DNA from: Taklimakanibacter albus
GTDB taxonomy: Bacteria > Pseudomonadota > Alphaproteobacteria > Rhizobiales > Aestuariivirgaceae
Length of the DNA: 64,000 nt
Assembly: GCF_016595235.1 (NCBI RefSeq)
Contig: NZ_JAENHL010000006.1
Coordinates: forward strand, 682,001 to 746,000
Direction: 5' to 3'
Shown: positions 1-64,000 of the stretch, one piece after another
How the letters are laid out: each line of letters opens with the position of its first letter
Numbering within the stretch: the first letter of the stretch is position 1
Program-made: the position numbers and the translations under genes
Notes under the pieces: model-generated
Seen by the model: only the letters and a program-made list of their open reading frames with translations
Told to the model about the DNA's origin: nothing
Database searches by the model: none

Positions 1-429
1 CTCCTCATCATCGAGGCGCGCTTCTACGCGGATATTTGCGATGAGCTCGCCAAGGGCGCCATCGCGGCCATCGAGAAGGCGGGCGCCACCTGGGAGCGGG
101 TCGACGTGCCGGGCGCCCTCGAGATTCCGGGCGGCATCGCTCTCGCCGCCAAGTCCAAGCGCTTCGACGGTTTCGTGGCCCTGGGCTGCGTGCTGCGCGG
201 CGAGACGACACATTATGAAATCGTCTCCGGTGAATCGGCTCGCGGCATCATGGATCTCACCATGACAGGGCTCATCATTGGCAATGGCATCCTCACCTGC
301 GAGAACGAAATTCAGGCCTGGGCACGCGCCCGGGTGACCGAGATGGACAAGGGAGGAGGGGCCGCCGATACGGCGCTCGCCATGATCCGCTTCGCCCGGT
401 CCATCAAGAAGAGGCAGCGTAAATCTTGA
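1..429 (+). CDS. ribH: 6,7-dimethyl-8-ribityllumazine synthase, 5' end cut by window edge
   Basis: This enzyme condenses 5-amino-6-ribitylaminouracil with 3,4-dihydroxy-2-butanone 4-phosphate to give the lumazine precursor of riboflavin, in the cytoplasm. The frame is open from base 1, so the start lies upstream. The visible 142 residues carry family signatures: VPGALEIPG, then the [12 protein letters not shown] substrate-binding stretch with its conserved histidine, and a GNGILTCEN segment that corresponds to the GVLTTEN region of the family. The stop codon at 427-429 overlaps the TTG start of nusB, the usual ribH-nusB coupling in alphaproteobacteria. Confidence 0.97.
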
Positions 430-893
430 CGACTCCCCGCCGCCAACCGCCAGTGGCGCGCTCCGCAGCGCGCCTGGGCGCCGTTCAGGCACTCTATCAG
501 ATGGATCTCGCCGGCACCGATGTCGGCGAAGTTCTGGCCCAGTTCTCCGCCCGTGCCACGGGCGATGCGTTCGAGGAGGGCCAGTGCGGCCCGGCCGATT
601 TCCCGTTCCTCAAGGAGATCGTCGACGGTGTCGTGCGTGAGCAGCTCACCATCGATCCCGTTCTCAACCGGCTTCTCGATACCGGCTGGCCTCTGGCGCG
701 GCTCGACGCCACCTTGCGCGCCATCCTGCGCGCGGCGGCTTATGAGGTCATGTTCATGGAGAACGTGCCGGCCCGCGTCGCCATCACCGAATATCTCGAT
801 GTCGCGCACGCCTTCTTCCATGAGCAGGAGCCGAAGCTGCTCAATGGCGTGCTGAACACGCTGGCCCGCCAGCGCCGGCCGGACGAGTTCTAG
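426..893 (+). CDS. nusB: Transcription antitermination factor NusB
   Basis: NusB binds boxA RNA together with S10 (NusE) and supports antitermination of rRNA operons. The 155-residue product has the usual length, and its sequence begins with the typical basic segment followed by [17 protein letters not shown], the first helix of the NusB fold; the C-terminal half holds [27 protein letters not shown] split over the conserved helices. TTG at 426 is chosen because it overlaps the ribH stop codon and no better start follows; translation is probably coupled to ribH. The usual downstream thiL gene is not present. Confidence 0.95.
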
Positions 894-919
894 CTTTTCT
901 CCGATTCGTGCATCGCTTT

Positions 920-958
920 CGCCTTGACTCATTTCGCGTCAAGGCGCACGACCACTTT
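920..958 (+). terminator. Hairpin after nusB, probable terminator
   Basis: A perfect 9-bp stem (CGCCTTGAC at 920-928 pairing with GTCAAGGCG at 938-946) encloses a 9-base loop and is followed by CACGACCACTTTT. The T-run is short, so termination may be weak or Rho-assisted. It lies 27 bases after the nusB stop and separates ribH-nusB from the corA leader. Confidence 0.55.
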
Positions 959-1021
959 TGCGTCGGCGCCTGTGCGCCGCACGCCTCAACGCAAATAGGA
1001 ACAATGGACAATCACCCTAGA

Positions 1022-1278
1022 TGCGGCCGGTCTCGCGGACCGGTCCAGATAGCAAATGAATTGGTTACCGGCATCTCGGCCGGGCCAGCGGTGATGGGCT
1101 AACAGCCCGGTCCGCTTGCCTCCCGGGCCGTCGGCACACCGGGAAAGGCAAGCCCATGAGTAGCACGATCAGTTTCTGATTTGGCGCGTCCGCGCCCGCT
1201 TCCGCGGGTCCGATCGCGTTCATCCGTCATGCGAGCCGCATGGCGGGCGCTCATCTATGAAATCCATGGAGACCACCG
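1022..1278 (+). promoter_or_regulatory. Highly structured leader with a 7-codon mini-ORF upstream of the corA unit
   Basis: This gene-free stretch folds on paper into at least five hairpins: 1027-1043 (CCGGTC/GACCGG), 1096-1108 (GGGCT/AGCCC with a 3-base loop), 1115-1152 (CTTGCC+TCCCGG pairing with CCGGGA+GGCAAG), 1195-1208 (CCCGC/GCGGG, loop TTCC) and 1228-1242 (CATGCG/CGCATG, loop AGC). A mini-ORF encoding MSSTISF occupies 1156-1179, and its likely ribosome-binding site (GGGAAAGG, 1141-1148) sits in the 3' arm of the third hairpin. The arrangement resembles leader-peptide or riboswitch control of magnesium transporter genes, but it matches no class I can name, and no ligand is implied by sequence alone. 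Confidence 0.45.
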
Positions 1279-1482
1279 ATGACCAGACCCATGAAGAGGA
1301 AGGCGTCGAATCTCGAACGCGAAGTGATCAACGCCGTGATGATCCTCTACGCGCTCATCTGCATCGCCATGCTGGCGATTCACTATCTGCAGCCGGTCGG
1401 CCAGGGGACCGAGACGTCCTCGACCTCACCGGCGCATGAGACCCTGCGCGCCGGCGCAGCCAAGCCCGCTCAAACCCAGTGA
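1279..1482 (+). CDS. Small single-span membrane protein upstream of corA
   Basis: This 67-residue protein of unknown function has a basic N-terminus (MTRPMKRKASNLER), one hydrophobic segment at about residues 18-36 (VMILYALICIAMLAIHYL) and a Ser/Thr/Ala-rich tail, so it should be an inner-membrane protein. The ATG at 1279 follows GGAG at 1267-1270 with normal spacing. The stop lies 15 bases before the corA ATG, so the two genes are probably co-transcribed and this protein may modulate or assist CorA; that is inferred from position only. An overlapping frame from 1257 lacks such support. Confidence 0.6.
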   Translation: MTRPMKRKASNLEREVINAVMILYALICIAMLAIHYLQPVGQGTETSSTSPAHETLRAGAAKPAQTQ

Positions 1483-1497
1483 TCCGGAGACAGAACA

Positions 1498-2433
1498 ATG
1501 AACAACAACATCATCACCACGCTGTCGCCCGCCGCCACGCTGGAGGATATCTGGATCCGCGTCGACGCCGAGAACAAGGCCGAAGTCGCGCGCATCGCCG
1601 CGAAATACAAGGTCGAGTTCCCGGCGAGTTCCGAAGGTGTGTTCGAGGACCATGATTCGGTCTGCCTCAACATCACCCACATGATGCCGGAGGCGCAGGA
1701 TTTCCGCCGCGAGACGATCGTCATCGCCTTCAGCGACAAGGTTGTCGTGACGCTCGAGCCGAAGGGCCATTTCGCGCCCTTCGACAAGGCGCTGGCGCGC
1801 TTCAAGCGCCATCCGGGCCTGGTCCAGTCGTCCTACTCGATCATGCGCACCCTGCTGCAGGCGATGAACGATGCCGCAGCGGAAACGATCGACATGATCA
1901 GCCAGGCGCTCGAAACGATGAATGACCAGATCGGGGTGATCACCAGCGGCCTCGATTCGTCGGGCCGCGAGATCGGCGTCAGCGACATCAACGACACGAT
2001 GATCGAGCTCAACGAGAAGGAAGAGCTCATCTCGCGCTGTCTCGAATGCCAACTCTCGCTCGCCCGCGCCGCGCGCTATCTGCGCATGGAGATCAACGGC
2101 AGCGATCATGAGCTCAAGAACATGGTCGAGACGCTCCTGTCCGACATGGACGGGGTCAAGCAGCATGCGAGCTTTGAGCACGAGAAAGTGCGCTATCTGC
2201 AACAGTCGGTGATGACCTCGCTGAACGTCAAGCAGAACCAGATCGTCAAGGTGTTCACCATCATCACCGCGGTGTTCCTGCCGCCGACGCTGGTCGCCAC
2301 CTTCTACGGCATGAACTTCGCCGTCATGCCTGAATTGACCTGGAAGCATGGCTTCACCGCGACCATCATCCAGACGCTGCTCGCCGCCCTTCTGCCCTTG
2401 CTGTATATCAAGAAGAAGGGCTGGTTGCGCTGA
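1498..2433 (+). CDS. corA: CorA-family divalent cation transporter
   Basis: This inner-membrane channel-like transporter takes up Mg2+, possibly also Co2+ or Ni2+. The 311-residue protein has the long cytoplasmic N-terminal domain with acidic and helical content, followed by the long stalk helix (about residues 160-245) and two C-terminal transmembrane segments. The hallmark YGMNF sits at the end of TM1 (about 264-268) and is followed by a MPEL-type periplasmic loop; the protein ends with the basic KKKGWLR. CCGGAGA precedes the ATG. It lies downstream of a small membrane protein gene and a structured leader, which suggests cation-dependent control. Confidence 0.93.
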   Translation: MNNNIITTLSPAATLEDIWIRVDAENKAEVARIAAKYKVEFPASSEGVFEDHDSVCLNITHMMPEAQDFRRETIVIAFSDKVVVTLEPKGHFAPFDKALARFKRHPGLVQSSYSIMRTLLQAMNDAAAETIDMISQALETMNDQIGVITSGLDSSGREIGVSDINDTMIELNEKEELISRCLECQLSLARAARYLRMEINGSDHELKNMVETLLSDMDGVKQHASFEHEKVRYLQQSVMTSLNVKQNQIVKVFTIITAVFLPPTLVATFYGMNFAVMPELTWKHGFTATIIQTLLAALLPLLYIKKKGWLR

Positions 2434-2468
2434 CGCATGGCCAGCACGCCCGGGGGACCCAGAAGGCC

Positions 2469-3686
2469 ATGAGCACTGCCGAAATCACCGCCCAGTTCGA
2501 TGATCTGCGCGCCAGGCGCAACGCCATCGTGCTGGCGATCGGCCAGGCGCTCTATGGCTCGGCCACGGTGATCATGTTCACCACCGCGGGCCTCATCGGT
2601 GTGCAAATCGCTCCGTCCAAGGCCTGGGCCACGCTGCCGATCTCGGCCTTCGTCATCGGCACCGCGGTTTCGACGATCCCGGCCGCCATGCTGATGCGCG
2701 CCATCGGCCGGCGGCCGGGCTTCATGCTCGGCGCCTTCGCCGGGACCATAGGCGCGCTGATCGGCGTCTATGCCATCTACACCCGTGATTTTCAGCTCTT
2801 CATCCTGGCGACGGTGCTGCAGGGCGTCTATCAGGCCTTCGCCCAGCATTCGCGCTTCGCCGCCGCCGATATGGCGAGCCCGGCTTTCCGCCCCAAGGCG
2901 ATCTCCTGGGTGATGACCGGCGGCGTGGCCGCGGGTCTTCTCGGCACGTCGCTGGTGATGTTCACCACCGATCTATTGGCGCCGGTCACCTTCGCCGGCT
3001 GTTACGCCGCGATGGCGGTGATCTGTACGCTGGCGATCGGCGTCCTCGCCTTCGTCGATATTCCGCGCAAGGAGGAAACCGTCTCGGCGGGCGACACGCG
3101 TCCGCTTGCCGAAATAGTGAAACAGCCGCGCCTCATCGTGGCGGTGATCGCGGCGACGCTGAGCTACGGCATGATGAATCTGGTGATGACGGCCGCGCCC
3201 ATCGCCATGATCGACTGCGGCTTCACCACCACCACGGCGGCCTGGGCGATCCAGTGGCATGTGATGGCGATGTTCGTGCCGAGCTTTTTCACCGGCCAGA
3301 TCATCGCCCGCGTCGGCGCCGAGCGGGTCTGCGCCGCGGGCCTGCTGCTTCTCGCGGCGGCGGCAACCGCCGGGCTGCTCGGCATCAGTTTCGGTCATTT
3401 CGCCGTGAACCTCATCCTGCTCGGGCTCGGCTGGAACTTCGGCTTCATCGGCGGCACCACGCTGCTCACCGAATGCTATCGCCCTGCCGAGCGCGAGCGT
3501 GTGCAGGGGCTCAACGACTTTGCCGTCTTCGGCACGGTCGCGATCGCCTCGCTCACCTCGGGCAAGCTGCTCGACTGGTTCGGCTGGGCGAGCGTCAACA
3601 TCGCCGTCTATCCGACGGTGGTGGTGGCGCTCAGCCTGATCCTGTGGATCATGCTGAAACGCCGCCGTAGAGCCGTTGCGAATTAG
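2469..3686 (+). CDS. MFS transporter
   Basis: The 405-residue protein has about twelve hydrophobic segments with the major facilitator layout: a cytoplasmic loop after TM2 carrying MRAIGRRPGF, a central cytoplasmic loop (about residues 200-220, DIPRKEETVSAGDTRP), and the second half with RVGAERVCAAG, the repeat of the loop 2-3 motif. The ending LKRRRRAVAN is cytoplasmic and basic. It follows corA by 35 bases and could share its transcript. Substrate cannot be told from sequence. Its 3' end overlaps the convergent gene by 3 bases. Confidence 0.88.
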   Translation: MSTAEITAQFDDLRARRNAIVLAIGQALYGSATVIMFTTAGLIGVQIAPSKAWATLPISAFVIGTAVSTIPAAMLMRAIGRRPGFMLGAFAGTIGALIGVYAIYTRDFQLFILATVLQGVYQAFAQHSRFAAADMASPAFRPKAISWVMTGGVAAGLLGTSLVMFTTDLLAPVTFAGCYAAMAVICTLAIGVLAFVDIPRKEETVSAGDTRPLAEIVKQPRLIVAVIAATLSYGMMNLVMTAAPIAMIDCGFTTTTAAWAIQWHVMAMFVPSFFTGQIIARVGAERVCAAGLLLLAAAATAGLLGISFGHFAVNLILLGLGWNFGFIGGTTLLTECYRPAERERVQGLNDFAVFGTVAIASLTSGKLLDWFGWASVNIAVYPTVVVALSLILWIMLKRRRRAVAN

Positions 3687-4279
3687 GGCTGCGGGGTTAC
3701 CGTTGGCGCCGGGAAGCCTGCCAGCTCGTTGACCGTTTTTGTGCGCCAATCTTTCAGCGCGGTGACGAAGGCCTTGGCGTCGTCGCCATAGGCGCGCCGG
3801 CTGATGGCATAAAGCACGACGCCCGGCTTGGCGCCCTTATGCGGCGCATAGCGGTAGCCGTTCCATTCGACGATCAGCTTGCCGTCCGGGCCTGCCGCGC
3901 TGATCAGGAAATCGAGGATGACGTCGCCTGTCGCCTCATTGACGATCGCATCATAGAAGACGAGGGGATCGGTGGCCTTGCGCTGGTTGAGGCTCGCGAT
4001 CTGCGCCCCCGCCGCATCCTTGGGCGCGAGGCCCGAAGTGACCGCCTCCAGGATGAACATATGCGTGTAGCTTTGGACCGACTGCCCAGCCGGGAGGTAT
4101 TCCTGCTTGTAGTAGTCGGCGGACGGATGCGAGGTCCAGACGAGCCCATAGTCCTGGCCCTCGAAGGAGATGGGGCCCGGCACGCCGAGCCTTTCGGTCT
4201 TGTCGTCGGCCTGGGCCCAGGCCGGGGCGGCGCACAGGATGAGGATGGTTAAGACGCGCAGCAGTGGGCGGATGATCAT
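3683..4279 (-). CDS. Secreted protein of unknown function
   Basis: The 198-residue product starts with a clear Sec signal (MIIRPLLRVLTILILCAAPAWAQA, cleavage after AWA). The mature part contains a region reading LVWTSHPSADYYKQEYLPAGQ and a later EWNGYRYAP segment; I do not recognise a named family. The start at 4279 is chosen over longer in-frame options because the signal peptide begins there and GGAGG stands 4 bases before it. It converges with the MFS gene and diverges from the VanW-fusion gene. Confidence 0.75.
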   Translation of the reverse strand: MIIRPLLRVLTILILCAAPAWAQADDKTERLGVPGPISFEGQDYGLVWTSHPSADYYKQEYLPAGQSVQSYTHMFILEAVTSGLAPKDAAGAQIASLNQRKATDPLVFYDAIVNEATGDVILDFLISAAGPDGKLIVEWNGYRYAPHKGAKPGVVLYAISRRAYGDDAKAFVTALKDWRTKTVNELAGFPAPTVTPQP

Positions 4280-4465
4280 GGAGCCTCCGGTTTGCAAGGA
4301 AGAGGCTTCTCGCATGGCCTGGTGGCAATTGAAAGACGATTGACCCGAGGGACCCGGCCCAACTCGTCCTGGTACGGAGGAGTGGTGCCGCAAGAAGACC
4401 ACGATCCCGTCGAAATGAAGTTCACTTCGCTGTTCATGCTCCATTCAGTTTGGTGGGAGCAGTTT

Positions 4466-6229
4466 GTGCGTGAAACGAACGGGACGCGCGACATGACGCA
4501 TCGTGCCTTGAGCCAGGTTCCGAGTTTCTGGGACATGGCTCTTTTCGAAGCGAAGGCGACGGCTTTTCGCCTCAAGCGTAAGACGCAGGAAACTCTGAGC
4601 CGCAAGGCCGTGTGCCGGCATGGCCAAGGCAAGGCCCTCACTTCGGCCCCCATTCTGGCCCGTATTTCTTCCCCGCTCTGGCACCATCTGCAGGGAAGCC
4701 AGGATCGGGCGCTCACCCTCGGCAAGATCCATAATCTGCGCCGCGCCATCCGCCATCTCGACGGTGTCGAGGTTCCGGCCGGCAGTCTGTTCAGCTTCTG
4801 GCGCCAGGTCGGGCGCACCACCAGGCGCCGCGGCTTCGTCGAAGGCCGCGAATTGCGCGAGGGCTGTCTCATCGCCAATGTCGGCGGCGGCCTGTGCCAG
4901 CTTTCGAACGCGCTTTACGAGGCGGCCCTCGATGCCGGCCTCGAAATCGTCGAACGCCACGCCCATAGCCGCGTGGTGCCGGGCTCGCGCGCGTCGCTCG
5001 GGCGCGACGCCACCGTCTTCTGGAATTATGTCGACCTGCGCTTCCGCGCGGCCCGGCCGTTCCGCATCGAGGCGACCTTGCGGCGCGACTCGCTCGAGAT
5101 CGTCCTGCGTGGGCCGGGTGGCCTCGTCACCCGCAAGGATGGCGATCTGAGCGTAGATGAGGAGCGCCTCGGCGCCAATGACTGCACGAGCTGCGGGGAG
5201 ACGGAGTGTCGCCGCCATGATCCCGAGCGGCCATTCCTGCCGAACGACATTGGCTCGACGGCCTGGCTCGTCGATGCCTGCTGGCCGGAATTTTCGATCC
5301 TGTTCTCGGCTATCGCGCGCACCGAGGATGCGCTGTTACTGCCACAGCGCCTGCGCGAGACGCCGCGTTATGCCTGGCCGCGCCATGTGGTGGCCGAGGA
5401 AAGCTGCGCGACCCTGGTGGCGCTGCGCCGCGCCTTGGCCTTGCGCCACGCGCCGCGGCAAGGGCGCGCCTTGCAGGACATGCTGCTGCGCTACGACGGG
5501 GCGCTGGCCTGCCATTATGCGAAGAAGCTCTCGCCCGTTCATGAGCATCTGGTGATCTCGCAGAATCTGCTGCCGCATCTGTGGCGGCTCGGCGAATTGC
5601 AGGGCCGCAGCTTCGACGTTCTGATGATCCGCCATCCGATGGCGGAACTCGAGGCCAAGCTCGATGCCGCCAAGGCGGTCTATCCGATGAGCCCGACGCT
5701 CGGCGACTTCCGCGCGCCTCAGGAAATCGTCGTGGCGGAGCGCGCCGCCCTGGCCGCCGCCCGCACCCTCTATACCCCGCATAGCGGTATCGCTGCCGGC
5801 GATCCCGCCCGCACCCAGCTCATCGACTGGCTCAAGCCCGCGCCGCGCAGCCGCATCGCGCGCGGCGGCAAGTCTGTTCTCTTCCCGGCCTCGGCTCTGG
5901 CGCGCAAGGGTGCCTATGCCTTGCGCGAGGCCGCCCAGGATCTCGATCTCGACATCGTCGTCGCCGGCAAGGCGCGCGAGGGGGAGGGCGATTTCTGGGG
6001 CAAGGTCAGGACGCATCAACTGGACGGCGCGGAGTGGCCGGAGAAGATCGCCGCCGTGATTCTGCCGGCGCTCATCGAGCACGAGCCCCGGGCGCTCCTC
6101 AAGGCGCTGGCGCACGGTCTGCCGGTCATCGCCACGCCGGAATGTGGTCTCGCCGGAACGGCGGGTGTGGCGGAGGTTCCGGTCTGTGATCCGGCCGGCT
6201 TGCGCCAGCAGCTCCTTCAGGTCCTGTAG
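4466..6229 (+). CDS. VanW-domain protein fused to a glycosyltransferase-like C-terminal half
   Basis: The 587-residue product has a VanW domain at about residues 89-207 (AGSLFSFWRQVGRT, then NVGGGLCQLSNALYEAALDAGLEI and a conserved HAHSRVVPGS), a C-x2-C-x4-C-x2-H cluster at C240, C243, C248 and H251, and a C-terminal part (about 357-587) whose end, LLKALAHGLPVIATPECGL, looks like the nucleotide-sugar site of GT-B glycosyltransferases. VanW proteins occur in glycopeptide-resistance clusters and elsewhere; their activity is not settled. GTG at 4466 is preferred for a GGGAG ribosome-binding site 7 bases upstream; ATG at 4415 or 4493 is possible. Role in envelope glycan work is inference. Confidence 0.72.
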   Translation: MRETNGTRDMTHRALSQVPSFWDMALFEAKATAFRLKRKTQETLSRKAVCRHGQGKALTSAPILARISSPLWHHLQGSQDRALTLGKIHNLRRAIRHLDGVEVPAGSLFSFWRQVGRTTRRRGFVEGRELREGCLIANVGGGLCQLSNALYEAALDAGLEIVERHAHSRVVPGSRASLGRDATVFWNYVDLRFRAARPFRIEATLRRDSLEIVLRGPGGLVTRKDGDLSVDEERLGANDCTSCGETECRRHDPERPFLPNDIGSTAWLVDACWPEFSILFSAIARTEDALLLPQRLRETPRYAWPRHVVAEESCATLVALRRALALRHAPRQGRALQDMLLRYDGALACHYAKKLSPVHEHLVISQNLLPHLWRLGELQGRSFDVLMIRHPMAELEAKLDAAKAVYPMSPTLGDFRAPQEIVVAERAALAAARTLYTPHSGIAAGDPARTQLIDWLKPAPRSRIARGGKSVLFPASALARKGAYALREAAQDLDLDIVVAGKAREGEGDFWGKVRTHQLDGAEWPEKIAAVILPALIEHEPRALLKALAHGLPVIATPECGLAGTAGVAEVPVCDPAGLRQQLLQVL

Positions 6230-6300
6230 ACCTTTTCATTTGCCGCACCGCAGCATTTCTGATCTCATCGCGCTCTCTGTCCTCTTTCAGTGAGCGCGCG

Positions 6301-6969
6301 ATGACTCAGAAGACCTGGACTGCCGTCGACAATTATGTGAGCGAGGCGCTTGTGCCCCCCGACAAGGTGCTCGACGCTGTTCTCCAGGCGAGCGCCGATA
6401 GCGGCCTGCCGGAGATCGCGGTGGCGCCCAATCAGGGCAAGCTCCTGATGCTGCTGGCGCAGTCGATCAATGCCCGCACCATTCTCGAGATCGGCACGCT
6501 CGGCGGCTACAGCACCATCTGGCTCGCCCGCGCTCTGCCGAAAGGGGGCGGCGTCGTGACCCTGGAGGCCGTGCCGCGTCATGCCGAAGTCGCAACTGCC
6601 AATTTCAAGCGCGCCCGCCTGGGCGCCATGATCGATCTCCGGCTCGGCAAGGCCATTGATCTGCTGCCCAAGCTCGCGGCCGAGAAGCGCAAGCCCTTCG
6701 ACTTCGTCTTCATCGATGCCGACAAGGAGAACATCCCGGATTATTTCAAATGGTCGCTGAAGCTCACCCGGCCGGGCAGTCTGATCGTCGTCGACAATGT
6801 CGTGCGCGGCGGCAGGGTCATCGATGCCGCGAGCAAGGACCACAGTGTCCAGGGCGTGCGCCGCTTCAATGAAATGCTGAAGAAGGAGAAGCGGGTGGAG
6901 GCCACCACGATCCAGACCGTCGGGGTGAAAGGTTATGACGGCTTCACCTTGGCTCGGGTGATGAAATAG
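6301..6969 (+). CDS. Class I O-methyltransferase (CCoAOMT/COMT-like family)
   Basis: This 222-residue cytoplasmic enzyme should transfer a methyl group from S-adenosylmethionine to a hydroxyl of a small molecule. The SAM site LEIGTLGGYSTIWLARAL lies at about residues 60-77, the acidic loop VTLEA follows, and the metal/catalytic region FVFIDADKENIPDYF is at about 139-153 with VVDNVV after it, all typical of the cation-dependent O-methyltransferase family. Length is normal. It starts 71 bases after the VanW fusion and is convergent with the LysE gene. Substrate unknown. Confidence 0.9.
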   Translation: MTQKTWTAVDNYVSEALVPPDKVLDAVLQASADSGLPEIAVAPNQGKLLMLLAQSINARTILEIGTLGGYSTIWLARALPKGGGVVTLEAVPRHAEVATANFKRARLGAMIDLRLGKAIDLLPKLAAEKRKPFDFVFIDADKENIPDYFKWSLKLTRPGSLIVVDNVVRGGRVIDAASKDHSVQGVRRFNEMLKKEKRVEATTIQTVGVKGYDGFTLARVMK

Positions 6970-7605
6970 TCAGCCGCGCTGTTCCACCGCGAGGCGCAAC
7001 CCCAGCGCCATCAGCAGGCCGCCCATGATCGTCTCGAAGGACCGCTTGATGCGCGGCCGGCCGAGAAACTGGCCGAGTCGCGCCAGCGCGACGGCATAAA
7101 GGCAGAGCCACAGGAAGGTGAGGCTCGAAAAGACGACGCCGAGCAAGGCGAGCTCGGAGAACATGCCGTGGCCGGCGCTTGCGAATTGCGGCAGGATGCT
7201 GGCGAAGAACACGGCCATCTTGGGATTGCCCAGGTCGCTGACCAGGCCTTGCCGGAAGAGGACAAGGGGAGATGGCCTGACGCCGATCATGACGGCCGTC
7301 TCGCCCGGACCGGTTGGCCGCCAGGCGCTCCACAGCATCCGCGCGCCGAGATAGACCAGATAGGCAGCGCCGAGGAGCTTCACGGCCTGGAATACCGGCT
7401 CGGACGCGAGAAGCACCGCCACGAGGCCCGCCGCCGTCGCTAGCGCCCAGATGATCTGGCCCAGCGCGACACCGGCTGCGGTGGCGATTCCGCCGTGCCG
7501 TCCACCCAGCATCACGCCGCGGATGGTCATGGTGGTGTCGGGACCGGGCGTCACGATCACCAGGACCGATATTCCGAGAAAAGCCACGAAGGAGCTGGTC
7601 AGCAT
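6970..7605 (-). CDS. LysE-family amino acid exporter
   Basis: This 211-residue inner-membrane protein has about six hydrophobic helices and the family N-terminal signature IVTPGPDTTMTIRGVMLGGR followed by GVALGQIIW; the central FRQGLVSDLGNPKMAVFFAS stretch is also characteristic. Members export amino acids or derivatives such as homoserine lactone or threonine; the substrate is not predictable here. The start at 7605 (MLTSSFVAFLGI) matches the family N-terminus; two longer starts (7650, 7701) add a non-membrane stretch without homology features. Its stop directly follows the end of the convergent methyltransferase gene. Confidence 0.88.
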   Translation of the reverse strand: MLTSSFVAFLGISVLVIVTPGPDTTMTIRGVMLGGRHGGIATAAGVALGQIIWALATAAGLVAVLLASEPVFQAVKLLGAAYLVYLGARMLWSAWRPTGPGETAVMIGVRPSPLVLFRQGLVSDLGNPKMAVFFASILPQFASAGHGMFSELALLGVVFSSLTFLWLCLYAVALARLGQFLGRPRIKRSFETIMGGLLMALGLRLAVEQRG

Positions 7606-7805
7606 GGTCACTACCCGCGCAGAAGCGATTATGGGACGCAGCCCTAGCATGGCTAACCTGCCCTTGGGATGGTTTCTTCTTGGTTGCCATGATCTCGCCA
7701 TTTTGGCATACCCGAGCCATAGGTCCGAGTTGCGGGAGGAGGGGGGAAATTCCTAACGTCCGCCTTCGGGGAGAATAAAAACATTAGGAAACAAAAGGAA
7801 TATCC

Positions 7806-9929
7806 ATGAGCTCAACCCTATGGCTGATTGTGCTCGGCGGTGCTTTGTCCATCGTCTACGGCATTCTCACCACCCGTAGCCTGTTGGCCGCCGATGCCGG
7901 TACGGCCCGCATGCAGGAGATCTCGGCCGCCGTGCGTGAAGGCGCCCAGGCCTATCTCAAGCGTCAATATGCGACCATCGGCGTTGTCGGCGTCGTTATC
8001 TTCATTATCGCTTTCTTCCTCCTCGGCTGGACCTCGGCCATCGGCTTCGCCATCGGCGCCATTCTGTCGGGCGCTGCCGGCTTTATCGGCATGAACGTGT
8101 CGGTGAGGGCCAATGTGCGCGTCGCCCAGGCTGCCACCAAGTCGCTGGCAGGCGGCCTCGACCTCGCCTTCAAGGCGGGCGCGGTCACGGGTCTTCTGGT
8201 TGCGGGTCTCGGCCTTCTGGGCGTCACCCTCTATTTCATCTTCCTGACCGGTCCGCTGGCGCTCGCGCCGACGAGCCGCACCGTCATCGACGCTCTGGTG
8301 GCTCTGTCCTTCGGCGCCTCGCTGATCTCGATCTTCGCCCGTCTCGGCGGCGGTATCTTCACCAAGGGTGCGGATGTCGGCGGCGACATGGTCGGCAAGG
8401 TCGAAGCCGGCATCCCGGAGGATGATCCGCGCAACCCCGCCACCATCGCCGACAATGTCGGTGACAATGTCGGCGACTGCGCCGGCATGGCCGCCGACCT
8501 GTTCGAGACCTATGTGGTGACCGCGGTCGCCACCATGGTGCTCTCGGCCATCGTGCTGCCGGATGCCTACAAGCTCGCCGGCATGGTGCTGCCGCTCGCG
8601 ATCGGCGGCGCTTGCGTCGTCACCTCGATCATCGGCACCTTCTTCGTGAAGCTTGGCGCCTCCAACAACATCATGGGCGCTCTTTACAAGGGCTTCATCG
8701 CCACCGCCGTCCTGTCGCTCATCGTCCTCTATCCGGTGATCAACTTTGTGTTCGGCGGCATGGGCGTCGATCTCGGCGGCTTCACCCCGATGAAGCTCTT
8801 CTGGTGCGGCGTCATCGGCCTCATCGTCACCGGTCTCATCATCTGGATCACCGAATACTACACGGGCACCGGACGTCGTCCGGTGAATTCGATCGCCGAG
8901 GCCTCGATCACCGGCCACGGCACGAATGTCATCCAGGGCCTTGCGGTGTCGCTTGAATCGACGGCGCTTCCGGCGCTCGTCATCATCTTCGGCATCCTCA
9001 CGACCTTCAACCTTGCCGGGCTGTTCGGCATCGCGGTCGCGGTGACCACCATGCTGGCGCTTGCCGGTGTGGTCGTGGCCCTCGACGCCTTCGGCCCCGT
9101 CACCGACAATGCTGGTGGCATTGCCGAAATGGCGGGCTTGCCCAAGGAAGTGCGCCACAATACCGACGCGCTCGACGCCGTAGGCAACACGACGAAGGCC
9201 GTCACCAAAGGTTATGCCATTGGTTCGGCGGGCCTCGGCGCGCTGGTGCTCTTCGCTGCCTACACTCAGGACCTCAAGTTCTTCGCGGCCAATGCGACGC
9301 CGGGAAGCTTCTTCGAGGGCGTCAATGTCACCTTCGATCTGTCCAACCCCTATGTGGTGGTCGGCCTGATCTTCGGCGGCCTCTTGCCGTACCTGTTCGG
9401 CGGTATCTCGATGACGGCGGTCGGCCGCGCGGCGCAAGCCGTGGTGGTCGAGGTGCGCCGCCAGTTCAAGGAGAAGCCGGGCATCATGAAGGGCACGGAG
9501 AAACCGGATTACGGCCGCGCCGTCGACATGCTGACCAAGGCCGCGATCAAGGAAATGATTGTTCCGTCGCTGCTGCCGGTCCTGTCGCCGATCGTGGTCT
9601 TCCTCGTGATCTGGGCTATCGCCGACAAGGCGGCGGGCTTCGCCGCTCTCGGCGCCATGCTCATGGGCGTCATCGTCACCGGCCTCTTCGTCGCCATTTC
9701 CATGACCGCCGGCGGCGGTGCCTGGGACAATGCGAAGAAGTCCTTCGAGGATGGCTTCACCGACTCGAAGGGCCAGAAGCACTTCAAGGGCTCGGAGGCG
9801 CACAAGGCTTCCGTCACCGGCGACACCGTCGGCGACCCCTACAAGGACACGGCGGGCCCTGCCGTGAACCCGATGATCAAGATCACCAACATCGTGGCGC
9901 TGCTGCTGCTGGCTGTGCTCGCGCACTGA
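7806..9929 (+). CDS. hppA: Membrane-bound proton-translocating pyrophosphatase, K+-independent type
   Basis: The 707-residue polytopic enzyme couples hydrolysis of pyrophosphate to proton pumping across the inner membrane. Signatures are intact: [39 protein letters not shown] and the C-terminal [15 protein letters not shown]. Lysine 464 in [10 protein letters not shown] marks the K+-independent class (alanine in the K+-dependent one), as in Rhodospirillum rubrum. The ATG has AAGGA 7 bases upstream. It is a monocistronic gene, bounded downstream by a strong terminator. Such pumps scavenge energy from pyrophosphate during low-energy or salt stress. Confidence 0.97.
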
Positions 9930-9952
9930 TCTTGAGACACTGAATGATGGGA

Positions 9953-9987
9953 CGGCCGGGCGATCTGCCCGGCCGTTTCGCTTTTTA
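9953..9987 (+). terminator. Rho-independent terminator of hppA
   Basis: A perfect 10-bp GC-rich stem (ACGGCCGGGC at 9953-9962 with GCCCGGCCGT at 9968-9977), loop GATCT, is followed by TTCGCTTTTT. It sits 24 bases after the hppA stop. Confidence 0.9.
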
Positions 9988-10076
9988 AGGACGCGGTTGG
10001 ACCTAAGGCCTATTTACTTCGGGGTAGCAAAACTGGAACATCACAAGCATCGGCCGTAGCGAGGGGAGTGCTTTCG

Positions 10077-10373
10077 ATGCGCGTGACGATGGTCTTTTCC
10101 GCCTTCCTGCTGGCATCTGCCGCAAGCGCTCATGCCGACATTCCGCTTCTCAACGCGACATGTCCGGGCAAGATCGAGGTCCACGCCGATCAGGGCGGCC
10201 CCGTCTACATCAACGGCAAGGAAGGCAAGCTCAAGAAATTCAACAATAATTACTATGAGGCGAAAGGTGGCGGCGTCACCATCTCGCTGGCCATCAATCC
10301 CGATGGAACACCCTCGATCTCCTATACGGGCAAGGGTGGCGCGAATGGTGTGTGCAGCCTCAAGGGCGACTGA
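10077..10373 (+). CDS. Small periplasmic protein of unknown function
   Basis: The 98-residue product has a Sec signal (MRVTMVFSAFLLASAASAHA) and a mature part of about 78 residues with two cysteines (NATCPGK near the start and GVCSLKGD at the end), which could form a disulfide, plus VYINGKEGKLKKFNNNYYEAK in the middle. It resembles short conserved periplasmic hypothetical proteins; no function is known to me. ATG 10077 follows GGGGAG by 8 bases; the GTG at 10068 lies inside that site and is rejected. It is alone between two terminator-like hairpins. Confidence 0.75.
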   Translation: MRVTMVFSAFLLASAASAHADIPLLNATCPGKIEVHADQGGPVYINGKEGKLKKFNNNYYEAKGGGVTISLAINPDGTPSISYTGKGGANGVCSLKGD

Positions 10374-10393
10374 AGTTCCCTCATGCGGAACTT
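10373..10393. terminator. Inverted repeat overlapping a stop codon, possible bidirectional terminator
   Basis: AAGTTCC (10373-10379) and GGAACTT (10387-10393) form a perfect 7-bp stem around CTCATGC. The first base is the last base of the TGA stop. No T-run follows, so it may act as an RNA-end stabiliser rather than a terminator. Confidence 0.4.
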
Positions 10394-10547
10394 AGCGCGG
10401 AGCAGTGCAATTGCCTTGCGCGCGCAGATATAATTTTGTACCTGTTTTGATCATAGAGCCGTTGGGGGCGTTGGCCCCGGGCCAAGAGTCTCGCTGCCGC
10501 GATGCGGGGCGGACCATTCACCTGAAATCGATGGAGTGAGAGTGCCG

Positions 10548-10970
10548 ATGAGCACTTTGGAGCGCGCGATCGCGATCGCGGCGGAAGCGCATGCGGGGCA
10601 GGTCGACAAGGCCGGCGAGCCCTACATCCTGCATCCCTTGCGCGTGATGATGAGGCTGGAGACGGACGACGACCGGATCGTCGGCGTCCTTCATGACGTC
10701 GTCGAGGACAACGCAACCTGGCCGCTCGCCGCCTTGCGGGCGGAAGGTTTCGCCGAAGCGATCCTCGTGGCGATCGATGCGGTCACCCGCCGCGAGGACG
10801 AGGATTACGAGTCCTTTGTCCGCCGCGCCGGCCAGAACGAGATCGGCCGACGTGTCAAGCTCGCCGACCTTGCCGACAATATGGAGCTCACGCGGATCAA
10901 GACGCCGGGGCCAAAGGATCACGAGCGCATGGAGCGCTATCGCAAGGCGAGAGAGATCCTCCTCGCCTGA
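10548..10970 (+). CDS. Stand-alone HD-domain hydrolase, RelA/SpoT-HD (Mesh1-like) type
   Basis: The 140-residue protein is only the HD hydrolase domain seen at the N-terminus of SpoT. The metal-binding residues line up: H29 in YILHPLRV, H49-D50 in GVLHDVVED and D107 in VKLADLADNM. Free-standing members of this type hydrolyse (p)ppGpp or related nucleotides with Mn2+, so a role in lowering alarmone levels is likely but unproven. No synthetase domain is attached. ATG 10548 is preferred; GTG codons at 10536 and 10542 are alternatives close to GGAG. It stands alone, followed by a terminator. Confidence 0.85.
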   Translation: MSTLERAIAIAAEAHAGQVDKAGEPYILHPLRVMMRLETDDDRIVGVLHDVVEDNATWPLAALRAEGFAEAILVAIDAVTRREDEDYESFVRRAGQNEIGRRVKLADLADNMELTRIKTPGPKDHERMERYRKAREILLA

Positions 10971-11021
10971 GCGCAGCATCAGATTGGAAGCGAGAGCCCC
11001 CGGTTAATCTCGCGACCGACG

Positions 11022-11056
11022 GAAAGCCTCGGATGTTCGCATCCGGGGCTTTCTGT
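11022..11056 (+). terminator. Terminator after the HD hydrolase gene
   Basis: GAAAGCC-T-CGGAT (from 11022) pairs with ATCCG-G-GGCTTTC (to 11053) around GTTCGC, followed by TGTCT. The stem has about 12 bp; it lies about 50 bases after the stop codon. Confidence 0.75.
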
Positions 11057-11131
11057 CTCCGCGGCGTGGTTCTTTCCCTCGCGGTTCTCTTGTGACAAGA
11101 GAGAGTGTCCTCGCAACTCTCTCAGGTGATC

Positions 11132-12628
11132 ATGTCATTCGCTCAAATCGAAGACCTCGGACGTAAGCTCGAGGCGCTGGATCATGCCCAGGCGATGCTT
11201 GGCGTCGACGAGGCCGTGCAGATGCCGGTCGGCGGCGGCGAGAAGCGCGCCGAAGCCTTGTCCATGCTGGCCGGCTTCTATCACGAATTGGCCACGGCTC
11301 CGGAAGTCGCCGACTGGATCGACGCCGCGGAGCGTGGATCGCTCGATGCCAATGGGCAGGCGTCCGTGCGCGAGTTCAGGCGGGTCTACACCAACATGAC
11401 CTGCCTCTCCGCCGATTTCGTGCGCCGCCAGGTCAATGCCCGGGTGCGCTGCGAGCAGCTGTGGCGTGAGTTGCGGCCGAAGGGCGACTGGGCCGGCTTC
11501 CTGCCCGCTTTCGAAGGGGTCGTCGCGCTGATGCGCGAGGAGGCGGCTTTGCGCGCGGCGGCGTTGCGGCTCGCTCCCTATGATGCGCTGATGGAGCAAT
11601 ATGATCCCGGCAACCGCGCGGCCGACATCGCGCCGGTCTTCGCCGAGTTGAAGGCGTTCCTCAAGGACTTCGTCCCGCAAGCCATGGCGCATCAGGATGA
11701 GAGGCTGGCGAAACGGCCCCTCAAGCCGTTCAACGCGCCATTCCCGATCGAGCGGCAAAAGGCGCTGGGGCATGCGATGATGGAGGCGGTCGGCTTCGAT
11801 TTCACCCATGGCCGTCTGGATATCTCGCATCACCCTTTCTGCGGTGGCGTGCCGAGCGATGTGCGGATGACGACGCGTTATGTGACGGGTGAATTCCTCT
11901 CGGCCCTCATGGGCATTCTGCACGAGACCGGCCACGGGCTCTATGAGCAGGGCCTGCCGTCCGAATGGTCGCATATGCCGGTCGGCAGAGCGCGTGGCAT
12001 GGCCATGCATGAGAGCCAGAGCCTGTTCGTCGAGATGCAGGTCTCACGCAGCCCCGAATTCTGGCACTGGGCCATGCCGGTCGTCGCCCAGCATCTGGGT
12101 GAGGAGGCGCTGAAAGGCTGGGACGTCGATGACGTCCTGTCCTATGTCCATCGTATCAAGCCGGGCTTCATCCGCGTCGATGCCGACGAGGCGACCTATC
12201 CCTTGCATGTGATCCTGCGCTTCGAGATGGAGCAGGATCTGGTTTCGGGCAAGCTCGCGGCCAAGGACATTCCGGAAGCCTGGAACGCCAAGATGACCGA
12301 CTATCTGGGGCTGTCGACCCTCGACAATCCCAAGGACGGGCCGATGCAGGATGTTCACTGGCCGTCGGGCGCCTTCGGCTATTTCCCGAGCTACACGCTG
12401 GGGGCCTTGACCGCAGCGCAGCTCTGGGCGGCACTCGAAAGAGATCAGCCTTCGGCCCGCGACGACATCAGCAACGGACGTTTCGTCGGCCTCAATGACT
12501 GGCGCCGGCGAAACATCTGGAGCCAGGCTTCGCTATGGTCGACACCCGACCTGCTCGAACGCGCCACCGGCGAAAGACTGCAGACCAAATATTTCATCCA
12601 GCACCTCAAGCGACGTTATCTTAGCTGA
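11132..12628 (+). CDS. M32-family metallocarboxypeptidase (carboxypeptidase Taq type)
   Basis: The 498-residue cytoplasmic enzyme removes C-terminal residues from peptides, probably for turnover. The zinc site HETGH is at residues 264-268 and the third ligand is E294 in the family motif HESQS. Length and all-helical composition fit M32. The C-terminal region holds GAFGYFPSYTLGALTAAQLW, also a family hallmark. ATG 11132 (AGGTGA 4 bases before) is chosen; GTG at 11105 would add nine residues. The gene converges with the 1611-residue secreted protein gene, with one base between the stops. Confidence 0.95.
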   Translation: MSFAQIEDLGRKLEALDHAQAMLGVDEAVQMPVGGGEKRAEALSMLAGFYHELATAPEVADWIDAAERGSLDANGQASVREFRRVYTNMTCLSADFVRRQVNARVRCEQLWRELRPKGDWAGFLPAFEGVVALMREEAALRAAALRLAPYDALMEQYDPGNRAADIAPVFAELKAFLKDFVPQAMAHQDERLAKRPLKPFNAPFPIERQKALGHAMMEAVGFDFTHGRLDISHHPFCGGVPSDVRMTTRYVTGEFLSALMGILHETGHGLYEQGLPSEWSHMPVGRARGMAMHESQSLFVEMQVSRSPEFWHWAMPVVAQHLGEEALKGWDVDDVLSYVHRIKPGFIRVDADEATYPLHVILRFEMEQDLVSGKLAAKDIPEAWNAKMTDYLGLSTLDNPKDGPMQDVHWPSGAFGYFPSYTLGALTAAQLWAALERDQPSARDDISNGRFVGLNDWRRRNIWSQASLWSTPDLLERATGERLQTKYFIQHLKRRYLS

Positions 12629-12629
12629 T

Positions 12630-15600
12630 CTATTGAGGATTGACCCCCGCCCTTACGCAATTCGGGGGCGTGCCTCTGAAGCCGGCAGGGCACAATCTGC
12701 GCGGTGGGACGACACGTTTACAGTCGGGCGGCGTGCCCCGGAAGCCCTGGGGACATACCGAGCGCGGCGGAACGACCCGCTTGCAGTTGGGCGGCACACC
12801 CCGGAAGCCTTCCGGACACAGCGAGCGCGGCGGGACGATGCGCTTGCAATCGGGCGGCGTGCCGCGGAAGCCCTTCGGACATACCCTCTGCGGCACGTCA
12901 ATGCGTTTGCAGTTACCGGGCGCGCCCTCGGTGCCGCGCTTGCAGCGGCAATTCGGGTATTTGCCGATGGAGTCGGCGGGGCACGTCTTGGGCGTTTCGG
13001 CGACGCATCGTTTGCCGTTCCATTTGAGCGGCGCACGGCAACGGCAGGCGCCGTCGATCCGTTGCTGGTTCGACGGGCAGTCGATCTGGCGGCAATTGGG
13101 ATATTTGCCGGTCGTTCCCGGCGGGCAGGCCATCGGCCGGCAGTTCGGATAGGTGCCGATCTCATTTGCGCCGCAGGTCTTGGGTTGCGATGTCGGCGTG
13201 CGGCATCGGCCATCCGCCAGCTTGGTTCCTTTCGGGCACCGGCATGCGCCGTCGATCCGCTCCATGCCGCCGGTGCAGCGTTCGGGCATGTTGATCTCGC
13301 GACAATTGGGCGGGCTGCCGGAGAAGCCCGATTTGCAGCGGCAGTTGGGATAGGTGCCCACCGAATTAGCCGGGCACACATCCTCGGGCGCTTTTACGTC
13401 ACGCTTGCAGCGTTTGCCGTCCCAGCCGGAATTGGGCGGGCAGCACTTGCCCGCCACAGGCGTGCGCGACCAGCCTTGCGGGCACTTATCTGACGCGGGC
13501 GGGGTCGTCAGCCCGAGGCCGCAGAACGTCGTTCCATGCAGGTCGAACGGTGCGAATTTTGCGTCGGCAGTGGCCGTATCATCGCCGGCATTCGTATTGT
13601 TCGGCGTGCCGCCCGCCGGATCGAGAATCTCGGCCTTGTTCTGGTAGCCGCACTTCACTTGCGAGCCGGACGGGGCGACGAAGCTGTTGGGCGCCTCGAT
13701 CGTGAGAGTGAGCACGACGCTTTCGCCCGGGTCGAGATTGACCGGCGGATGCGTGCAAAGCCCTTGCTCGGGATGGCCCATGGCGGACTGGCCTTCGCAG
13801 GCCCAGGGCGCCGACCAGCTGCCGTTGGACGGCTCGACGATGGCGCCGCCGAACAACGTGTCGCGGATCTCGATCGGGCCGTTGTGAGCCTCGCTCCCCG
13901 CATTTGTAACGGTGATCGTGAAGGGGCAGTTCTGGCCACCCGCCGTCGCCGCACAGGCGCCGGCCGTCTTGCTGATCGCGAGATTGGTTTCGGTTCGATC
14001 GGGCGGCGTCGTCAGGCCGAGCTCGCAGAATTTCGTGCCGTGCATTTCGAAGGGCGCGAATTTGACTTCCGCGACGGCTGTGTCATCGGCCGCGTCGACA
14101 TTCTTCGGGCTGCCTCCGGCCGGCCTGGTGATCTCGGCCTTGTTTTTGTAGCCGCACTTCACCTGCGAAGCAGAGGGCGCGACGAAGCTGTTGGGCGCCT
14201 CGATCGTGAGCTCGAGCACGACGCTTTCACCCGGGTCGAGCTCGACCTGCGGATGTGTGCAGAGTCCCTGCTCGGGATGGCCCAAAGCGGACTGGCCTTC
14301 GCAGACCCAGGGAGCCGACCAGCTTCCGTTCGACGGCTCGACGATGGCGCCGTCGAACAATGTGTCACGGACCTCGATCGGAGCGTTGAATATGCCTGGC
14401 CCTTCATTGGTGACCGTGATGGTGAATTTCGTGTTCTGTCCGGTCGCGGTGGCCTGGCTCGCGGCAGCTGTCTTGCTGATCGCGAGATTGCTCTCTTTGG
14501 CCTTGGGCGCCGTAAGGGGTGGTTCGGGCTGCTGCATGGCTGCCGCGACGCAGATCGGCTGGCCGCCATCCAACGGGACCACGGTCACAAGTTGCGCTTT
14601 CGCCGAGCTCGTATCATCGCCGGCGAAGGAGTTGAGCAGCGTGCCGCCCGGAGCCTTGATGATCAGTGCGTTGTTGGTGATCTCGCACTTGGCCACGGGC
14701 GCCACCGGAATCCTGACGGTGACCGGGATTTCGACTTTCGCCAGATGGGCAAGATCGGGATTGTTGCTGCTGCACTGATACAGAGTGGGGAAGAACACCG
14801 GGCCGCCGCAATTCCAGCCGGCGGGAGGTTGGAATGTGACGGTGGCGCCGGCGGGCGTGCCGAAAGGCAGCGCGTCGAGGACCTGGATTGGACTCGTATA
14901 TTTGGCGCCGAAATTCTGGACCGTCAGCTTGAACTTGCATTCCCAGTCCGTGCCGGAGATCGGGCATTTGCCGTTCGGCCCGGTCTTCTTGAGCTTGAGA
15001 TTGCTTAGAGCCGGCAGCCCGGGGCACTGCGCGATCTGGCCCGGCAGGATCATCGTGGCTTCCGCCTCATCGTCGGTCGCATCGGTGTTCTGCTCGGTGC
15101 CACCCAGCGCCGCGACGATCTTGGCCTTGTTCTCGGCCTTGCAACTCAATGGCCCGGCGAGGTCCTTGGGAACCTTCAGCACCGTGCTCAGATTCACGGC
15201 CTGACCCGGAAGCAGCATGACGGGTCCCATCTCGCAGCTATAGCTTGGCGCAGGTCCCGCGCAGTTCCACGATGCCTGTGGGAAGCTCGCCGTCGTGCCC
15301 GCCGGGACAGTGTCTTCGACCTTGACCGGTCCATCATAGACGCCTGCGCCAATATTGCGGACGGTGACGGAGTAACGGCATTCGAAGTAGGGGCCCTTGT
15401 CGGTGCACAGTTCGGCAAACGGATCCTTCGAGATTTTCAGATTGGTCGTGGTGCCTTCCGGCGGCGGACAATGGTCGGCCGGAATCGTCGCCGTCGCGAG
15501 ATCGAAGTCGTCGGCCGGATCGGTGTCGCCAAAGCCCGGCGGCCAGACGAGGCCGGCGAGATTGTCGAGATGACACACGGGGGCGGGCGCCGCGAGGTCG

Positions 15601-17465
15601 ACGCTCATGTGGAGATCGACGCTTTCGCCCGGGAATAGTGCTGCGGGGGCATATGTGCATTGCTGCTCGCTTGGCGAGATCGCAAAGCAAAGCCAGGGCG
15701 GGGCGTTGGTCACTGTCATGACCGCGCCGGCGGGAGCCGCAGGCAGCTTGTCATTCACCAAGACCGGACCGAAATAGGCGTCCGGGCCGATATTCGTCAC
15801 CCGGATGACGTAGTCACACAGGAATCCCAGTCCGCCCGCGGTGCAGGAATTGCCGACGGCCATCTTGTCGAGGCGCAGATTATATGCCCAGTCGGGCGTG
15901 CCGACGGGCGGCGTGTCGTCAGGCTGCCAGCCATCCGGCGGAATTTCACCGGGCGGTACATAGAGTGGCGGCACATAATCGGGCGGCAGATCGGCGGCCG
16001 GTGTGAACGTGTCGATTTCGGCGCGCTGGTCGCAAGGCTGCCAGATCTCGACATCACCGACATGGCCGTACTGGCGTGGATCATCGACACGGCCATCGTA
16101 ATCGATGAAATAGGAACTCGCCGGCGGCTCATTGTCGGGCCGTGTCAGCGCGCGGTCATTACCCTGCAGGCCATGCAAAACGGGGTCGTCGCGCAAGCTG
16201 TCGCCCGACACCCACACCGTCATATCACACGCACCGGGGCGCGTGACCCCGGCATCGTCATAGCCATAGCCGAGCGCTACACCACCCGAGCCATTGCGAT
16301 GATCGGGCGGGAAACCGACCGCATATTCATCGGGAATCGGTACCCAGATTCCGGGCGTGGCCGGATCGTCCGGTATTTCACGCTTGAAGCGGAACACGAC
16401 GGACTGCTTCGCCTCGGTGAAGATGGAATAATCGTAGCTGCCCCTTATGCCGCCGCGCTGCGCGACATACATGTGATCCTGGGCATCGAAGGCGATATCC
16501 GAGATCGGATGATTGCCGGGAGTTCCCGATACCGTGATCTCGCGACGCGGATCGTCGCCAAAAGTCCCATCGAGATTGATGGAGACCGACCAGATTTCAG
16601 GGCCGGCATCGGCGGCGTAATAGAGGCGTCCGGCTCTGAGGCCGAGGCCCCAAACGCGCCGTTCCGGCTGGGTGAAGCCCCATGTCGAGGAATTCTCGCT
16701 GTCAAAGGCGGGCGACTTGATGTCGATGACCACGCCGTCATCGGCGACTGAGGAAAGGCCGGCCACGGGCCGTCCCGTCACACCGTGATCGAACGTATCG
16801 ATCGGCTTTCCTGTCTCATCCAACCGGTGGATCAGCCCCGTGTCGAGATCAGATACGAAAAACTGCCTGGTGGCCCTGTCGAAAACGATGTCACCAAGGC
16901 CAGGTCCGGTATTGCCTTGTATCGTGGCGAAGAGCGCGACGGCGCCGGTCTTGCCGTCGATTTCGTAGATCGAGCCGGGGCCTCCGCCGGCGCCAAACTG
17001 GCCTGCCATCCACTGTGCATCGGGACGGCCCTTCTTCGCGCGCTCCGGGCGTCCGTCATTGTCGGAGTCGGGCGATACGATCTGCAATCCAAAGGCCGAG
17101 CTCGCGCCGAGATAGATGTTCGGCGCGGCATTCGTCGTCTCGATACGCTCCGCATCATCGAGCGCGATCGAAAAAACCTGGCCGATATCGCGTGCTTTTA
17201 TCGTGAGGACAGGGGGCGTCGTAACGGCCTGCCCCTGGGCCGGTGCACCCGGCTGGAGCTGCAAAAGCCGGGCCGAGGCGCCGTCCGGGTCAATGAAGGT
17301 TTCATCCAGCGTATCGCCGGCCCCGGAGGGCGGATTGTCGACCTTTGTGCCGGAGAACCCGGTCACCACCGCGGTGCCGCGTGTGACAACGGCATTGTCC
17401 TGCGCATTGGCCGCGGACATAGTGAACGCCGTCACGAGGACGAGAAGCAAGCCCAGGTATCGCAT
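12630..17465 (-). CDS. Giant secreted mosaic protein: DUF11-type repeats and Cys-rich tandem tail
   Basis: The 1611-residue product has a Sec signal (MRYLGLLLVLVTAFTMSAANA), then a region of about 80-480 with repeated short aromatic/Asp turns such as GSIYEIDGKTG and ISDIAFDAQDHMYVAQ that suggests a beta-propeller, a Pro-rich linker (490-525), five DUF11-like beta domains (about 528-660, 674-806, 821-960, 991-1155, 1159-1323) and a Cys-rich tail from 1327 with EGF-like CPxG...NCR units ending in four 21-residue repeats. No sortase or membrane anchor is seen. GGGAG precedes the ATG. A cell-surface or matrix role is inferred. It is a lone gene; the last two DUF11 copies are nearly identical. Confidence 0.85.
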   Translation of the reverse strand: MRYLGLLLVLVTAFTMSAANAQDNAVVTRGTAVVTGFSGTKVDNPPSGAGDTLDETFIDPDGASARLLQLQPGAPAQGQAVTTPPVLTIKARDIGQVFSIALDDAERIETTNAAPNIYLGASSAFGLQIVSPDSDNDGRPERAKKGRPDAQWMAGQFGAGGGPGSIYEIDGKTGAVALFATIQGNTGPGLGDIVFDRATRQFFVSDLDTGLIHRLDETGKPIDTFDHGVTGRPVAGLSSVADDGVVIDIKSPAFDSENSSTWGFTQPERRVWGLGLRAGRLYYAADAGPEIWSVSINLDGTFGDDPRREITVSGTPGNHPISDIAFDAQDHMYVAQRGGIRGSYDYSIFTEAKQSVVFRFKREIPDDPATPGIWVPIPDEYAVGFPPDHRNGSGGVALGYGYDDAGVTRPGACDMTVWVSGDSLRDDPVLHGLQGNDRALTRPDNEPPASSYFIDYDGRVDDPRQYGHVGDVEIWQPCDQRAEIDTFTPAADLPPDYVPPLYVPPGEIPPDGWQPDDTPPVGTPDWAYNLRLDKMAVGNSCTAGGLGFLCDYVIRVTNIGPDAYFGPVLVNDKLPAAPAGAVMTVTNAPPWLCFAISPSEQQCTYAPAALFPGESVDLHMSVDLAAPAPVCHLDNLAGLVWPPGFGDTDPADDFDLATATIPADHCPPPEGTTTNLKISKDPFAELCTDKGPYFECRYSVTVRNIGAGVYDGPVKVEDTVPAGTTASFPQASWNCAGPAPSYSCEMGPVMLLPGQAVNLSTVLKVPKDLAGPLSCKAENKAKIVAALGGTEQNTDATDDEAEATMILPGQIAQCPGLPALSNLKLKKTGPNGKCPISGTDWECKFKLTVQNFGAKYTSPIQVLDALPFGTPAGATVTFQPPAGWNCGGPVFFPTLYQCSSNNPDLAHLAKVEIPVTVRIPVAPVAKCEITNNALIIKAPGGTLLNSFAGDDTSSAKAQLVTVVPLDGGQPICVAAAMQQPEPPLTAPKAKESNLAISKTAAASQATATGQNTKFTITVTNEGPGIFNAPIEVRDTLFDGAIVEPSNGSWSAPWVCEGQSALGHPEQGLCTHPQVELDPGESVVLELTIEAPNSFVAPSASQVKCGYKNKAEITRPAGGSPKNVDAADDTAVAEVKFAPFEMHGTKFCELGLTTPPDRTETNLAISKTAGACAATAGGQNCPFTITVTNAGSEAHNGPIEIRDTLFGGAIVEPSNGSWSAPWACEGQSAMGHPEQGLCTHPPVNLDPGESVVLTLTIEAPNSFVAPSGSQVKCGYQNKAEILDPAGGTPNNTNAGDDTATADAKFAPFDLHGTTFCGLGLTTPPASDKCPQGWSRTPVAGKCCPPNSGWDGKRCKRDVKAPEDVCPANSVGTYPNCRCKSGFSGSPPNCREINMPERCTGGMERIDGACRCPKGTKLADGRCRTPTSQPKTCGANEIGTYPNCRPMACPPGTTGKYPNCRQIDCPSNQQRIDGACRCRAPLKWNGKRCVAETPKTCPADSIGKYPNCRCKRGTEGAPGNCKRIDVPQRVCPKGFRGTPPDCKRIVPPRSLCPEGFRGVPPNCKRVVPPRSVCPQGFRGTPPDCKRVVPPRRLCPAGFRGTPPNCVRAGVNPQ
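12636..12887 (-). repeat. Four tandem 63-bp (21-residue) coding repeats
   Basis: The end of the giant secreted protein repeats the unit xxCPxGFRGxPPxCKRxVPPR four times (residues 1527-1610), each with two cysteines. At DNA level the units differ mainly by synonymous and a few conservative changes, so the repeat is kept by selection or recent slippage. Not a CRISPR array: there is no invariant repeat/spacer layout and the frame is fully coding. Confidence 0.85.
13497..14495 (-). repeat. Tandem duplication of a 165-residue DUF11-type domain
   Basis: Residues 991-1155 (DNA 14001-14495) and 1159-1323 (DNA 13497-13991) of the giant protein are close copies; long stretches such as IVEPSNGSWSAPW, HPEQGLCTHP and TIEAPNSFVAPS are the same in both. 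The other three DUF11-like domains are much more diverged, so this pair is a recent internal duplication. Confidence 0.85.
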
Positions 17466-17560
17466 GCACGATCTCCCACGGTTGCAACATCCGCCCGATG
17501 AATTGATAGCGTTACGTAATTTGCTGTGAACTGTAAATGAAGGGCCGGTTCATCCGGGGT

Positions 17561-17995
17561 TCATCGTGTCATCTGTCGCTGATATTCGCGCTCGCGCTCG
17601 GGCCAGGTGCTCTTGATGAATTCGATCGCGGCTCTGATCTCGTCGTCCTTCAGAGTGCCGGCAAAGGCTGGCATGTCGCTTTCATAATTCTCGCCCGCAT
17701 AAGGCTTTAACCCGTTCCGGGTCACGTTGAAGAGCACTTCGTCGCTGTGGTGCCACGTATGGCCCGACGCGTCATGCGGCGGGGCGGGCAGGCGGCCACT
17801 GGGAAGCGGCGTCTGCCAGTCGGGCTGTCCTTCCAGTTGCTTGCCGTGGCATGACGCACAGTTGGCGGCATAGACCGACTGGCCAAGCGCGATCTGGCGC
17901 GCCTCGCGCAGACGCGGAAACTCAAGAACAAGAAGAGCCGCGATGATCGCAGCCCCGATCAGGGCTGCGATCATCCACGCCTTGCCGATCGTCAC
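17561..17995 (-). CDS. Membrane-anchored monoheme cytochrome c
   Basis: The 144-residue protein has an N-terminal hydrophobic anchor (about residues 8-25) and one heme site CASCHG at about 46-51, with DMPAF as the likely Met axial ligand region near residue 107. It should face the periplasm and carry electrons. It begins with GTG in a 4-base overlap with the upstream BNR-protein gene, so both are translated from one mRNA. The pairing with a Cys/Met-rich periplasmic protein upstream hints at metal redox chemistry, but the partner is unknown. Confidence 0.85.
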   Translation of the reverse strand: MTIGKAWMIAALIGAAIIAALLVLEFPRLREARQIALGQSVYAANCASCHGKQLEGQPDWQTPLPSGRLPAPPHDASGHTWHHSDEVLFNVTRNGLKPYAGENYESDMPAFAGTLKDDEIRAAIEFIKSTWPEREREYQRQMTR

Positions 17996-18849
17996 GGCGA
18001 AGTCTGGCCGAAAAGTCGCCAGCTCTTGCCGCCATCGCGGCTTTCGCGCACCTCGTTGTTCTGCATGGTGAGCGCCAGCTGCTGACCATCTTTGGTATTG
18101 GTGGCGAGATGGAGTGGAATGGCCTCGCCGAAATCATTGGTCAGCACCGACCATGAATCGGGCTTGTCCTCGCTCGCTTTCATGAGACCGCGCCCGACCA
18201 CGAAGGCGTAGAGCGCCTTGTCGGGGCCGGTCTGGATGGTGCTCGCCACTTCGCCGGCAAAGGCGAGTGGTGCCCAGCTCCGCGCGCCATCTTCGGAGAC
18301 GAGCACACCATTCTCGGTCGCCGCATAGAGGCGCTCCGCCTTTAGGCTGGATGCGGCGAGTGCAATGAGCCGCTCCGGTGCGTCACCGGCGATCTCCCAG
18401 GTGGCACCGCCATCGCGGCTCACCTGGATCTGGCCGAAGCCGCCATAGACCACTTTGGGATCGGCGCCGCTCACATCCATCTGATGGAAGTCGACGGGAC
18501 CGTCGACACCGGGTGAGAGCTGCGTCCAGTTGGCGCCGCCATCGACAGAGCGCAGGAAGCCGGAATTGCCGCCCGTCGCCGGATGGCCGCTGGCGAAGTA
18601 GCCGAGCTCGTTGGCCGGGTCGGGCGAGAAACCCATGAAGTCCTGAACGGGAGAGACCCGCGTGACGGACCCGTCCTTGTCGACGGCATAGAGACCGTGA
18701 TGGGTGGCGATCATCAGCGCCGCCGTGCCCGAGCGGGCGAAAGCGATGCCGTGATAGTGGGTCTTGCGGCCGAGCTCGGCCAGAGTCTCGGCGGAAGCGG
18801 GGATAACAAACAGGGTGGCGAACAGCGTCGCCCAGAGCGGAATGCGCAT
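17992..18849 (-). CDS. Periplasmic BNR-repeat protein (F510_1955-like glycosyl hydrolase-type propeller)
   Basis: The 285-residue product has a signal peptide (MRIPLWATLFATLFVIPASA) and a propeller fold suggested by repeated Asp-box-like units: LRSVDGGANWTQL, VSRDGGATWEI, VSEDGARSWAPL and SRDGGKSWRLF. Proteins of this type are annotated as sialidase/BNR family but lack evidence for hydrolase activity. It overlaps the cytochrome c gene by 4 bases and follows the Cys/Met-rich protein gene, forming a three-gene set that may serve metal handling in the periplasm. Confidence 0.8.
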   Translation of the reverse strand: MRIPLWATLFATLFVIPASAETLAELGRKTHYHGIAFARSGTAALMIATHHGLYAVDKDGSVTRVSPVQDFMGFSPDPANELGYFASGHPATGGNSGFLRSVDGGANWTQLSPGVDGPVDFHQMDVSGADPKVVYGGFGQIQVSRDGGATWEIAGDAPERLIALAASSLKAERLYAATENGVLVSEDGARSWAPLAFAGEVASTIQTGPDKALYAFVVGRGLMKASEDKPDSWSVLTNDFGEAIPLHLATNTKDGQQLALTMQNNEVRESRDGGKSWRLFGQTSP

Positions 18850-18901
18850 GAAATACTCCTGGAGTGAAGCGTAAGGATGAAGGCTGTACGAACAGCCGGT
18901 C

Positions 18902-19219
18902 CTATCCAGGCGAAACGGGCGGTATGGTGTGCCGGCCGTCGGGAATGCTCATGAAGACGGCACTATAGCGCACCGGCGCAATGGCGAGAGGAGCGGGGCC
19001 GGAAGCCTCCATTGCCGGTAATCCGCACATGGCTTGCGCGCAATTGACCATGACCATATCGGATTTCGGGCACATGCCGCAGTCGCTCATGGCGGACATC
19101 TCTGGGCCGTTCCCAGGAGTGTTGCCGGCAAAGAGATTGGCGAGAGGCATGAAAATCATGAGGACAGCGGCCAGGATCGCCACTGCCACGGTGACACGCA
19201 GGCTCCGCTGACGGCTCAT
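18902..19219 (-). CDS. Small Cys/Met-rich membrane-anchored periplasmic protein
   Basis: The 105-residue product has one N-terminal hydrophobic segment (VAVAILAAVLMIFMPLANLF) and a soluble part rich in Met and Cys: MSAMSDCGMCPKSDMVMVNCAQAMCGLPAM. The CxxC pair plus spaced Cys/Met resembles small proteins from copper-responsive loci (DUF2946-like layout, ending in a Pro-rich RHTIPPVSPG), so copper binding is plausible but unproven. The start at 19219 follows GAGAGG. It heads the set with the BNR protein and cytochrome c genes. Confidence 0.68.
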   Translation of the reverse strand: MSRQRSLRVTVAVAILAAVLMIFMPLANLFAGNTPGNGPEMSAMSDCGMCPKSDMVMVNCAQAMCGLPAMEASGPAPLAIAPVRYSAVFMSIPDGRHTIPPVSPG

Positions 19220-19377
19220 GGCCCTCTCATGCGCCGGATGAGAGGGCCTGGCAAGAGCGACATCGTCACGCTGCGGCAAGCTTATGGTTTCCTTATGTCG
19301 GGGTGGCCGGATGCCTCTCGAATCCTTATGGCGGCCTCATTAACTCCATCGCAAAACATTGGTGGAGCCAGATTGAG

Positions 19378-19836
19378 ATGAAACTGCGGCTTGCGCGCGA
19401 AGGGGACGTACCCCAGCTCCTTGATCTCGAGGAGAGCTCTTTCCCCGGCGACCGGATATCGGAGCGGAGCTGGCGGGCGCTGATCGGACGCCCATCCGCG
19501 ATCGTCCTCGTCGCGGCGCATCGGCGTGCGGTTCTCGCAGCCGCGGTCTTGCTGACGAGACGCGGGACGCGTATCGCGCGGCTTTATTCGATTGCCGTCA
19601 ACTACGCTGCGCGCGGTGCTGGCCTCGGTCGTGCATTAATGACACAGCTCATGAACACCTCGCGCCAGCGCGGCTATGCCGAGATGCGCCTCGAGAGTCG
19701 GGTCGACAATCTCGCGGCGCATCGTCTCTTTCAGGGGCTCGGTTTTGCCGAGTTCGGGGCGGTTCGCAAAAACTATTATGCCGATGGCACTCCAGCTTTG
19801 CGGTTCCGCAAGTGCCTCAGGACGCCGAACGGCTGA
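19378..19836 (+). CDS. GNAT-family N-acetyltransferase
   Basis: The 152-residue protein has the GNAT core: IARLYSIAVNYAARGAGLGRALM is strand beta-4 plus the acetyl-CoA pyrophosphate loop (RGAGLGRAL for R/Q-x-x-G-x-G/A), and VDNLAAHRLFQGLGFAEFG is the conserved C-terminal helix and strand. The layout is RimI-like. The start at 19378 (MKLRLAREGD) fits the family N-terminus and follows GGAG; a longer frame from 19303 is unlikely. It is followed 84 bases later by a RimK-type ATP-grasp ligase gene, so the two may act on the same peptide or amino acid. Confidence 0.85.
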   Translation: MKLRLAREGDVPQLLDLEESSFPGDRISERSWRALIGRPSAIVLVAAHRRAVLAAAVLLTRRGTRIARLYSIAVNYAARGAGLGRALMTQLMNTSRQRGYAEMRLESRVDNLAAHRLFQGLGFAEFGAVRKNYYADGTPALRFRKCLRTPNG

Positions 19837-19920
19837 TAGAGGAGCCGCTTGCGCTCCGGATCGGCGCGCCGCCTGGGCGCCGAACTCAACTTCATTCCCA
19901 ACGCAAAGGAGGACGAGGCC

Positions 19921-21423
19921 ATGCCCTCGCATATGATTATTGTCGAGAAGGAGAAGGATTTCCGCTGGTCCGATCCGAGTTGCCGGGTGATGACGGCCGA
20001 GGCCTATCTCGCCGAGCCGGTCTCGCCATCGCCACGCCGGATCGTCAATCTCTGCCGGGACTTTGCTTATCTGAGCGCCGGCTATTATGTCTCGCTTCTG
20101 GGCGAGGCGCGGGGCGAGCGCGTTATTCCCGATGTCCGAGCCTTCTCAGAAATGGACCGCCGCGATTTCCATGCGCGCCATGCGACGGTTCTCGAGCGCC
20201 TGTTGCTCAAAGCCCCAAAGATGCCGCGCTCGGTCAAGGCGCTCAGCCTGAATGTCTATTTCGGGGAGACCGAGGACAAACGCTTCAGCGAGCTGGCGCA
20301 GGCCGCCTTCGAGCGTCTGCGGACGCCGCTCCTGCGCATCGATCTGGAACGGAAGACCCATTGGCGCATCGCCGCCGTCGAGGTTCTCGACCCGCGCGAC
20401 ATTCCGGCCGGCGACGATGAGGTCTTCCTGGCCGGCCTCGATGCCTATCTGCACCGCCGCTGGCATCAGCCGAAGCCGCTGTCGTCACGTTTCGATCTGG
20501 CGGTGTTGCGCGATCCTGAGGACCCATTGCCGCCGTCAAAGCCGAAGACCCTCGAACGGCTCATTGATGTCGGTCGCGAGATGGATGTGAATGTGGTGCT
20601 GATCGAGCGCAAGGATTATCCGAGGCTCGCCCAGTTCGACGCCTTGTTCATCCGCGAGACCACCGCGGTCCCGAACCATACTTTCCGCTTCGCCTGCCGG
20701 GCCGAGCGCGAGGGCATGCCGGTCATCGACGATCCCTCATCGATCGTGCGCTGCACCAACAAGGTGTTCCTGGCGGAGTTGTTGCGGGGTCATGATGTGC
20801 CCACCCCCGGCACGCGTATTCTCACCCGTCGCCATCTCGACCGGATCGAGAACGAGCACCGTTTTCCCTGCGTCGTCAAGATTCCCGATGGCTCCTTCAG
20901 CATCGGCGTGGAGAAGGCGGAGAGCCGTAGTGAGCTTGCCGGCATCGCGGAGCGGATGCTGAAGCGCTCAGAGGTGATCCTGCTGCAGGATTTCGTGACG
21001 ACCGAATTCGACTGGCGCATCGGCGTGCTCGACGGCGAGGCGTTGTTCGCGGCACGTTATTTCATGTTCGAGAAGCATTGGCAGATCATGAAACACGGCG
21101 ATGACGGCAGCCATCTTGAAGGGCCGACCCAGGCCGTACCGATCAAGGAGGTGCCGGCCATGGTCCTGGCAACGGCGCTCAAGGCGGCCCGCCTCGTTGG
21201 GCGCGGCCTCTATGGCGTCGACCTCAAGCAGACGAAGGCCGGCGTTTTCGTCATGGAGGTCAATGACAACCCCAATATCGATGTCGGCATGGAGGATGCC
21301 GCCCTGGGCGACGAGCTCTATCGGCGCATCCTGCGGCACTTTCTGCACAGCGCCCACGAACTGCAGCAACGCCGCAAAGTCGCCGGAGAGTCACCGCACC
21401 TGCGCTTGCAGAAATCAGCCTGA
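19921..21423 (+). CDS. RimK-family ATP-grasp ligase with an N-terminal RimK-like extension
   Basis: The 500-residue protein has an N-terminal domain of about 190 residues as in the RimK-like N-terminal family, then an ATP-grasp core (about 290-480). Visible ATP-grasp features are CVVKIPDGSFSIGV (ATP-binding lysine and Gly/Ser loop), ILLQDFVTTEFDWRIGVLDG and the Mg2+ site VFVMEVNDNPNID. ATP-grasp ligases of this group join a carboxylate to an amine, as RimK adds glutamates to S6. AGGAGG stands 8 bases before ATG 19921. The upstream GNAT gene is likely a partner; substrate unknown. Confidence 0.88.
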   Translation: MPSHMIIVEKEKDFRWSDPSCRVMTAEAYLAEPVSPSPRRIVNLCRDFAYLSAGYYVSLLGEARGERVIPDVRAFSEMDRRDFHARHATVLERLLLKAPKMPRSVKALSLNVYFGETEDKRFSELAQAAFERLRTPLLRIDLERKTHWRIAAVEVLDPRDIPAGDDEVFLAGLDAYLHRRWHQPKPLSSRFDLAVLRDPEDPLPPSKPKTLERLIDVGREMDVNVVLIERKDYPRLAQFDALFIRETTAVPNHTFRFACRAEREGMPVIDDPSSIVRCTNKVFLAELLRGHDVPTPGTRILTRRHLDRIENEHRFPCVVKIPDGSFSIGVEKAESRSELAGIAERMLKRSEVILLQDFVTTEFDWRIGVLDGEALFAARYFMFEKHWQIMKHGDDGSHLEGPTQAVPIKEVPAMVLATALKAARLVGRGLYGVDLKQTKAGVFVMEVNDNPNIDVGMEDAALGDELYRRILRHFLHSAHELQQRRKVAGESPHLRLQKSA

Positions 21424-21429
21424 ACCACG

Positions 21430-21456
21430 TGGGGCCGGACTTGCGCGCCGGCCCCA
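21430..21456 (+). terminator. GC-rich hairpin after the RimK-type gene
   Basis: TGGGGCCGG (21430-21438) pairs perfectly with CCGGCCCCA (21448-21456) around a 9-base loop, 6 bases after the stop codon. There is no T-run, so it would be a weak or Rho-assisted terminator. Confidence 0.5.
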
Positions 21457-21500
21457 TCCACTGAAATATGCCAGGAACAATTTTGCGTGGGAGGCGGGAT

Positions 21501-21995
21501 GTGACCGGTGGAGTTCTCTTGCAGGTGCTTCGTGGCGTGGTGGTGCTGGCCAGCCTTTCCGTTTCGGCGACTTGTCAGGCGCAGCCCAAGGGCGTCGCCG
21601 CAGTGGAGATCACCACTGCATGGACGCAGCGACTGCGCGCGGCGCATGAGCTGGCGGATGTGGAGAAGGTGGTGGGAACAGGAGGCAAGGCGGAAGCGAC
21701 CGAAAGCAAGGGGAGTACGACGCGCACACGCCTCAGCTGGGTCGGGCGCGATGGCAAGGGGCGTCTGCGTGTCTTCGCCTACCGCTCAGGCGGTTTCTCT
21801 GCGATTGTCGATCCCGCCGACTCGGCGGGCGAGATCGTGCTGAACAGCTTCGGCGCCTTCCAGTGCAGCGATTGCTCGCCACCGGTCAACGCCTGTGGAC
21901 GGCGCCCATCCTGGATACCGCATGATCTGCATTGGGACACATTCGACTGCCCGCATACGATCACCGGGCCGCAAGACATGCCCGCCGGCAAGTGA
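21501..21995 (+). CDS. Secreted protein of unknown function with C-terminal cysteines
   Basis: The 164-residue product begins with a signal peptide (MTGGVLLQVLRGVVVLASLSVSATCQAQ). The mature part ends with a Cys-rich region, QCSDCSPPVNACGRRPSW and later DTFDCPHTITGP, which could hold disulfides. I recognise no family. GTG 21501 is chosen because GGGAGG lies 6 bases before it and the signal peptide starts there; ATG 21468 would place charged residues ahead of it. The next gene lies on the other strand and ends 20 bases after this one. Confidence 0.65.
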   Translation: MTGGVLLQVLRGVVVLASLSVSATCQAQPKGVAAVEITTAWTQRLRAAHELADVEKVVGTGGKAEATESKGSTTRTRLSWVGRDGKGRLRVFAYRSGGFSAIVDPADSAGEIVLNSFGAFQCSDCSPPVNACGRRPSWIPHDLHWDTFDCPHTITGPQDMPAGK

Positions 21996-22015
21996 TCATT
22001 ATCGAAGCCGCAGTT

Positions 22016-22618
22016 TCAATTGATCGCCAATATCGTATGCGCCTTGACCACTCCATCCGACCCTTTGGCGGCAAATACGACCACATTCATTCCCGGCTTC
22101 AGAGTGCTCGCGTCCGACCAGACGAGGGCCGTAACGGGGACCTGCGGATCGACGATGAGCTCGGCCGTTCCATTCTGGTACTTGACCTTCAGGATCTGGC
22201 CCCCCTCCGGCACGCGCACGACCTGCGACACCGTCGCATTCGTCATAACGTTATTGGAATCCTTCATCGTCCTTTGTCCTTCACCCATGCCATGCAGGGC
22301 GTCGGGAAATATACGGAGCTCCGTCGAGTGAAGTTTTCCATCCGCCTGTTTGACGGCGGCGGAAGCCACGAAATCGCCCGGGCTGATGTCATTCAGGCTC
22401 GACGGTTCGCTCGTATATATCACCGTCTTGGCATCCAGCGCGACCGACGCCACGCCGTCGACCTCTTCCCGAAAAACGATTGAATTGCTGTCGATCGTCT
22501 CGATGATCGCGCGGATGGGCACATTCGCCGGTTGTGCCGCCGCCGGGAGGAGTTGAACGCCGAGGAGGCCAATAAGGAGGGCGAGTAGAAGGGGTTTGAC
22601 GCCTGCGAAACTATGCAT
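22016..22618 (-). CDS. Periplasmic protein of unknown function (DUF5666-like)
   Basis: The 200-residue product has a signal peptide (MHSFAGVKPLLLALLIGLLGVQLLPAAAQ). The mature part shows two similar beta-rich halves, IRAIIETIDSNSIVFREEVDG...LNDISPGDFVASAAV and ILKVKYQNGTAELIVD...TLKPGMNVVVFAA, a pattern of small OB-like beta domains found in DUF5666-type proteins. No catalytic residues can be named. A longer frame up to 22753 is rejected because the signal peptide begins at 22618 and the extra part overlaps the divergent hydrolase gene. Confidence 0.68.
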   Translation of the reverse strand: MHSFAGVKPLLLALLIGLLGVQLLPAAAQPANVPIRAIIETIDSNSIVFREEVDGVASVALDAKTVIYTSEPSSLNDISPGDFVASAAVKQADGKLHSTELRIFPDALHGMGEGQRTMKDSNNVMTNATVSQVVRVPEGGQILKVKYQNGTAELIVDPQVPVTALVWSDASTLKPGMNVVVFAAKGSDGVVKAHTILAIN

Positions 22619-22744
22619 ATGCGGCTCGCTTGAAAGTATCACGCTGTGGCAGGAATTGCGCTGTTCTGGATCCAATTTGTGTTCATATTGCGGTCCTGAG
22701 CCGATGTGCCGGAGATGTCCGGGCTGGCGGTTGGAGCAACTTTT

Positions 22745-23584
22745 GTGAGTCATCCGAACCTTACGTCAGAGCGTCTTCACCTCGACTGTGCCCATGAATT
22801 CCGCGGTCAGCGTATCGCCTGGGGCAGGCTGGGGGAGGGAGAGCCGATCGTCCTCGTGCATGGCACGCCTTTCTCCTCGCAAGTGTGGCGTCGTATCGCG
22901 CCGTGGCTTGCCCGACGCCGGCAGGTCTATTTCTTCGATCTCTTGGGCTATGGCGCCTCCGAAAAGACTGCCGGCCAGGATGTCTCGCTGGGCATCCAGA
23001 ATCTCGTGCTAGCCGAGATGCTGCAGCATTGGGGGCTCGAGCGGCCGGAAGTCGTCGCCCATGATTTCGGCGGCGCCACGGTCTTGCGCGGTCATTACCT
23101 GCAAGGGCTGCGCTATCGGCGGCTGACACTGATCGACCCGGTGGCTCTGGCGCCCTGGGGCTCGCCCTTCGTCCAGCATGTGCGACGATATGAAGAGGCC
23201 TTTGCCGGCCTGCCGGATTATGCGCATGAGGCGCTGCTCAAGGCTTACCTGCAAGGTGCATCCTTTCGGGGCCTCTCGGATGAGGCTCTGGAGACCTATG
23301 CAAGCCCTTGGCGGGGCGCGGAGGGGCAGGCGGCATTCTACCGCCAGATCGCCCAGATGGATGTCAAATTCACCGACGAGATCGAGCCTCGTTACGGCGC
23401 GTTTGATTTTCCCGCCCAGATCCTGTGGGGCGAGGAGGATCTCTGGATACCAATCGCCACCGGAGTGCGATTGGCGGCCGCGTTGACAGGCGGCCGGCTG
23501 CTGCGCGTTCCAGCCGCCGGCCATCTCGTCCAGGATGATGCGCCCGAGGCGATCATCGCGGCGATCCTGCAGGAGCAGGGCTAG
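22745..23584 (+). CDS. Alpha/beta hydrolase with Asp nucleophile (haloalkane dehalogenase/epoxide hydrolase-like)
   Basis: The 279-residue protein has the hydrolase fold: the oxyanion region VLVHGTPFSS (about 37-44), the nucleophile elbow VAHDFGGATV with D107 in place of serine, the acid region LWGEEDLWIP and the catalytic histidine in PAAGHLVQDDAPE. An Asp nucleophile in HDFGG is characteristic of dehalogenases and epoxide hydrolases, so a covalent alkyl-enzyme mechanism is likely; the substrate is open. GTG 22745 has GGAG 8 bases before it; GTG 22706 and ATG 22715 are alternatives. It is divergent from the periplasmic protein gene. Confidence 0.85.
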   Translation: MSHPNLTSERLHLDCAHEFRGQRIAWGRLGEGEPIVLVHGTPFSSQVWRRIAPWLARRRQVYFFDLLGYGASEKTAGQDVSLGIQNLVLAEMLQHWGLERPEVVAHDFGGATVLRGHYLQGLRYRRLTLIDPVALAPWGSPFVQHVRRYEEAFAGLPDYAHEALLKAYLQGASFRGLSDEALETYASPWRGAEGQAAFYRQIAQMDVKFTDEIEPRYGAFDFPAQILWGEEDLWIPIATGVRLAAALTGGRLLRVPAAGHLVQDDAPEAIIAAILQEQG

Positions 23585-23691
23585 GTCGTCATCAGGTGGC
23601 GTTGGCACCGATCGTGACGGTCAGAGATCCCAACCCATCGATCCTCGGACCATCGCAAGGACGGGATCGCACTCGGATACTGAGCGCGCCG

Positions 23692-24675
23692 TCAGTCCTT
23701 CGTGCCGAGCCCGATGATGAAGCTGTCCTTGGGCGACAGCGCATGGGTGATCCGCCAGAGGATGTGGCCGTCTTCGGGCGCCGTCACCTGCGCGATGGTC
23801 TCGCCATAGGTATTCTCGGCGGTGGCCATCAGCGTGCCTTTGGCGACCTTTTGGCCGGGCTCGACATGATAGCGGTAGAAGCCGTCGATCGGGCCGGGGA
23901 CCCAGTGATAGCGTGTGATGATGACCGCCTCGCGCTGCTTTGGCGGCGCGTTGTCGGTCATGCCGAGATTGTGCAGGAGCCGCAGCAACCCCTCGAAGTG
24001 ATAAGCGACATGGGCCTCTTCGATGAGTCCGATGCGCCCGGCCTCGGCAAAGGCCGCATATTGGCCGCGCTTGGCCCGGCCGGTCACGCTGCGCGCCGGG
24101 TGGTCCATATGCGACGGGTCGATCGACGCGATGATCTGGGCGTCGAAGCATTGGGCGATTTCGAGATTGCGCCGGTCGAAGTCTGCATCGCCGGTGCGCT
24201 GCACCACCATGAAATGCGAGACCTCTTCGCACAGATCGCCGCCGTGGAGATCGGCGAAGCATTCGGCGTCGTGTGCCCAATCGTTGAGCAGGGCATAGGC
24301 GATCGCTTCCGAGAAGGTGCCGTCAGGCCGGCCAGGAAAGCTGAAATTGATGTTCTTGTCGTCGAGCGGGCAGACATATTGCGAGCGCAGCGGCACCGCC
24401 GGGAGATTGACGATCGGGATGATCGACACGCGGCCCTTGAGCTTGGCGGGATCGAGCGCCCGCTGCAGCCGGATCACCGCCTCGATGCTCGAGGTCTCGT
24501 TCACATGGACGCCGGCGATGATGGCGAGGCGAGGCCCGGGCCTTTGTCCGACAATATCGACGGTGGGCCAGCGCCAGCCGGCGAGAGCCGGGTAGTCGAA
24601 AGTGATCTCGCGTTTGTAAAGGCCTGCTTCCATGAGAAGTATTTCTTTCTTGTTTTCGCTAATTTCAACCGCCAT
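23692..24675 (-). CDS. Succinylglutamate desuccinylase/aspartoacylase-family metallohydrolase
   Basis: The 327-residue protein belongs to the M14-like AstE/AspA family of zinc deacylases that split N-acyl amino acids. The zinc ligands are H57 and E60 in AGVHVNETSS and H144 in FADLHGGD. A C-terminal beta-rich part (about 270-327, EPGQKVAKGTLMATAENTYGE) resembles the small barrel at the end of this family. It is divergent from the ectoine-type ABC importer genes, suggesting it processes an imported N-acyl compound. It lacks the GANHGDEYEGP signature I know from DoeB, the ectoine-pathway deacetylase. Start 24675 or 24633 is uncertain. Confidence 0.83.
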   Translation of the reverse strand: MAVEISENKKEILLMEAGLYKREITFDYPALAGWRWPTVDIVGQRPGPRLAIIAGVHVNETSSIEAVIRLQRALDPAKLKGRVSIIPIVNLPAVPLRSQYVCPLDDKNINFSFPGRPDGTFSEAIAYALLNDWAHDAECFADLHGGDLCEEVSHFMVVQRTGDADFDRRNLEIAQCFDAQIIASIDPSHMDHPARSVTGRAKRGQYAAFAEAGRIGLIEEAHVAYHFEGLLRLLHNLGMTDNAPPKQREAVIITRYHWVPGPIDGFYRYHVEPGQKVAKGTLMATAENTYGETIAQVTAPEDGHILWRITHALSPKDSFIIGLGTKD

Positions 24676-24679
24676 TGCA

Positions 24680-24708
24680 TTGACTCACGGGGCGGCTGAA
24701 CCGAATAT
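24680..24708 (+). promoter_or_regulatory. Predicted promoter of the ehu-like operon
   Basis: TTGACT (24680-24685), a 17-base spacer and GAATAT (24703-24708) lie 54 bases before the ehuB start. The -35 is close to consensus; the -10 matches the relaxed alphaproteobacterial form only in part. It lies just in front of the divergent deacylase gene. Confidence 0.4.
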
Positions 24709-24761
24709 CGCGCCGATTTCAATGGGCTGAAAGCTAAGCAAAAAACAAGGAGGTTTCCATC

Positions 24762-25649
24762 ATGCCTGCTCTGCGCCACTCTCTTTCCCGCCGCCATTTC
24801 CTCGGCGCCGCCGCATTAGGCGCCACCTCTCTGGTGCTCCCCTCTATCGCGCGGGCCGAAGGCACCATGGCCCGCATCATGAAGGACGGCGTCGTGCGCG
24901 TCGGCATCGCCAATGAGAAGCCTTATGGCTTCGTCGACACCGACGGCAAGGTGAAGGGCGCCATTCCGGACGTGATCGCGGCCCTCCTGGCGCCGCATGG
25001 CGTCAAGGAGCTCAAGGCCGATATCGTCGAGTTCAACGCGCTGATCCCCGGCATCAATGCCGATCGTTTCGACATCATCGGCGCCGGCATGTATATCCGC
25101 CCGGCGCGCTGCGAGGCGGTGCTGTTCACCAATCCGGTGACGCGCACCGGCGCCGGCTTCGCCGCGCTCAAGGGCAATCCGAAAGGCGTCAAGAGCATTG
25201 CCGAAGTGGCGGCCCATGCCGATGCGATCGTCGGCACGCAGAATGGCGCGGCCCAGGTCGAGGAGCTCGCCAAAGCGGGCGTGCCCACCGACCGTGTGGT
25301 GCTCTTCGCCAATGCGACGGAAGCGCTGGCCGGACTCAAGGCCGGTCGCGTGGATGTCATCTACTTCCCCGCTCTCGAGCTCAACGAGCTGCTCAAGACC
25401 GCGAATGATCCCACTTTCGAGCGTGTCGACGGATTCCAGCAGATCATGGGCGCCAATAACGAGCCCGAATATGGCTATGCGGGTCTTGGCCTGCGCAAGG
25501 CCGACACGGATCTCAAGGATGCGCTCGATGCCGAGCTCGCCAAGCTGATCTCGTCCGGCAAGCTGCTCGAGATCATCTCGGCCTATGGCTATGGCAAGGA
25601 AGAGTTGCCGGACGGCGTGAAGACCGCCGAGCAGATCTGCAAGGCCTGA
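24762..25649 (+). CDS. ehuB: Ectoine/hydroxyectoine-type ABC transporter substrate-binding protein
   Basis: This 295-residue periplasmic receptor belongs to the polar amino acid (SBP_bac_3) type. It begins with a twin-arginine-like signal (SRRHFLGAAAL, cleaved near ARA). The mature sequence resembles EhuB of Sinorhizobium: VGIANEKPYGF, EFNALIPGINADRFDIIGAGMY, RCEAVLFTNP and a C-terminal YGYGKEELPDGVKTAEQIC. Its gene is followed by two permease genes in the ehuB-ehuC-ehuD order. AGGAGG precedes the ATG. Import of ectoine-like solutes is the best guess; another cyclic or N-acyl amino acid is possible given the deacylase next door. Confidence 0.78.
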   Translation: MPALRHSLSRRHFLGAAALGATSLVLPSIARAEGTMARIMKDGVVRVGIANEKPYGFVDTDGKVKGAIPDVIAALLAPHGVKELKADIVEFNALIPGINADRFDIIGAGMYIRPARCEAVLFTNPVTRTGAGFAALKGNPKGVKSIAEVAAHADAIVGTQNGAAQVEELAKAGVPTDRVVLFANATEALAGLKAGRVDVIYFPALELNELLKTANDPTFERVDGFQQIMGANNEPEYGYAGLGLRKADTDLKDALDAELAKLISSGKLLEIISAYGYGKEELPDGVKTAEQICKA

Positions 25650-25657
25650 CGGGCCCG

Positions 25658-26314
25658 GTGGATCTCAATCAACTTCTGGCTTTGGACGTGCTGCCGCAGC
25701 TCCTCAAAGGGGCTGCGGTCACGCTCAAGCTGACGCTCATTACCGCCGTTCTCGCTTTCGTCCTGTCTTTCGTGGTCGGCTTTCTCAGACTCGCGCCCAA
25801 TGTCTGGGTGCGGCGGGTGACGACCGCCTATGTCGAGATCCTGCGCGGCACCTCGGCGATCGTGCAACTCTTTTATCTATTCTTCATCCTGCCGGCCTTC
25901 GGCATCTCGCTGCCGCCCACCACCACCGCGGTCTTGGGATTAGGCCTCAATCTCTCGGCCTATGGCTCGGAGATTGTGCGAGCCGGCATCCTTGCGATCG
26001 GCAAAGGTCAGCATGAGGGGGCGGCCGCCCTCGGTCTCACGCGGGTCCAGACCTACCGGTTGGTGATCCTGCCGCAGGCTTTGGTCGCGATGCTGCCGTC
26101 CTTCGGCAATCTCCTGATCGAGCTCGTCAAGGCGACCTCGCTCGTCTCGCTCATCACCATCACCGAGCTCACCTTCTCCGGCCGCCAGATGGTCGTGACC
26201 ACCGGCAAGACCATGGAGATCTGGACGCTGGTGCTCATTCTCTATTTCGTGATGGCCTATCCGCTCACTTGGATCGTGCGCGGCGCCGAGCGTTATGCGG
26301 CGCGCTACCGGTGA
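25658..26314 (+). CDS. ehuC: Ectoine-type ABC transporter permease
   Basis: The 218-residue inner-membrane permease of the polar amino acid (HisMQ) family has about five hydrophobic helices. The EAA loop is visible as EGAAALGLTRVQTYRLVILPQA (about 119-140), the contact site for the ATPase, and the N-terminal part carries YVEILRGTSAIVQLFYLFF, typical of the family. It starts with GTG 8 bases after the ehuB stop, so it is co-transcribed with it. Confidence 0.82.
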   Translation: MDLNQLLALDVLPQLLKGAAVTLKLTLITAVLAFVLSFVVGFLRLAPNVWVRRVTTAYVEILRGTSAIVQLFYLFFILPAFGISLPPTTTAVLGLGLNLSAYGSEIVRAGILAIGKGQHEGAAALGLTRVQTYRLVILPQALVAMLPSFGNLLIELVKATSLVSLITITELTFSGRQMVVTTGKTMEIWTLVLILYFVMAYPLTWIVRGAERYAARYR

Positions 26315-26323
26315 GGAGGGACC

Positions 26324-26989
26324 ATGTTCAGCTTTGAGTTCCTCATCCGCATCCTGCCGGATCTGATGCGTGGGCTCGTGGTGACGGTCCAGGCGACCTT
26401 CGGCGGCTTCGCGCTGGCGCTCGTCGTCGGGCTGCTCCTGGCGCTCGGGCGGCGCTCCGGCGTCAAGCCGCTTCGTCTCTTCTGCGACGGCTACATCGCC
26501 TTCATGCGCTGCACGCCGCTCCTGGTTCAGCTCTATTTCGTGTTCTACGTGATGCCGTCCTACGGCATACGCTTTTCCGCGCTCTTCACCGGCATTCTCT
26601 GCCTCGGCTTGCATATCGGTGCTTATATTGCCGAGGTCTATCGCGCCGGTATTGACGCAGTCCCCGATGGCCAATGGGAGGCTGCGAAGTCGCTCGGGCT
26701 GAAGCCGGTGCCGCTGTGGCTCAGGGTGATCCTGCCGCAGGCTTTGCCGCCGATGATTCCGCCGCTTGGCAATTTTCTCATCGGCCTGTTCAAGGAGACG
26801 CCGCTGCTCGCCGCGATCACGGTGGTCGATGTCTTCGGTGCCGCCAATAATGTGGCCGGCCTCAGCTATCGCTACAACGAACCCTATACGGCCGTAGCGG
26901 TGATCCTGCTGAGCGTCAGCCTGGTCGCCGCCTATTTCGTGCGCAAGCTCGAGCGCCGATATTCGCCCGACGCCAAGCGGTCGCGCTGA
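26324..26989 (+). CDS. ehuD: Ectoine-type ABC transporter permease, second subunit
   Basis: The 221-residue permease pairs with the preceding one to form the membrane channel. It shows YIAFMRCTPLLVQLYFVFYV near the N-terminal third and the EAA loop WEAAKSLGLKPVPLWLRVILPQA at about 122-144. GAGGAGGG precedes the ATG. No ATPase gene (ehuA) follows: the next gene, bamE, lies on the other strand 6 bases downstream. The importer must therefore use an ATPase encoded elsewhere. Confidence 0.82.
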   Translation: MFSFEFLIRILPDLMRGLVVTVQATFGGFALALVVGLLLALGRRSGVKPLRLFCDGYIAFMRCTPLLVQLYFVFYVMPSYGIRFSALFTGILCLGLHIGAYIAEVYRAGIDAVPDGQWEAAKSLGLKPVPLWLRVILPQALPPMIPPLGNFLIGLFKETPLLAAITVVDVFGAANNVAGLSYRYNEPYTAVAVILLSVSLVAAYFVRKLERRYSPDAKRSR

Positions 26990-26995
26990 CCGCGC

Positions 26996-27502
26996 TTACG
27001 GGCCGGACTTTCCGGGGCCGGTGCTGCCGGGGGTGCGGCCCGGGACGATGGCGCCGCCAGGGCCAGGCTTGCCGATATTGCCGAACAGCTGCTGCAGCAT
27101 CGTCAGCTCACGGCCCTTGGTGGGCGTGGTGCGCGAATTGATGTCGACGATCTTGCCGTCCTCGAGCCCATATTGGCCGAGGCTCGCGACCTGGTCGTTC
27201 TGATCGAAGCGGATGGCGATCACCTGGCGCTCGACTTCCTTCGGGTTCAGGAAGGCGGTCTGTTCGGTGGTGCTCGAAATATAGTAGTAGCTGTCGCCCT
27301 GATAGTTGACGCTCGCGGTGGTCGAGGGCGAGCCCAGAATGCCTTCGACTTCCGACTTTGGCATCCCTTCGCGCACTTGGCCGAAGGCGCCCGGTTTGGC
27401 GAGATAGCCGCGATGGGCGATGTTGGAGGAGCAGGCTGCGACGGTGAGGGCCATTGCGGCGGGGAGCAGAAGACGGCTTGAGAAGGCGAGAATACGGCGC
27501 AT
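26996..27502 (-). CDS. bamE: Outer membrane protein assembly factor BamE-like lipoprotein
   Basis: The 168-residue lipoprotein has a signal with lipobox LTVAAC (C at about residue 24) and a SmpA/OmlA domain: GQVREGMPKSEVEGILGSPSTT, then SYYYISSTTEQTAFLNPKEVERQVIAIRFD. It is expected on the inner face of the outer membrane as part of the Bam complex. The C-terminus is Gly/Pro-rich (GKPGPGGAIVPGRTPG), a feature not needed for the fold. Start 27502 is the lipoprotein start; a longer frame to 27613 is rejected. It is divergent from the cyt bc1 chaperone gene, the usual order in Hyphomicrobiales. Confidence 0.88.
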   Translation of the reverse strand: MRRILAFSSRLLLPAAMALTVAACSSNIAHRGYLAKPGAFGQVREGMPKSEVEGILGSPSTTASVNYQGDSYYYISSTTEQTAFLNPKEVERQVIAIRFDQNDQVASLGQYGLEDGKIVDINSRTTPTKGRELTMLQQLFGNIGKPGPGGAIVPGRTPGSTGPGKSGP

Positions 27503-27575
27503 GTCTTTCCGGCAGCGTTCAAACAAAGGATGATTTTCCCGACTATAGGCGGGAATAGCTTGGGAGCCGTTAACG

Positions 27576-28103
27576 ATGATTTTGTCCCTTTTCAAGCGCA
27601 AGGCGTCCCGCAATTCCGTCCGAGCGGTCTACGGGGCAATTGTGGCTGCCGCGCGGCATGAGAAACCCTATGCCGAATGGGGGGTGCCGGACAGCGTGGA
27701 CGGGCGTTACGACATGATCATCCTCCATGCCGTCCTGGTGCTCGAAAGGCTGAGCAGCGGGGACGAAGCCGCCCAGGCCTTCGCCCAGGGACTGACGGAC
27801 GAGGTTTTCGCCGATATGGACCGCTCGTTGCGGGAGATGGGGGTCGGCGACATATCGGTGGGCAAGAAGGTTCGCCGCATGGCCGAGATATTTTACGGCC
27901 GGGCCCAGGCGTATCGGCCACTGCTCCAGACCGGAGATCAGGCCGGCCTGGCGGAGGCCCTGGCCCGCAATGTCTTTGCCGGCTCGGACCGCGGTGAGGG
28001 CCCCGGGCTTCTGGCCGCCTATGCCGTAGCGGCACTCGCTCATTTGCACGAACGTCCGATTGAGCCCATCTTGTCGGGCACCGTCGAATTTCCGGAACCT
28101 TGA
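27576..28103 (+). CDS. Ubiquinol-cytochrome c chaperone-family protein
   Basis: The 175-residue protein resembles the Cbp3/UQCC1 family that helps assemble cytochrome b of the bc1 complex. The core reads AEWGVPDSVDGRYDMIILHAVLVLERL, then DEVFADMDRSLREMGVGDISVGKKVRRMAEIFYGR, both typical of alphaproteobacterial members. It starts divergently from bamE and ends 8 bases before the YceD-family gene, in the conserved bamE / chaperone / yceD / plsX / fabH order. Confidence 0.9.
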   Translation: MILSLFKRKASRNSVRAVYGAIVAAARHEKPYAEWGVPDSVDGRYDMIILHAVLVLERLSSGDEAAQAFAQGLTDEVFADMDRSLREMGVGDISVGKKVRRMAEIFYGRAQAYRPLLQTGDQAGLAEALARNVFAGSDRGEGPGLLAAYAVAALAHLHERPIEPILSGTVEFPEP

Positions 28104-28111
28104 GACCCTTG

Positions 28112-28648
28112 ATGCAGACCCGACTGATCGAATTCTCCCGCCCACTTGATGTGACCCGGGTTCCGCCCCAGGGCTGTACCGAGACGATTGCCGCCGAGCC
28201 GCAGGAGTGCGAGGCGCTCGCCGGACGATTCGGGCTGCCGGCTATCCACAGCCTGACGGCCGAGCTCAAGGTGTCGCGCTGGCGCGGCGAGGGCCTCAAA
28301 TTCAAGGGGCATATCAAGGCTGATATCGATCAGACCTGCGTGGTGTCTCTCGACGTCTTCCGCGCGCTGCTCGATGACCGTTTCGAGAGCTACTTCCTGC
28401 CCGCGAGATCCATGGCGGGGGCGGATGAGGCGGCCATCGAGGAAAGTGACGCCGAGCCTTTCGAGAACGGCATCATCGACATGGGCGAGGTGGTCGCCGA
28501 GGCCATGGCCTTGGCGCTCGACCCCTATCCGAAGAAGCCGGGGGTTGATTTCATCGATCAGGTGGAGCCCGAATTGGCGCCGTCCGAGGGCGAATCATCG
28601 CGAAACCCGTTTGCCGGCCTCAGCCGTCTCAAGGAGGGGAAGGGCTGA
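28112..28648 (+). CDS. YceD-family protein (DUF177)
   Basis: The 178-residue protein shows the DUF177 core: LKFKGHIKADIDQTCVVSLDVF and FENGIIDMGEVVAEAMALALDPYPKKPG. In other bacteria yceD sits next to rpmF and plsX and its protein is linked to 23S rRNA processing; no rpmF gene follows here. ATG 28112 is chosen; a TTG at 28100, overlapping the chaperone stop, is an alternative. Expected to be co-transcribed with its neighbours on both sides. Confidence 0.85.
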   Translation: MQTRLIEFSRPLDVTRVPPQGCTETIAAEPQECEALAGRFGLPAIHSLTAELKVSRWRGEGLKFKGHIKADIDQTCVVSLDVFRALLDDRFESYFLPARSMAGADEAAIEESDAEPFENGIIDMGEVVAEAMALALDPYPKKPGVDFIDQVEPELAPSEGESSRNPFAGLSRLKEGKG

Positions 28649-28742
28649 TTTTTCGGTTGTTTCGCCATCGCCAGCGGCTATTGTCCGCCCGCCCATGCTA
28701 GATTGTCGAAACTAGGCGCGAACCGAAGGTCCCTGAGCATTC

Positions 28743-29801
28743 ATGACAGGCAAGATGACGATTGCGCTTGACGCGATGGGGGGCGATGCGGGGCCGGACA
28801 TGGTGCTGCCAGGCGCCGAACTCGCCAGCGTCCGCCATCCAGACTTGCGCTTTCTTCTGTTCGGCGACGGACCCAGGCTCGAAGCCATCCTGACCAAATA
28901 TCCGCGCCTCAAGGGCAGAAGCGAAGTCCGCCATAGCGAGATCGCGGTCGGCATGGAGGACAAACCGAGCCAGGCGCTCAGGCGCGGCCGCGGCAAGAGC
29001 AGCATGTGGCTCGCCATCGAGGCCGTGCGGACCGGTGAGGCGCAAGGTGTCGTGTCGGCCGGCAATACCGGCGCCTTGATGGCGATGGCGCGTTTCGTGC
29101 TGAAGACCATCCCCGGCATCGAGCGGCCGGCCATTGCCGCCATCTGGCCGACCTTGCGTGGCGAGAGTGTGGTTCTCGATGTCGGCGCCACCATTGGCGC
29201 CGATGCCCGCCAGCTCGTCGAATTCGCGCTGATGGGCGAGGCCATGGCGCGTTCGCTGATGAGCCTCGACCGGCCGACCGTCGGTCTGCTCAATATCGGT
29301 GTCGAGGAAGTGAAGGGCCTCGAGCAAGTAAAGGAGGCGGGCCGGCTGCTGCGCGATCTGGGCCTGCCGCTCGAATATAAGGGTTTCATCGAGGGCGACG
29401 ACATCGGCAAAGGCACGGTCGACGTCGTGGTCACCGAAGGCTTCACCGGCAATATCGCGCTCAAGACGGCGGAAGGCACCGCCAAACAGCTTTCGACCTA
29501 TCTGAAGCTGGCGCTCACCCGCACGCTTCTCTCGAAGCTTGGCGCGCTGCTCGCGACCGGCGCCTTCGCGACCTTGCGCGAGCGTATGGACCCACGCAAG
29601 CACAATGGTGGAGTCTTCCTGGGCCTCAATGGCATCGTGGTGAAGTCGCATGGCGGCACGGATGCGCTGGGCTTCGCGACGGCGGTCGATGTGGCGATTG
29701 AAATGATCCGCAACGGGCTCGTCGCCAAGATCGCGGCCGACGTCGCCGAAATCAACAAACATATGGATGCGTTTGCGCCGCGCGCGGCGGTCGACGCGTG
29801 A
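28743..29801 (+). CDS. plsX: Phosphate acyltransferase PlsX
   Basis: The 352-residue enzyme makes acyl-phosphate from acyl-ACP and phosphate at the membrane, the first step towards phosphatidic acid via PlsY. Family signatures are clear: [19 protein letters not shown] at the start, [14 protein letters not shown] at about 102-115 and [16 protein letters not shown] at about 236-251. Its stop codon overlaps the fabH start, coupling phospholipid and fatty acid initiation genes. Confidence 0.96.
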
Positions 29802-30793
29802 TGGGAATGAGGTCTGGCGTGCAGCGTCGTTCGGTGATCGAGGGAGTGGGCTCTTATCTTCCGGCCCGCATCATGAGTAATGCGGATCTGGCGCGCATGG
29901 TCGACACCAGCGACGAATGGATCGTCGAGCGCACCGGCATCCGCGAGCGGCGTATCGCCGCCGAGAACGAGACGACTGGCGACCTCGCGATCAACGCGGC
30001 GCGCGATGCGCTCGAGCGTTCAGGGGTGGCGGCTTCCGAGATCGATCTCATCATTGTGGCGACGACGACGCCCGACAACACCTTTCCGGCGACGGCGGTG
30101 AAGGTGCAGGCAGCGCTCGGCATCGAGAAGGGCGCGGCCTTTGATCTGCAGGCAGTGTGTTCGGGCTTCGTCTATGCCTTGACGGTAGCCGACAGCCTGC
30201 TGAAGGCGGGGCAGGGAACCTGCGCGCTCGTCATCGGCGCTGAAACCTATTCGCGCATCCTGGACTGGACGGATCGCGGCACATGCGTGTTGTTCGGCGA
30301 TGGCGCCGCCGCCGTCGTGATGCGCGCCGTTGACGGGAAGGGAACGATCGAAGATCGCGGCATTCTCGCCGCGCGCCTGCGGTCTGACGGCCGCTATCGA
30401 GACAAGCTTTATGTCGATGGCGGCGTATCCTCGACCATGACGGTCGGTCATCTGCGCATGGAAGGCCGCGAGGTGTTCAAGCATGCGGTCGTCAATATCG
30501 CGACAGTGATGGCCGATACGATCAAGGATGCCGGCCTCGAACCCAAGGACATCGACTGGTTCGTGCCGCATCAGGCCAATCGGCGCATTCTCGAGGGCAC
30601 GGCGAAAAAACTCGGTGTCACCGAGGATCGCGTTGTCATGACCCTCGATAAGCATGGCAATACCTCTGCCGCCTCCATTCCGCTGGCCCTCGATACGGCG
30701 GTGAAGGACGGGCGCGTCAAGCGTGGCGATCTTGTCCTGATGGAGGCGATGGGCGGGGGCTTTACCTGGGGCGCCGTTCTCGTCCGCTGGTAA
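29801..30793 (+). CDS. fabH: Beta-ketoacyl-ACP synthase III
   Basis: FabH condenses acetyl-CoA with malonyl-ACP to start fatty acid synthesis. The 330-residue protein carries the catalytic triad C120 (QAVCSGF), H257 (PHQANRRI) and N287 (KHGNTSAAS). The stop of plsX (TGA 29799-29801) shares its last base with the ATG at 29801; GTG 29798 and ATG 29807 are alternatives. It lies in the conserved plsX-fabH-ihfA order. Confidence 0.96.
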
Positions 30794-30841
30794 TACTTTC
30801 GGTTAAAACCCTAAGCTATTGAGTTCACACGTAGTTTTTTA

Positions 30842-30870
30842 TTGACCGCGATTTCCATCCATCTTACCCT
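30842..30870 (+). promoter_or_regulatory. Predicted promoter of ihfA
   Basis: TTGACC (30842-30847), a 17-base spacer and TACCCT (30865-30870) stand 26 bases before the ihfA start. The AT-rich stretch just upstream (ACGTAGTTTTTTA) may add to promoter strength or be a binding site for IHF itself. Confidence 0.45.
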
Positions 30871-30896
30871 AGCCCTTGGGCAAGCAGGGGAAACAG

Positions 30897-31208
30897 ATGG
30901 CTGGTAAGACACTCACGCGCGCTGACCTGAGCGAAGCCGTGCATCGTAATGTTGGCCTGTCGAGAACCGAGTCTGCCGATCTCGTCAAATCGGTTCTGGA
31001 CATCATCACCGATACACTGATCACGGGAGAGACCGTGAAGCTGTCCTCCTTCGGGACATTCATGGTCCGCAGCAAGACCGGCCGCATCGGCCGGAATCCG
31101 AAGACGGGGGAGGAAGTGCCGATCACGCCGCGGCGCGTGCTGGTCTTCCGACCAAGTCAGGTTATGAAGAATCAGATTAACGGTGTAGAAGGTGGGTCGG
31201 AAGACTAG
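30897..31208 (+). CDS. ihfA: Integration host factor subunit alpha
   Basis: The 103-residue DNA-bending protein forms a heterodimer with IhfB. The HU/IHF signature is visible: [27 protein letters not shown], with the conserved Arg-Pro-rich arm [21 protein letters not shown]. The start at 30897 ([11 protein letters not shown]) matches other alphaproteobacterial IhfA proteins; the in-frame upstream start at 30876 adds seven residues. It is followed by a MerR-type gene, the usual neighbour. Confidence 0.96.
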
Positions 31209-31355
31209 CGAGTCGGGCGCCCGACCGCACGGATAGCGTACTTCCCGCCCGGATTGGCGGATCCCGGCGAGAAGAGCGTTCCGGTTAGGGGCAAACGAGT
31301 TTTTTCTCCTGGCTGGACGAATCACCGGCCGGGCTGAAATGCTCTAAGGACGATG

Positions 31356-31889
31356 ATGTTGGATAAGGCGCCAGAGGCATTTCGAACGATCAGCGAGGTG
31401 GCTGAGGAACTCGATGTTCCGCAGCATGTCTTGCGTTTCTGGGAGACCCGATTCGGCCAGATCAAACCGATGAAGCGTGGCGGCGGACGTCGCTTCTACC
31501 GGCCCAATGACGTCGACCTCCTGAAGGGCATCCGCGCACTTCTATATGGCGAAGGTTATACGATCCGCGGCGTCCAGCGTATTCTGCGCGAGGAAGGCCT
31601 TCAGCATGTTTCGAGCATCGGCCGCGGCGAGACGGCGGCGCGCAAGCGCGACGCCCGCGACCTCGAGCTTGATGGCGTCCCGGCGCCCGGGCGGGCTTTG
31701 CAGGCGCCGCGCATCAAGCGTCCGGCCCCGGCTTTGGGATCGGCACCCTTCGCCCGCGGCGGCGAACCGTCGCCCCAGGTTCAGGCCCCGGCAGCGGCGC
31801 CGCGTATGAGCGAATCCCAGGTACAGTCGCTGCGGCTGGCGCTCTCCGAATTGGGGGCCGCCCGCAAGCTCCTGGGGGCCGACGACTAG
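31356..31889 (+). CDS. MerR-family transcriptional regulator
   Basis: The 177-residue protein has an N-terminal winged-helix domain (about residues 8-75): [25 protein letters not shown], then [35 protein letters not shown]. The C-terminal part is Ala/Pro-rich linker and a short helix ([19 protein letters not shown]), without metal-binding cysteines. It is the MerR-like protein found behind ihfA in many alphaproteobacteria, whose targets are unknown to me. A second in-frame ATG at 31353 sits only 2 bases after AAGGA, so 31356 is preferred. Confidence 0.88.
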
Positions 31890-31952
31890 ATACCCTGGCG
31901 TGAGAGAATAAGGCTTTAACTCGGGGGAGGCCGGTGTTATATCCGCGCCCGT

Positions 31953-32029
31953 CGGAGCGTAGCGCAGCCCGGTAGCGCACTACTCTGGGGGGGTAGGGGT
32001 CGCAGGTTCGAATCCTGTCGCTCCGACCA
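31953..32029 (+). tRNA. tRNA-Pro, anticodon GGG
   Basis: A 77-base cloverleaf is complete: acceptor stem CGGAGCG with CGCTCCG, D-arm GCGC/GCGC around AGCCCGGTA, anticodon stem CTACT/GGTAG with loop CTGGGGG (anticodon GGG, 31987-31989), T-arm with loop TTCGAAT, discriminator A and encoded CCA (32027-32029). It reads proline codons CCC/CCU. It lies in the position next to ihfA-merR that is common in Hyphomicrobiales. Confidence 0.96.
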
Positions 32030-32080
32030 GTCTACTTCCCCAATGGGCCAGTTGGGCCACCCATCACGAAAATCCGTACG

Positions 32081-32611
32081 ATGTCGAACGCGCCGGAAAT
32101 CCTCACCAAGCGCTTCCGCCTGACACCGATCACCCCCGAGATGGTGAGCGACGAGTGGCTGCGCTGGACGGGCGACCCCCAGCTTATGGGGCAGATGAAT
32201 GCCCGCGTCGCCAAGCTGACGCGGACGGATCTCCAGCGCTATCTGGTCGAGTCGCAGCGGCAGAAGCGTGCCATTGTAGGAATTTATGGTCGCAAGGACG
32301 GCGTGCATATCGGCCTCTATGAGACCGAGATCGCCCAGGAGCACAGGAACGTCACGATCGATATTCTGGTCGATCAGGGGCGCTACGACCTCGCCAATGT
32401 CCTGCGCGAAACCGACCCGGCTTTGCTCACATATCTCGCGGGCCGATTCGGACTGGAGAAGGCGGTCGCCAAGGTCGTCGAGACCTATAAGCCTCTGATT
32501 CTCCATTTCGAGCAGACCGGCTGGCTTAAAGAAGGCGTTCTGCGCCAGGAAAACCCCGCGGCTTCGGGAATCGGACGCCTCGATGTGATCCAGTTCGGCA
32601 AGCTTTTCTGA
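32081..32611 (+). CDS. Diverged GNAT-like protein
   Basis: The 176-residue protein starts like a GNAT of the RimJ type (ILTKRFRLTPITPEMVSDEWLRW) and has IVGIYGRKDGVHIGLYETEIAQEHRNVTIDILVDQGRYDLANVL where the acetyl-CoA strand and loop should be, but no recognisable Q/R-x-x-G-x-G/A loop. It may bind acyl-CoA poorly or not at all. It starts 51 bases after tRNA-Pro and precedes the first outer-membrane barrel gene. A better-preserved relative lies at 35252-35839. Confidence 0.65.
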   Translation: MSNAPEILTKRFRLTPITPEMVSDEWLRWTGDPQLMGQMNARVAKLTRTDLQRYLVESQRQKRAIVGIYGRKDGVHIGLYETEIAQEHRNVTIDILVDQGRYDLANVLRETDPALLTYLAGRFGLEKAVAKVVETYKPLILHFEQTGWLKEGVLRQENPAASGIGRLDVIQFGKLF

Positions 32612-32701
32612 GCCTCAGGGTTGCTGATCGGTAAGGTACGAGGCCACGGTTGCGGCCCGGGCTGTGGATTTCCACCTAAGGTTATGACGGCTGTGGATCG
32701 C

Positions 32702-32737
32702 CTGTGGCCGTCGGGCAACACTAAGAAATTACTCTCC
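32702..32737 (+). promoter_or_regulatory. Conserved element upstream of the first barrel gene
   Basis: The stretch starting CTGTGGCCGTCGGGCAACA and ending in AAATTACTCT recurs in similar form at 34035-34069, upstream of the second barrel gene. Both stand roughly 100-115 bases before their start codons. It may be a shared promoter or operator. Confidence 0.4.
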
Positions 32738-32851
32738 GCAATGTCCCGAAATGTCCCTTCATGACATTGAACGGCGATCCAACAGTGATGTAAGGGCGGT
32801 CGGGCAGGGGCGCTTGACGTGAATTGAATTGAAGGTTTGGGGACAACAAGC

Positions 32852-33841
32852 ATGATCAGTAAGTTAAAACTCTCGGCGAGCGCTGCTGCGCTGGCTTTGC
32901 TCGTGGCGGGCGCCGTTTCGTCGGCGCAGGCGGCGGATGTCGTAGCCGATGAAGGCTGCACGATCTCGGGCGCCGTGGGCATCGGTTATATGTTCGACTG
33001 GCAGAAGGTCGACTTCGATTTCGGCAGCGAAGACAGCTTCGATGGCGATGTCGATTGGAACACGCCCTTCGGCGAGGCCGGCGGTCTCGTGACCTGCGGC
33101 GGTTTCAACGTCCAGGCCGACTTTGCCTATTACAATCATCAGGGCGATGCCGACGTCGGTCTCGGCAAGCTCGAGGACGTCGATGCTGACAACTCGCACT
33201 TCGGTGGTGCGCTGTTCTGGCGCGATCCTTCCTACGCCGCTCTGGGCGTCAGCGGTTCCTGGGTCAACCAGGACGTTCTGTCCAAGGACTCGGACACGTT
33301 CCGCGTCGGTCTGTTCGGCGAATTCTACATGGAAAACTTCACCCTCGGCGCGTCGGCGCACTACTTCAATGGTGAAGTCATCAATATCGGCCCGCTCGAC
33401 ATCGATCAGGACGGCTTCGAACTCGCAGCCTGGGGCCGCTTCTATGCCACCCCCGACCTGTCGCTCATGCTTCGCGGCGACGCCTTGCTCTCCAATATCG
33501 ATGTCCCGAGTCAGATCACCGATGAAGACGTCGACCTCAATGGCTGGGCGATCACCGGCGAAGCCGAATACCTCGCTTGGGACAAGGGCCTCTCGGTGTT
33601 TGGCGGCGTGCGTTATGCGCAGCGTTCGCTCGACGTCGACAATGAGGATTTCGATGTCGATATCGACGACACCCAGGTCTATGCCGGCTTGAAGTTCTAC
33701 TTCGGCCAGGACGGCACGCTGCAGGATCGTCAGCGCACCGGCACCGTGGACAACACCAGCGTGTTCCTCGAGAAGCTGCCGAATGCTCTGACCTCGGGCA
33801 TCCTCGGCCTCGCGAACGCTGCCGGCGGCAACATCAACTAA
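32852..33841 (+). CDS. Outer-membrane beta-barrel protein, paralog 1
   Basis: The 329-residue product has a signal peptide (MISKLKLSASAAALALLVAGAVSSAQA) and a mature part of alternating aromatic/polar strands typical of an outer-membrane barrel, for example DFAYYNH, SHFGGALFWRD and TQVYAGLKFYFGQ. Two cysteines (EGCTISG near the N-terminus and LVTCGGF about 50 residues later) are shared with both paralogs. After the strand ending in FYFGQD there is a tail of about 42 residues with DRQRTGTVDNTS and FLEKLPN, also shared. Porin function is likely but unproven; the family name is unknown to me. Followed by a strong terminator. Confidence 0.78.
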   Translation: MISKLKLSASAAALALLVAGAVSSAQAADVVADEGCTISGAVGIGYMFDWQKVDFDFGSEDSFDGDVDWNTPFGEAGGLVTCGGFNVQADFAYYNHQGDADVGLGKLEDVDADNSHFGGALFWRDPSYAALGVSGSWVNQDVLSKDSDTFRVGLFGEFYMENFTLGASAHYFNGEVINIGPLDIDQDGFELAAWGRFYATPDLSLMLRGDALLSNIDVPSQITDEDVDLNGWAITGEAEYLAWDKGLSVFGGVRYAQRSLDVDNEDFDVDIDDTQVYAGLKFYFGQDGTLQDRQRTGTVDNTSVFLEKLPNALTSGILGLANAAGGNIN

Positions 33842-33863
33842 GCCTGAACCAATGAAATGATGG

Positions 33864-33897
33864 GGAAGGAAGCCATGTGCTTCCTTCCTCTTTTTTT
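33864..33897 (+). terminator. Rho-independent terminator of barrel paralog 1
   Basis: GGAAGGAAGC (33864-33873) pairs perfectly with GCTTCCTTCC (33879-33888), loop CATGT, and is followed by TCTTTTTTT. The stem sequence recurs in the terminator of paralog 2, showing that the duplicated unit included it. Confidence 0.93.
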
Positions 33898-34034
33898 GCG
33901 TATCCGTCGAATCGGCGATACCGGTGCGTCCGCAACTTATCCGGGCGCGGCTGCGCGAATGCAGCATGTGGTCGTGCGACGTGCCGTTCACGGGATGAGC
34001 GGTTCAACCTAAAGATTACATTGTGTTCGTTCGA

Positions 34035-34069
34035 CTGTGGCCGATCGGCAACAGTCGGAAAATACTCTT
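34035..34069 (+). promoter_or_regulatory. Conserved element upstream of barrel paralog 2
   Basis: CTGTGGCCGATCGGCAACA followed by AAAATACTCT matches the element at 32702-32737 with few changes. It lies in the 325-base gap between the two barrel genes, which otherwise holds only the terminator of paralog 1. Confidence 0.4.
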
Positions 34070-34166
34070 GTTCTTTCCCGCCAATTTTCCTCCAAGGAAT
34101 TGAACTGATGCCGCCCGCCGATGTATTCGATAGGCGACGGGCCAAATGAATTGGGGACTGACAAAA

Positions 34167-35135
34167 ATGATCGGCAAACTGAAACTTTCCGCAAGCGCCG
34201 CTGCTCTGGCTTTGCTGGTGGCTGGAGCTCTTTCCTCCGCCCAGGCGGCTGACGTGATCGACGAAGGCTGCACGCTCTCGGGCGCCGTCGGCATTGGCTA
34301 TATGTTCGACTGGCAGAAGGGCGACTTCGACTTCGGCAGCGAGGACTTCGACGGCGATGTCGATTGGAACACACCCTTCGGTGAGGCCGGCGGCCTCGTG
34401 ACCTGCGGCGGTTTCAACGTCCAGGCCGACTTTGCCTATTATAATCATCAGGGCGACGCCGACATCGGTTTAGGCAAGCTCGAGGACGTCGACGCCGATA
34501 ATTCGCATTTCGGCGGCGCGCTGTTCTGGCGTGACCCGTCCTACGCGGCTCTCGGCGTCAGCGGCTCCTGGGTGAGCCAGGACGTTTTGACGAAGGATTC
34601 GGACGTCTTCCGCGTCGGCCTGTTTGGCGAGTTCTATCTCGATAACATTACGCTGGGCGGTTCAGCCCATTACTTTAACGGCGAGCTCCTTGACATTGGT
34701 GTCCTTGATTCCGATCAGGATGGTTTCGAGCTGGCCGCTTATGCTCGTTTTTATGCGACGCCCGACCTGTCGCTCATGCTGCGCGGCGACGCCTTGTTCT
34801 CCAGCATCGACGGCGATCAGGGAGCGGACGCCGACGTGGATGGCTGGGCGATCACCGGCGAGGCCGAATATCTCGCTTGGGACAAGGGCTTGTCGGTCTT
34901 CGGCGGCGTGCGTTATGCCCAGCGGAGTATCGACCCGGACGAGGGCGACCAGGAACTCGACATCGACGATACGCAGGTCTATGCCGGTCTGAAGTTCTAC
35001 TTCGGCCAGGACGGCTCGCTCATGGATCGTCAGCGGACGGGTGTCGTCGACAATACCAGCACCTTCCTCGAGAAGCTGCCCAACATACTGACCTCGTCGA
35101 CACTCGCCCAGGCCAATGGCGGTGGCGGTCTCTGA
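34167..35135 (+). CDS. Outer-membrane beta-barrel protein, paralog 2
   Basis: The 322-residue product is the closest relative of paralog 1: signal MIGKLKLSASAAALALLVAGALSSAQA, then long identical blocks such as GAVGIGYMFDWQK, WNTPFGEAGGLVTCGGF and NSHFGGALFWRDPSYAALG. The two cysteines and the tail DRQRTGVVDNTS...FLEKLPN are kept. Differences cluster in the segment corresponding to residues 160-240, likely surface loops. The tandem copy, with similar upstream element and terminator, points to duplication of a whole transcription unit. Confidence 0.78.
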   Translation: MIGKLKLSASAAALALLVAGALSSAQAADVIDEGCTLSGAVGIGYMFDWQKGDFDFGSEDFDGDVDWNTPFGEAGGLVTCGGFNVQADFAYYNHQGDADIGLGKLEDVDADNSHFGGALFWRDPSYAALGVSGSWVSQDVLTKDSDVFRVGLFGEFYLDNITLGGSAHYFNGELLDIGVLDSDQDGFELAAYARFYATPDLSLMLRGDALFSSIDGDQGADADVDGWAITGEAEYLAWDKGLSVFGGVRYAQRSIDPDEGDQELDIDDTQVYAGLKFYFGQDGSLMDRQRTGVVDNTSTFLEKLPNILTSSTLAQANGGGGL

Positions 35136-35152
35136 TAGACCTTGAAGGCTTG

Positions 35153-35187
35153 AAAGGGGAAGGAAGCCACCGCTTCCTTCCCCTTTT
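35153..35187 (+). terminator. Rho-independent terminator of barrel paralog 2
   Basis: GGGGAAGGAAGC (35156-35167) pairs with GCTTCCTTCCCC (35172-35183) around CACC; flanking AAA and TTTT extend the stem, and TTTTGCTT follows. Confidence 0.92.
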
Positions 35188-35251
35188 GCTTGGCTTTGAC
35201 CGGGCCGGCAAAGCCCTATAGTACAAGGCCTCCGCATGTGATTTTGAGCCA

Positions 35252-35839
35252 ATGGCCACTCTTCCTCCGCCTTCACTTACGCTCGAAACCAAGAACTTTC
35301 TCATCCGGCCGATTTCAGGCGCCGATCTGGGGGAGCGGCTTTCGGGTTGGGCCGATGACGAACTGGCCGCCGAAATGCTGAACACGAAGCGGCGGCAATG
35401 GGCCGTCCGCGAGCAGACCGCCTTCTTTGCCAAGTTCGAGAACCAGCCGGGTAAATTGGCCTTGGCCATTCTCCCGCGCGGAGAGCCGCATCCGATCGGT
35501 TTCTACACCCTTCATCTGCAGCCTCGCATCGGGGTCTTTACGATCTCGCATCTGATCGGCGACGCCAATTGGCGCGGCAAGGACCTCACGACCGAAACGT
35601 CCGACGCCATCTATGGATATCTGTTCGATAAGCTCGGCTATGCCAAGGCCAAGGCAAATGTGCGGCCGCAGAACCGTCCGATGCTCTGGCTGATGCTCAG
35701 CGACAAGATTTGGCGCAAGGAGGCGCGCCTTGTGCGGCATTTGCGCGACGCCGCGACCGGCGAGCGTAAGGACATGCTGGTGCTGGGCATGATGGCGGAT
35801 GATTGGCGCACCGCCCGCGCGCCGCGTCCTGCCGCGTGA
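35252..35839 (+). CDS. GNAT-family acetyltransferase, first gene of a P450-ACP cassette
   Basis: The 195-residue protein is RimJ/RimL-like: LETKNFLIRPISGADL at the start, then IGFYTLHLQPRIGVFTISHLIGDANWRGKDLTTETSDAIYGYLFDKLGYAKAKANV split over the GNAT strands and helix, and RPQNRPMLWLMLSDKI. The acetyl-CoA loop is less canonical (NWRGKDL). It ends 4 bases before the GTG start of the P450 gene, whose stop overlaps the acyl carrier protein start; the three are one operon. It could acylate an amine on a carrier-bound intermediate, which is inference. Confidence 0.75.
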   Translation: MATLPPPSLTLETKNFLIRPISGADLGERLSGWADDELAAEMLNTKRRQWAVREQTAFFAKFENQPGKLALAILPRGEPHPIGFYTLHLQPRIGVFTISHLIGDANWRGKDLTTETSDAIYGYLFDKLGYAKAKANVRPQNRPMLWLMLSDKIWRKEARLVRHLRDAATGERKDMLVLGMMADDWRTARAPRPAA

Positions 35840-35843
35840 GCCC

Positions 35844-36875
35844 GTGAAATCCTATCAGCTCCATTCGGCCGATCGCCGGCAGGCCCTGTTTGCGCAATTA
35901 TCTCCACGCGTCTGGCTGGAGAACGATCTGCTGCGCGCCTGGGTCATCACCGACCCCGCCGTGATCCTGCGGGTACTGCGCAGCCCGCTGGCGATCGTTT
36001 CAAGCCTGACCGACGTCATGAAGGCAATAAAGGAGAACTACGGGACCGAGCTTCCCAATGTCGCCTATGCTTGCAGCGTTCTCCCGCTGCTGGTGGCGGA
36101 CGAGGCGCATCCCGCGGCACGCAAGGGCTTCGCGACATTCCTCGCCGCAAGGTTGGCTGAGCTCGAAGGAGAACTGCCCGAGCTTTCGAAGGCCTGTCTC
36201 TCTCCGTTGAGCCGGCCAGGGCGCGTCGACATCGTGTCGGAAGTCGTCGACCCTTTCATCCACCGGGTCTTTTCGGTCTTTCTGCAATGCGACCTGCCGG
36301 CGGAATTCCTGGCGATGCATGTCGGAGACATTCTGTCCTTCAACACCAATCTCGCGCGCTTGAAGAGCCTCGAGGCGCGCATCGCCAAGACGCTGGCGTT
36401 CCTGCGCGCGACGACGCCGAACGAGGCCGATATTGCGTGGAAGTTCACGTGCCTGGTCTTCGGTCTCGACTCCCTGGCGATGATGCTGACCGAGAGCATC
36501 GTAACTGCCACGGGCGGCGCTTCGGCCCATCCGGAGGGTATCAGGCTGCCACAATTTCCGATTGAAACCGGAGTTCCGGTGACCTTCAGGCGCGCCAAGG
36601 CCGATTTCGAGATGGATGGCTGCTCGTTCAAGGCCGGCGACTTGATTCGCCTGCAATTGCAGGCTTTTGGCTATTCCGACCTAGCCGAGCATCGGAACTT
36701 CATCTTTGGCGCCGGGATGCACTCCTGCGTCGGCAAGCAGCTGTCGTTGCGGATCTGGGACAGTTTCAAACGCGAATTCGACCGGCTCGATCTGAAGGCC
36801 GGTATAACCGACTATCAGCTCATGCCTTCCCACTTCATCATCTTGCACAAATTGGTAGAGGTAGACGTTCGATGA
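35844..36875 (+). CDS. Compact cytochrome P450
   Basis: The 343-residue protein, shorter than the usual 390-420, has the P450 marks: I-helix FGLDS (206-210, in place of A-G-x-D-T), K-helix E231-G-I-R234 (ExxR), the following TFRRAKADFEMDG strand region and the heme loop FGAGMHSCVG with cysteine ligand C295. The segment between ExxR and the heme loop is about 60 residues, with the meander abbreviated. No membrane anchor is present, so it is soluble. The gene overlaps the carrier protein gene by 4 bases, suggesting a carrier-bound substrate as for P450BioI. Start GTG 35844 is chosen; ATG 35799 would overlap the GNAT gene by 41 bases. Confidence 0.83.
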   Translation: MKSYQLHSADRRQALFAQLSPRVWLENDLLRAWVITDPAVILRVLRSPLAIVSSLTDVMKAIKENYGTELPNVAYACSVLPLLVADEAHPAARKGFATFLAARLAELEGELPELSKACLSPLSRPGRVDIVSEVVDPFIHRVFSVFLQCDLPAEFLAMHVGDILSFNTNLARLKSLEARIAKTLAFLRATTPNEADIAWKFTCLVFGLDSLAMMLTESIVTATGGASAHPEGIRLPQFPIETGVPVTFRRAKADFEMDGCSFKAGDLIRLQLQAFGYSDLAEHRNFIFGAGMHSCVGKQLSLRIWDSFKREFDRLDLKAGITDYQLMPSHFIILHKLVEVDVR

Positions 36876-37126
36876 CGGCCGATGAAGCTAAAGTCATGAT
36901 CCTGAATATCCTGCAGAATCTTGAGCTTATCGATGGAAAGCAGAAGGACGACGTGCTTTCCGGGCGGGCTGCGGACATCGAGCTGGCCGGGCTCGGGATC
37001 GACAGTATGAAGGTCGTCGATATGTGTGTCGGGCTGGAGGAAGAGGTCGGACGCGAGATCGAGGTCGAGGAGCTTATTGAAAATCCGACCGTAAATCAGC
37101 TGGCCGCCCATTTTGCCAAGACGTAG
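36872..37126 (+). CDS. Stand-alone acyl carrier protein
   Basis: The 84-residue acidic protein has the carrier fold with the phosphopantetheine site LGIDSMKVVDM (serine 45), and EIEVEELIENPTVNQLAAHF as the last helix region. It overlaps the P450 gene by ATGA, so it is translationally coupled to it. It is not the housekeeping ACP (fabH and plsX lie elsewhere in this window without one). No adenylation, ketosynthase or phosphopantetheinyl transferase gene is nearby, so loading must be done by an enzyme encoded elsewhere. Confidence 0.9.
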   Translation: MTADEAKVMILNILQNLELIDGKQKDDVLSGRAADIELAGLGIDSMKVVDMCVGLEEEVGREIEVEELIENPTVNQLAAHFAKT

Positions 37127-37151
37127 TCTGGTGGCAGTTTCACACCATAGA

Positions 37152-37188
37152 CTGTGTCTTTACTGCCACACTTGCTAAAATTCCCGCT
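37152..37188 (+). promoter_or_regulatory. Possible diverged copy of the barrel upstream element
   Basis: CTGTGTCTTTACTGCCACACTT followed by CTAAAATTCCCGCT resembles the elements before the other two barrel genes in the order CTGTG...GCNACA...AAAT. It lies about 114 bases before the start of paralog 3, the same distance as in the others. The match is weaker. Confidence 0.25.
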
Positions 37189-37265
37189 CGTAAAGTCTCC
37201 GGCGGATTGATCGGCGTGTTCGTCGGTGCAACAGTTTCCGCCGAGGCTTTGGAGGGGGGACTGGG

Positions 37266-38267
37266 ATGATCGGCAGGTCGAAACTTTCCGCAAGTGCTTC
37301 TGTCTTGGCGCTTCTTTGGGTTGTAGGCGCCACTCCGGTTGAGGCGGCCGACTATGAAGAGCCGGGCTGCACGATCTCCGGCGCCGCCGGTGTCGGCTAT
37401 ATGTTCGACTGGCAGGAAGTGGAGTTCGACGGCGTCGGCAGCCTCTTTGAGAATTTCTCAGGCGACGTCGATTGGAACACGCCCTTTGGCGAGGCCGGCG
37501 GCCTCGTGACTTGTGGCGAGTTTAATATCCAGGCTGATTTTGCTTACTACGATCACTCGACCGACCTCGCCGACCTGGGCAATTTCGGGAAGGAGGATCT
37601 CGGTGATCTGGACGCCGCAAACTCGCATTTCGGGGGCGCTTTGTTCTGGCGCGATCCTTCCTCGGCCGCGCTCGGACTCTCGGCATCCTGGGTAAACCAG
37701 GACGTGTTCTCCAAGGACGTTGATCTTTTCCGTTTCGGCGTTTTCGGCGAGTTCTTTGCCGATGCCTTCACCTTTGGCGCATCGGCGCATTATTTTAATG
37801 GTGATTTCATTCAGGAGTCCGAGCACGACGGCTTCGAGCTTGCCGCTTACGGCCGGTTCTATGCGATGCCGGATCTGTCGCTCATGCTGCGTGGCGATGC
37901 TCTCCTGTCCACAATTGAACCTGGTACAGGCGGGGACGACGCCGACTTCGACGGTTGGGCGGTTACCGGTGAGGCTGAATATCTCGTATGGGACAGAGGG
38001 CTTTCGATATTCGGCGGCGCCCGTTACGCCGAACGTACATTGGATACCGGCGAGGAGGGGGATGTCCAATTCAACGACACCCAGGTCTATGCCGGCCTGA
38101 AATTCTATTTCGGGCAGGACGGGTCGCTGATGGATCGTCAGCGCACTGGCCTGATCGACAATACCAGCACTTTCAATGAGAAGCTGCCGAACTGGTTCTC
38201 CTCCGAGATTGCCGCGGCGCTTGACGTATTGAGCGGCATCGAGCTGCCGCCGCCCCCACCGCCATAA
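37266..38267 (+). CDS. Outer-membrane beta-barrel protein, paralog 3
   Basis: The 333-residue product is the most diverged of the three barrels: signal MIGRSKLSASASVLALLWVVGATPVEA, the cysteine pair (EPGCTISG and LVTCGEF), the WNTPFGEAGG and NSHFGGALFWRD blocks, and the tail DRQRTGLIDNTSTFNEKLPN. It differs by a polyproline end (six prolines) after that tail. GGAGGGGGG stands just upstream of the ATG. It follows the GNAT-P450-ACP cassette and its stop directly abuts the convergent sulfotransferase gene. Confidence 0.78.
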   Translation: MIGRSKLSASASVLALLWVVGATPVEAADYEEPGCTISGAAGVGYMFDWQEVEFDGVGSLFENFSGDVDWNTPFGEAGGLVTCGEFNIQADFAYYDHSTDLADLGNFGKEDLGDLDAANSHFGGALFWRDPSSAALGLSASWVNQDVFSKDVDLFRFGVFGEFFADAFTFGASAHYFNGDFIQESEHDGFELAAYGRFYAMPDLSLMLRGDALLSTIEPGTGGDDADFDGWAVTGEAEYLVWDRGLSIFGGARYAERTLDTGEEGDVQFNDTQVYAGLKFYFGQDGSLMDRQRTGLIDNTSTFNEKLPNWFSSEIAAALDVLSGIELPPPPPP

Positions 38268-39065
38268 TCAAGCGCCGGCTTTGGCCAGCAGGCGTTGCCA
38301 GTGCCGCGATATATGCGCACCGAAACGCTGCGCCAGCTCGCGCGCGAGTTGGTTATTGTGGGAAGAGCGCGGCAGCAGTTTGAGGATGTTGCCGATGTCT
38401 CCGCTCGAATGCCCTGTTCCGAGCACGCTCAGCGTCGCTTGAATCTTCTCCGCATCGGCCAGGTCTTCGCAGTATAGGGACAGGATCCGCTGCTTCCTGT
38501 TCTTCAGATACCGGTCCCAATATTGCTCCGCGCGGAAGACGTATTCCACCCACTTTTCTGCGATGGCTTCATTCAGGGCGCTGGGTTTCTTCAGGAGTAC
38601 CCCTGACGCATCATCCCATATGCCGGTCTGGAGGGCGGCTCCCAGGCTGACGACCTGGCCGACGATGTCGCGCCGGCGCAGCCGGATGATCGTCACATTC
38701 GGAAGCGCATCCTCCCAAGCCCCGCCGAGATCGGCGCTGAGTTGTCTGTGCTGATCGGCGTGGATCTTGTAGGAGAGATACCCATTGCGGCATCGATAGG
38801 TTTGTATGGCCCGCACATAATCCTTCATGAAGGCGCCATCGATCGACGGAGCCCCGCCGAGAAATCGCTCACCGTAGCGTTCCGTCACTCTTTGAAGAAA
38901 GTACTCCGCCGGCACGCCCAGGCCCATGGCGTAAAGCAGCCGGCACAGGCTCTGGCTACCGGTGCGCGGTGTGCTGAGAATGGCGAGCGCTGCCTTGGGA
39001 GGAGTGTCATGGGCATCGAATTGCGGCGCCCAGGCCGTGTCGAAAGTCAGATAGTCGGCATCCAT
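38268..39065 (-). CDS. Sulfotransferase, Stf0/NodH-like
   Basis: The 265-residue protein has the PAPS-binding loop near the start, ILSTPRTGSQSLCRLL (5'-phosphosulfate loop), and the second phosphate-binding region VTIIRLRRRDIVGQVVSLGAA, as in Stf0 and LPS/Nod-factor sulfotransferases. It should transfer sulfate from PAPS to a glycan or glycolipid. It sits at the edge of the exopolysaccharide locus, 49 bases beyond the end of the O-antigen ligase-like gene, so the polymer may be sulfated. ATG 39065 is the first sound start; a longer frame to 39293 reads through the end of the neighbouring gene. Confidence 0.83.
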   Translation of the reverse strand: MDADYLTFDTAWAPQFDAHDTPPKAALAILSTPRTGSQSLCRLLYAMGLGVPAEYFLQRVTERYGERFLGGAPSIDGAFMKDYVRAIQTYRCRNGYLSYKIHADQHRQLSADLGGAWEDALPNVTIIRLRRRDIVGQVVSLGAALQTGIWDDASGVLLKKPSALNEAIAEKWVEYVFRAEQYWDRYLKNRKQRILSLYCEDLADAEKIQATLSVLGTGHSSGDIGNILKLLPRSSHNNQLARELAQRFGAHISRHWQRLLAKAGA

Positions 39066-39114
39066 GCGAGCAAGATTAGCGGCCGAATTGGGGATGCCAA
39101 GCTCTAATGTAACT

Positions 39115-40383
39115 TCACAGCTTCGATGGCGCAGGTGACGGGAAGCTCGCCTGCTGTCGTTCGTAAGCGAGCGTCGCCCCCAGCAATCCCCACATGCAGC
39201 CGAGTAGCAGATAGAAATGGCGCCAATGGTCGATGTCGATCTGCACACCCTGCAGCATGACGGCGACGAGAGGACAGTAGATGGCGATGGCATGATGCTG
39301 CCACGGCGTCCTGGTGCGCATGGCGCGCCAGCCCGCCCAGAATGTCATGATCACCAGCGCGAAGAATGTGAAGCCGCCGAGCCAGCCATAGGAGGCGAAG
39401 GCGTTGAGATAGACATTGTGCGGATCCTGTCCGTAAATATAGCGGAAGTGACGTGGATTCATGCCGCCAGGCTGGGTCAGGACACGGGGAATGCTGGCGA
39501 TCTGACGCCCGAAACGCCCTTCTTCGCCGACATCATAGGATTGGCTGAGGCTGGCGCGGACTTCGAAGAGCTTCTGAATCTGCGGAACCTGTACCGCGGC
39601 GACACCGGCAACGCTCAGCAGAACGGCGCCGCTCACCGACAGGAAGATGACACGGTTGCGCAAGGCCGGACTCGGCGCCAGCAGAAGGGTGAAGACGACG
39701 AGCAGGATGCCCGAGCCCGCCATGTTGATCCAGGCGCCGCGCGAGAAGGCGAGGAGCATCGCCAGTGAGATGATGAGAATATTGACGATGGTCAGAACCG
39801 GCCGGCGGCTTCTGCGGAGCAGGATGTCCTGGGCCAGAAAGACGAAGGGCGGCACGAGAAACGGTGCAAAGACATTCGGGTCCTTGAACGTGCCTTGCGC
39901 GCGGCCCATGGGCGCCCAGGCGCCGGCTGTCCCACCCACGTCGAAATAGGTCAGGATACCGATGATGGAAGCGATGACGCCCGCCGCGATATAGCCGCTG
40001 CGAATGATCTCCATCCGCTTATTGGTATCGCTCGTCAGCAGGAAGCAGAAGAACAGGCCGGTGACGGCCATGTAGTAGGAGATGATGGTGAACCAGACCG
40101 ATATCTTGTCATCGAGGGCGCCTTCGAGCCCGACAGCGCCGCCGAGGTTGTAGAGGATCAGGAAGGCGAAGAAGGGCAGCGCCACGAGCGGCACCTTCAG
40201 GCCGCCGCCGGGCAGGAACAGCAGGAAAACCAGGATGAAGATCAGCTCATAGGGCGACGGCTCGATGACCACGAACCATGCCGACGCGACCAGCAGCCAC
40301 AGCACCGCATTGCGCCAGGTCTCGAGGCTGCCCAATGTCCTTTGCGGACCGGTAAGAGAGGATTGGGCAGCGCTGGCGGTCAA
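39115..40383 (-). CDS. O-antigen ligase/polymerase-family membrane protein
   Basis: The 422-residue protein has about eleven to twelve hydrophobic helices. The large periplasmic loop lies at about 265-325 and holds GRQIASIPRVLTQPGG and YGQDPHNVYLNAFASYGWLG, the His-containing motif of the Wzy/WaaL superfamily; GTFKDPNVFAPFLVPPF is another family mark. In this locus it is the likely polymerase of the exopolysaccharide. It overlaps the initiating transferase gene by 4 bases (ATGA). Confidence 0.87.
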   Translation of the reverse strand: MTASAAQSSLTGPQRTLGSLETWRNAVLWLLVASAWFVVIEPSPYELIFILVFLLFLPGGGLKVPLVALPFFAFLILYNLGGAVGLEGALDDKISVWFTIISYYMAVTGLFFCFLLTSDTNKRMEIIRSGYIAAGVIASIIGILTYFDVGGTAGAWAPMGRAQGTFKDPNVFAPFLVPPFVFLAQDILLRRSRRPVLTIVNILIISLAMLLAFSRGAWINMAGSGILLVVFTLLLAPSPALRNRVIFLSVSGAVLLSVAGVAAVQVPQIQKLFEVRASLSQSYDVGEEGRFGRQIASIPRVLTQPGGMNPRHFRYIYGQDPHNVYLNAFASYGWLGGFTFFALVIMTFWAGWRAMRTRTPWQHHAIAIYCPLVAVMLQGVQIDIDHWRHFYLLLGCMWGLLGATLAYERQQASFPSPAPSKL

Positions 40384-41891
40384 TAGGCATTCTCCGTCGA
40401 GAACAGCGAGATCGGCGTGTAGAACAGAATATAGAGATCGAAGGCGATCGACCAGTTCTCGATATAATAGAGATCGTGTTCGACGCGCCGGTGAATTTTG
40501 TCGAGTGTGTCGGTCTCGCCGCGCCAGCCATTGATCTGGGCCCAGCCGGTGATGCCCGGCTTGACCTTATGGCGCGCGAAATAGCCCTCTACCGCATCCG
40601 GGTAGAGATGCTCCTGTGCCTTGGCGTGGGTGGCGTGCGGCCTTGGGCCGACAAGCGACAATTCGCCTTTCAGCACATTGAAGAGCTGCGGCAGCTCATC
40701 GAGGCTGGTCTTGCGGATGAAGCGGCCGACGCGGGTCACACGCGGGTCGTCGCGCGTCACCAGTTTCGTCGCCGCCCGGTCGGTCATTTCGGTGTACATC
40801 GAGCGGAACTTGTAGACGTCGATGAGCTCGTTGTTGAAGCCGTAGCGGTGCTGGCGGAAGAACACCGGCCCACGGCTTTCGAGCTTGATGGCGAGGGCCA
40901 CCAGCAGCATCACCGGCGACAGCAGCAGGAGTGCCAGGCCGGCAAGCAGCTTGTCCTCGATGGATTTGGCGAACAGGCCCCAGTCGGTCAGCGGCTTGTC
41001 GAAAACGTCGAGGCAGGGAACATTGCCGATATAGGAATAGGCGCGCGGCCGGTAGCGCACCTTCTGCGCATAAGCGCTGAGCCTGATATCGACGGGCAGT
41101 ACCCACAGCCTTTTCAGCATCTGGAGAATGCGTGCCTCGGCGGTCAGCGGCAGGGTGACGATGAGCAGGTCGACACGGTTGCGCCGCACGAAATCGATGA
41201 GCTCGTTGACATTGCCGAGCTTGGGATAGCCCGCGATGGAGGCGGGTGAGCGATTGTCATCGCGGTCGTCGAAGATGCCGATCACCGACACGTCGTCCTT
41301 GGACGACTCGAAGGCCTCGATGAGACGGGCGGCGGGTTCACCGCCGCCGACCAGGACGCAGCGCCGGTCAAGCTGGCCTTTGGCGTTCCAGGCGCGCGTG
41401 CGGCGGGCGACGAAGATACGAAACGGGACCAGGAGGCCGAGCCCGCCTACAAACCAGAGCGCCGCCCAGACACGCGAAAAGTCGTCGCCGCTCTTGCTGA
41501 AGAAGAAATAGCTGATCACCAGTCCTGCGATGACGAGCCAGGCGCCGGCCAGACGGGCGATGTAGTCGGCCGGCCGCAGCAGCGCATGGATGCTGTAAAG
41601 GCCGCCGATCTGCAGAAGAATGACCAATGCCAGCGCCGCTGTCACGATGAGGGGCGCATAAACGGTGAGCGATATGGCATGCCGTGGCGAGACATAGGCG
41701 GCGAGGAGCAGGGCGCCGAGCGCGCTGATCAGGATGAACTCGCCGCTGCGGACGATCATCGCGACGACCCGCGCCGAAATGAGAGGAGCCTTGAGCACCT
41801 CGGAGTGAAGCGCCGCATTGTCTTCAAGGCCGAGTTTGGCGAGAAGGCCGCTCGCCGCGAGTGTATGCCGGTACAGCTGTTCGTTGCGCAT
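40380..41891 (-). CDS. Undecaprenyl-phosphate glucose phosphotransferase (WcaJ-type)
   Basis: The 503-residue inner-membrane enzyme starts repeat-unit synthesis by moving a sugar phosphate to undecaprenyl phosphate. It has four N-terminal helices, a CoA-binding-like Rossmann segment ([19 protein letters not shown]), a fifth helix at about 305-330 and the C-terminal catalytic domain with [46 protein letters not shown] and [20 protein letters not shown]. It heads the operon with the polymerase gene. Preferred sugar cannot be told. Confidence 0.93.
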
Positions 41892-42006
41892 TGCAGGTTC
41901 GTTTCAAATTGACACAGAATTTTTTCCCGAACTGCATGGGGAGCAACTTTGGGGCCTAGCGTGACCTCATCGTTAACCAAAGTGAAGGAACGTGCTTAAC
42001 GCGCGC

Positions 42007-43110
42007 TTAACGGGCCGTTTTCAGCATCTCGGCATAGAAGTCGGCGATCTTGCCGCACATGGCGGCGGCGGAGAACCGCGTGCGGGCGTGCTCGGCATGC
42101 GTGTGGGCTTGTGCCAAAACCTGTTCCGGGCTCGCAACCGCTGCCGTGATGGCCGCGGCCAAGGCTTTTGGATCGCAAGGCGGCACCAGGCTCCGGGGCG
42201 GCAGGATCTCCGGAATGCCGCCGACATTCGTGGCGATGAGCGGTTTGCCGGCCGCCACTGTTTCCAGAATGACATAGGGCAGGGATTCTGCCCGCGACGG
42301 CATGACCATTACCCGGCCGAGACCAAAGGCCATTCGGGCCGGCAGTGCGCCGGTGAAACGCACCCGCTCCGCCAGTCCAAGGCGCCCGGCCAGGGCTTCG
42401 AATTCCTGCCGATCCGGCCCATCGCCGACCAGCGTTGCGGTTACCGGACTTGCGGCGCCAAGCAGGCTCAGGGCCTCGAGCAGGTCGCTGACACCCTTGA
42501 GATGCCGCATCTCGCCGAGAAAGATCAGATCGCGCGCATCGGGGCTAAGCGGCACGGCGGTGAACTCTTCCGGCCATAGCCCGTTATGGACGACGCGATG
42601 CGGGAGGCCCGCCAGTCCGACCTTCTCTTCGAAGATCCGGCGCTCATAGTCGCAGACGAAGACGAGCCCGGACCCACGCCGCAGCATCAGCCTCTCGGCG
42701 GTGAGGAAAAGCGCTCCGCGTGGGGATGCCCACGCGTAATGGAGGCTGCCGCCATGGGGCGTGTAGAGGGAAGGGAGCTTGAGGCGGGAACCCGCTAGCC
42801 GCGCATAGACGCCGCCCTTGGCGCCATGGCCGTGCAGGATGTCCGGATTGGCCGTCGCAGCGATCCGCGCGATCGCCGATGCCGCCTTGACGTCGGCGAG
42901 GCCCGGCATGCGGCCGATCGGCAGGCGATGGATGCCGAGATGGCAGGAAGAGGCGAGATCGGCCAGCATTTTTTCCGCCGCGCCGCCGCCGGTCGTGGAA
43001 TCGCAGACGATCCCGACCTCATGGCCAAGGTCGCTCAGGCCACGGACGAGATCGCGGACATGGCGGAAGAGGCCGCCCACTGGCGTGCGGAAAACTTGCA
43101 GGATGCGCAT
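42007..43110 (-). CDS. Glycosyltransferase family 4
   Basis: The 367-residue cytoplasmic enzyme adds a sugar to the lipid-linked repeat unit. GT-B marks are the N-terminal VGGLFRHVRDLVRGLSDLGHEVGIV, the DILHGHGAKGGVYARL region, and the C-terminal MPSRAESLPYVILETVAAGKPLIATNVGG with the E-x7-E type donor site. Start 43110 (MRILQVFRTPVGG) fits the family; the longer frame to 43158 overlaps the Wza-like gene. It follows that gene by 19 bases in the same direction. Confidence 0.92.
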   Translation of the reverse strand: MRILQVFRTPVGGLFRHVRDLVRGLSDLGHEVGIVCDSTTGGGAAEKMLADLASSCHLGIHRLPIGRMPGLADVKAASAIARIAATANPDILHGHGAKGGVYARLAGSRLKLPSLYTPHGGSLHYAWASPRGALFLTAERLMLRRGSGLVFVCDYERRIFEEKVGLAGLPHRVVHNGLWPEEFTAVPLSPDARDLIFLGEMRHLKGVSDLLEALSLLGAASPVTATLVGDGPDRQEFEALAGRLGLAERVRFTGALPARMAFGLGRVMVMPSRAESLPYVILETVAAGKPLIATNVGGIPEILPPRSLVPPCDPKALAAAITAAVASPEQVLAQAHTHAEHARTRFSAAAMCGKIADFYAEMLKTAR

Positions 43111-43129
43111 CGGGTCGGTCCGGATCCGG

Positions 43130-43819
43130 TTAGAACCAGCGCTCGCGGACATAGACAATGTCGCCCGGATAGATCTGGGTGGTGACCGGGACCTTGAATG
43201 TCTGCGTGCCGTTCACATTTTTGCGAGTGAGCATGACCGGTCCCTGATGAGCGCGTGGCGTGTAACCGCCGGCGATCGCAACCGCATTCTGCACCGTCAT
43301 GCCCGGCTGATAGGGGAAGCTGCCGGCTGACGAGACTTCGCCCATGATGAAGAAGGGCCTGAGCGTCGTGACCTGGACCGATACATTCGGGTTGCGCAGG
43401 AAGCCGTTGCGCAGTCGCTTGGCGACGAGCTTCTCGACATCTTGCGCCGACATGCCGCCGACATAGGTCGTCTTGATATAGGGCATCGAAATATTGCCGG
43501 AACCGTCGACCAGATAGTCGTTGGTGAGATCGGCCTCGCCTGCGACGCGAATCGTCAGCTTGTCGCCGGCGCCGATGCGATAACCGGAATCATATTCATA
43601 GGCAGCTGCGGAACCCTGCGCGCCATAAGGCGGCTGAATGCCTTCCGGTGTGGCCGAGGCGAGTTCGGTGACGCTGGCGACGGCACCCGGTCCTTGCGCG
43701 ATATTGCCGTCTGCCATCACGCCCATGCCACCTGTGGCCGCGGTCGGCGGATTGGCGTCCCAGGTCTCCGCGCAAGCCGAGAGCAGGAAGGGCAGGACCA
43801 TGAGGATCAAAAGACGCAT
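43130..43819 (-). CDS. Polysaccharide export lipoprotein (Wza-like)
   Basis: The 229-residue lipoprotein (lipobox LLSAC, C16) is the outer-membrane part of the export channel. The Poly_export domain is visible: YDSGYRIGAGDKLTIRVAGEADLTNDYLVD split over the first strands, GNISMPYIKTTYVGGMSAQDVEKLVAKRL, then a SLBB part FFIMGEVSSAGSFPYQPGMTVQNAVAIAGG. It is shorter than Wza of E. coli (about 380) and lacks the C-terminal membrane helix region, as in many alphaproteobacterial exporters. Divergent from the Wzc-like gene. Confidence 0.92.
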   Translation of the reverse strand: MRLLILMVLPFLLSACAETWDANPPTAATGGMGVMADGNIAQGPGAVASVTELASATPEGIQPPYGAQGSAAAYEYDSGYRIGAGDKLTIRVAGEADLTNDYLVDGSGNISMPYIKTTYVGGMSAQDVEKLVAKRLRNGFLRNPNVSVQVTTLRPFFIMGEVSSAGSFPYQPGMTVQNAVAIAGGYTPRAHQGPVMLTRKNVNGTQTFKVPVTTQIYPGDIVYVRERWF

Positions 43820-44028
43820 ACGCACTGGGGCAACACTCCATAACAGCGCCGATCCGCCTCGCAAGGGCCTGGGCGGAGCGGCGTTGCGAGCGACGATAGG
43901 GATTTATGGTTAGCAATCGCTTAAGCCGCCGACATGGCGGGTAACCTTTGGTGGCTGTTAAGAAAATCCTTACCACAGGCAGGGCATTGTGACGGCCTGG
44001 AAACCCTTTATTAAGCATAAGCCCGCTG

Positions 44029-46275
44029 ATGAAAGATCTCGAGCAAGCCGGAATGAACGCGTCATCGGTCGACATGATGGATCTCCTGCGCGGATTGTGG
44101 CGGCGCAAATGGATGATCCTTCTCATCACTGTGCTCTTCGCCTCGGCGGCCGCCTTCGTCGTGCTGCGCGACAAGCCGACCTACACGGTGGAAGCCCAGC
44201 TTCTGGTCGACAATCTCGAAACTCCCTTCAGCCGCGCGCAGCCTGGGGAAGGGACCGACTCGCGTCCGACCTTCGATGACCGCGATATTCTAAGCCAGGT
44301 TTCGGTGCTGAACTCGCGCGATCTGGGCGATCGCGTGATCAAGGATCTGGGCCTCGCCGGCAAGGGCGAGTTCGATCCGGCGCGCAACGGCATCGGCAAG
44401 ATCAGTCAGATCATGATCGATCTCGGTTTCAAGCCCGATCCGCGGTTGAAGTCGCTCGAGGAGCGCGCCTACGACCGTTACAATTCGCAGCTCAATATCT
44501 ACCAGATCAAGGAATCAAAGGTCATCGTCATCAAATATTCCGCGTTCGATCCCAAGGTCGCCGCGGATGTCGCCAACAAGCTGGCGGAGACTTACGTCGT
44601 TTCGACCCGCGAGATGCAGTCGGAGCCGACCGAGCGAGCCCGCGACTGGCTGGCCGAGCAGATCGAGATCTTGCAGAAAAAGGTCGTGGACTCTGAAGCC
44701 GCGGCCGAAGAGTTCCGCGCCCAGGCCGGACTGCTGAAGGGACCCCAGTCGACGCTCGGCACCCAGGAATTGTCCGAGCTCAACACTCAGATCACATTGG
44801 CGGAAGCGGCGCGCACCGAAGCCCAGGCCAAAGCAAGAGCCATCCGCGAGATGCTCGACAGCAGCGGCTCCGTCGATGTCTCCTCGGACGTGCTGAACTC
44901 CCCCTTCATTCAGCGGCTGCGCGAGCAGCAGATCACTCTGCAGCGAAGCATCGCGGAGCTTTCCGTCACCTATCTGCCGGGACACCCCAAGATGGTCTCG
45001 GTGCGCAACGAGCTCGCCAATGTCGATCAGCAGTTGCGTTCCGAGGCTTTGAAGATCGTCGCCGGTCTCGAGGACCAGGCCCGGACCACGGCGACGCGGG
45101 AAGCGACCCTGCGCGCCAGCCTGAATGCCGCCAAGGCCAAGGCCTCGACCAGCAATCTCGACGACGTGAAGCTCAGAGCGCTCGAACGCGACGCGGCCGC
45201 CAACCGCTCGCTGCTCGAATCCTTCCTGAACCGCTATGCCGATGCGAGCACGCGCCAGGAAGTCACAGCACAGCCGGGCTTCGCTCGTATCATCCAGCGC
45301 GCGGTTCCGCCCACCAATCCGAGCTATCCGCTGAAAGGGCCGACGATCATCCTGGCAATGCTCGCCGGCTTGACCCTGGGCATCGGCCTGGCCTTCCTGG
45401 CCGAGGTGCTGAGAATGGCCGGCGGCAGCCGTCCCATGGCGCCGGCCGAGGCGCGCGAGCCCACTCTTGCGGCACCTCTGGTCTTGCCGGCACCGGTCGA
45501 AGAGGCGCCGGTCGAAATGACGCCCGTTGCGCGTCCGCCACTCCACGCGGTGCCGCCGCAAATGCCGAATTTCGGCAACGCGCCGCCTGGCAATCAGGCG
45601 ATCCTGAGCGAGATTCCGGAAACGCCGGATCTCGGCAAAGCGTCGGCACATGCCCATCAGCCCTTGCACGATCCTTCCGGAAGTTATGCGATCGCCGCCG
45701 GCCGGATCGTCACCTGGCTCAACAATATCCGCCAGTCGCTGGGCGTGCAGAAGCTCGCCATCACGGCCATTGGTGAAACCGGACCCGACAGCGCCACCGC
45801 CGCCGTCGCTTTGGCCCGCATCGTCGCGACCCAGGGCATCGGCACGCTGGTGATCGACGCCGACGAAACGCGCCCGTCCATCCATACGATTTGCGGTATC
45901 GAGGCCGGCAAGGGCCTGTCCGACATATTGCTGGACGAGGCGACGATCGAAGCCGCCGTTCAGCGCGATACGGGCTCGCTCGCCCATATTCTGCGGGCGG
46001 GAACGCGGGCAGGCGAGCTTGCCGAAGCGGCGTCAGGTCCGCGCTTCGATACCCTGATCGAAGCCTTCGCCCAGATCTATCCGGTGATCATCATCCATTG
46101 CGGCGGGCAGTCGACGTCCGCCCCGATGCTGGTCCGCAAGTGTCACGCGGCCTTGCTGATGGCGCCCGGGACCCGCATCCTCGATGCCGCGCGCACGATC
46201 GAGTCCTGGCGCCAGTCGGGATTGCGGGCGGTGCAGTTCGTGCGTATCGGCCAGCCCGTTCGCCGCGCCGCCTGA
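44029..46275 (+). CDS. Polysaccharide copolymerase (Wzc/GumC-like) with degenerate kinase domain
   Basis: The 748-residue inner-membrane protein controls chain length and links export to the Wza-like channel. It has a Wzz domain between two helices (about 29-48 and 441-462), a long coiled-coil periplasmic part, the PxxP-like PTNPSYPLKGP before TM2, and a cytoplasmic BY-kinase-like domain (about 560-745). In that domain the P-loop position reads GETGPDSATA with no lysine, while the Walker A' Asp pair (VIDADETRPS) remains. There is no Tyr cluster at the C-terminus (ending IGQPVRRAA). Kinase activity is therefore doubtful. Start 44029 or 44053. Confidence 0.88.
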   Translation: MKDLEQAGMNASSVDMMDLLRGLWRRKWMILLITVLFASAAAFVVLRDKPTYTVEAQLLVDNLETPFSRAQPGEGTDSRPTFDDRDILSQVSVLNSRDLGDRVIKDLGLAGKGEFDPARNGIGKISQIMIDLGFKPDPRLKSLEERAYDRYNSQLNIYQIKESKVIVIKYSAFDPKVAADVANKLAETYVVSTREMQSEPTERARDWLAEQIEILQKKVVDSEAAAEEFRAQAGLLKGPQSTLGTQELSELNTQITLAEAARTEAQAKARAIREMLDSSGSVDVSSDVLNSPFIQRLREQQITLQRSIAELSVTYLPGHPKMVSVRNELANVDQQLRSEALKIVAGLEDQARTTATREATLRASLNAAKAKASTSNLDDVKLRALERDAAANRSLLESFLNRYADASTRQEVTAQPGFARIIQRAVPPTNPSYPLKGPTIILAMLAGLTLGIGLAFLAEVLRMAGGSRPMAPAEAREPTLAAPLVLPAPVEEAPVEMTPVARPPLHAVPPQMPNFGNAPPGNQAILSEIPETPDLGKASAHAHQPLHDPSGSYAIAAGRIVTWLNNIRQSLGVQKLAITAIGETGPDSATAAVALARIVATQGIGTLVIDADETRPSIHTICGIEAGKGLSDILLDEATIEAAVQRDTGSLAHILRAGTRAGELAEAASGPRFDTLIEAFAQIYPVIIIHCGGQSTSAPMLVRKCHAALLMAPGTRILDAARTIESWRQSGLRAVQFVRIGQPVRRAA

Positions 46276-46276
46276 T

Positions 46277-47491
46277 TCAGGCGGCTTGTCCGAACAGGGT
46301 CCGCCGCGCCGCGAGCACGGCGTTCCAGAGAAATGGTGTGCGTTTGACGCCACGCTTCACTGCGAGGCGCGCTATGCGCGTCAGCGCCCAGCCATAACCG
46401 CGCAGGGTGAGCCCGCGCATGGCGTGATGGAGGCGGACTTCCTCATCCGCCCAGGCGAGCTTGTAGTCGAAGCTGCCGGAGGAGAAGTCGAAGAAGGTCA
46501 GCCCCATGCCGCAGCAGGTTTCGATGGTACGGCGCAACAGCGCGTCACCCGGCGAGTAGCGCCGCAGTCTCGGCGAGCCCAGCGACGAGATGAGGGCCCA
46601 GAACCCGCCGCCATGGAGGCCGCCGAGCGCCACCGCCTCCAGCTCGCCGTCGGCCGTCATGTAGCAGGGCAGGAGCACCGGCTGCATGTGATCGGGCAGA
46701 TCGATGAGGTGATGCACGAACTGCCGCTCATGCTCGTTGAAGACGCCGTGGATGCCGCTTTCGGCAAGGCGGTCGCGCTGCTGCTCGAACATCTGCTCGA
46801 TCAGCCGATGCGCATGGTCGCGATCGCGCGGCAGCCCGACCTCGATCTTTGCCGCCTTGTTGAGCTTGGCGTCGCGCTTGCGGTTGCCGCGCCGCGTTTC
46901 GCCGGAGCGCTTGCGCCCATAGACTTTTTCATAATCGCCATCGAGCCGCAGCAGGTAGGAACAGTTCGGGCCGGCGAGGGTGAACCAGCTGGTGAGCGGG
47001 TGTGCGCTGCCTTCCCATTGGGCGGGCATCTCCGCGAGATCGATGGCGTCGACCTCTTTCAGTTCCGAGAAGATGGCCCAGCCTTGCGTGGCGAACCAGG
47101 AAGCGGCGTCGCGCAGGAAGGCGCGGTCATAGAGGCCGTAGCCATATGTCATCTGCTGGCCGCCCATCCATTCGAGGACGCGGCAGCCTTGGCGCCTGCG
47201 CACGCAGAAGGGCAGGATGAACAGGAGGGCGCCGGACGGATCGCGCCCGGTGACGATCAACGGCGTGGCATTTTGGGCGGCGCCCGCGGTTGCGAGCCAG
47301 GCGCTGCACCACTGATAGGTCTGGAAGAAGGTGCCGGCCGCTTGATCCTGAAAGCGCAGCCACTCCGTTTCCAGAGCCCGAACATCGCGGGTCGAATTGA
47401 TCTCGACACGGAACATCGACGGCCTCGCCGCCGCCGGGGCAGGGACCCGGCGCGCTTTATCCCCGAAAGGAGCGAGGGACGCTATGTTCAA
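46277..47491 (-). CDS. CelD/BcsL-like FemAB-type acyltransferase
   Basis: The 404-residue protein belongs to the GNAT_6 group described as acetyltransferases in cellulose biosynthesis. Features are TFFQTYQWCSAWLATAG near the N-terminus, RKRSGETRRGNRKRDAKL in the middle, and YSPGDALLRRTIETCCGMGLTFFDFSSGSFDYKLAWADEE near the end. It could acylate the exopolysaccharide or its precursor. A TTG start at 47491 is preferred because AGGAG lies 6 bases upstream; ATG 47416 with GAGG is the alternative. Its stop lies one base from the end of the convergent Wzc-like gene. Confidence 0.82.
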   Translation of the reverse strand: MNIASLAPFGDKARRVPAPAAARPSMFRVEINSTRDVRALETEWLRFQDQAAGTFFQTYQWCSAWLATAGAAQNATPLIVTGRDPSGALLFILPFCVRRRQGCRVLEWMGGQQMTYGYGLYDRAFLRDAASWFATQGWAIFSELKEVDAIDLAEMPAQWEGSAHPLTSWFTLAGPNCSYLLRLDGDYEKVYGRKRSGETRRGNRKRDAKLNKAAKIEVGLPRDRDHAHRLIEQMFEQQRDRLAESGIHGVFNEHERQFVHHLIDLPDHMQPVLLPCYMTADGELEAVALGGLHGGGFWALISSLGSPRLRRYSPGDALLRRTIETCCGMGLTFFDFSSGSFDYKLAWADEEVRLHHAMRGLTLRGYGWALTRIARLAVKRGVKRTPFLWNAVLAARRTLFGQAA

Positions 47492-47599
47492 ACGGAACTC
47501 CTGTTGGTGCGAATTTTGCCTTACGGCTAGCAAATGTTCGTCAAGTTTTGGCTGATAGTTCTGTAGTCACGAGAAATTGTAGCCGTTGTTCCCTGGGTA

Positions 47600-48658
47600 A
47601 TGCCGTTGTCCGCCGCTCTGAAAACAAGTCTTGATGTCCTGTATTATTCTGGAGCATCGCGCGCCTTGCGTTCAGCATTGGGAGGCATGGGTGCAATATT
47701 CATGCTGCATCATGTGCGCCCGACAGCAGTCGCCCGCCATGGTTTCGCCCCCAATTCCGGCCTCGAAATCACCCCAGCTTTCCTCGACATGGTTATCGCC
47801 CATGTCGTTAAGGAAGGGTATGAACTCGTCTCGCTGACGGAGGCCGCCGCACGCCTCAGTGGTGAGGCGCCGGCCGAGCGGCCCTTCGCGGTATTCACCC
47901 TGGATGACGGCTATGAGGACAATTTCGTTCATGCCTGGCCGGTCTTCCGGCGCCATGGCTGTCCGTTCACCATCTTCGTCGCCCCCAAGATCATCGATGG
48001 AACCTGTGAGCTCTGGTGGCGCGGCCTCGAAGCTGTCATTGCCGGCGCTCTCCAGGTCTCAGGCGTTCTCGACGGCAGCGGTTTCGAGCTCGACACCCGC
48101 AGCGATGCCAGCAAGCAGGCCGCCTTCAAACGCCTCTATTGGCCGGTCAGAAATATGGAAGAGCACCGGCAGCGCGAATGGATCAGGCAGTTCTGTACCC
48201 ATCATGGCGTCGATCTCGACGTGCAGTGCCGCAGCGAGGCGATGACCTGGGACGACGTCCGCAAGATCGCGGCGGATCCGCTCTGCACGATCGGCGCACA
48301 CACGATCAATCATTTCGCCGTGGCCCGGCTACCGGCCGATGAGGCGCTGGCCGAAGCCACCTTGTCGCGCAGCCGCATCGCCGACGAAATCGGCCGGGTG
48401 CCGGAAGTCTTCGCCTATCCTTATGGCGATCCGGGCTCGGCGGGCCCCCGCGACTTCGACCTCATCCGCGAGGCGGGCTTCGCCGCCGCGGTCACCACCC
48501 GCAAGGGCCTGATCTTCCCGGCCCACAAGGATCATCTGACCGCTCTGCCGCGGTTATCCCTCAATGGCGGGTACCAGAAGCTGCGCTATGTCGACGTGCT
48601 CCTGTCGGGCAGCGCCTTTGCGCTGTGGAACGGCTTCAAGCGGGTTGCGGTCGCCTGA
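47600..48658 (+). CDS. Polysaccharide deacetylase (NodB domain)
   Basis: The 352-residue protein has the NodB motifs: FTLDDGYEDN (catalytic and metal Asp at 102-103), the metal histidines in IGAHTINH, and AYPYGDPGS. It removes N- or O-acyl groups from a glycan. There is no clear signal peptide, so it may work on cytoplasmic lipid-linked precursors or be anchored by its N-terminus. In this place it would deacetylate the exopolysaccharide made by the neighbouring genes. Its stop lies 24 bases before the MarR-GNAT gene. Confidence 0.88.
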   Translation: MPLSAALKTSLDVLYYSGASRALRSALGGMGAIFMLHHVRPTAVARHGFAPNSGLEITPAFLDMVIAHVVKEGYELVSLTEAAARLSGEAPAERPFAVFTLDDGYEDNFVHAWPVFRRHGCPFTIFVAPKIIDGTCELWWRGLEAVIAGALQVSGVLDGSGFELDTRSDASKQAAFKRLYWPVRNMEEHRQREWIRQFCTHHGVDLDVQCRSEAMTWDDVRKIAADPLCTIGAHTINHFAVARLPADEALAEATLSRSRIADEIGRVPEVFAYPYGDPGSAGPRDFDLIREAGFAAAVTTRKGLIFPAHKDHLTALPRLSLNGGYQKLRYVDVLLSGSAFALWNGFKRVAVA

Positions 48659-48661
48659 TAG

Positions 48662-48682
48662 ATAGTTGACAAAGTCAACTAT
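48662..48682 (+). promoter_or_regulatory. Perfect 21-bp palindrome abutting the MarR-GNAT start, likely autoregulatory operator
   Basis: ATAGTTGAC (48662-48670), AAA, GTCAACTAT (48674-48682) is a perfect inverted repeat with 9-bp arms, the form and size expected for a MarR dimer. It also contains TTGACA, a -35 match. The next base is the ATG of the MarR-GNAT gene, leaving no room for a ribosome-binding site there. Confidence 0.75.
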
Positions 48683-49615
48683 ATGCACCACTCTGTGTCC
48701 ATGCAGGACGCAGTCACCGCGGTGCGGCGCTTCAACCGCAATTACACGAAATGGACAGGGCTTCTCGACGAGCATCTCCATGCCAGCCGCTTTGGCCTGA
48801 CCGAGGCGCGCATTCTCTACGAGCTCGCCCAGCACAAGGAGATCACCGCCAGCGACCTGATTGCCGGGCTGGGCGTCGATGCCGGCTATTTGAGCCGTAT
48901 TCTCAAGGACTTCGCCAGATCGGGTTACATCACGCGTGAACGCTCGGCGGCGGATGGACGGCAGATCAATCTGGCCTTGTCCGAGAAAGGCGAGGCGACA
49001 TTCCGGCCGCTCAATGAGGCAAGCGCCGCAGCCGTCGGCCGCCAGCTTGAAGGCCTGTCTTCCGTCGACCGGGAGCGGCTCATCCAGGCCATGGCGGTCA
49101 TCGAGGAGGTGCTCGGCCAGGAAGCGAAACACCGAGAGCCGGCCATCCTGCGTCCGCCGACGGTTGGCGACTTCGGCTGGATCATCCATCGCCACGGCGC
49201 GCTCTACGGACAGGAATATGGCTGGAACGAAGACTTCGAGGCGCTGGTCGCCGAGATCGTCGCGAAGTTCATCCGGGAGTTCAAGCCGGCACGTGAATTC
49301 TGCCGTGTGGCCGACAAGGACGGGCGGGTGGTGGGATCGGTCTTCGTTGTCGAGGCCGATGCCGAGACCGCCAAATTGCGCCTTCTCTATGTGGAGCCCG
49401 ACACGCGCGGCGAAGGCCTCGGACGGCGGCTGGTGGAAGAGGCGCTGAATTTCGCCCGGGCAGCGGGCTACCGCCGCATGACCTTATGGACGAATGACCT
49501 GCTCGCGGCGGCGCGGCACATTTACGAAAAAGCCGGCTTCCGCTTGGTCAGCGAAGAGCCGCATGAAAGCTTCGGCCACAAACTCGTCGGCCAATATTGG
49601 GAACTCGATCTTTAG
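48683..49615 (+). CDS. MarR-type regulator fused to a GNAT acetyltransferase
   Basis: The 310-residue protein joins a MarR winged-helix domain (about 1-145; recognition region ITASDLIAGLGVDAGYLSRILKDFARSGYITRE) to a GNAT domain (about 155-310; KLRLLYVEPDTRGEGLGRRLVEEAL, with RGEGLG as the acetyl-CoA loop, and ARHIYEKAGFRLVSEEPHESFGHKL). Such fusions are common in proteobacteria and may sense or modify a small amine. A palindromic site directly before the ATG suggests autorepression. If TTGACA within it is the -35, transcription would start near or after 48700 and ATG 48701 would be the real start. Confidence 0.9.
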   Translation: MHHSVSMQDAVTAVRRFNRNYTKWTGLLDEHLHASRFGLTEARILYELAQHKEITASDLIAGLGVDAGYLSRILKDFARSGYITRERSAADGRQINLALSEKGEATFRPLNEASAAAVGRQLEGLSSVDRERLIQAMAVIEEVLGQEAKHREPAILRPPTVGDFGWIIHRHGALYGQEYGWNEDFEALVAEIVAKFIREFKPAREFCRVADKDGRVVGSVFVVEADAETAKLRLLYVEPDTRGEGLGRRLVEEALNFARAAGYRRMTLWTNDLLAAARHIYEKAGFRLVSEEPHESFGHKLVGQYWELDL

Positions 49616-49634
49616 GCTCTTTGGGCCGATGCGG

Positions 49635-49838
49635 CTAAGCCGGCCGTGACATCCAGCGGATGATGATCATCACCACCGGCAGCCAGCCGATGCCGGCAAG
49701 GACGAAGAAGCCGATCTCGAGCGGCAGCGGCAGGCCCACCGCCACCATGCCGCCGATCGCCATGGCGATAAGGCAATAGACGATGAGGAAGGTCACGATG
49801 GCGACCATGCCGATGAACTTGCGCTGCCTGAGGGTCAT
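49635..49838 (-). CDS. DUF2842 small membrane protein
   Basis: The 67-residue protein has two hydrophobic helices (MVAIVTFLIVYCLIAMAIGG and the region VFFVLAGIGWLPVV-like near the end) and finishes with IIIRWMSRPA, the DUF2842 pattern found in alphaproteobacteria. Function unknown. The start at 49838 matches the family; a longer frame to 49874 is rejected. It is divergent from ctaA, a common pairing in Hyphomicrobiales that hints at a link with cytochrome oxidase biogenesis. Confidence 0.82.
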   Translation of the reverse strand: MTLRQRKFIGMVAIVTFLIVYCLIAMAIGGMVAVGLPLPLEIGFFVLAGIGWLPVVMIIIRWMSRPA

Positions 49839-49930
49839 GCCGAATGACCTATTCGGCCCGCGCGCCGGGCGCAAGGTCCTGCGGCGTTTGGAGCCTTGAG
49901 GGCGAGGGCCCCCGGCGCTATCCCGCTCCC

Positions 49931-50989
49931 ATGATCGAGATGACCGAGCGCCAGCGCAGGGCGCGCCCCTATATCCGCGCCTGGCTATGGTTCGCCGCTT
50001 TCCTGGTGTTCATCATGGTGATCGTCGGCGGCGCCACGCGGCTCACCGATTCCGGCCTGTCGATCACCGAATGGCAGCCCTTGCTCGGCGCCATTCCGCC
50101 GCTCACCGAGGCCGATTGGCTGGCGGCCTTCGAGAAATACAAGCTCATCCCCCAATACAGCCTCGTCAATCATGGCATGTCGCTCGAGGAGTTCAAATTC
50201 ATCTATTGGTGGGAATGGGCGCATCGCTTTCTCGGACGCTTCATCGGTCTTGTGATGATCGTGCCGTTCCTGTTTTTCTGGGCGACGCGCCGCATCGAGC
50301 CGCGCCTGACGCCGCGCCTCGTGACGCTCATCCTCCTCGGCGGGCTGCAGGGCGCGCTCGGCTGGTACATGGTGAAGTCCGGGCTCGTCGACCGGGTCGA
50401 TGTGAGCCAATACCGTCTCGCCGCCCATCTCACCCTTGCCACCGTGATCCTGGGCGCCATCGTGTGGACGGCGCTGGGCGTCGGCCACACGCCGCGCCAT
50501 CCGCCACAGGACAGAAGAGGCTGGGCCGCATTCGGCCTGGCGGCGCTGATCCTGCTGCAGGTCGCCGCCGGCGGCTTCGTCGCCGGCCTCGATGCCGGCA
50601 TGGGCTACAATACCTGGCCTTTGATGGATGGCCAGTGGATGCCCAAGGGCCTTCTGATCATGCAGCCCGTGTGGCGCAACTTTTTCGAGAACGCCATGAC
50701 GGTGCAGTTCGATCACCGCCTCATCGCCTATGTCGTGGCGCTGTGTGCGGCGCTTTATGCCTGGCGGGTGCAGAGCAAGGCGGCCTATGCCGTGCTCATC
50801 GCCGTTCTGCTGCAGGTCGGCCTCGGCATCTGGACGCTTCTGGCGCAGGTGCCTTTGCATCTGGGGCTTGCCCACCAAGGCGGCGCGATGATCGTCTTCG
50901 CCTCCGCCATCTGGGTGATGCATGAAGCCCTCTCACCAGCGCGTGATCAGGAAAAGTGGACGCCGGTTTTCCGTCCGATCACGCGCTAA
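49931..50989 (+). CDS. ctaA: Heme A synthase
   Basis: The 352-residue inner-membrane enzyme oxidises heme O to heme A for aa3-type oxidases. It has eight helices and the four conserved histidine sites: WWEWAHRFLGR, YRLAAHLTLA, VQFDHRLIAY and LGLAHQGGA. The N-terminal GGATRLTDSGLSITEWQP is the type 2 CtaA (alphaproteobacterial/mitochondrial Cox15) signature. ATG 49931 (MIEMTERQRR) is chosen; the longer frame from 49844 is not supported. Followed by a strong inverted repeat. Confidence 0.95.
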   Translation: MIEMTERQRRARPYIRAWLWFAAFLVFIMVIVGGATRLTDSGLSITEWQPLLGAIPPLTEADWLAAFEKYKLIPQYSLVNHGMSLEEFKFIYWWEWAHRFLGRFIGLVMIVPFLFFWATRRIEPRLTPRLVTLILLGGLQGALGWYMVKSGLVDRVDVSQYRLAAHLTLATVILGAIVWTALGVGHTPRHPPQDRRGWAAFGLAALILLQVAAGGFVAGLDAGMGYNTWPLMDGQWMPKGLLIMQPVWRNFFENAMTVQFDHRLIAYVVALCAALYAWRVQSKAAYAVLIAVLLQVGLGIWTLLAQVPLHLGLAHQGGAMIVFASAIWVMHEALSPARDQEKWTPVFRPITR

Positions 50990-51000
50990 CCCAAGACTTC

Positions 51001-51048
51001 GATCACGTTTATCACTTCAGGCCATTAAGGCCTGAAGTGATCGTGATC
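51001..51048. terminator. Long inverted repeat between ctaA and metY, bidirectional terminator-like
   Basis: ATCACTTCAGGCC (51011-51023) pairs perfectly with GGCCTGAAGTGAT (51029-51041) around ATTAA; outside it GATCACG (51001-51007) pairs with CGTGATC (51042-51048), leaving a 3-T bulge. The 20-bp stem stands between two convergent genes. There is no T-run on either side, so it may stop transcription through Rho or be a repeat element. Confidence 0.6.
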
Positions 51049-51073
51049 CAGCTGTAAGAGGGTTTCAGCTTAG

Positions 51074-52351
51074 TCAGGAAAGCGCCTGATCGAGATCGGC
51101 GATGATGTCCTCGACATCTTCGATGCCGATCGACAGGCGTACCACATCGGGTCCGGCACCGGCCTGTTTCAGCTGATCGGGCGACAGCTGACTGTGCGTC
51201 GTCGAGGCCGGATGGATGATGAGCGAACGCGTGTCGCCGAGATTGGCGAGATGTGAGAAAAGCTTCGTGCTCGACACCGCCTTCACACCTGCTTCATAGC
51301 CGCCCTTCAAGCCGAAGGTGAAGATCGAGCCGGCACCCTTGGGGCAATATCTCTTGGCGAGCTCATGATGCTTATGACCGGGGAGGCCGGCATAATTCAC
51401 CCACGAGACCTGCGGATGGGTGCTCAGCCATTTGGCGACGGCGAGTGCATTGTCGCAATGCTTGCGCATGCGCAATGACAAGGTCTCCATGCCGGTCAGG
51501 ATGAGGAAGGAATTGAGCGGCGCGATGGCGGGACCGAGATCGCGCAGGCCCAGTACCCGGCAGGCGATGGCGAAAGCGATATTGCCGAAGGTCTCGTGCA
51601 GCTTGAGGCCATGATAGGAGTCGTTGGGCTCGGTGAGCAGCGGATAACGGCCGCTTCTCGACCAGTCGAAATTGCCGCCATCGACGATGACGCCGCCCAT
51701 CGAATTGCCGTGACCGCCCATGAACTTGGTCAGCGAATGCACGATGATATTGGCACCGTGATCAAAAGGCTTGCACAGATAGGGTGTCGCCAGGGTGTTG
51801 TCGACGATCAGCGGCACACCGGCTTTCTGGGCGATCTTGGCGATTGCCGCGATGTCGGTGATGAGGCCGCCCGGATTGGCGATCGACTCGATGAAGATCG
51901 CCTTGGTCTTGGGCGACAGCGCCTTTTCGATCGAGGCGAGATTATCGGCATCCGCCCACACCACATGCCAGCCGAAGGACTTGAAGGAATGGGCGAACTG
52001 GTTGATCGACCCGCCATAGAGCTGGCGCACCGCGACGAATTCATCACCCGGCTGCATCATGGCGTGGAAGATGAGCATCTGCGCCGCATGGCCGGAGGCG
52101 ACGGCGAGCGCCGCGGTGCCGCCCTCGAGGGCCGCGACCTTGGATTCGAGCACGGCCTGCGTCGGATTCATGATCCGCGTATAGATGTTGCCGAAGGCTC
52201 TGAGCGCGAACAGATCGGCGGCGTGTTTCACGTCTTCGAACACATAAGCCGTCGTCTGATAGATGGGGGTCGCGCGCGCGCCCGTCGCCGGGTCGGGCTG
52301 CGCTCCCGCATGAATGGCGAGAGTATCAAAGCCCGGTGTCTTGTCGGTCAT
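51074..52351 (-). CDS. metY: O-acetylhomoserine aminocarboxypropyltransferase (sulfhydrylase)
   Basis: This 425-residue PLP enzyme makes homocysteine from O-acetylhomoserine and sulfide. Marks of the Cys/Met metabolism family are TPIYQTTAYVFEDVKHAADLF near the start, RIMNPTQAVLESKVAALEGGTAALAVASGHAA, and the PLP-lysine region IIVHSLTKFMGGHGNSMGGVI; the long insert and the ending GIEDVEDIIADLDQAL are typical of the sulfhydrylase type. A second ATG 3 bases upstream exists; 51074-52351 gives 6-base spacing to AGGAG. The gene stands alone. Confidence 0.94.
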   Translation of the reverse strand: MTDKTPGFDTLAIHAGAQPDPATGARATPIYQTTAYVFEDVKHAADLFALRAFGNIYTRIMNPTQAVLESKVAALEGGTAALAVASGHAAQMLIFHAMMQPGDEFVAVRQLYGGSINQFAHSFKSFGWHVVWADADNLASIEKALSPKTKAIFIESIANPGGLITDIAAIAKIAQKAGVPLIVDNTLATPYLCKPFDHGANIIVHSLTKFMGGHGNSMGGVIVDGGNFDWSRSGRYPLLTEPNDSYHGLKLHETFGNIAFAIACRVLGLRDLGPAIAPLNSFLILTGMETLSLRMRKHCDNALAVAKWLSTHPQVSWVNYAGLPGHKHHELAKRYCPKGAGSIFTFGLKGGYEAGVKAVSSTKLFSHLANLGDTRSLIIHPASTTHSQLSPDQLKQAGAGPDVVRLSIGIEDVEDIIADLDQALS

Positions 52352-52663
52352 CATGGTCTCCTGTGAAGCTCCAGGGCCGGCAAGTTAGCCGAGTGACGCG
52401 GGCGCCACAATGTTTATGGATTACCTCGATTTAACTGGTGGGCCTCAGGCTTCGGGACTAGCGTTTCACCATCCGGTCGATGACTCGGATGAGGTGAAAA
52501 CAGCACAAAAGGAAAGAGCGGGGGGCGCCCAAAACCACCCGTACAAAGTGGCTCTCATCGAGCCGCCATGAGTAGTTGTGCGCGACAGGCAGGCCCGCTT
52601 TCCACCGCCTCGGCTCTTGTTGCGTTCGCCCCTGAACCAACATCATTTCATTGGAGACCAGCC
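52352..52663 (+). promoter_or_regulatory. Intergenic region with a hairpin, upstream of twin small secreted proteins
   Basis: This 312-base stretch has no gene I can support. It contains an imperfect hairpin, TTTCACC-ATCCG (52464-52475) with CGGAT-GA-GGTGAAA (52486-52499), and the ribosome-binding site of the gene at 52664 (GGAGACC). A reverse-strand frame over 52458-52718 overlaps that gene and is not convincing. Confidence 0.35.
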
Positions 52664-52939
52664 ATGAGAGCCCATCTTCTCGTTGCGGCGACGCTTGCGC
52701 TCGCGGCGACCGTGACATCGGCGAATGCCCTGAGCATCGTCAACACCGACAAAGCCAACCACGCCATCATGGCGACGCCCAACGGCGGCAAGACGCATGA
52801 ATTCGTCATCAAGGCGCGGCATACCGGCCACATAAGCTGCACCAAAGGCTGCGAGCTGCAACTCGGCGTGGCCAAGACGCATTTCGACGGCAAGGTCCAC
52901 AAGATCTGGATCAAGGGCGGCAAATTCGTCTCGGCCTGA
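52664..52939 (+). CDS. Small secreted protein, twin 1
   Basis: The 91-residue product has a signal peptide (MRAHLLVAATLALAATVTSANA) and a mature part of about 69 residues: LSIVNTDKANHAIMATPNGGKTHEF, then HISCTKGCELQLG with a C-x3-C pair, and KIWIKGGKFVSA. The pair could form a disulfide or bind a metal. The next gene encodes a paralog with the same pattern. No family is known to me; the location 42 bases upstream of twin 2 implies one transcript. Confidence 0.75.
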   Translation: MRAHLLVAATLALAATVTSANALSIVNTDKANHAIMATPNGGKTHEFVIKARHTGHISCTKGCELQLGVAKTHFDGKVHKIWIKGGKFVSA

Positions 52940-52981
52940 CATCGATCCAACATCACTGCATCATCAAAAAGGAGTTGTGAC

Positions 52982-53257
52982 ATGAATATGCGTATCCTCG
53001 CTTTGACCGGCCTGGCCCTGGCCGCTTCCATCAGTTCCGCCAGCGCGCTCACCGTCACCAATGCCGACAAGACGAGCCACACTTTCATGCTGACGCCGAT
53101 GGGCGGCAAAGCGGCGAAGGTGGTTCTGAAGGCGAGCGCCAGTGGCACTTATGACTGCAGCAAGGGCTGTGAAGTGCGCATGGGTGCGCTCAAGTCCAAC
53201 TATGATGCGAGCGTCCAGAAGGTGGAAATCAAGGGCGGCAAGTTCGTCAAAATGTGA
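52982..53257 (+). CDS. Small secreted protein, twin 2
   Basis: The 91-residue paralog of the preceding protein has signal MNMRILALTGLALAASISSASA, then LTVTNADKTSHTFMLTPMGGKA, TYDCSKGCEVRMG with the same C-x3-C pair, and VEIKGGKFVKM. Length is identical and the motif order is kept, with roughly half the residues shared by eye. AAAGGAG precedes the ATG. A dimer or a pair with split function is possible. Convergent with the binding-protein gene further on. Confidence 0.75.
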   Translation: MNMRILALTGLALAASISSASALTVTNADKTSHTFMLTPMGGKAAKVVLKASASGTYDCSKGCEVRMGALKSNYDASVQKVEIKGGKFVKM

Positions 53258-53377
53258 TTTCCGACGCGCGAATAGAGAGTAGGCGCCTCAGCTATTCCAC
53301 CATGGCATCTGGCGTCTAGCGGACGGCGAAACCTTCCCCCGGCCGGCACCTCCCTTCCGGCCGGGGCGAAGGGTATC

Positions 53378-54478
53378 CTATTTGGGAGGATCATCCGGCC
53401 GCCGCGCCGAGCCGAACAGGACATCCGCCCAATCGGCGATGAAACGCAGCCGCTGCGCCTGGTCCTGCGCGGCGAGGAGAGAGGGGCCGATCCTGATCGG
53501 GCGCGCCACGCCCGACTCCTTGAGAGTCTCGGGCCCATCGACCCCCTTGGGCAAGGTGCCGTCCTCGGCGAAGAAGAACGCCTTCTCGCGCGAGACGCGC
53601 TGCCCGCGCTCCGACAAGAGATAATCGAGGAATCGCTTCGCCGCAGCGAGGTTCGGTGCATCCTTCGAGATCAGGGCGCCACGGCGCAGCACCAGCGTAT
53701 AATCCTGCGGTACGACGATCCTGAGATGAGGGTTCTTGAGCATGGCGGCATAGGCATAGGAGCCGAGGATATTGTAGCCGATATAGAGTTGCCCGCCGGT
53801 GATCAGCTCGAGGATCTCACTGTTGCAGCAGCGGGTGACGACATCGGCCCGGCTCATGCTTTCGAGCAGGCGGCCATAGACGGTGGTGGTCTGGCGCGCA
53901 TCGCTGTAGGCGAGAAGATAGCCGATGCCGGACAGTCTGATGTCATAGGTGCCGATGCGCCCGCGATAAAAATCGATGCGCCGGCGCAGGAGCTCGGCCA
54001 GATCGGCGTGCGAGCGTGGCACGTCCTCGGGCGGCACCATGCGTGAATCGTAGACGAAGATCGACGGCTCATAGGTGAAACCGAATACCTCATCACGCCA
54101 ATTCGCCCAGCGCGCCGTGCGCTTCGTCTCAGGCGAGCGATGGGCGCCGGCGCAACCGTCATTGGCGAGCTTCATCAACTGGTCGACCGAGGAGGAGAGC
54201 AGGATGTCGCCTATCGGGTGGCCTGCGCGGCAAGCTTCGTCAGCCGCCTTGTAGAGATCGTTGGTGACGTACTCGAAATAGTTGATCGTGATGTCGGGAG
54301 CGGCTTGCTGGAAATCGCGCAGCAACGGCTCCATCGCTGGGAGATCGGTCGCGGCATGGATGTCGAGTGTAGCGCTTGCCGTTGACAGGGCCGGAAAAAT
54401 GACGGGCTTTTTGCCGATGGCCTGTGCCGTCGCCGGCGCACTCATGAACAGGACCAGGAGGAAGATCAGGTGCCGCAT
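53378..54478 (-). CDS. Periplasmic binding protein (family 1) co-encoded with TctDE
   Basis: The 366-residue protein has a signal peptide (MRHLIFLLVLFMSAPATAQA) and an iron/thiamine-type (AfuA-like) binding fold: LDIHAATDLPAMEPLLRDFQQAAPDITINYFEY, ILLSSSVDQLMKLANDG, and GGQLYIGYNILGSYAYA, LVLRRGALISKDAPNLAAAKRFLDYLLSERGQ. No permease or ATPase gene is near; it starts 2 bases after the histidine kinase stop. It is thus more likely the periplasmic sensor part of the TctDE system than a transport protein. Confidence 0.83.
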   Translation of the reverse strand: MRHLIFLLVLFMSAPATAQAIGKKPVIFPALSTASATLDIHAATDLPAMEPLLRDFQQAAPDITINYFEYVTNDLYKAADEACRAGHPIGDILLSSSVDQLMKLANDGCAGAHRSPETKRTARWANWRDEVFGFTYEPSIFVYDSRMVPPEDVPRSHADLAELLRRRIDFYRGRIGTYDIRLSGIGYLLAYSDARQTTTVYGRLLESMSRADVVTRCCNSEILELITGGQLYIGYNILGSYAYAAMLKNPHLRIVVPQDYTLVLRRGALISKDAPNLAAAKRFLDYLLSERGQRVSREKAFFFAEDGTLPKGVDGPETLKESGVARPIRIGPSLLAAQDQAQRLRFIADWADVLFGSARRPDDPPK

Positions 54479-54480
54479 GA

Positions 54481-55869
54481 TCAGTCTCCTTCGCCGGTGA
54501 GGAGCGGCAGCTTCAGAACGACGACGAAGCCGCGTTCGTTGCGTTCACGGAAGCCAAGCGTGCCGCCATGGGCCGAGGCCACTTCGGCGGCGATGGAGAA
54601 GCCGAGGCCGGCGGTGCCGCCGTTCTGTTTGGGCGTTGCGAAGCGCTGGGTGACGCTTTCCCAGGCTTCGCGGGGAATACCGGGGCCATCGTCTTCCACC
54701 TCGATCACGGCATTACCCGCCTCGCTCGACACCTTGACTTCGAGGCGAGACAGCGTGCCGTGACGCAGCGCGTTGTCGATGACATTGACGATGGCCTCAC
54801 GCAGGCTGACCGCATCGCCCAGCACTTTCGGATCGCTCTCATCGGCTTCGAAGGATACGATGATGTCAGGTGAGAGCGTAATCGGCACGGCGGCGCGGAA
54901 GGCGCGCCGCGCAATGTCGACGAGATTGACAGGCGCCAGCCGGACCGCGTCGGCGCGGTGGATGACCATCGCATGGCTAAGAAGCTGATTGGTGAGGCGG
55001 GCGAGCTCTTCGGCGCGCTGCTGTACGCGCTCGAGATGCTGGCGGGCCCCCGCGCCCAGCTTATCCTGGCCGAGGAGATCGACCTGCGCCGTCAATGCGG
55101 TCAGCGGCGTTCTGATCTGATGGGCGGCGTCGGCGATGAAACGCTCGAGCTGCGACACCCGCCTTTCGAGCCGGCCCATGAAATGATTGATCGAGCCGAC
55201 AAAGGGACGCATCTCGCGCGGCATGTCGACCTCGATCGGTTTGAGATCCTGCGAGTCACGACTGTTGAGCGCGGCGCCGAGCCGCCAGACCGGCCGCAGC
55301 GCGTAACGGATGGCAAGCGCCGTGCCGGCGAGCGCCATCACGCTCATGATCAGGACGAGGAGGACCGCGCGGGTGGTCAACTCGGCGGCGAGCGCCCGGC
55401 GCGCCTCCGTCGTCTGGGCGACGATCACATGGGCCCAGCCCGACAAGGCCGGATCGGAGAACGCGCGCGCCACGACGACGATGCGGACCGGATCACCCGA
55501 ATAGCTGCCATTTTGGACGATCGGCTCAGAGCGCACGGCGGATAGATCGCTGCCGTTCGCGAGGTCGGCATAGCCGGTGAGCGTTTTGCCCTCCGGATCG
55601 ACGATCCGGTAGAACAGCCGGTCGCGCTCGGCGAGGCCGAGCAGTTCGAAGGCCGAAGCCGGCAGGTCGACGATCATCTCGCCGCCATCGACGGTGAGGC
55701 TGTCGGCCATCTGCAGCGCGGCGCCCTTCAGCACGCGGTCATAGGCATCATCGGCGGCGGCGCGGGCGTAATACCAGGCCGCGATCGCAAGCGCCGTGGC
55801 GCCGACACACAGTACGAGCGAGACTAGCACCGCCAGACGGGTGAACAGGGATGAGTCATTCCGTGTCAT
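54481..55869 (-). CDS. tctE: Sensor histidine kinase, TctE-like
   Basis: The 462-residue inner-membrane kinase has two helices (about 12-34 and 168-190) around a periplasmic sensing part, a HAMP-like segment, the dimerisation helix with phospho-accepting histidine in DAAHQIRTPLTALTAQVDLL, and the ATPase boxes NVIDNALRHG (N), VEDDGPGIP (G1) and GTAGLGFSIA (G2). It starts inside the end of the response regulator gene (14-base overlap), and is followed by a binding protein gene 2 bases later. The divergent tctCBA genes are the probable target. Confidence 0.9.
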   Translation of the reverse strand: MTRNDSSLFTRLAVLVSLVLCVGATALAIAAWYYARAAADDAYDRVLKGAALQMADSLTVDGGEMIVDLPASAFELLGLAERDRLFYRIVDPEGKTLTGYADLANGSDLSAVRSEPIVQNGSYSGDPVRIVVVARAFSDPALSGWAHVIVAQTTEARRALAAELTTRAVLLVLIMSVMALAGTALAIRYALRPVWRLGAALNSRDSQDLKPIEVDMPREMRPFVGSINHFMGRLERRVSQLERFIADAAHQIRTPLTALTAQVDLLGQDKLGAGARQHLERVQQRAEELARLTNQLLSHAMVIHRADAVRLAPVNLVDIARRAFRAAVPITLSPDIIVSFEADESDPKVLGDAVSLREAIVNVIDNALRHGTLSRLEVKVSSEAGNAVIEVEDDGPGIPREAWESVTQRFATPKQNGGTAGLGFSIAAEVASAHGGTLGFRERNERGFVVVLKLPLLTGEGD

Positions 55870-56530
55870 CGGGAACCAGCTGGTAGCCGACGCCGCGCAA
55901 CGTGACGATGCGCGCCTTGGCGCAATCGAGCTTCTTGCGCAGCCGGCCGATATAGAGCTCGACGGCGTTCGGGCTGACATCCTCATCGAAGCCGAACAGG
56001 CTCTGCAGCAATTCGTCCTTGCTGAAGACGCGGCCCGGCCGGCTGGCGAGGATCTCGAGCAGCGAGATTTCCCGCCGTTTCAGCTGAATCTCGCGCCGGC
56101 CGACACGCGCCGACCGGCTGGCGCGGTCGAGGATGATGTCACCGCATTGAATGATATTGGTCGGCTCGCCAGCATGCCTGCGCATCAGGACGCGCGCCCT
56201 GGCTTCCAGCTCACGGAAGTCGAAGGGTTTCACCAGATAGTCGTCGGCGCCGAGATCGAGCGCTTCGACCCGGTCCTCGATCTCGGAGCGTGCGGTGAGG
56301 ACGAGCACCGGGGCAGGGCTCTTGGCGCGGCGCAGCCGCCGCAATATCTCGAAGCCGTCGAGCTCCGGCAACATGACATCGAGAATGATGAGGTCGTAGC
56401 CGGTCGAATCGAGAATGTCCGCCGCTGCCGCGCCACTGGTTTCCCAGTCGACGGAATGGCCGATCGCTTTGAAGCGGCGGGCGATCGCCTCGCCGACATC
56501 CAGCGTATCCTCGACGAGCAGAATGCGCAT
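55856..56530 (-). CDS. tctD: Response regulator, OmpR/TctD-like
   Basis: The 224-residue regulator has a receiver domain (about 1-115; acidic pocket LVED, phospho-Asp D51 in LIILDVMLPELDG, KPF switch lysine) and a winged-helix C-terminal domain (about 125-222; LKRREISLLEILASRPGRVFSKDELLQSLFG and SPNAVELYIGRLRKKL). Start 56530 (MRILLVEDTLDVG) is chosen over an upstream in-frame ATG at 56572. It heads the operon tctD-tctE-binding protein and is divergent from tctC; tandem 11-mers in the gap are its likely site. Confidence 0.92.
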   Translation of the reverse strand: MRILLVEDTLDVGEAIARRFKAIGHSVDWETSGAAAADILDSTGYDLIILDVMLPELDGFEILRRLRRAKSPAPVLVLTARSEIEDRVEALDLGADDYLVKPFDFRELEARARVLMRRHAGEPTNIIQCGDIILDRASRSARVGRREIQLKRREISLLEILASRPGRVFSKDELLQSLFGFDEDVSPNAVELYIGRLRKKLDCAKARIVTLRGVGYQLVPDDTE

Positions 56531-56590
56531 AGGGGAGATTTCGCATGCGTGATTTTGCGCTTCAAGCGGCATCTTTTTGCGCCGAGCCGC

Positions 56591-56612
56591 CGCCGTGACA
56601 GCGCCGTGACAG
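56591..56612 (+). promoter_or_regulatory. Tandem 11-mer direct repeat, candidate TctD site
   Basis: CGCCGTGACAG occurs twice back to back (56591-56601 and 56602-56612). Direct repeats with 11-bp period on one face of the helix are the usual target form of OmpR-type regulators. The site lies 60 bases before the tctD start and 186 before tctC, so it could control both directions. Confidence 0.55.
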
Positions 56613-56687
56613 TTTCATGTGCGAGGATGCTACCGTCCGCCACCACGAAGAAAAGCGGTGGACCAATATCAGTCCGATGAAGCGATG

Positions 56688-56735
56688 AGCACTCCCGAGT
56701 GCTGTTGCAGGCGCGCCAATCTCAATTGGCGGCGC
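56688..56735 (+). promoter_or_regulatory. Two hairpins in the tctC leader
   Basis: AGCACTC-CC-GAGTGCT (56688-56703) and GCGC-GCCAAT-CTCA-ATTGGC-G-GCGC (56711-56735) lie one after the other, 60-110 bases before the tctC start. They could belong to an attenuator or just stabilise the mRNA. Confidence 0.35.
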
Positions 56736-56797
56736 TGGCGATGTCGTCGCTTTGCAACGTCGGCGTGAAGTCTCGATCTCGTTCTGGGAGGAAATAG

Positions 56798-57772
56798 ATG
56801 ATGTTGAATGTGACGCGCGCCGCCGCGGCGGCGCTGCTGGCCTTTATTGTGGCCAATGGAGCTGCCATGGCGGAACCCACCAAGCCCGAATGCCTGGCCG
56901 GTGCCAAGCCGGGTGGTGGCTTCGATCTCACCTGCCGGCTTGCCGCCAATTCGCTGCTCGCCTCGAAGATCATCGGCACACCCATGCAGGTCACCTATAT
57001 GGAAGGCGGCGTGGGTGCGGTCGCCTATAATCATGTGATCGGCAAACGCGGCACCGACGGCAATCTGATCACCGCCGCGTCGTCGGGCTCCGCCTTGCTG
57101 ATCGCGCAGGGCAAATTCGGCCAGTATGACGAGAGTGCGGTGAAATGGCTGGGGGCGCTCGGCGCCGACTATGGCGTGCTCGTAGTCGCGGCAGAGTCGC
57201 CCTACAAGACGCTGGGCGAACTGGTGGCGGCCTATAAGGCAACGCCTGCCGATTTCGCCATTGGTGGTGGTGGGGCCGTCGGCTCGCAGGACTGGATGAA
57301 GGCGTCGCTCCTCGCCAAAGCCGCCGAGCAGGACCCGAAAGCCATGCGTTATGTGGCGCTGGAAGGCGGCGGCGCGGTGCTGACGGCGCTGGAAGGCGGC
57401 CATATCAAGGTGGGCTCCGGCGATGCGGCGGAGATGGGTCAGCATCACAAGGCCGGCAAGGTACGCATTCTCGCGGTCATGGCGCCTGAACGACTCCCGG
57501 GCGACCTAGCGCAGATTCCGACGGCGCGCGAGCAGGGCATCGACATCGATTGGATCGTCTGGCGTGGCTACTACATGGGCAAGGACGTGACCGCAGCCGA
57601 CTATGACTGGTGGGTGGAAGGTTTCAAGAAACTGTCGGCGACACCTGAGTTCCTGGCCGAGCGCCAGGCGCGCGGCCTGTTCGAGTTCAACATGTTCGGG
57701 CAGGATTTCGATGCCAAGGTGAAGGCGGATGTGGCGCGCTTCAAGGTGCTCGCCAAGGAAGCCGGCCTCTGA
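56798..57772 (+). CDS. tctC: Tripartite tricarboxylate transporter binding protein
   Basis: The 324-residue periplasmic receptor of the TctC/Bug family delivers a carboxylate to TctAB. It has a signal peptide (MMLNVTRAAAAALLAFIVANGAAMA) and the family pattern: CLAGAKPGGGFDLTCRL near the start (PGGGxD motif), MEGGVGAVAYNHV, and RVLKWLGALG-like VKWLGALGADYGVLVV in the first lobe. GGAGG lies 6 bases before the ATG. The first gene of tctCBA, divergent from tctDE. Substrate is a di- or tricarboxylate by family, not by direct evidence. Confidence 0.9.
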   Translation: MMLNVTRAAAAALLAFIVANGAAMAEPTKPECLAGAKPGGGFDLTCRLAANSLLASKIIGTPMQVTYMEGGVGAVAYNHVIGKRGTDGNLITAASSGSALLIAQGKFGQYDESAVKWLGALGADYGVLVVAAESPYKTLGELVAAYKATPADFAIGGGGAVGSQDWMKASLLAKAAEQDPKAMRYVALEGGGAVLTALEGGHIKVGSGDAAEMGQHHKAGKVRILAVMAPERLPGDLAQIPTAREQGIDIDWIVWRGYYMGKDVTAADYDWWVEGFKKLSATPEFLAERQARGLFEFNMFGQDFDAKVKADVARFKVLAKEAGL

Positions 57773-57779
57773 CGTCGTC

Positions 57780-58238
57780 ATGACAACGCCCGCGACCAAA
57801 GACGGGGTGGCCGGCCGTATCGGCGCGGCCGCCCTTCTGATCCTGGCGCTCGCCTTCGGTCTGGGCGGCGCCACCATCCACTATGCCTTCGCATCGGATC
57901 CCTTGGGGCCACGTGTCTTTCCCGTGGCGCTCGCCGGTGCGCTTGCGCTGCTGGCGCTCCTGTACTGGCGCCGTCCTGGCGGAGCTGAGGAATTTCCGCA
58001 CGGCGTGCTCCTGCTGCGCATACTCGCCGTGCCGGGCCTCGTGCTCCTGTCGGTGCTGCTGCTCGAGCCGGCTGGCTTCGTAGTGTCGATCTTCGTGCTC
58101 ACCGCAGGTGTCGCCTGGATCTTCGGCGCATCGGTGCGCGCCAGCCTGATCGGCGGCATCGGGCATGCGCTTTTATGGTGGATCGTCTTCGTCAAATTGC
58201 TCGCGGTCTATCTGCCGCCGGGCTGGCTCTTCGCCTGA
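57780..58238 (+). CDS. tctB: Tripartite tricarboxylate transporter small membrane subunit
   Basis: The 152-residue protein has four hydrophobic helices, the TctB layout, with SDPLGPRVFPVALAGALALLALLYW in the first half and VVSIFVLTAGVAWIFG in the second. It starts 7 bases after tctC and ends 12 bases before tctA. The start at 57780 is chosen over a longer frame from 57729 that overlaps tctC. Confidence 0.85.
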   Translation: MTTPATKDGVAGRIGAAALLILALAFGLGGATIHYAFASDPLGPRVFPVALAGALALLALLYWRRPGGAEEFPHGVLLLRILAVPGLVLLSVLLLEPAGFVVSIFVLTAGVAWIFGASVRASLIGGIGHALLWWIVFVKLLAVYLPPGWLFA

Positions 58239-58250
58239 AGAGGGGTGGCT

Positions 58251-59774
58251 ATGAATCTCGATTATCTCTGGGGTGGCTTCGCCATAGCCCTCACCTGGCA
58301 GAATCTGCTCATCGGTCTGATCGGTTGTTTTCTCGGCACGCTGATCGGCGCTCTCCCGGCGATCGGCCCGATCAACGGCATCGCGCTGCTGCTGCCCATC
58401 GCTTATACGATGGGCCTGCCACCCGAGAGCACGATGATCCTCCTGGCGGCGGTCTATTGCGGTGCCGAATATGGCGGCCGCATCTCCTCGATCCTGCTCA
58501 ATGTGCCGGGCGATGCCGGCGCCGTCATGACGGCGCTCGACGGCTATCCGCTGGCCAAGCAAGGGCGCGCGGGCGAGGCGCTCGCCATCAGCGGCATCTC
58601 GTCCTTTGTCGGCGGCGTGATCGGCGCCATCGGGCTGGCGCTCTTCGCCCCGATCCTGTCGAGCCTCGCCATCGGCTTCGGACCGGCAGAATACTTCGTT
58701 CTCATGATCTTCGCGCTGGCGACGCTCGGCGCCATGGTCGGCAGCCAGCCGGTCAAGACGCTGATCGGCTGCGTTCTGGGGCTGATGCTGGCGACCGTCG
58801 GCCTCGACGCCACATCGGGCGCCTATCGCTTCAGCTTCAACGAGCCGGAGCTTGGCGACGGCATCGAATTCGTCGTGCTGGTGATCGGTCTGTTTTCGAT
58901 CTCGGAGGCGCTTATCATCCTGGAGAATCAGAGCGCCGGCGTGACGATGATCCGCAAGCTCGGCCGGATGATGGCGCGCCTCGACGACCTGCGCAAATGC
59001 GTCGTGCCCACCTTGCGCGGGTCGGCCATCGGTTTCGTCATCGGCGTCCTGCCGGGGACCGGTGCCTCGGTCGCGAGCGCCATCTCCTATACGACGGAGA
59101 AGCGCATTTCCGACCGCGATGGGACCTTCGGCAAGGGCGATGTGCGCGGCCTCGCGGCACCGGAGGCGGCCAACAACGCCACTGCCTGTGGCGCCTTCGT
59201 GCCGATGCTGACCTTGGGCGTGCCGGGTTCCGGCACCACGGCGGTCATGCTCGGCGCCTTGATGCTCTACAATATCCAGCCCGGCCCGCTGCTCATGAGC
59301 CAGCATCCTGAAATGGTGGGCGGCCTGGTGGCGTCGCTGTTCATCGGCAACTTCTTCCTGCTGGCGCTCAATCTGCCGCTGGTCAATCTGTTCGCTCGTG
59401 TGCTCACCATTCCGAACTGGCTGCTGGTGCCCGGCATTCTGGTGCTGTCGATCGTCGGTGTCTATTCCACCAATGCTTCGACACTGTCGCTCTATCTGAT
59501 GCTCGCCATCGGTTTGATGGGCTGGCTCCTGCGCAAGCTTGGCTTCGACATGGCGCCGATCATATTGGGCTTCGTGCTGGGCGATGTGATGGAGATCAAT
59601 ATGCGCAACGCACTGGCGATCAGCGGCGGCGACATCTCGATCTTCTTCAAGAGCTGGATCAGCCTGGTTCTGTGGGGGCTCGCCATCGCCGTGGCGGTGC
59701 TGCCCTTCCTGCTCGGCCGGCGGGCGAATAGGCGGAAGGCGCGCCTAACGCTTGATGCCGAGGCCCAGCCCTAG
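58251..59774 (+). CDS. tctA: Tripartite tricarboxylate transporter large membrane subunit
   Basis: The 507-residue permease has about ten to twelve helices. TctA signatures are GCFLGTLIGALPAIGPINGIALLLPIAYTMGLPPESTMILLAAVYCGAEYGG split between the first helices, and PEAANNATACGAFVPMLTLGVPGSGTTAVMLGALMLY in the middle, each containing one half of the duplicated GxLPGxG-type motif. GAGGGG stands upstream of ATG 58251; GTG 58245 is an alternative. Its 3' end overlaps the convergent CoA-binding gene by 30 bases. Confidence 0.94.
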   Translation: MNLDYLWGGFAIALTWQNLLIGLIGCFLGTLIGALPAIGPINGIALLLPIAYTMGLPPESTMILLAAVYCGAEYGGRISSILLNVPGDAGAVMTALDGYPLAKQGRAGEALAISGISSFVGGVIGAIGLALFAPILSSLAIGFGPAEYFVLMIFALATLGAMVGSQPVKTLIGCVLGLMLATVGLDATSGAYRFSFNEPELGDGIEFVVLVIGLFSISEALIILENQSAGVTMIRKLGRMMARLDDLRKCVVPTLRGSAIGFVIGVLPGTGASVASAISYTTEKRISDRDGTFGKGDVRGLAAPEAANNATACGAFVPMLTLGVPGSGTTAVMLGALMLYNIQPGPLLMSQHPEMVGGLVASLFIGNFFLLALNLPLVNLFARVLTIPNWLLVPGILVLSIVGVYSTNASTLSLYLMLAIGLMGWLLRKLGFDMAPIILGFVLGDVMEINMRNALAISGGDISIFFKSWISLVLWGLAIAVAVLPFLLGRRANRRKARLTLDAEAQP

Positions 59775-60281
59775 GCTTTGCACTTTGCCGCTTTCATGGA
59801 GGCGCTGACGGCGGGACGAGATGAGGCCGGAATTGCCGCCAACCCAGCTCCATTCGCCGGAGAGCTTGCCATATTCCATCTTGGGGCAGCGGTTCATCAC
59901 CACTTTGAGTCCGGCGGTCTCGGCGCGTGCCGCCGCCTCGTCATTGCGCACGTTGAGCTGCATCCAGATCACTTTGGGCAACGGGGTCAGCGCCAGCGCC
60001 TCGTCGGTGACGACACCGGCGGCCTGCGAATTGCGGAAGATGTCCACCATGTCGATGGGGTAGGGAATGTCCTTGAGCGTGCCATAGACGCGGCGCCCGA
60101 GAATCTCCTGGCCGGCGAGGCCGGGATTGACCGGCGTCACGTCATAACCTTTGTCGAGCAGGTATTTCAGCACGAAATAGGAGGGACGCACGTCGTTGCT
60201 GGAGGCGCCGACCAGAGCGATGGTTTTGACGCTGCGCAGGATGTCGCGGATATAGTCCGCCGAATAGTTGTCGTGATCCAT
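59745..60281 (-). CDS. CoA-binding domain protein (YccU-like)
   Basis: The 178-residue protein has the CoA-binding Rossmann fold: KTIALVGASSNDVRPSYFVLKYLLDKGYDVTPVNPG at the start, VDIFRNSQAAGVVTDEALAL and the WMQLNVRNDEAAARAETAGLKVVMNRCPKMEY region, which holds the conserved Cys. Members bind CoA or related nucleotides and have no settled function. It lies 6 bases after the ECHDC3-like crotonase gene in one transcript and overlaps the end of tctA. Confidence 0.9.
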   Translation of the reverse strand: MDHDNYSADYIRDILRSVKTIALVGASSNDVRPSYFVLKYLLDKGYDVTPVNPGLAGQEILGRRVYGTLKDIPYPIDMVDIFRNSQAAGVVTDEALALTPLPKVIWMQLNVRNDEAAARAETAGLKVVMNRCPKMEYGKLSGEWSWVGGNSGLISSRRQRLHESGKVQSLGLGLGIKR

Positions 60282-60287
60282 GATAGG

Positions 60288-61079
60288 CTAGCGATCTTGC
60301 CACTCGGGCGGGCGCTTGTCGACAAAGGCGCCAATGCCTTCCTCGGCGTCCCGGATGAGCAGGTTCTCGACCATTACGCGCGCGGCATAGTCATAGGCAT
60401 CGGGAAGCGTCATCTCGCGCTGGCGGTAGAAGGCTTCCTTGCCGATCTTCGTGACCGCCTTGGACTTGCTCGCGATCTTCGCCGCCAGCTCATCGACGCT
60501 CTGACGCAGGAACTGGCTGGGCACGATGCGGTTGATGAGGCCGATGCGCCGGGCATCCTCGGCATCGATCAGATCACCGGTGAGCAGCATCTCCATCGCG
60601 TGCTTGGCCGTCACGTTGCGCGACAGGGCGACCATCGGTGTCGAGCAGAAGAGGCCGATATTGACGCCGGGTGTGGCGAAACGCACCGGTTCCGCGGCGA
60701 TGGCGAGATCGCAGCTGGCAACGAGCTGGCAGCCGGCGGCGCTTGCCACCGCCTGGATCTCGGCGATCACCGGCAACGGGTGATGCACGATCCCCTGCAT
60801 GAGCGTGGCGCATTGCGCCATCAGCTTGGTGAAATAAGCGGCGCCGCGATCGTCATCCTGGCGATGCGCGGTGATCTCCTTGAGATTGTGGCCCGAGCAG
60901 AAAGCGGGGCCTTCGGCGGCAATGACGATGACGCGCGCCGTGTCGTCGCGCCGGAGATCGTCGAGGGCGACTACAAGCTCCGCCATCATCGCCTCGCTGA
61001 GGCTGTTGCGGGTCTTGGGATCGTTGAGCGTTAGCCGCGCAATGCCGGCCTGGCGCTCCTGAAGCAGGATATCGCTCAT
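60288..61079 (-). CDS. ECHDC3-like enoyl-CoA hydratase/isomerase family protein
   Basis: The 263-residue protein has the crotonase fold: FCSGHNLKEI in the oxyanion region, and AGCQLVASCDLAIAAE followed by FATPGVNIGLFCSTPMVALSR. The two catalytic glutamates of true hydratases are not kept: GGGCE reads AAGCQ and the P-E-x site reads PGV. This matches the ECHDC3 subgroup, so hydratase action is doubtful. The start overlaps the end of the preceding secreted protein gene by 4 bases, and the CoA-binding gene follows 6 bases later. Confidence 0.88.
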   Translation of the reverse strand: MSDILLQERQAGIARLTLNDPKTRNSLSEAMMAELVVALDDLRRDDTARVIVIAAEGPAFCSGHNLKEITAHRQDDDRGAAYFTKLMAQCATLMQGIVHHPLPVIAEIQAVASAAGCQLVASCDLAIAAEPVRFATPGVNIGLFCSTPMVALSRNVTAKHAMEMLLTGDLIDAEDARRIGLINRIVPSQFLRQSVDELAAKIASKSKAVTKIGKEAFYRQREMTLPDAYDYAARVMVENLLIRDAEEGIGAFVDKRPPEWQDR

Positions 61080-61795
61080 TCGCCTTCTTCAGCGAGCAGC
61101 TTGAGCTTCTCGGAATAGGCCGGGTCGTCGATCAGCTTCTGCACCACGTTCTTGTTGTTCTCCGACGGGATCATCGCCTTGAGGCCCTTGATCATGCGGT
61201 CTTTCATGTCCTGGGCGAGGGCGGTGTCTTTCTCGATCTCGGCGATCTGATTGGTGAGGTCATCGGTGAGATTGTCGGTGATGGCCGAATAGGCGAAGCT
61301 GACGCTGGTGACGGCGACGTTCCACTCATCGACGGTGTTGAAACCCGCCGCCTTGAGGTCGGCCTCGAAACGTTTGCCTTCGTCCGTCTGGTCGACGAAG
61401 TCCTGCAGGCTTTCGTAATTTTCGAGATTGGCGTCCTTGTACTTGTCGCGCACCAGAGCCAGCGCGTCGATCGAGCGCCGGGCGATGTCGACGGTGAGCT
61501 CGATGACCGTCACGTCAGGTATTTCGCCGAAACTCAGATCATCGGGGGAGGAGTCTTCGGTATCGGTCTCATCGCCGGTGTCGGGAGGCGGGGGCTCCGT
61601 CAGATCCTCACCTGCCCCCGCGGCAGGAGGCTGAACCGGGGTCTGCTCGGTCCCCTGGGCCGGCGCTTGCGGCTTCGGTGTCTGGCTTTGTTCCTCGCTT
61701 TGCGGAAGCTGATCCTGGTCCTTGGGCGTCTGGGCCCAAGCGGAACCAGCAGCCAGAACCCCGGCAAACAGCAGAACTACAGCGAAACGAACCAT
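61076..61795 (-). CDS. Secreted protein with Pro/Gln-rich linker, unknown function
   Basis: The 239-residue product has a signal peptide (MVRFAVVLLFAGVLAAGSAWA), a low-complexity Gln/Pro/Glu-rich segment (about 24-90), and a helical domain with DIARRSIDALALVRDKYKD, DEGKRFEADLKAAGFNTVDEW and IAEIEKDTALAQDMKDRMIKGLKAM. I do not know the family. ATG 61795 follows AGAGGG; a GTG at 61804 is an alternative. It overlaps the crotonase gene by ATGA, an odd mixture of secreted and cytoplasmic products in one operon. Confidence 0.75.
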   Translation of the reverse strand: MVRFAVVLLFAGVLAAGSAWAQTPKDQDQLPQSEEQSQTPKPQAPAQGTEQTPVQPPAAGAGEDLTEPPPPDTGDETDTEDSSPDDLSFGEIPDVTVIELTVDIARRSIDALALVRDKYKDANLENYESLQDFVDQTDEGKRFEADLKAAGFNTVDEWNVAVTSVSFAYSAITDNLTDDLTNQIAEIEKDTALAQDMKDRMIKGLKAMIPSENNKNVVQKLIDDPAYSEKLKLLAEEGE

Positions 61796-61858
61796 CAGAC
61801 GCACCCTCTAGGTCTCGAATCTTATGAAATACAAGCAGTTAGGAAAAGGGGGTAGCAC

Positions 61859-61930
61859 ATGAGATGCTTAAACTGTGGCAGCAAAACAACATTTTCAGGT
61901 ATTATGATACCGCATCACGAATCTGGCTGA
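61859..61930 (+). CDS. Possible 23-residue peptide with a CxxC motif
   Basis: A short frame encodes MRCLNCGSKTTFSGIMIPHH followed by ESG. AAGGGGG lies 7 bases before the ATG. The CxxC plus an HH pair near the end could bind zinc. It sits in the leader region ahead of rplM, upstream of the predicted promoter there. It may be a chance frame. Confidence 0.25.
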   Translation: MRCLNCGSKTTFSGIMIPHHESG

Positions 61931-61945
61931 AATCGCAGGTTTTTC

Positions 61946-61974
61946 TTGACCTCGGCGCGCGATATCGGTATTTC
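61946..61974 (+). promoter_or_regulatory. Predicted promoter of rplM-rpsI
   Basis: TTGACC (61946-61951), 17-base spacer and TATTTC (61969-61974) lie 33 bases before the rplM start. Confidence 0.45.
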
Positions 61975-62007
61975 CGCGCCATCTGAACAAGCATTGGAAC
62001 CCTCCAG

Positions 62008-62472
62008 ATGAAGACCTATTCGGCGAAAGCCAAGGAAATCGAGAAAAAGTGGGTGCTGATCGACGCGAATGGGCTGATCGTCGGGCGTCTCGCCACGATC
62101 ATCGCCAATCGCCTGCGCGGCAAGCACAAGCCCACTTTCACGCCCCATATGGATTGCGGTGATAATATCATCGTCGTGAATGCCGAGAAAGTGGTCCTCA
62201 CGGGCAATAAGCGCAAGGACAAGACCTACTATTGGCATACCGGTTTCCCGGGCGGCATCAAGGAACGCAAGGCCGAGAAGATCCTCGACGGCAAGTTCCC
62301 GGACCGCGTCCTCGAGGCGGCGGTGAAGCGCATGCTTCCCGGCGGCCCGCTGAAGCGCCAGCAGATGTCCAATCTGCGCATCTACAAGGGCGAGGCTCAT
62401 CCGCATGAGGCTCAGAACCCGACGAAGCTCGACATCGCTTCGCTCAATCCCAAGAACACGCTGAGAGGCTAA
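62008..62472 (+). CDS. rplM: 50S ribosomal protein L13
   Basis: The 154-residue protein of the large subunit shows the L13 pattern: [48 protein letters not shown], and [38 protein letters not shown] in pieces. Slightly long at the C-terminus, as in alphaproteobacteria. Followed 4 bases later by rpsI, the standard order. Confidence 0.98.
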
Positions 62473-62476
62473 GACC

Positions 62477-62965
62477 ATGGCTGAACAGACAACTCTTTCG
62501 AATCTCGGCGAAGCGCTGGGCCAGGTCGCCATCCAGGCGCAGGCCGCTTCCGCGCCCGCCAAGCCCAAGCTCGACGCCCAGGGCCGCGCTTACGCCACCG
62601 GCCGCCGCAAGGACGCGATCGCCCGCGTGTGGGTGAAGCGTGGCGCCGGCAAGATCACCATCAACGGCAAGGCGATCCATCTCTATTTCGCCCGCCCGGT
62701 GCTGCAGATGCTCGTCCAGCAGCCGATGGTCGCCGCTCTGCGCCGCGACCAGGTCGATGTCGACTGCACCGTCGTCGGCGGCGGTCTCTCCGGCCAGGCC
62801 GGTGCGGTCCGTCACGGCCTCTCCCGCGCTCTGACCTATTTCGAGCCGGAGCTGCGTGCGATCCTCAAGAAGAACGGCTTCCTGACCCGCGACCCGCGCG
62901 CCGTCGAGCGCAAGAAGTACGGCCGCGCCAAAGCCCGTCGTTCGTTCCAGTTCTCGAAGCGCTAA
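62477..62965 (+). CDS. rpsI: 30S ribosomal protein S9
   Basis: The 162-residue small-subunit protein has an alphaproteobacterial N-terminal extension of about 35 residues ([21 protein letters not shown]) and then the S9 core: [48 protein letters not shown] and the C-terminal [25 protein letters not shown] split over the last 25 residues; the tail reaches the P-site tRNA. A strong terminator follows. Confidence 0.98.
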
Positions 62966-62998
62966 GCGCTCAGCGAGCCTACTGGCTGCAAGCGAAAA

Positions 62999-63026
62999 GG
63001 GATGGTGGAAACACCATCCCTTTTTT
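62999..63026 (+). terminator. Rho-independent terminator of rplM-rpsI
   Basis: GGGATGGTG (62999-63007) pairs perfectly with CACCATCCC (63012-63020), loop GAAA, followed by TTTTTT; AAAA before the stem extends it. It can also serve the convergent uxuA gene. Confidence 0.93.
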
Positions 63027-63031
63027 CATGT

Positions 63032-64000
63032 TCAGTCGAGACGATCGAGCGTGCGCATGATGCCGCGTAGCTCAGCCACGCCCTTGAGGCGACCGATGCA
63101 GGAATAGCCGGGATTCACTTTCTTGCCGATGTCATCGACGATGGCATGGCCGTGATCGGGCCGCATCGGGATCTCCCAGTCGGAACGGCCCTCGGCGCGC
63201 CGCCGTTTCTCCTCGCCGAGGAGGGTGGCGACGACCTTGACCATATCGGTGTCGCCGTCGAGATGTTCGGCCTCGTGGAAGGACCCGTCCGGTTCCTTGC
63301 TGACGTTGCGCAGGTGAGCGAAGTGGATGTCCTTGCCGAAGTCCTTCGCCATAGCGACCAGGTCGTTCTGGGCGGAGGCGCCATAGGAGCCGGTGCAGAG
63401 CGTGAGCCCGTTGGCGGGTGAGGGACAACCCTCGAGCAAGGCCCGGGCATGGGCGGCAGTGGAGACAGCGCGCGGCAGGCCGAAGATCGGGAAAGGCGGA
63501 TCATCGGGATGGATCGCCAGGCGCACACCGGCCTCTTCGGCGACAGGCGCGATCTCGCGCAGGAACGCAATGAGATTGGCGCGCAGGCCCTCGACGGTAA
63601 GGTCGTGGTAGCGGGCGAGAGCCGTGCGGAAACTCTCGCGGTCGAAGATGAATTCGCGCGCCGGCACCCAGCCGATGAGATTGGCCTCGAGCCGCGCCAG
63701 CTGACTTTCGCTCATCGGTGCCAGTCTTTGCCGCGCCGCCGCTATCCGTTGCGGCGGATGATCGTTCTCGGCACCCTGACGCTTCAGGACCAGCACGTCA
63801 TAGGCACAGAAATCCACGATGTCGAAGCGCAGCGCCGTGCCGCCATGCGGCATTGGAAAATCGAGATCGGTGCGCGTCCAGTCGGTGATCGCCATGAAAT
63901 TGTAGCAGACCGTCTTGATGCCCGCCGCCGCGACCGCTCCGAGCGAGGCCTTGTAATTGGCGATGAGATCGCGAAAGCGGCCGCTGCGCGTCTTGATGTC
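63032..64000 (-). CDS. uxuA: Mannonate dehydratase, 5' end cut by window edge
   Basis: UxuA dehydrates D-mannonate to 2-keto-3-deoxygluconate in hexuronate breakdown. The visible 322 residues include [25 protein letters not shown] split at the methionine, [31 protein letters not shown] with the metal-binding His, [38 protein letters not shown] and [29 protein letters not shown]. The frame stays open to 64000, so about 70 more residues lie outside; an ATG at 63895 is internal, not the start. Alone here; other uronate genes may lie beyond the edge. Confidence 0.96.

Follow-up and report, generated by a model that had tools for sequence, protein, structure and literature searches.

A GNAT, P450-like and acyl carrier protein gene set beside predicted outer-membrane barrel genes in Taklimakanibacter albus: a putative discrete-carrier system for acyl oxidation and transfer

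Introduction

P450 enzymes that act on carrier-bound substrates are already known. In the butirosin BtrI/BtrH pathway a side chain is oxidised on a dedicated acyl carrier protein (ACP) and then placed onto an amine, much as in the model proposed below, but that pathway employs a flavin oxygenase and a papain-fold transferase and produces a secreted antibiotic. HlyC-type toxin acyltransferases have a GNAT-like fold and transfer acyl groups from acyl-ACP to an RTX protein; by analogy, a protein acceptor would be shared by the reading in which barrel proteins are acylated. P450BioI (CYP107H1), whose PDB titles describe work on an ACP-bound chain, shares the P450 fold with the predicted structure of the protein termed here mini-P450.

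Three described gene sets, each taken from the available part of its source, are also comparable. In Pseudomonas syringae, the viosamine island (vioS, vioR, vioB, acp) uses ketosynthase III and a reductase to make a 3-hydroxybutyryl group, and the modified acyl is put on the amine of an envelope sugar (PMC3927599). As far as that account extends, the present locus resembles the island in having a dedicated ACP gene, an acyl-modifying enzyme and a transferase gene, and differs in having a P450-like enzyme and a GNAT, with no ketosynthase in the run and no glycosyltransferase inside the set. Genes orf1–orf3 of Aeromonas flagellar glycosylation encode an ACP, a 3-oxoacyl-ACP reductase and an AMP-dependent synthetase; the likeness lies in an ACP and synthetase within an envelope-glycan locus, whereas no P450, GNAT-ACP run or barrels appear in the portion available (PMC7874193). 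In MtRS-paralogue clusters, the co-operation of a GNAT, an acyl-CoA ligase and an ACP was predicted (PMC2922099), but in that partial account the clusters centre on an aminoacyl-tRNA-synthetase paralogue, and none was seen beside the present set.

A limited open-access search of titles and abstract openings returned no published description of such gene combinations. A P450-like family that lacks the ExxR helix and is nearly always accompanied by a dedicated ACP puts to the test which features a P450 requires for function. Likewise, one GNAT family found repeatedly beside barrels and ligase, ACP or oxidase genes offers a concrete starting point for testing whether a large bacterial order has an envelope modification not yet described. 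Together, the apparent carrier-bound acyl oxidation and transfer in this soil-type bacterium and the recurrent GNAT-barrel neighbourhood hint that bacteria may modify their surface in a manner not described before.

Organisation of the locus

The window is the whole 64,000-nucleotide stretch analysed; coordinates are positions within it, and genes come from ORF calling rather than from an annotation (Table 1). As originally predicted, GNAT_B, mini-P450 and ACP form a compact same-strand run, with 4 bases between GNAT_B and mini-P450 and an ATGA overlap between mini-P450 and ACP. Comparison with locus L110 revealed purifying selection on all three genes: mini-P450 (dN 0.10/dS 1.30), GNAT_B (dN 0.18/dS 0.82) and ACP (dN 0.19/dS 1.08). 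The same five-gene set is present in 7 genomes carrying 2 genus codes, and GNAT_A accompanies it in 7/7. A search for a plasmid-borne set gave no tblastn match at E 1e-8 among 72,556 plasmid records, which may lack records of close genomes.

Terminator-like sites numbered 15 in the region against 7.4 expected. Hairpins lie 3′ of barrels 1 and 2, so that the barrel genes are probably transcribed separately. These two hairpins, GNAT_A and the Stf0 sulfotransferase had been overlooked in the original prediction, whose observation is partly confirmed and whose interpretation is partly supported.

Table 1. Features of the locus, in window coordinates
Feature	Position	Strand	Description
GNAT_A	32081-32611	+	Divergent GNAT paralogue, conserved upstream partner
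Barrel 1	32837-33841	+	Predicted outer-membrane barrel; signal peptide (by eye); C-terminal tail
Terminator-like hairpin 3′ of barrel 1	33862-33890	+	12 pairs, then T run
Barrel 2	34146-35135	+	Paralogue of barrel 1
Terminator-like hairpin between barrel 2 and GNAT-P450-ACP	35151-35188	+	17 pairs
GNAT_B	35252-35839	+	Predicted acyl-ACP:amine acyltransferase; PF13302; ACP-linked relatives
mini-P450	35844 (GTG start)-36875	+	343 aa; P450 fold, C295, short meander
Heme-binding loop FGAGMHSCVG of mini-P450	36705-36734	+	Cys invariant
ACP	36872-37126	+	Dedicated carrier; PF00550; ACP adjoins mini-P450 in relatives
Ser45 codon, phosphopantetheine attachment site of ACP	37004-37006	+	D44, S45 invariant in 11/11 rows
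Barrel 3	37266-38267	+	Paralogue of barrels 1 and 2; phmmer 2.4e-133 vs barrel 2
Stf0-type PAPS sulfotransferase	38268-39065	-	PF09037; possible tailoring partner

A P450-like protein paired with its own carrier

The P450 identity of mini-P450 rests on its heme loop, weak PDB matches and a predicted fold. C295, originally named as the heme cysteine, does lie in the heme loop, and the heme-thiolate Cys of FxxGxxxCxG is present in 13/13 rows of alignment A4 and 12/12 rows of alignment A1. The C-helix His and Arg and the I-helix acid are each found in 13/13 rows, and a Ser/Thr neighbours the acid in 8/13. The structure model is confident (pLDDT 87) and adopts a P450 fold. Its best structural match is P450BioI with acyl-ACP, barely ahead of other P450s; the top three structures by Z are all P450BioI acyl-ACP complexes, at 11–13% identity. 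The Pfam p450 profile gave no match to the window protein and matched 3/12 members of its family at E <= 0.1 (best 1e-6). An initial alignment of 12 P450 rows proved too heterogeneous to be used in scanning the collection.

EXXR and CXG have together been named as the P450 signature (PMC3990721). The ExxR reported in the original prediction was mistaken: EGIR (residues 231–234) is not the conserved P450 motif, since E..R occupies these columns in 2/13 rows, namely the window protein and its 98% relative. The model likewise contains no helix of at least four residues between the end of the I-helix (224) and residue 273, and no K helix. As the K-helix ExxR is absent, the protein is termed P450-like rather than a standard P450, and its monooxygenase activity is uncertain. 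Unlike P450BioI, mini-P450 thus appears to be without ExxR, K helix and meander; a dedicated ACP for its putative reaction is encoded alongside it.

A same-strand ACP lies directly downstream of mini-P450 in 29/31 relatives, so that the predicted P450-ACP linkage has held; L042–L044 encode ordinary P450s and were excluded from the family counts. The ACP matches PF00550 above the Pfam cut-off (2.7e-10) and carries the expected phosphopantetheine site, Ser45, within GIDSM. A serine motif was found in 29/29 mini-P450-linked ACPs, so that neither condition set for refuting the original prediction holds, and a PP-binding domain with this serine marks the window protein as a predicted acyl or peptidyl carrier.

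GNAT genes, candidate loaders and tailoring enzymes

GNAT_B, which we take to be of the RimJ type, matches PF13302 (1.4e-8, 36 bits; cut-off 25.4) and so contains a GNAT domain. GNAT_A has no Pfam match and is related to GNAT_B by phmmer (6e-8) and by profile-profile comparison (99%). Unless otherwise backed, the names LpxL-like, FAAL-like, PseB, PseG, Wzy, RimJ-type, OmpA-like and carbamoyltransferase are informal labels, partly given by eye.

GNAT and ACP genes also occur together without mini-P450, or with full-length P450s, a B12-radical-SAM enzyme or an AMP-forming ligase. An ACP lies within 1.7 kb of the GNAT in 20/28 Hyphomicrobiales loci, the other 8 having none within that distance, and outside the order one adjoins the GNAT in 10/11 of the best loci fetched. 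From this linkage acyl-ACP is a candidate donor for GNAT_B. In mini-P450-ACP relatives the third gene varies among GNAT, alpha/beta hydrolase, thioesterase and condensation domain. The gene content of these relatives agrees with the original suggestion that a group held on the carrier could be oxidised and acylated.

The original prediction had been puzzled by the missing loading enzyme. In relatives an AMP-forming ligase stands in a run with GNAT and ACP, which goes part of the way to an answer, but none occurs at the window locus. The genome has 18 AMP-binding matches, none of them in the window; the closest one on the same contig lies over 500 kb from the cassette, which rules out a loader beside the cassette. 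No adenylation domain of the kind expected for NRPS-type PCP-P450 hydroxylation was therefore found in the locus.

The sulfotransferase contains a Stf0 domain (PF09037; 8e-9, 35.8 bits, cut-off 22) and is not the trehalose equivalog (27 bits against a cut-off of 400). Its open frame extends to 39293, overlapping the next gene, and its start was taken to be the Met at 39065. A homologue (phmmer 1.7e-19) lies directly 3′ of GNAT-P450-ACP in L105, with overlapping ends, and sulfotransferases recur near the cassettes of relatives; Stf0 is absent from the corresponding position in G247 and G437. Apparent Stf0 remnants in L110 and L020 were discarded as artefacts because they fall within a stretch overlapping the neighbouring Wzy frame.

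Barrel genes and their association with the GNAT

The three flanking genes predicted as barrel paralogues are indeed paralogous, but Pfam gave no match for any of them (0/3, or 0/4 when the tailed barrel of L135 is included), and their barrel nature is weakly supported. That they serve as an export or uptake route, as the original prediction suggested, is a conjecture. Barrel 2 reached 1.9e-4 against PF13505 in the genome search, below the cut-off. The tailed family matched PF13505 barrels by profile over 61 columns (94.7%), and its PDB relatives were two only (E 0.5 and 0.9). Tailed barrels share a conserved C-terminal tail, RTGxxDNTSxFxEKLP, with motif positions invariant in 11/11 rows; barrels that lie nowhere near a cassette can carry this motif too. 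Pfam passed 15/15 PF13505-type candidates tested (13 at the 28 GNAT loci, plus L026 and L193), PF13505 being presumably an 8-strand barrel type.

In 22/28 Hyphomicrobiales loci the GNAT module has a barrel gene no more than 300 bp away, compared with 6/183 control genes (Fisher p 3e-19), in a test that is partly circular because its two barrel models were built from barrels of the counted loci. By hand-made groups, the linkage is 13/17 (6e-13). Thirteen of the 22 neighbours are PF13505 barrels (13/13 above cut-off) and nine belong to the tailed family. The 28 loci comprise 17 from the family of the window and 11 of 19 fetched from the order search; G435:C10 and the second G446 match were left out, and in G338 and G350 the contig ends close to the GNAT module. 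Among loci found once the linkage idea existed, a barrel is present in 7/11 of the best-scoring and in 8/19 of all fetched, the 11 versus 8 split having been set at a search E of about 1e-29 after the data were seen. The remaining 8 include one with a barrel within 300 bp (G152) and one with an adjacent ACP (G043). Outside Hyphomicrobiales, 0/28 GNAT loci had a barrel gene in the flanking sequence, which spanned at most 1.5 kb, as judged with Hyphomicrobiales-derived models that could miss other barrels.

The association of the cassette with barrels is thus real, but tracks the GNAT rather than the P450: mini-P450 loci without GNAT have a barrel in 1/19. In two close strains compared over 14 kb, only the GNAT_A-barrels-GNAT_B block has diverged, as one unit.

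Proposed mechanism and alternative readings

It is proposed, as the probable reading of this gene content, that the cassette serves the cell envelope: an acyl group on a discrete carrier would be oxidised and then passed to an envelope amine. Holo-ACP would receive an acyl or aminoacyl group, supplied either by a trans-acting loader encoded at another site of the genome or by fatty acid synthesis. Mini-P450 would then oxidise the ACP-bound chain, most likely by hydroxylation, as its strict pairing with ACP and its structural match to P450BioI with acyl-ACP, the closest by a small margin, suggest. The gene company of Stf0 suggests that this sulfotransferase may sulfate the new hydroxyl. Finally, GNAT_B would shift the chain from ACP to an amine, a step indicated by the persistence of GNAT-ACP linkage without P450; an alpha/beta hydrolase, thioesterase or condensation domain would take its place in relatives. 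The acceptor would most likely belong to the envelope, candidates being an amino sugar from the exopolysaccharide encoded next door, a lipid and the barrel proteins. Against this model stand the absence of a loader from the window, the loss of ExxR and K helix, and the position of Stf0, which lies past barrel 3 on the minus strand and is missing at that place in G247 and G437. Furthermore, no electron-transfer partner was noticed adjoining mini-P450 in a non-systematic look at its neighbours, and GNAT_B might simply use acetyl-CoA, as the 8/28 loci without a nearby ACP would allow.

The oxidising step itself has a competitor: mini-P450 may be no monooxygenase but a helper, with or without bound heme, that keeps acyl-ACP in place for the transferase. 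The missing ExxR, K helix and meander and the incomplete acid-alcohol pair agree with such a role, and there is precedent for activators derived from P450s (NCBIfam has TIGR04515, which was listed for another protein), but the full conservation of the heme Cys, C-helix residues and I-helix acid makes it unlikely. As to the acceptor, GNAT_B might attach a special acyl group made by the cassette to a nucleotide-linked amino sugar that belongs to the exopolysaccharide encoded next to it, in the manner of the viosamine island. Directly after the set, the window has a WcaJ-type initiating transferase (TIGR03023, 9.9e-143) and further polysaccharide genes, as by eye do L020, L110 and L112; the L146 GNAT resembles PseH weakly (4.5e-6, far below cut-off), and in L236 a GNAT and its accompanying ACP and ligase are close to genes that look by eye like PseB and PseG. 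Among GNAT loci, however, polysaccharide genes directly beside the set are clear only in the genus of the window; none was seen by eye in L104, L105, L138, L182 or L188, and glycosyltransferase-looking genes also occur near the GNAT-less L024, L025 and L107. N-acylation of an amino sugar is a tentative possibility, less likely than not.

Acylation of the barrels themselves would have the GNAT move the chain, oxidised or not, from ACP onto a side chain of the barrel precursor while this is still unfolded in the cytoplasm, leaving barrels lipidated or otherwise capped as HlyC-type enzymes modify toxins. The GNAT-barrel linkage, including the later-found 7/11, the scarcity of barrels at GNAT-less loci, the joint divergence of the block and the invariant tail motif all favour it. 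Yet no acylation site could be identified, and no obvious modification motif was seen to be shared by the PF13505 neighbours. Convergent orientation is common, and in the window terminators part the barrels from the GNAT; the tail motif far from cassettes, the Pfam result for tailed barrels, the lower order-wide count of 8/19 and the lack of barrels outside the order despite ACP linkage in the top loci also weigh against it. Barrel acylation is accordingly doubtful. The wider proposal built on it is quite improbable as a whole: that across Hyphomicrobiales outer-membrane barrels are acylated post-translationally by a set with interchangeable parts, made up of a dedicated activating ligase, an ACP, a GNAT and an oxidase of the mini-P450, full-length P450 or B12-radical-SAM kind, with GNAT and barrel exchanged together between strains. 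GNAT-fold enzymes can also form N-acyl amines from acyl-ACP, and the thioesterase, hydrolase and condensation-domain genes that relatives carry suggest that products are released. The cassette might thus make a free small molecule, such as an N-acyl amino acid, a signal or a siderophore-like amide, with the barrels as receptor or outlet; this too seems unlikely, as the 13 PF13505 neighbours are not TonB-dependent receptors and no conserved transporter or regulator was noticed in a non-systematic look. GNATs and porins are common genes, and an acetyltransferase could stand by chance beside a P450-ACP pair and porins, but the linkage counts and the recurrence of the five-gene set across two genus codes make mere neighbourhood very improbable.

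Distribution of the mini-P450 family and its carrier protein

The mini-P450 family is rare. Among 397 Hyphomicrobiales genomes, 14 match the mini-P450 of the window, three of them over the heme region only. Within Aestuariivirgaceae, the family of this order in which Taklimakanibacter is placed, some match to the mini-P450 profile occurs in 30 of 69 genomes and a full-length match (E <= 1e-35) in 13 of 69. The window occupies G000:C6:682001-746000 in a genome of 7.17 Mb. Among the closest named records, its mini-P450 is 98% identical to that of Rhizobiales bacterium Y(2018) and 54% identical to that of Taklimakanibacter lacteus SYSU D60012.

In a sample of 31 family genes from 27 genomes or records, a same-strand acyl carrier protein (ACP) match begins within 60 bp of the mini-P450 end in 29, frequently overlapping it, and the serine motif is present in all 29 of these adjoining ACPs. 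The exceptions are genome G368, with an ACP on the opposite strand, and genome G463, where no ACP was found. T. lacteus carries two P450–ACP pairs in tandem, together with three GNATs.

All seven genomes of the window's subgroup (G000, G435, G437, G247, G436, G403 and G397; two genus codes) carry the full set of GNAT_A, tailed barrel, GNAT_B, mini-P450 and ACP. The tailed barrel lies between both GNATs in five and ahead of them in two. This gene set is real and conserved, and no description of it was found in the literature searched.

Features of the window and of related loci
Feature	Location	Description
tRNA-Pro (GGG)	window 31953-32029	directly upstream of GNAT_A
GNAT_A	window 32081..32611	divergent GNAT paralogue
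Barrels 1–3	window 32837..33841, 34146..35135, 37266..38267	predicted outer-membrane barrel paralogues
GNAT_B	window 35252..35839	acyltransferase
Mini-P450	window 35844..36875, + strand	343 aa
ACP	window 36872..37126, + strand	carrier protein
Stf0	window 38268..39065, - strand	PAPS sulfotransferase; PF09037 8e-9
Exopolysaccharide region	window 38268-47530	
L138	G000:C8:2282157-2285352 (L138:6158-9353)	ACP, P450 (424 aa, PF00067), GNAT
L135	L135:8795-13459	four tailed barrel genes in tandem, then ACP, P450, GNAT
L037	L037:6819-9514	Bradyrhizobium MAG; mini-P450, then ACP–condensation domain fusion protein
L146	L146:5108-7546	B12-radical-SAM gene, GNAT, ACP
L030	L030:6800-13373	double P450 of 724 aa with two heme loops

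Variation in the accompanying enzymes

The third gene beside the mini-P450–ACP pair differs between relatives. It encodes a GNAT in the window's group, an alpha/beta hydrolase (PF00561) in L019 and L034, a thioesterase (PF00975) in L041, and an ACP-fused condensation domain (PF00668, 4.7e-70) in L037. By eye it is acyltransferase-like in L106 and, with no Pfam match, in L026 and L027; L022, L024 and L039 have a protein without a Pfam match. The L037 fusion may be read as a sign of a carrier-bound chain being condensed with an acceptor. Sulfotransferase genes are recurrent, being found in the window, L026, L024, L025 and L105; the last has the order GNAT, P450, ACP and Stf0 homologue, with overlapping ends. 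In L030, a distant double P450 has an AMP-binding ligase on one side and an ACP on the other; a B12-radical-SAM gene lies farther upstream, and a downstream gene is carbamoyltransferase-like, as named by eye.

Searches using GNAT_B as query recovered GNAT–ACP sets without mini-P450. A second T. lacteus locus (L137) consists of GNAT_A, GNAT_B and ACP only, and L135, L138 and L145 combine an ACP and GNAT with a full-length P450 (PF00067 6e-39, 4e-31 and 4e-30, respectively). L138, a second trio, comes from the genome that contains the window; a PF13505 barrel gene lies 48 bp from it in convergent orientation. In L146, a B12-radical-SAM gene occupies the P450's place beside GNAT and ACP; this gene and the L135 P450 give weak matches, far below cut-off, to ApyD/ApyO models from a RiPP pathway. 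GNAT and ACP of one kind have therefore been joined by oxidases that are not orthologous to one another. As L136 and L147 pair an AMP-forming ligase with GNAT and ACP, a loader is visible in relatives.

Of 28 GNAT loci examined in the order, 20 have an ACP no more than 1.7 kb from the GNAT: in 10 the two genes adjoin each other, and in 10 a P450 intervenes. The remaining eight have none within that distance. Outside the order, an ACP adjoins the GNAT in 10 of the 11 best fetched loci (E <= 7e-32), and both ligase neighbours checked pass PF00501.

Linkage of GNATs to outer-membrane barrels

Barrels associate with the GNAT. In 22 of 28 order loci the GNAT module has a barrel gene no farther than 300 bp away, compared with 6 of 183 control genes taken from the same loci at least 2.5 kb away (Fisher p 3e-19); after hand collapse into 17 groups the linkage holds in 13 (p 6e-13). 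The other six loci have no barrel within 300 bp. Neighbouring barrels belong to PF13505 in 13 of the 22 (all 13 above the Pfam cut-off) and to the tailed family in nine; the background frequency of PF13505 is 70 occurrences across six genomes. A search run after the barrel idea arose gave, in its 11 best-scoring loci, a barrel in seven, an ACP in six and an AMP-ligase in four, and, in all 19 loci fetched, a barrel in eight and an ACP in seven. Among mini-P450 loci without a GNAT, 1 of 19 (L026) has a barrel within 300 bp, a count unchanged within 1 kb. Evidence against the link comes from outside the order, where models of Hyphomicrobiales barrels matched in 0 of 28 GNAT loci, in flanks of up to 1.5 kb, and also from the six order loci lacking a nearby barrel.

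A further point against the link is that the window's tailed barrels are only weakly tied to known barrels. Twelve positions of the tail RTGxxDNTSxFxEKLP are invariant in 11 of 11 rows. The tail also occurs in barrels distant from any cassette and is therefore not cassette-specific. The tandem in L135 suggests repeated barrel duplication.

Proposed pathway and acceptor

In the most likely scheme, the ACP would be loaded in trans, its bound chain would be oxidised by the mini-P450 and possibly sulfated by Stf0, and GNAT_B would hand the chain to an envelope amine. The genes and their linkage are observed; every reaction is one that we infer. The viosamine island (PMC3927599) follows the same logic: a dedicated ACP gene there helps to place a modified acyl group on an amino sugar. 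The gene set is a new variation on discrete-carrier acyl tailoring. Its surprise to a specialist lies in the GNAT–barrel linkage, together with a P450-like family without the ExxR helix.

The exopolysaccharide region encodes a WcaJ-type transferase above cut-off, proteins of glycosyltransferase and chain-length/tyrosine-kinase-like type below NCBIfam cut-offs, and a Wzy-like membrane protein, also below cut-off. The adjoining WcaJ gene fits a sugar acceptor, but among GNAT loci the window's genus is the only one in which polysaccharide genes were clearly seen directly beside the GNAT set. Linkage to barrels is broader within the order and points to the barrels or a partner of theirs.

Divergence from a close strain

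Identity between the window and L031, a locus from a close strain, was computed per 150-base step. It is 91–100% over 28.0–32.2 kb and 92–100% over 35.8–41.8 kb, compared with 63–89% over 32.2–35.8 kb, a stretch that takes in all but roughly the first 120 bases of GNAT_A, together with the barrels and GNAT_B. Since L031 has a single barrel here against two in the window, both window barrels align to that one gene. The P450 and ACP have dS values of 0.17 and 0.13, compared with 0.5, 1.0 and 1.6 for GNAT_A, GNAT_B and barrel 2. From this pattern, the GNATs and barrels appear to have been replaced jointly; they may instead have changed faster in place. The diverged block starts about 170 bp past the tRNA-Pro gene.
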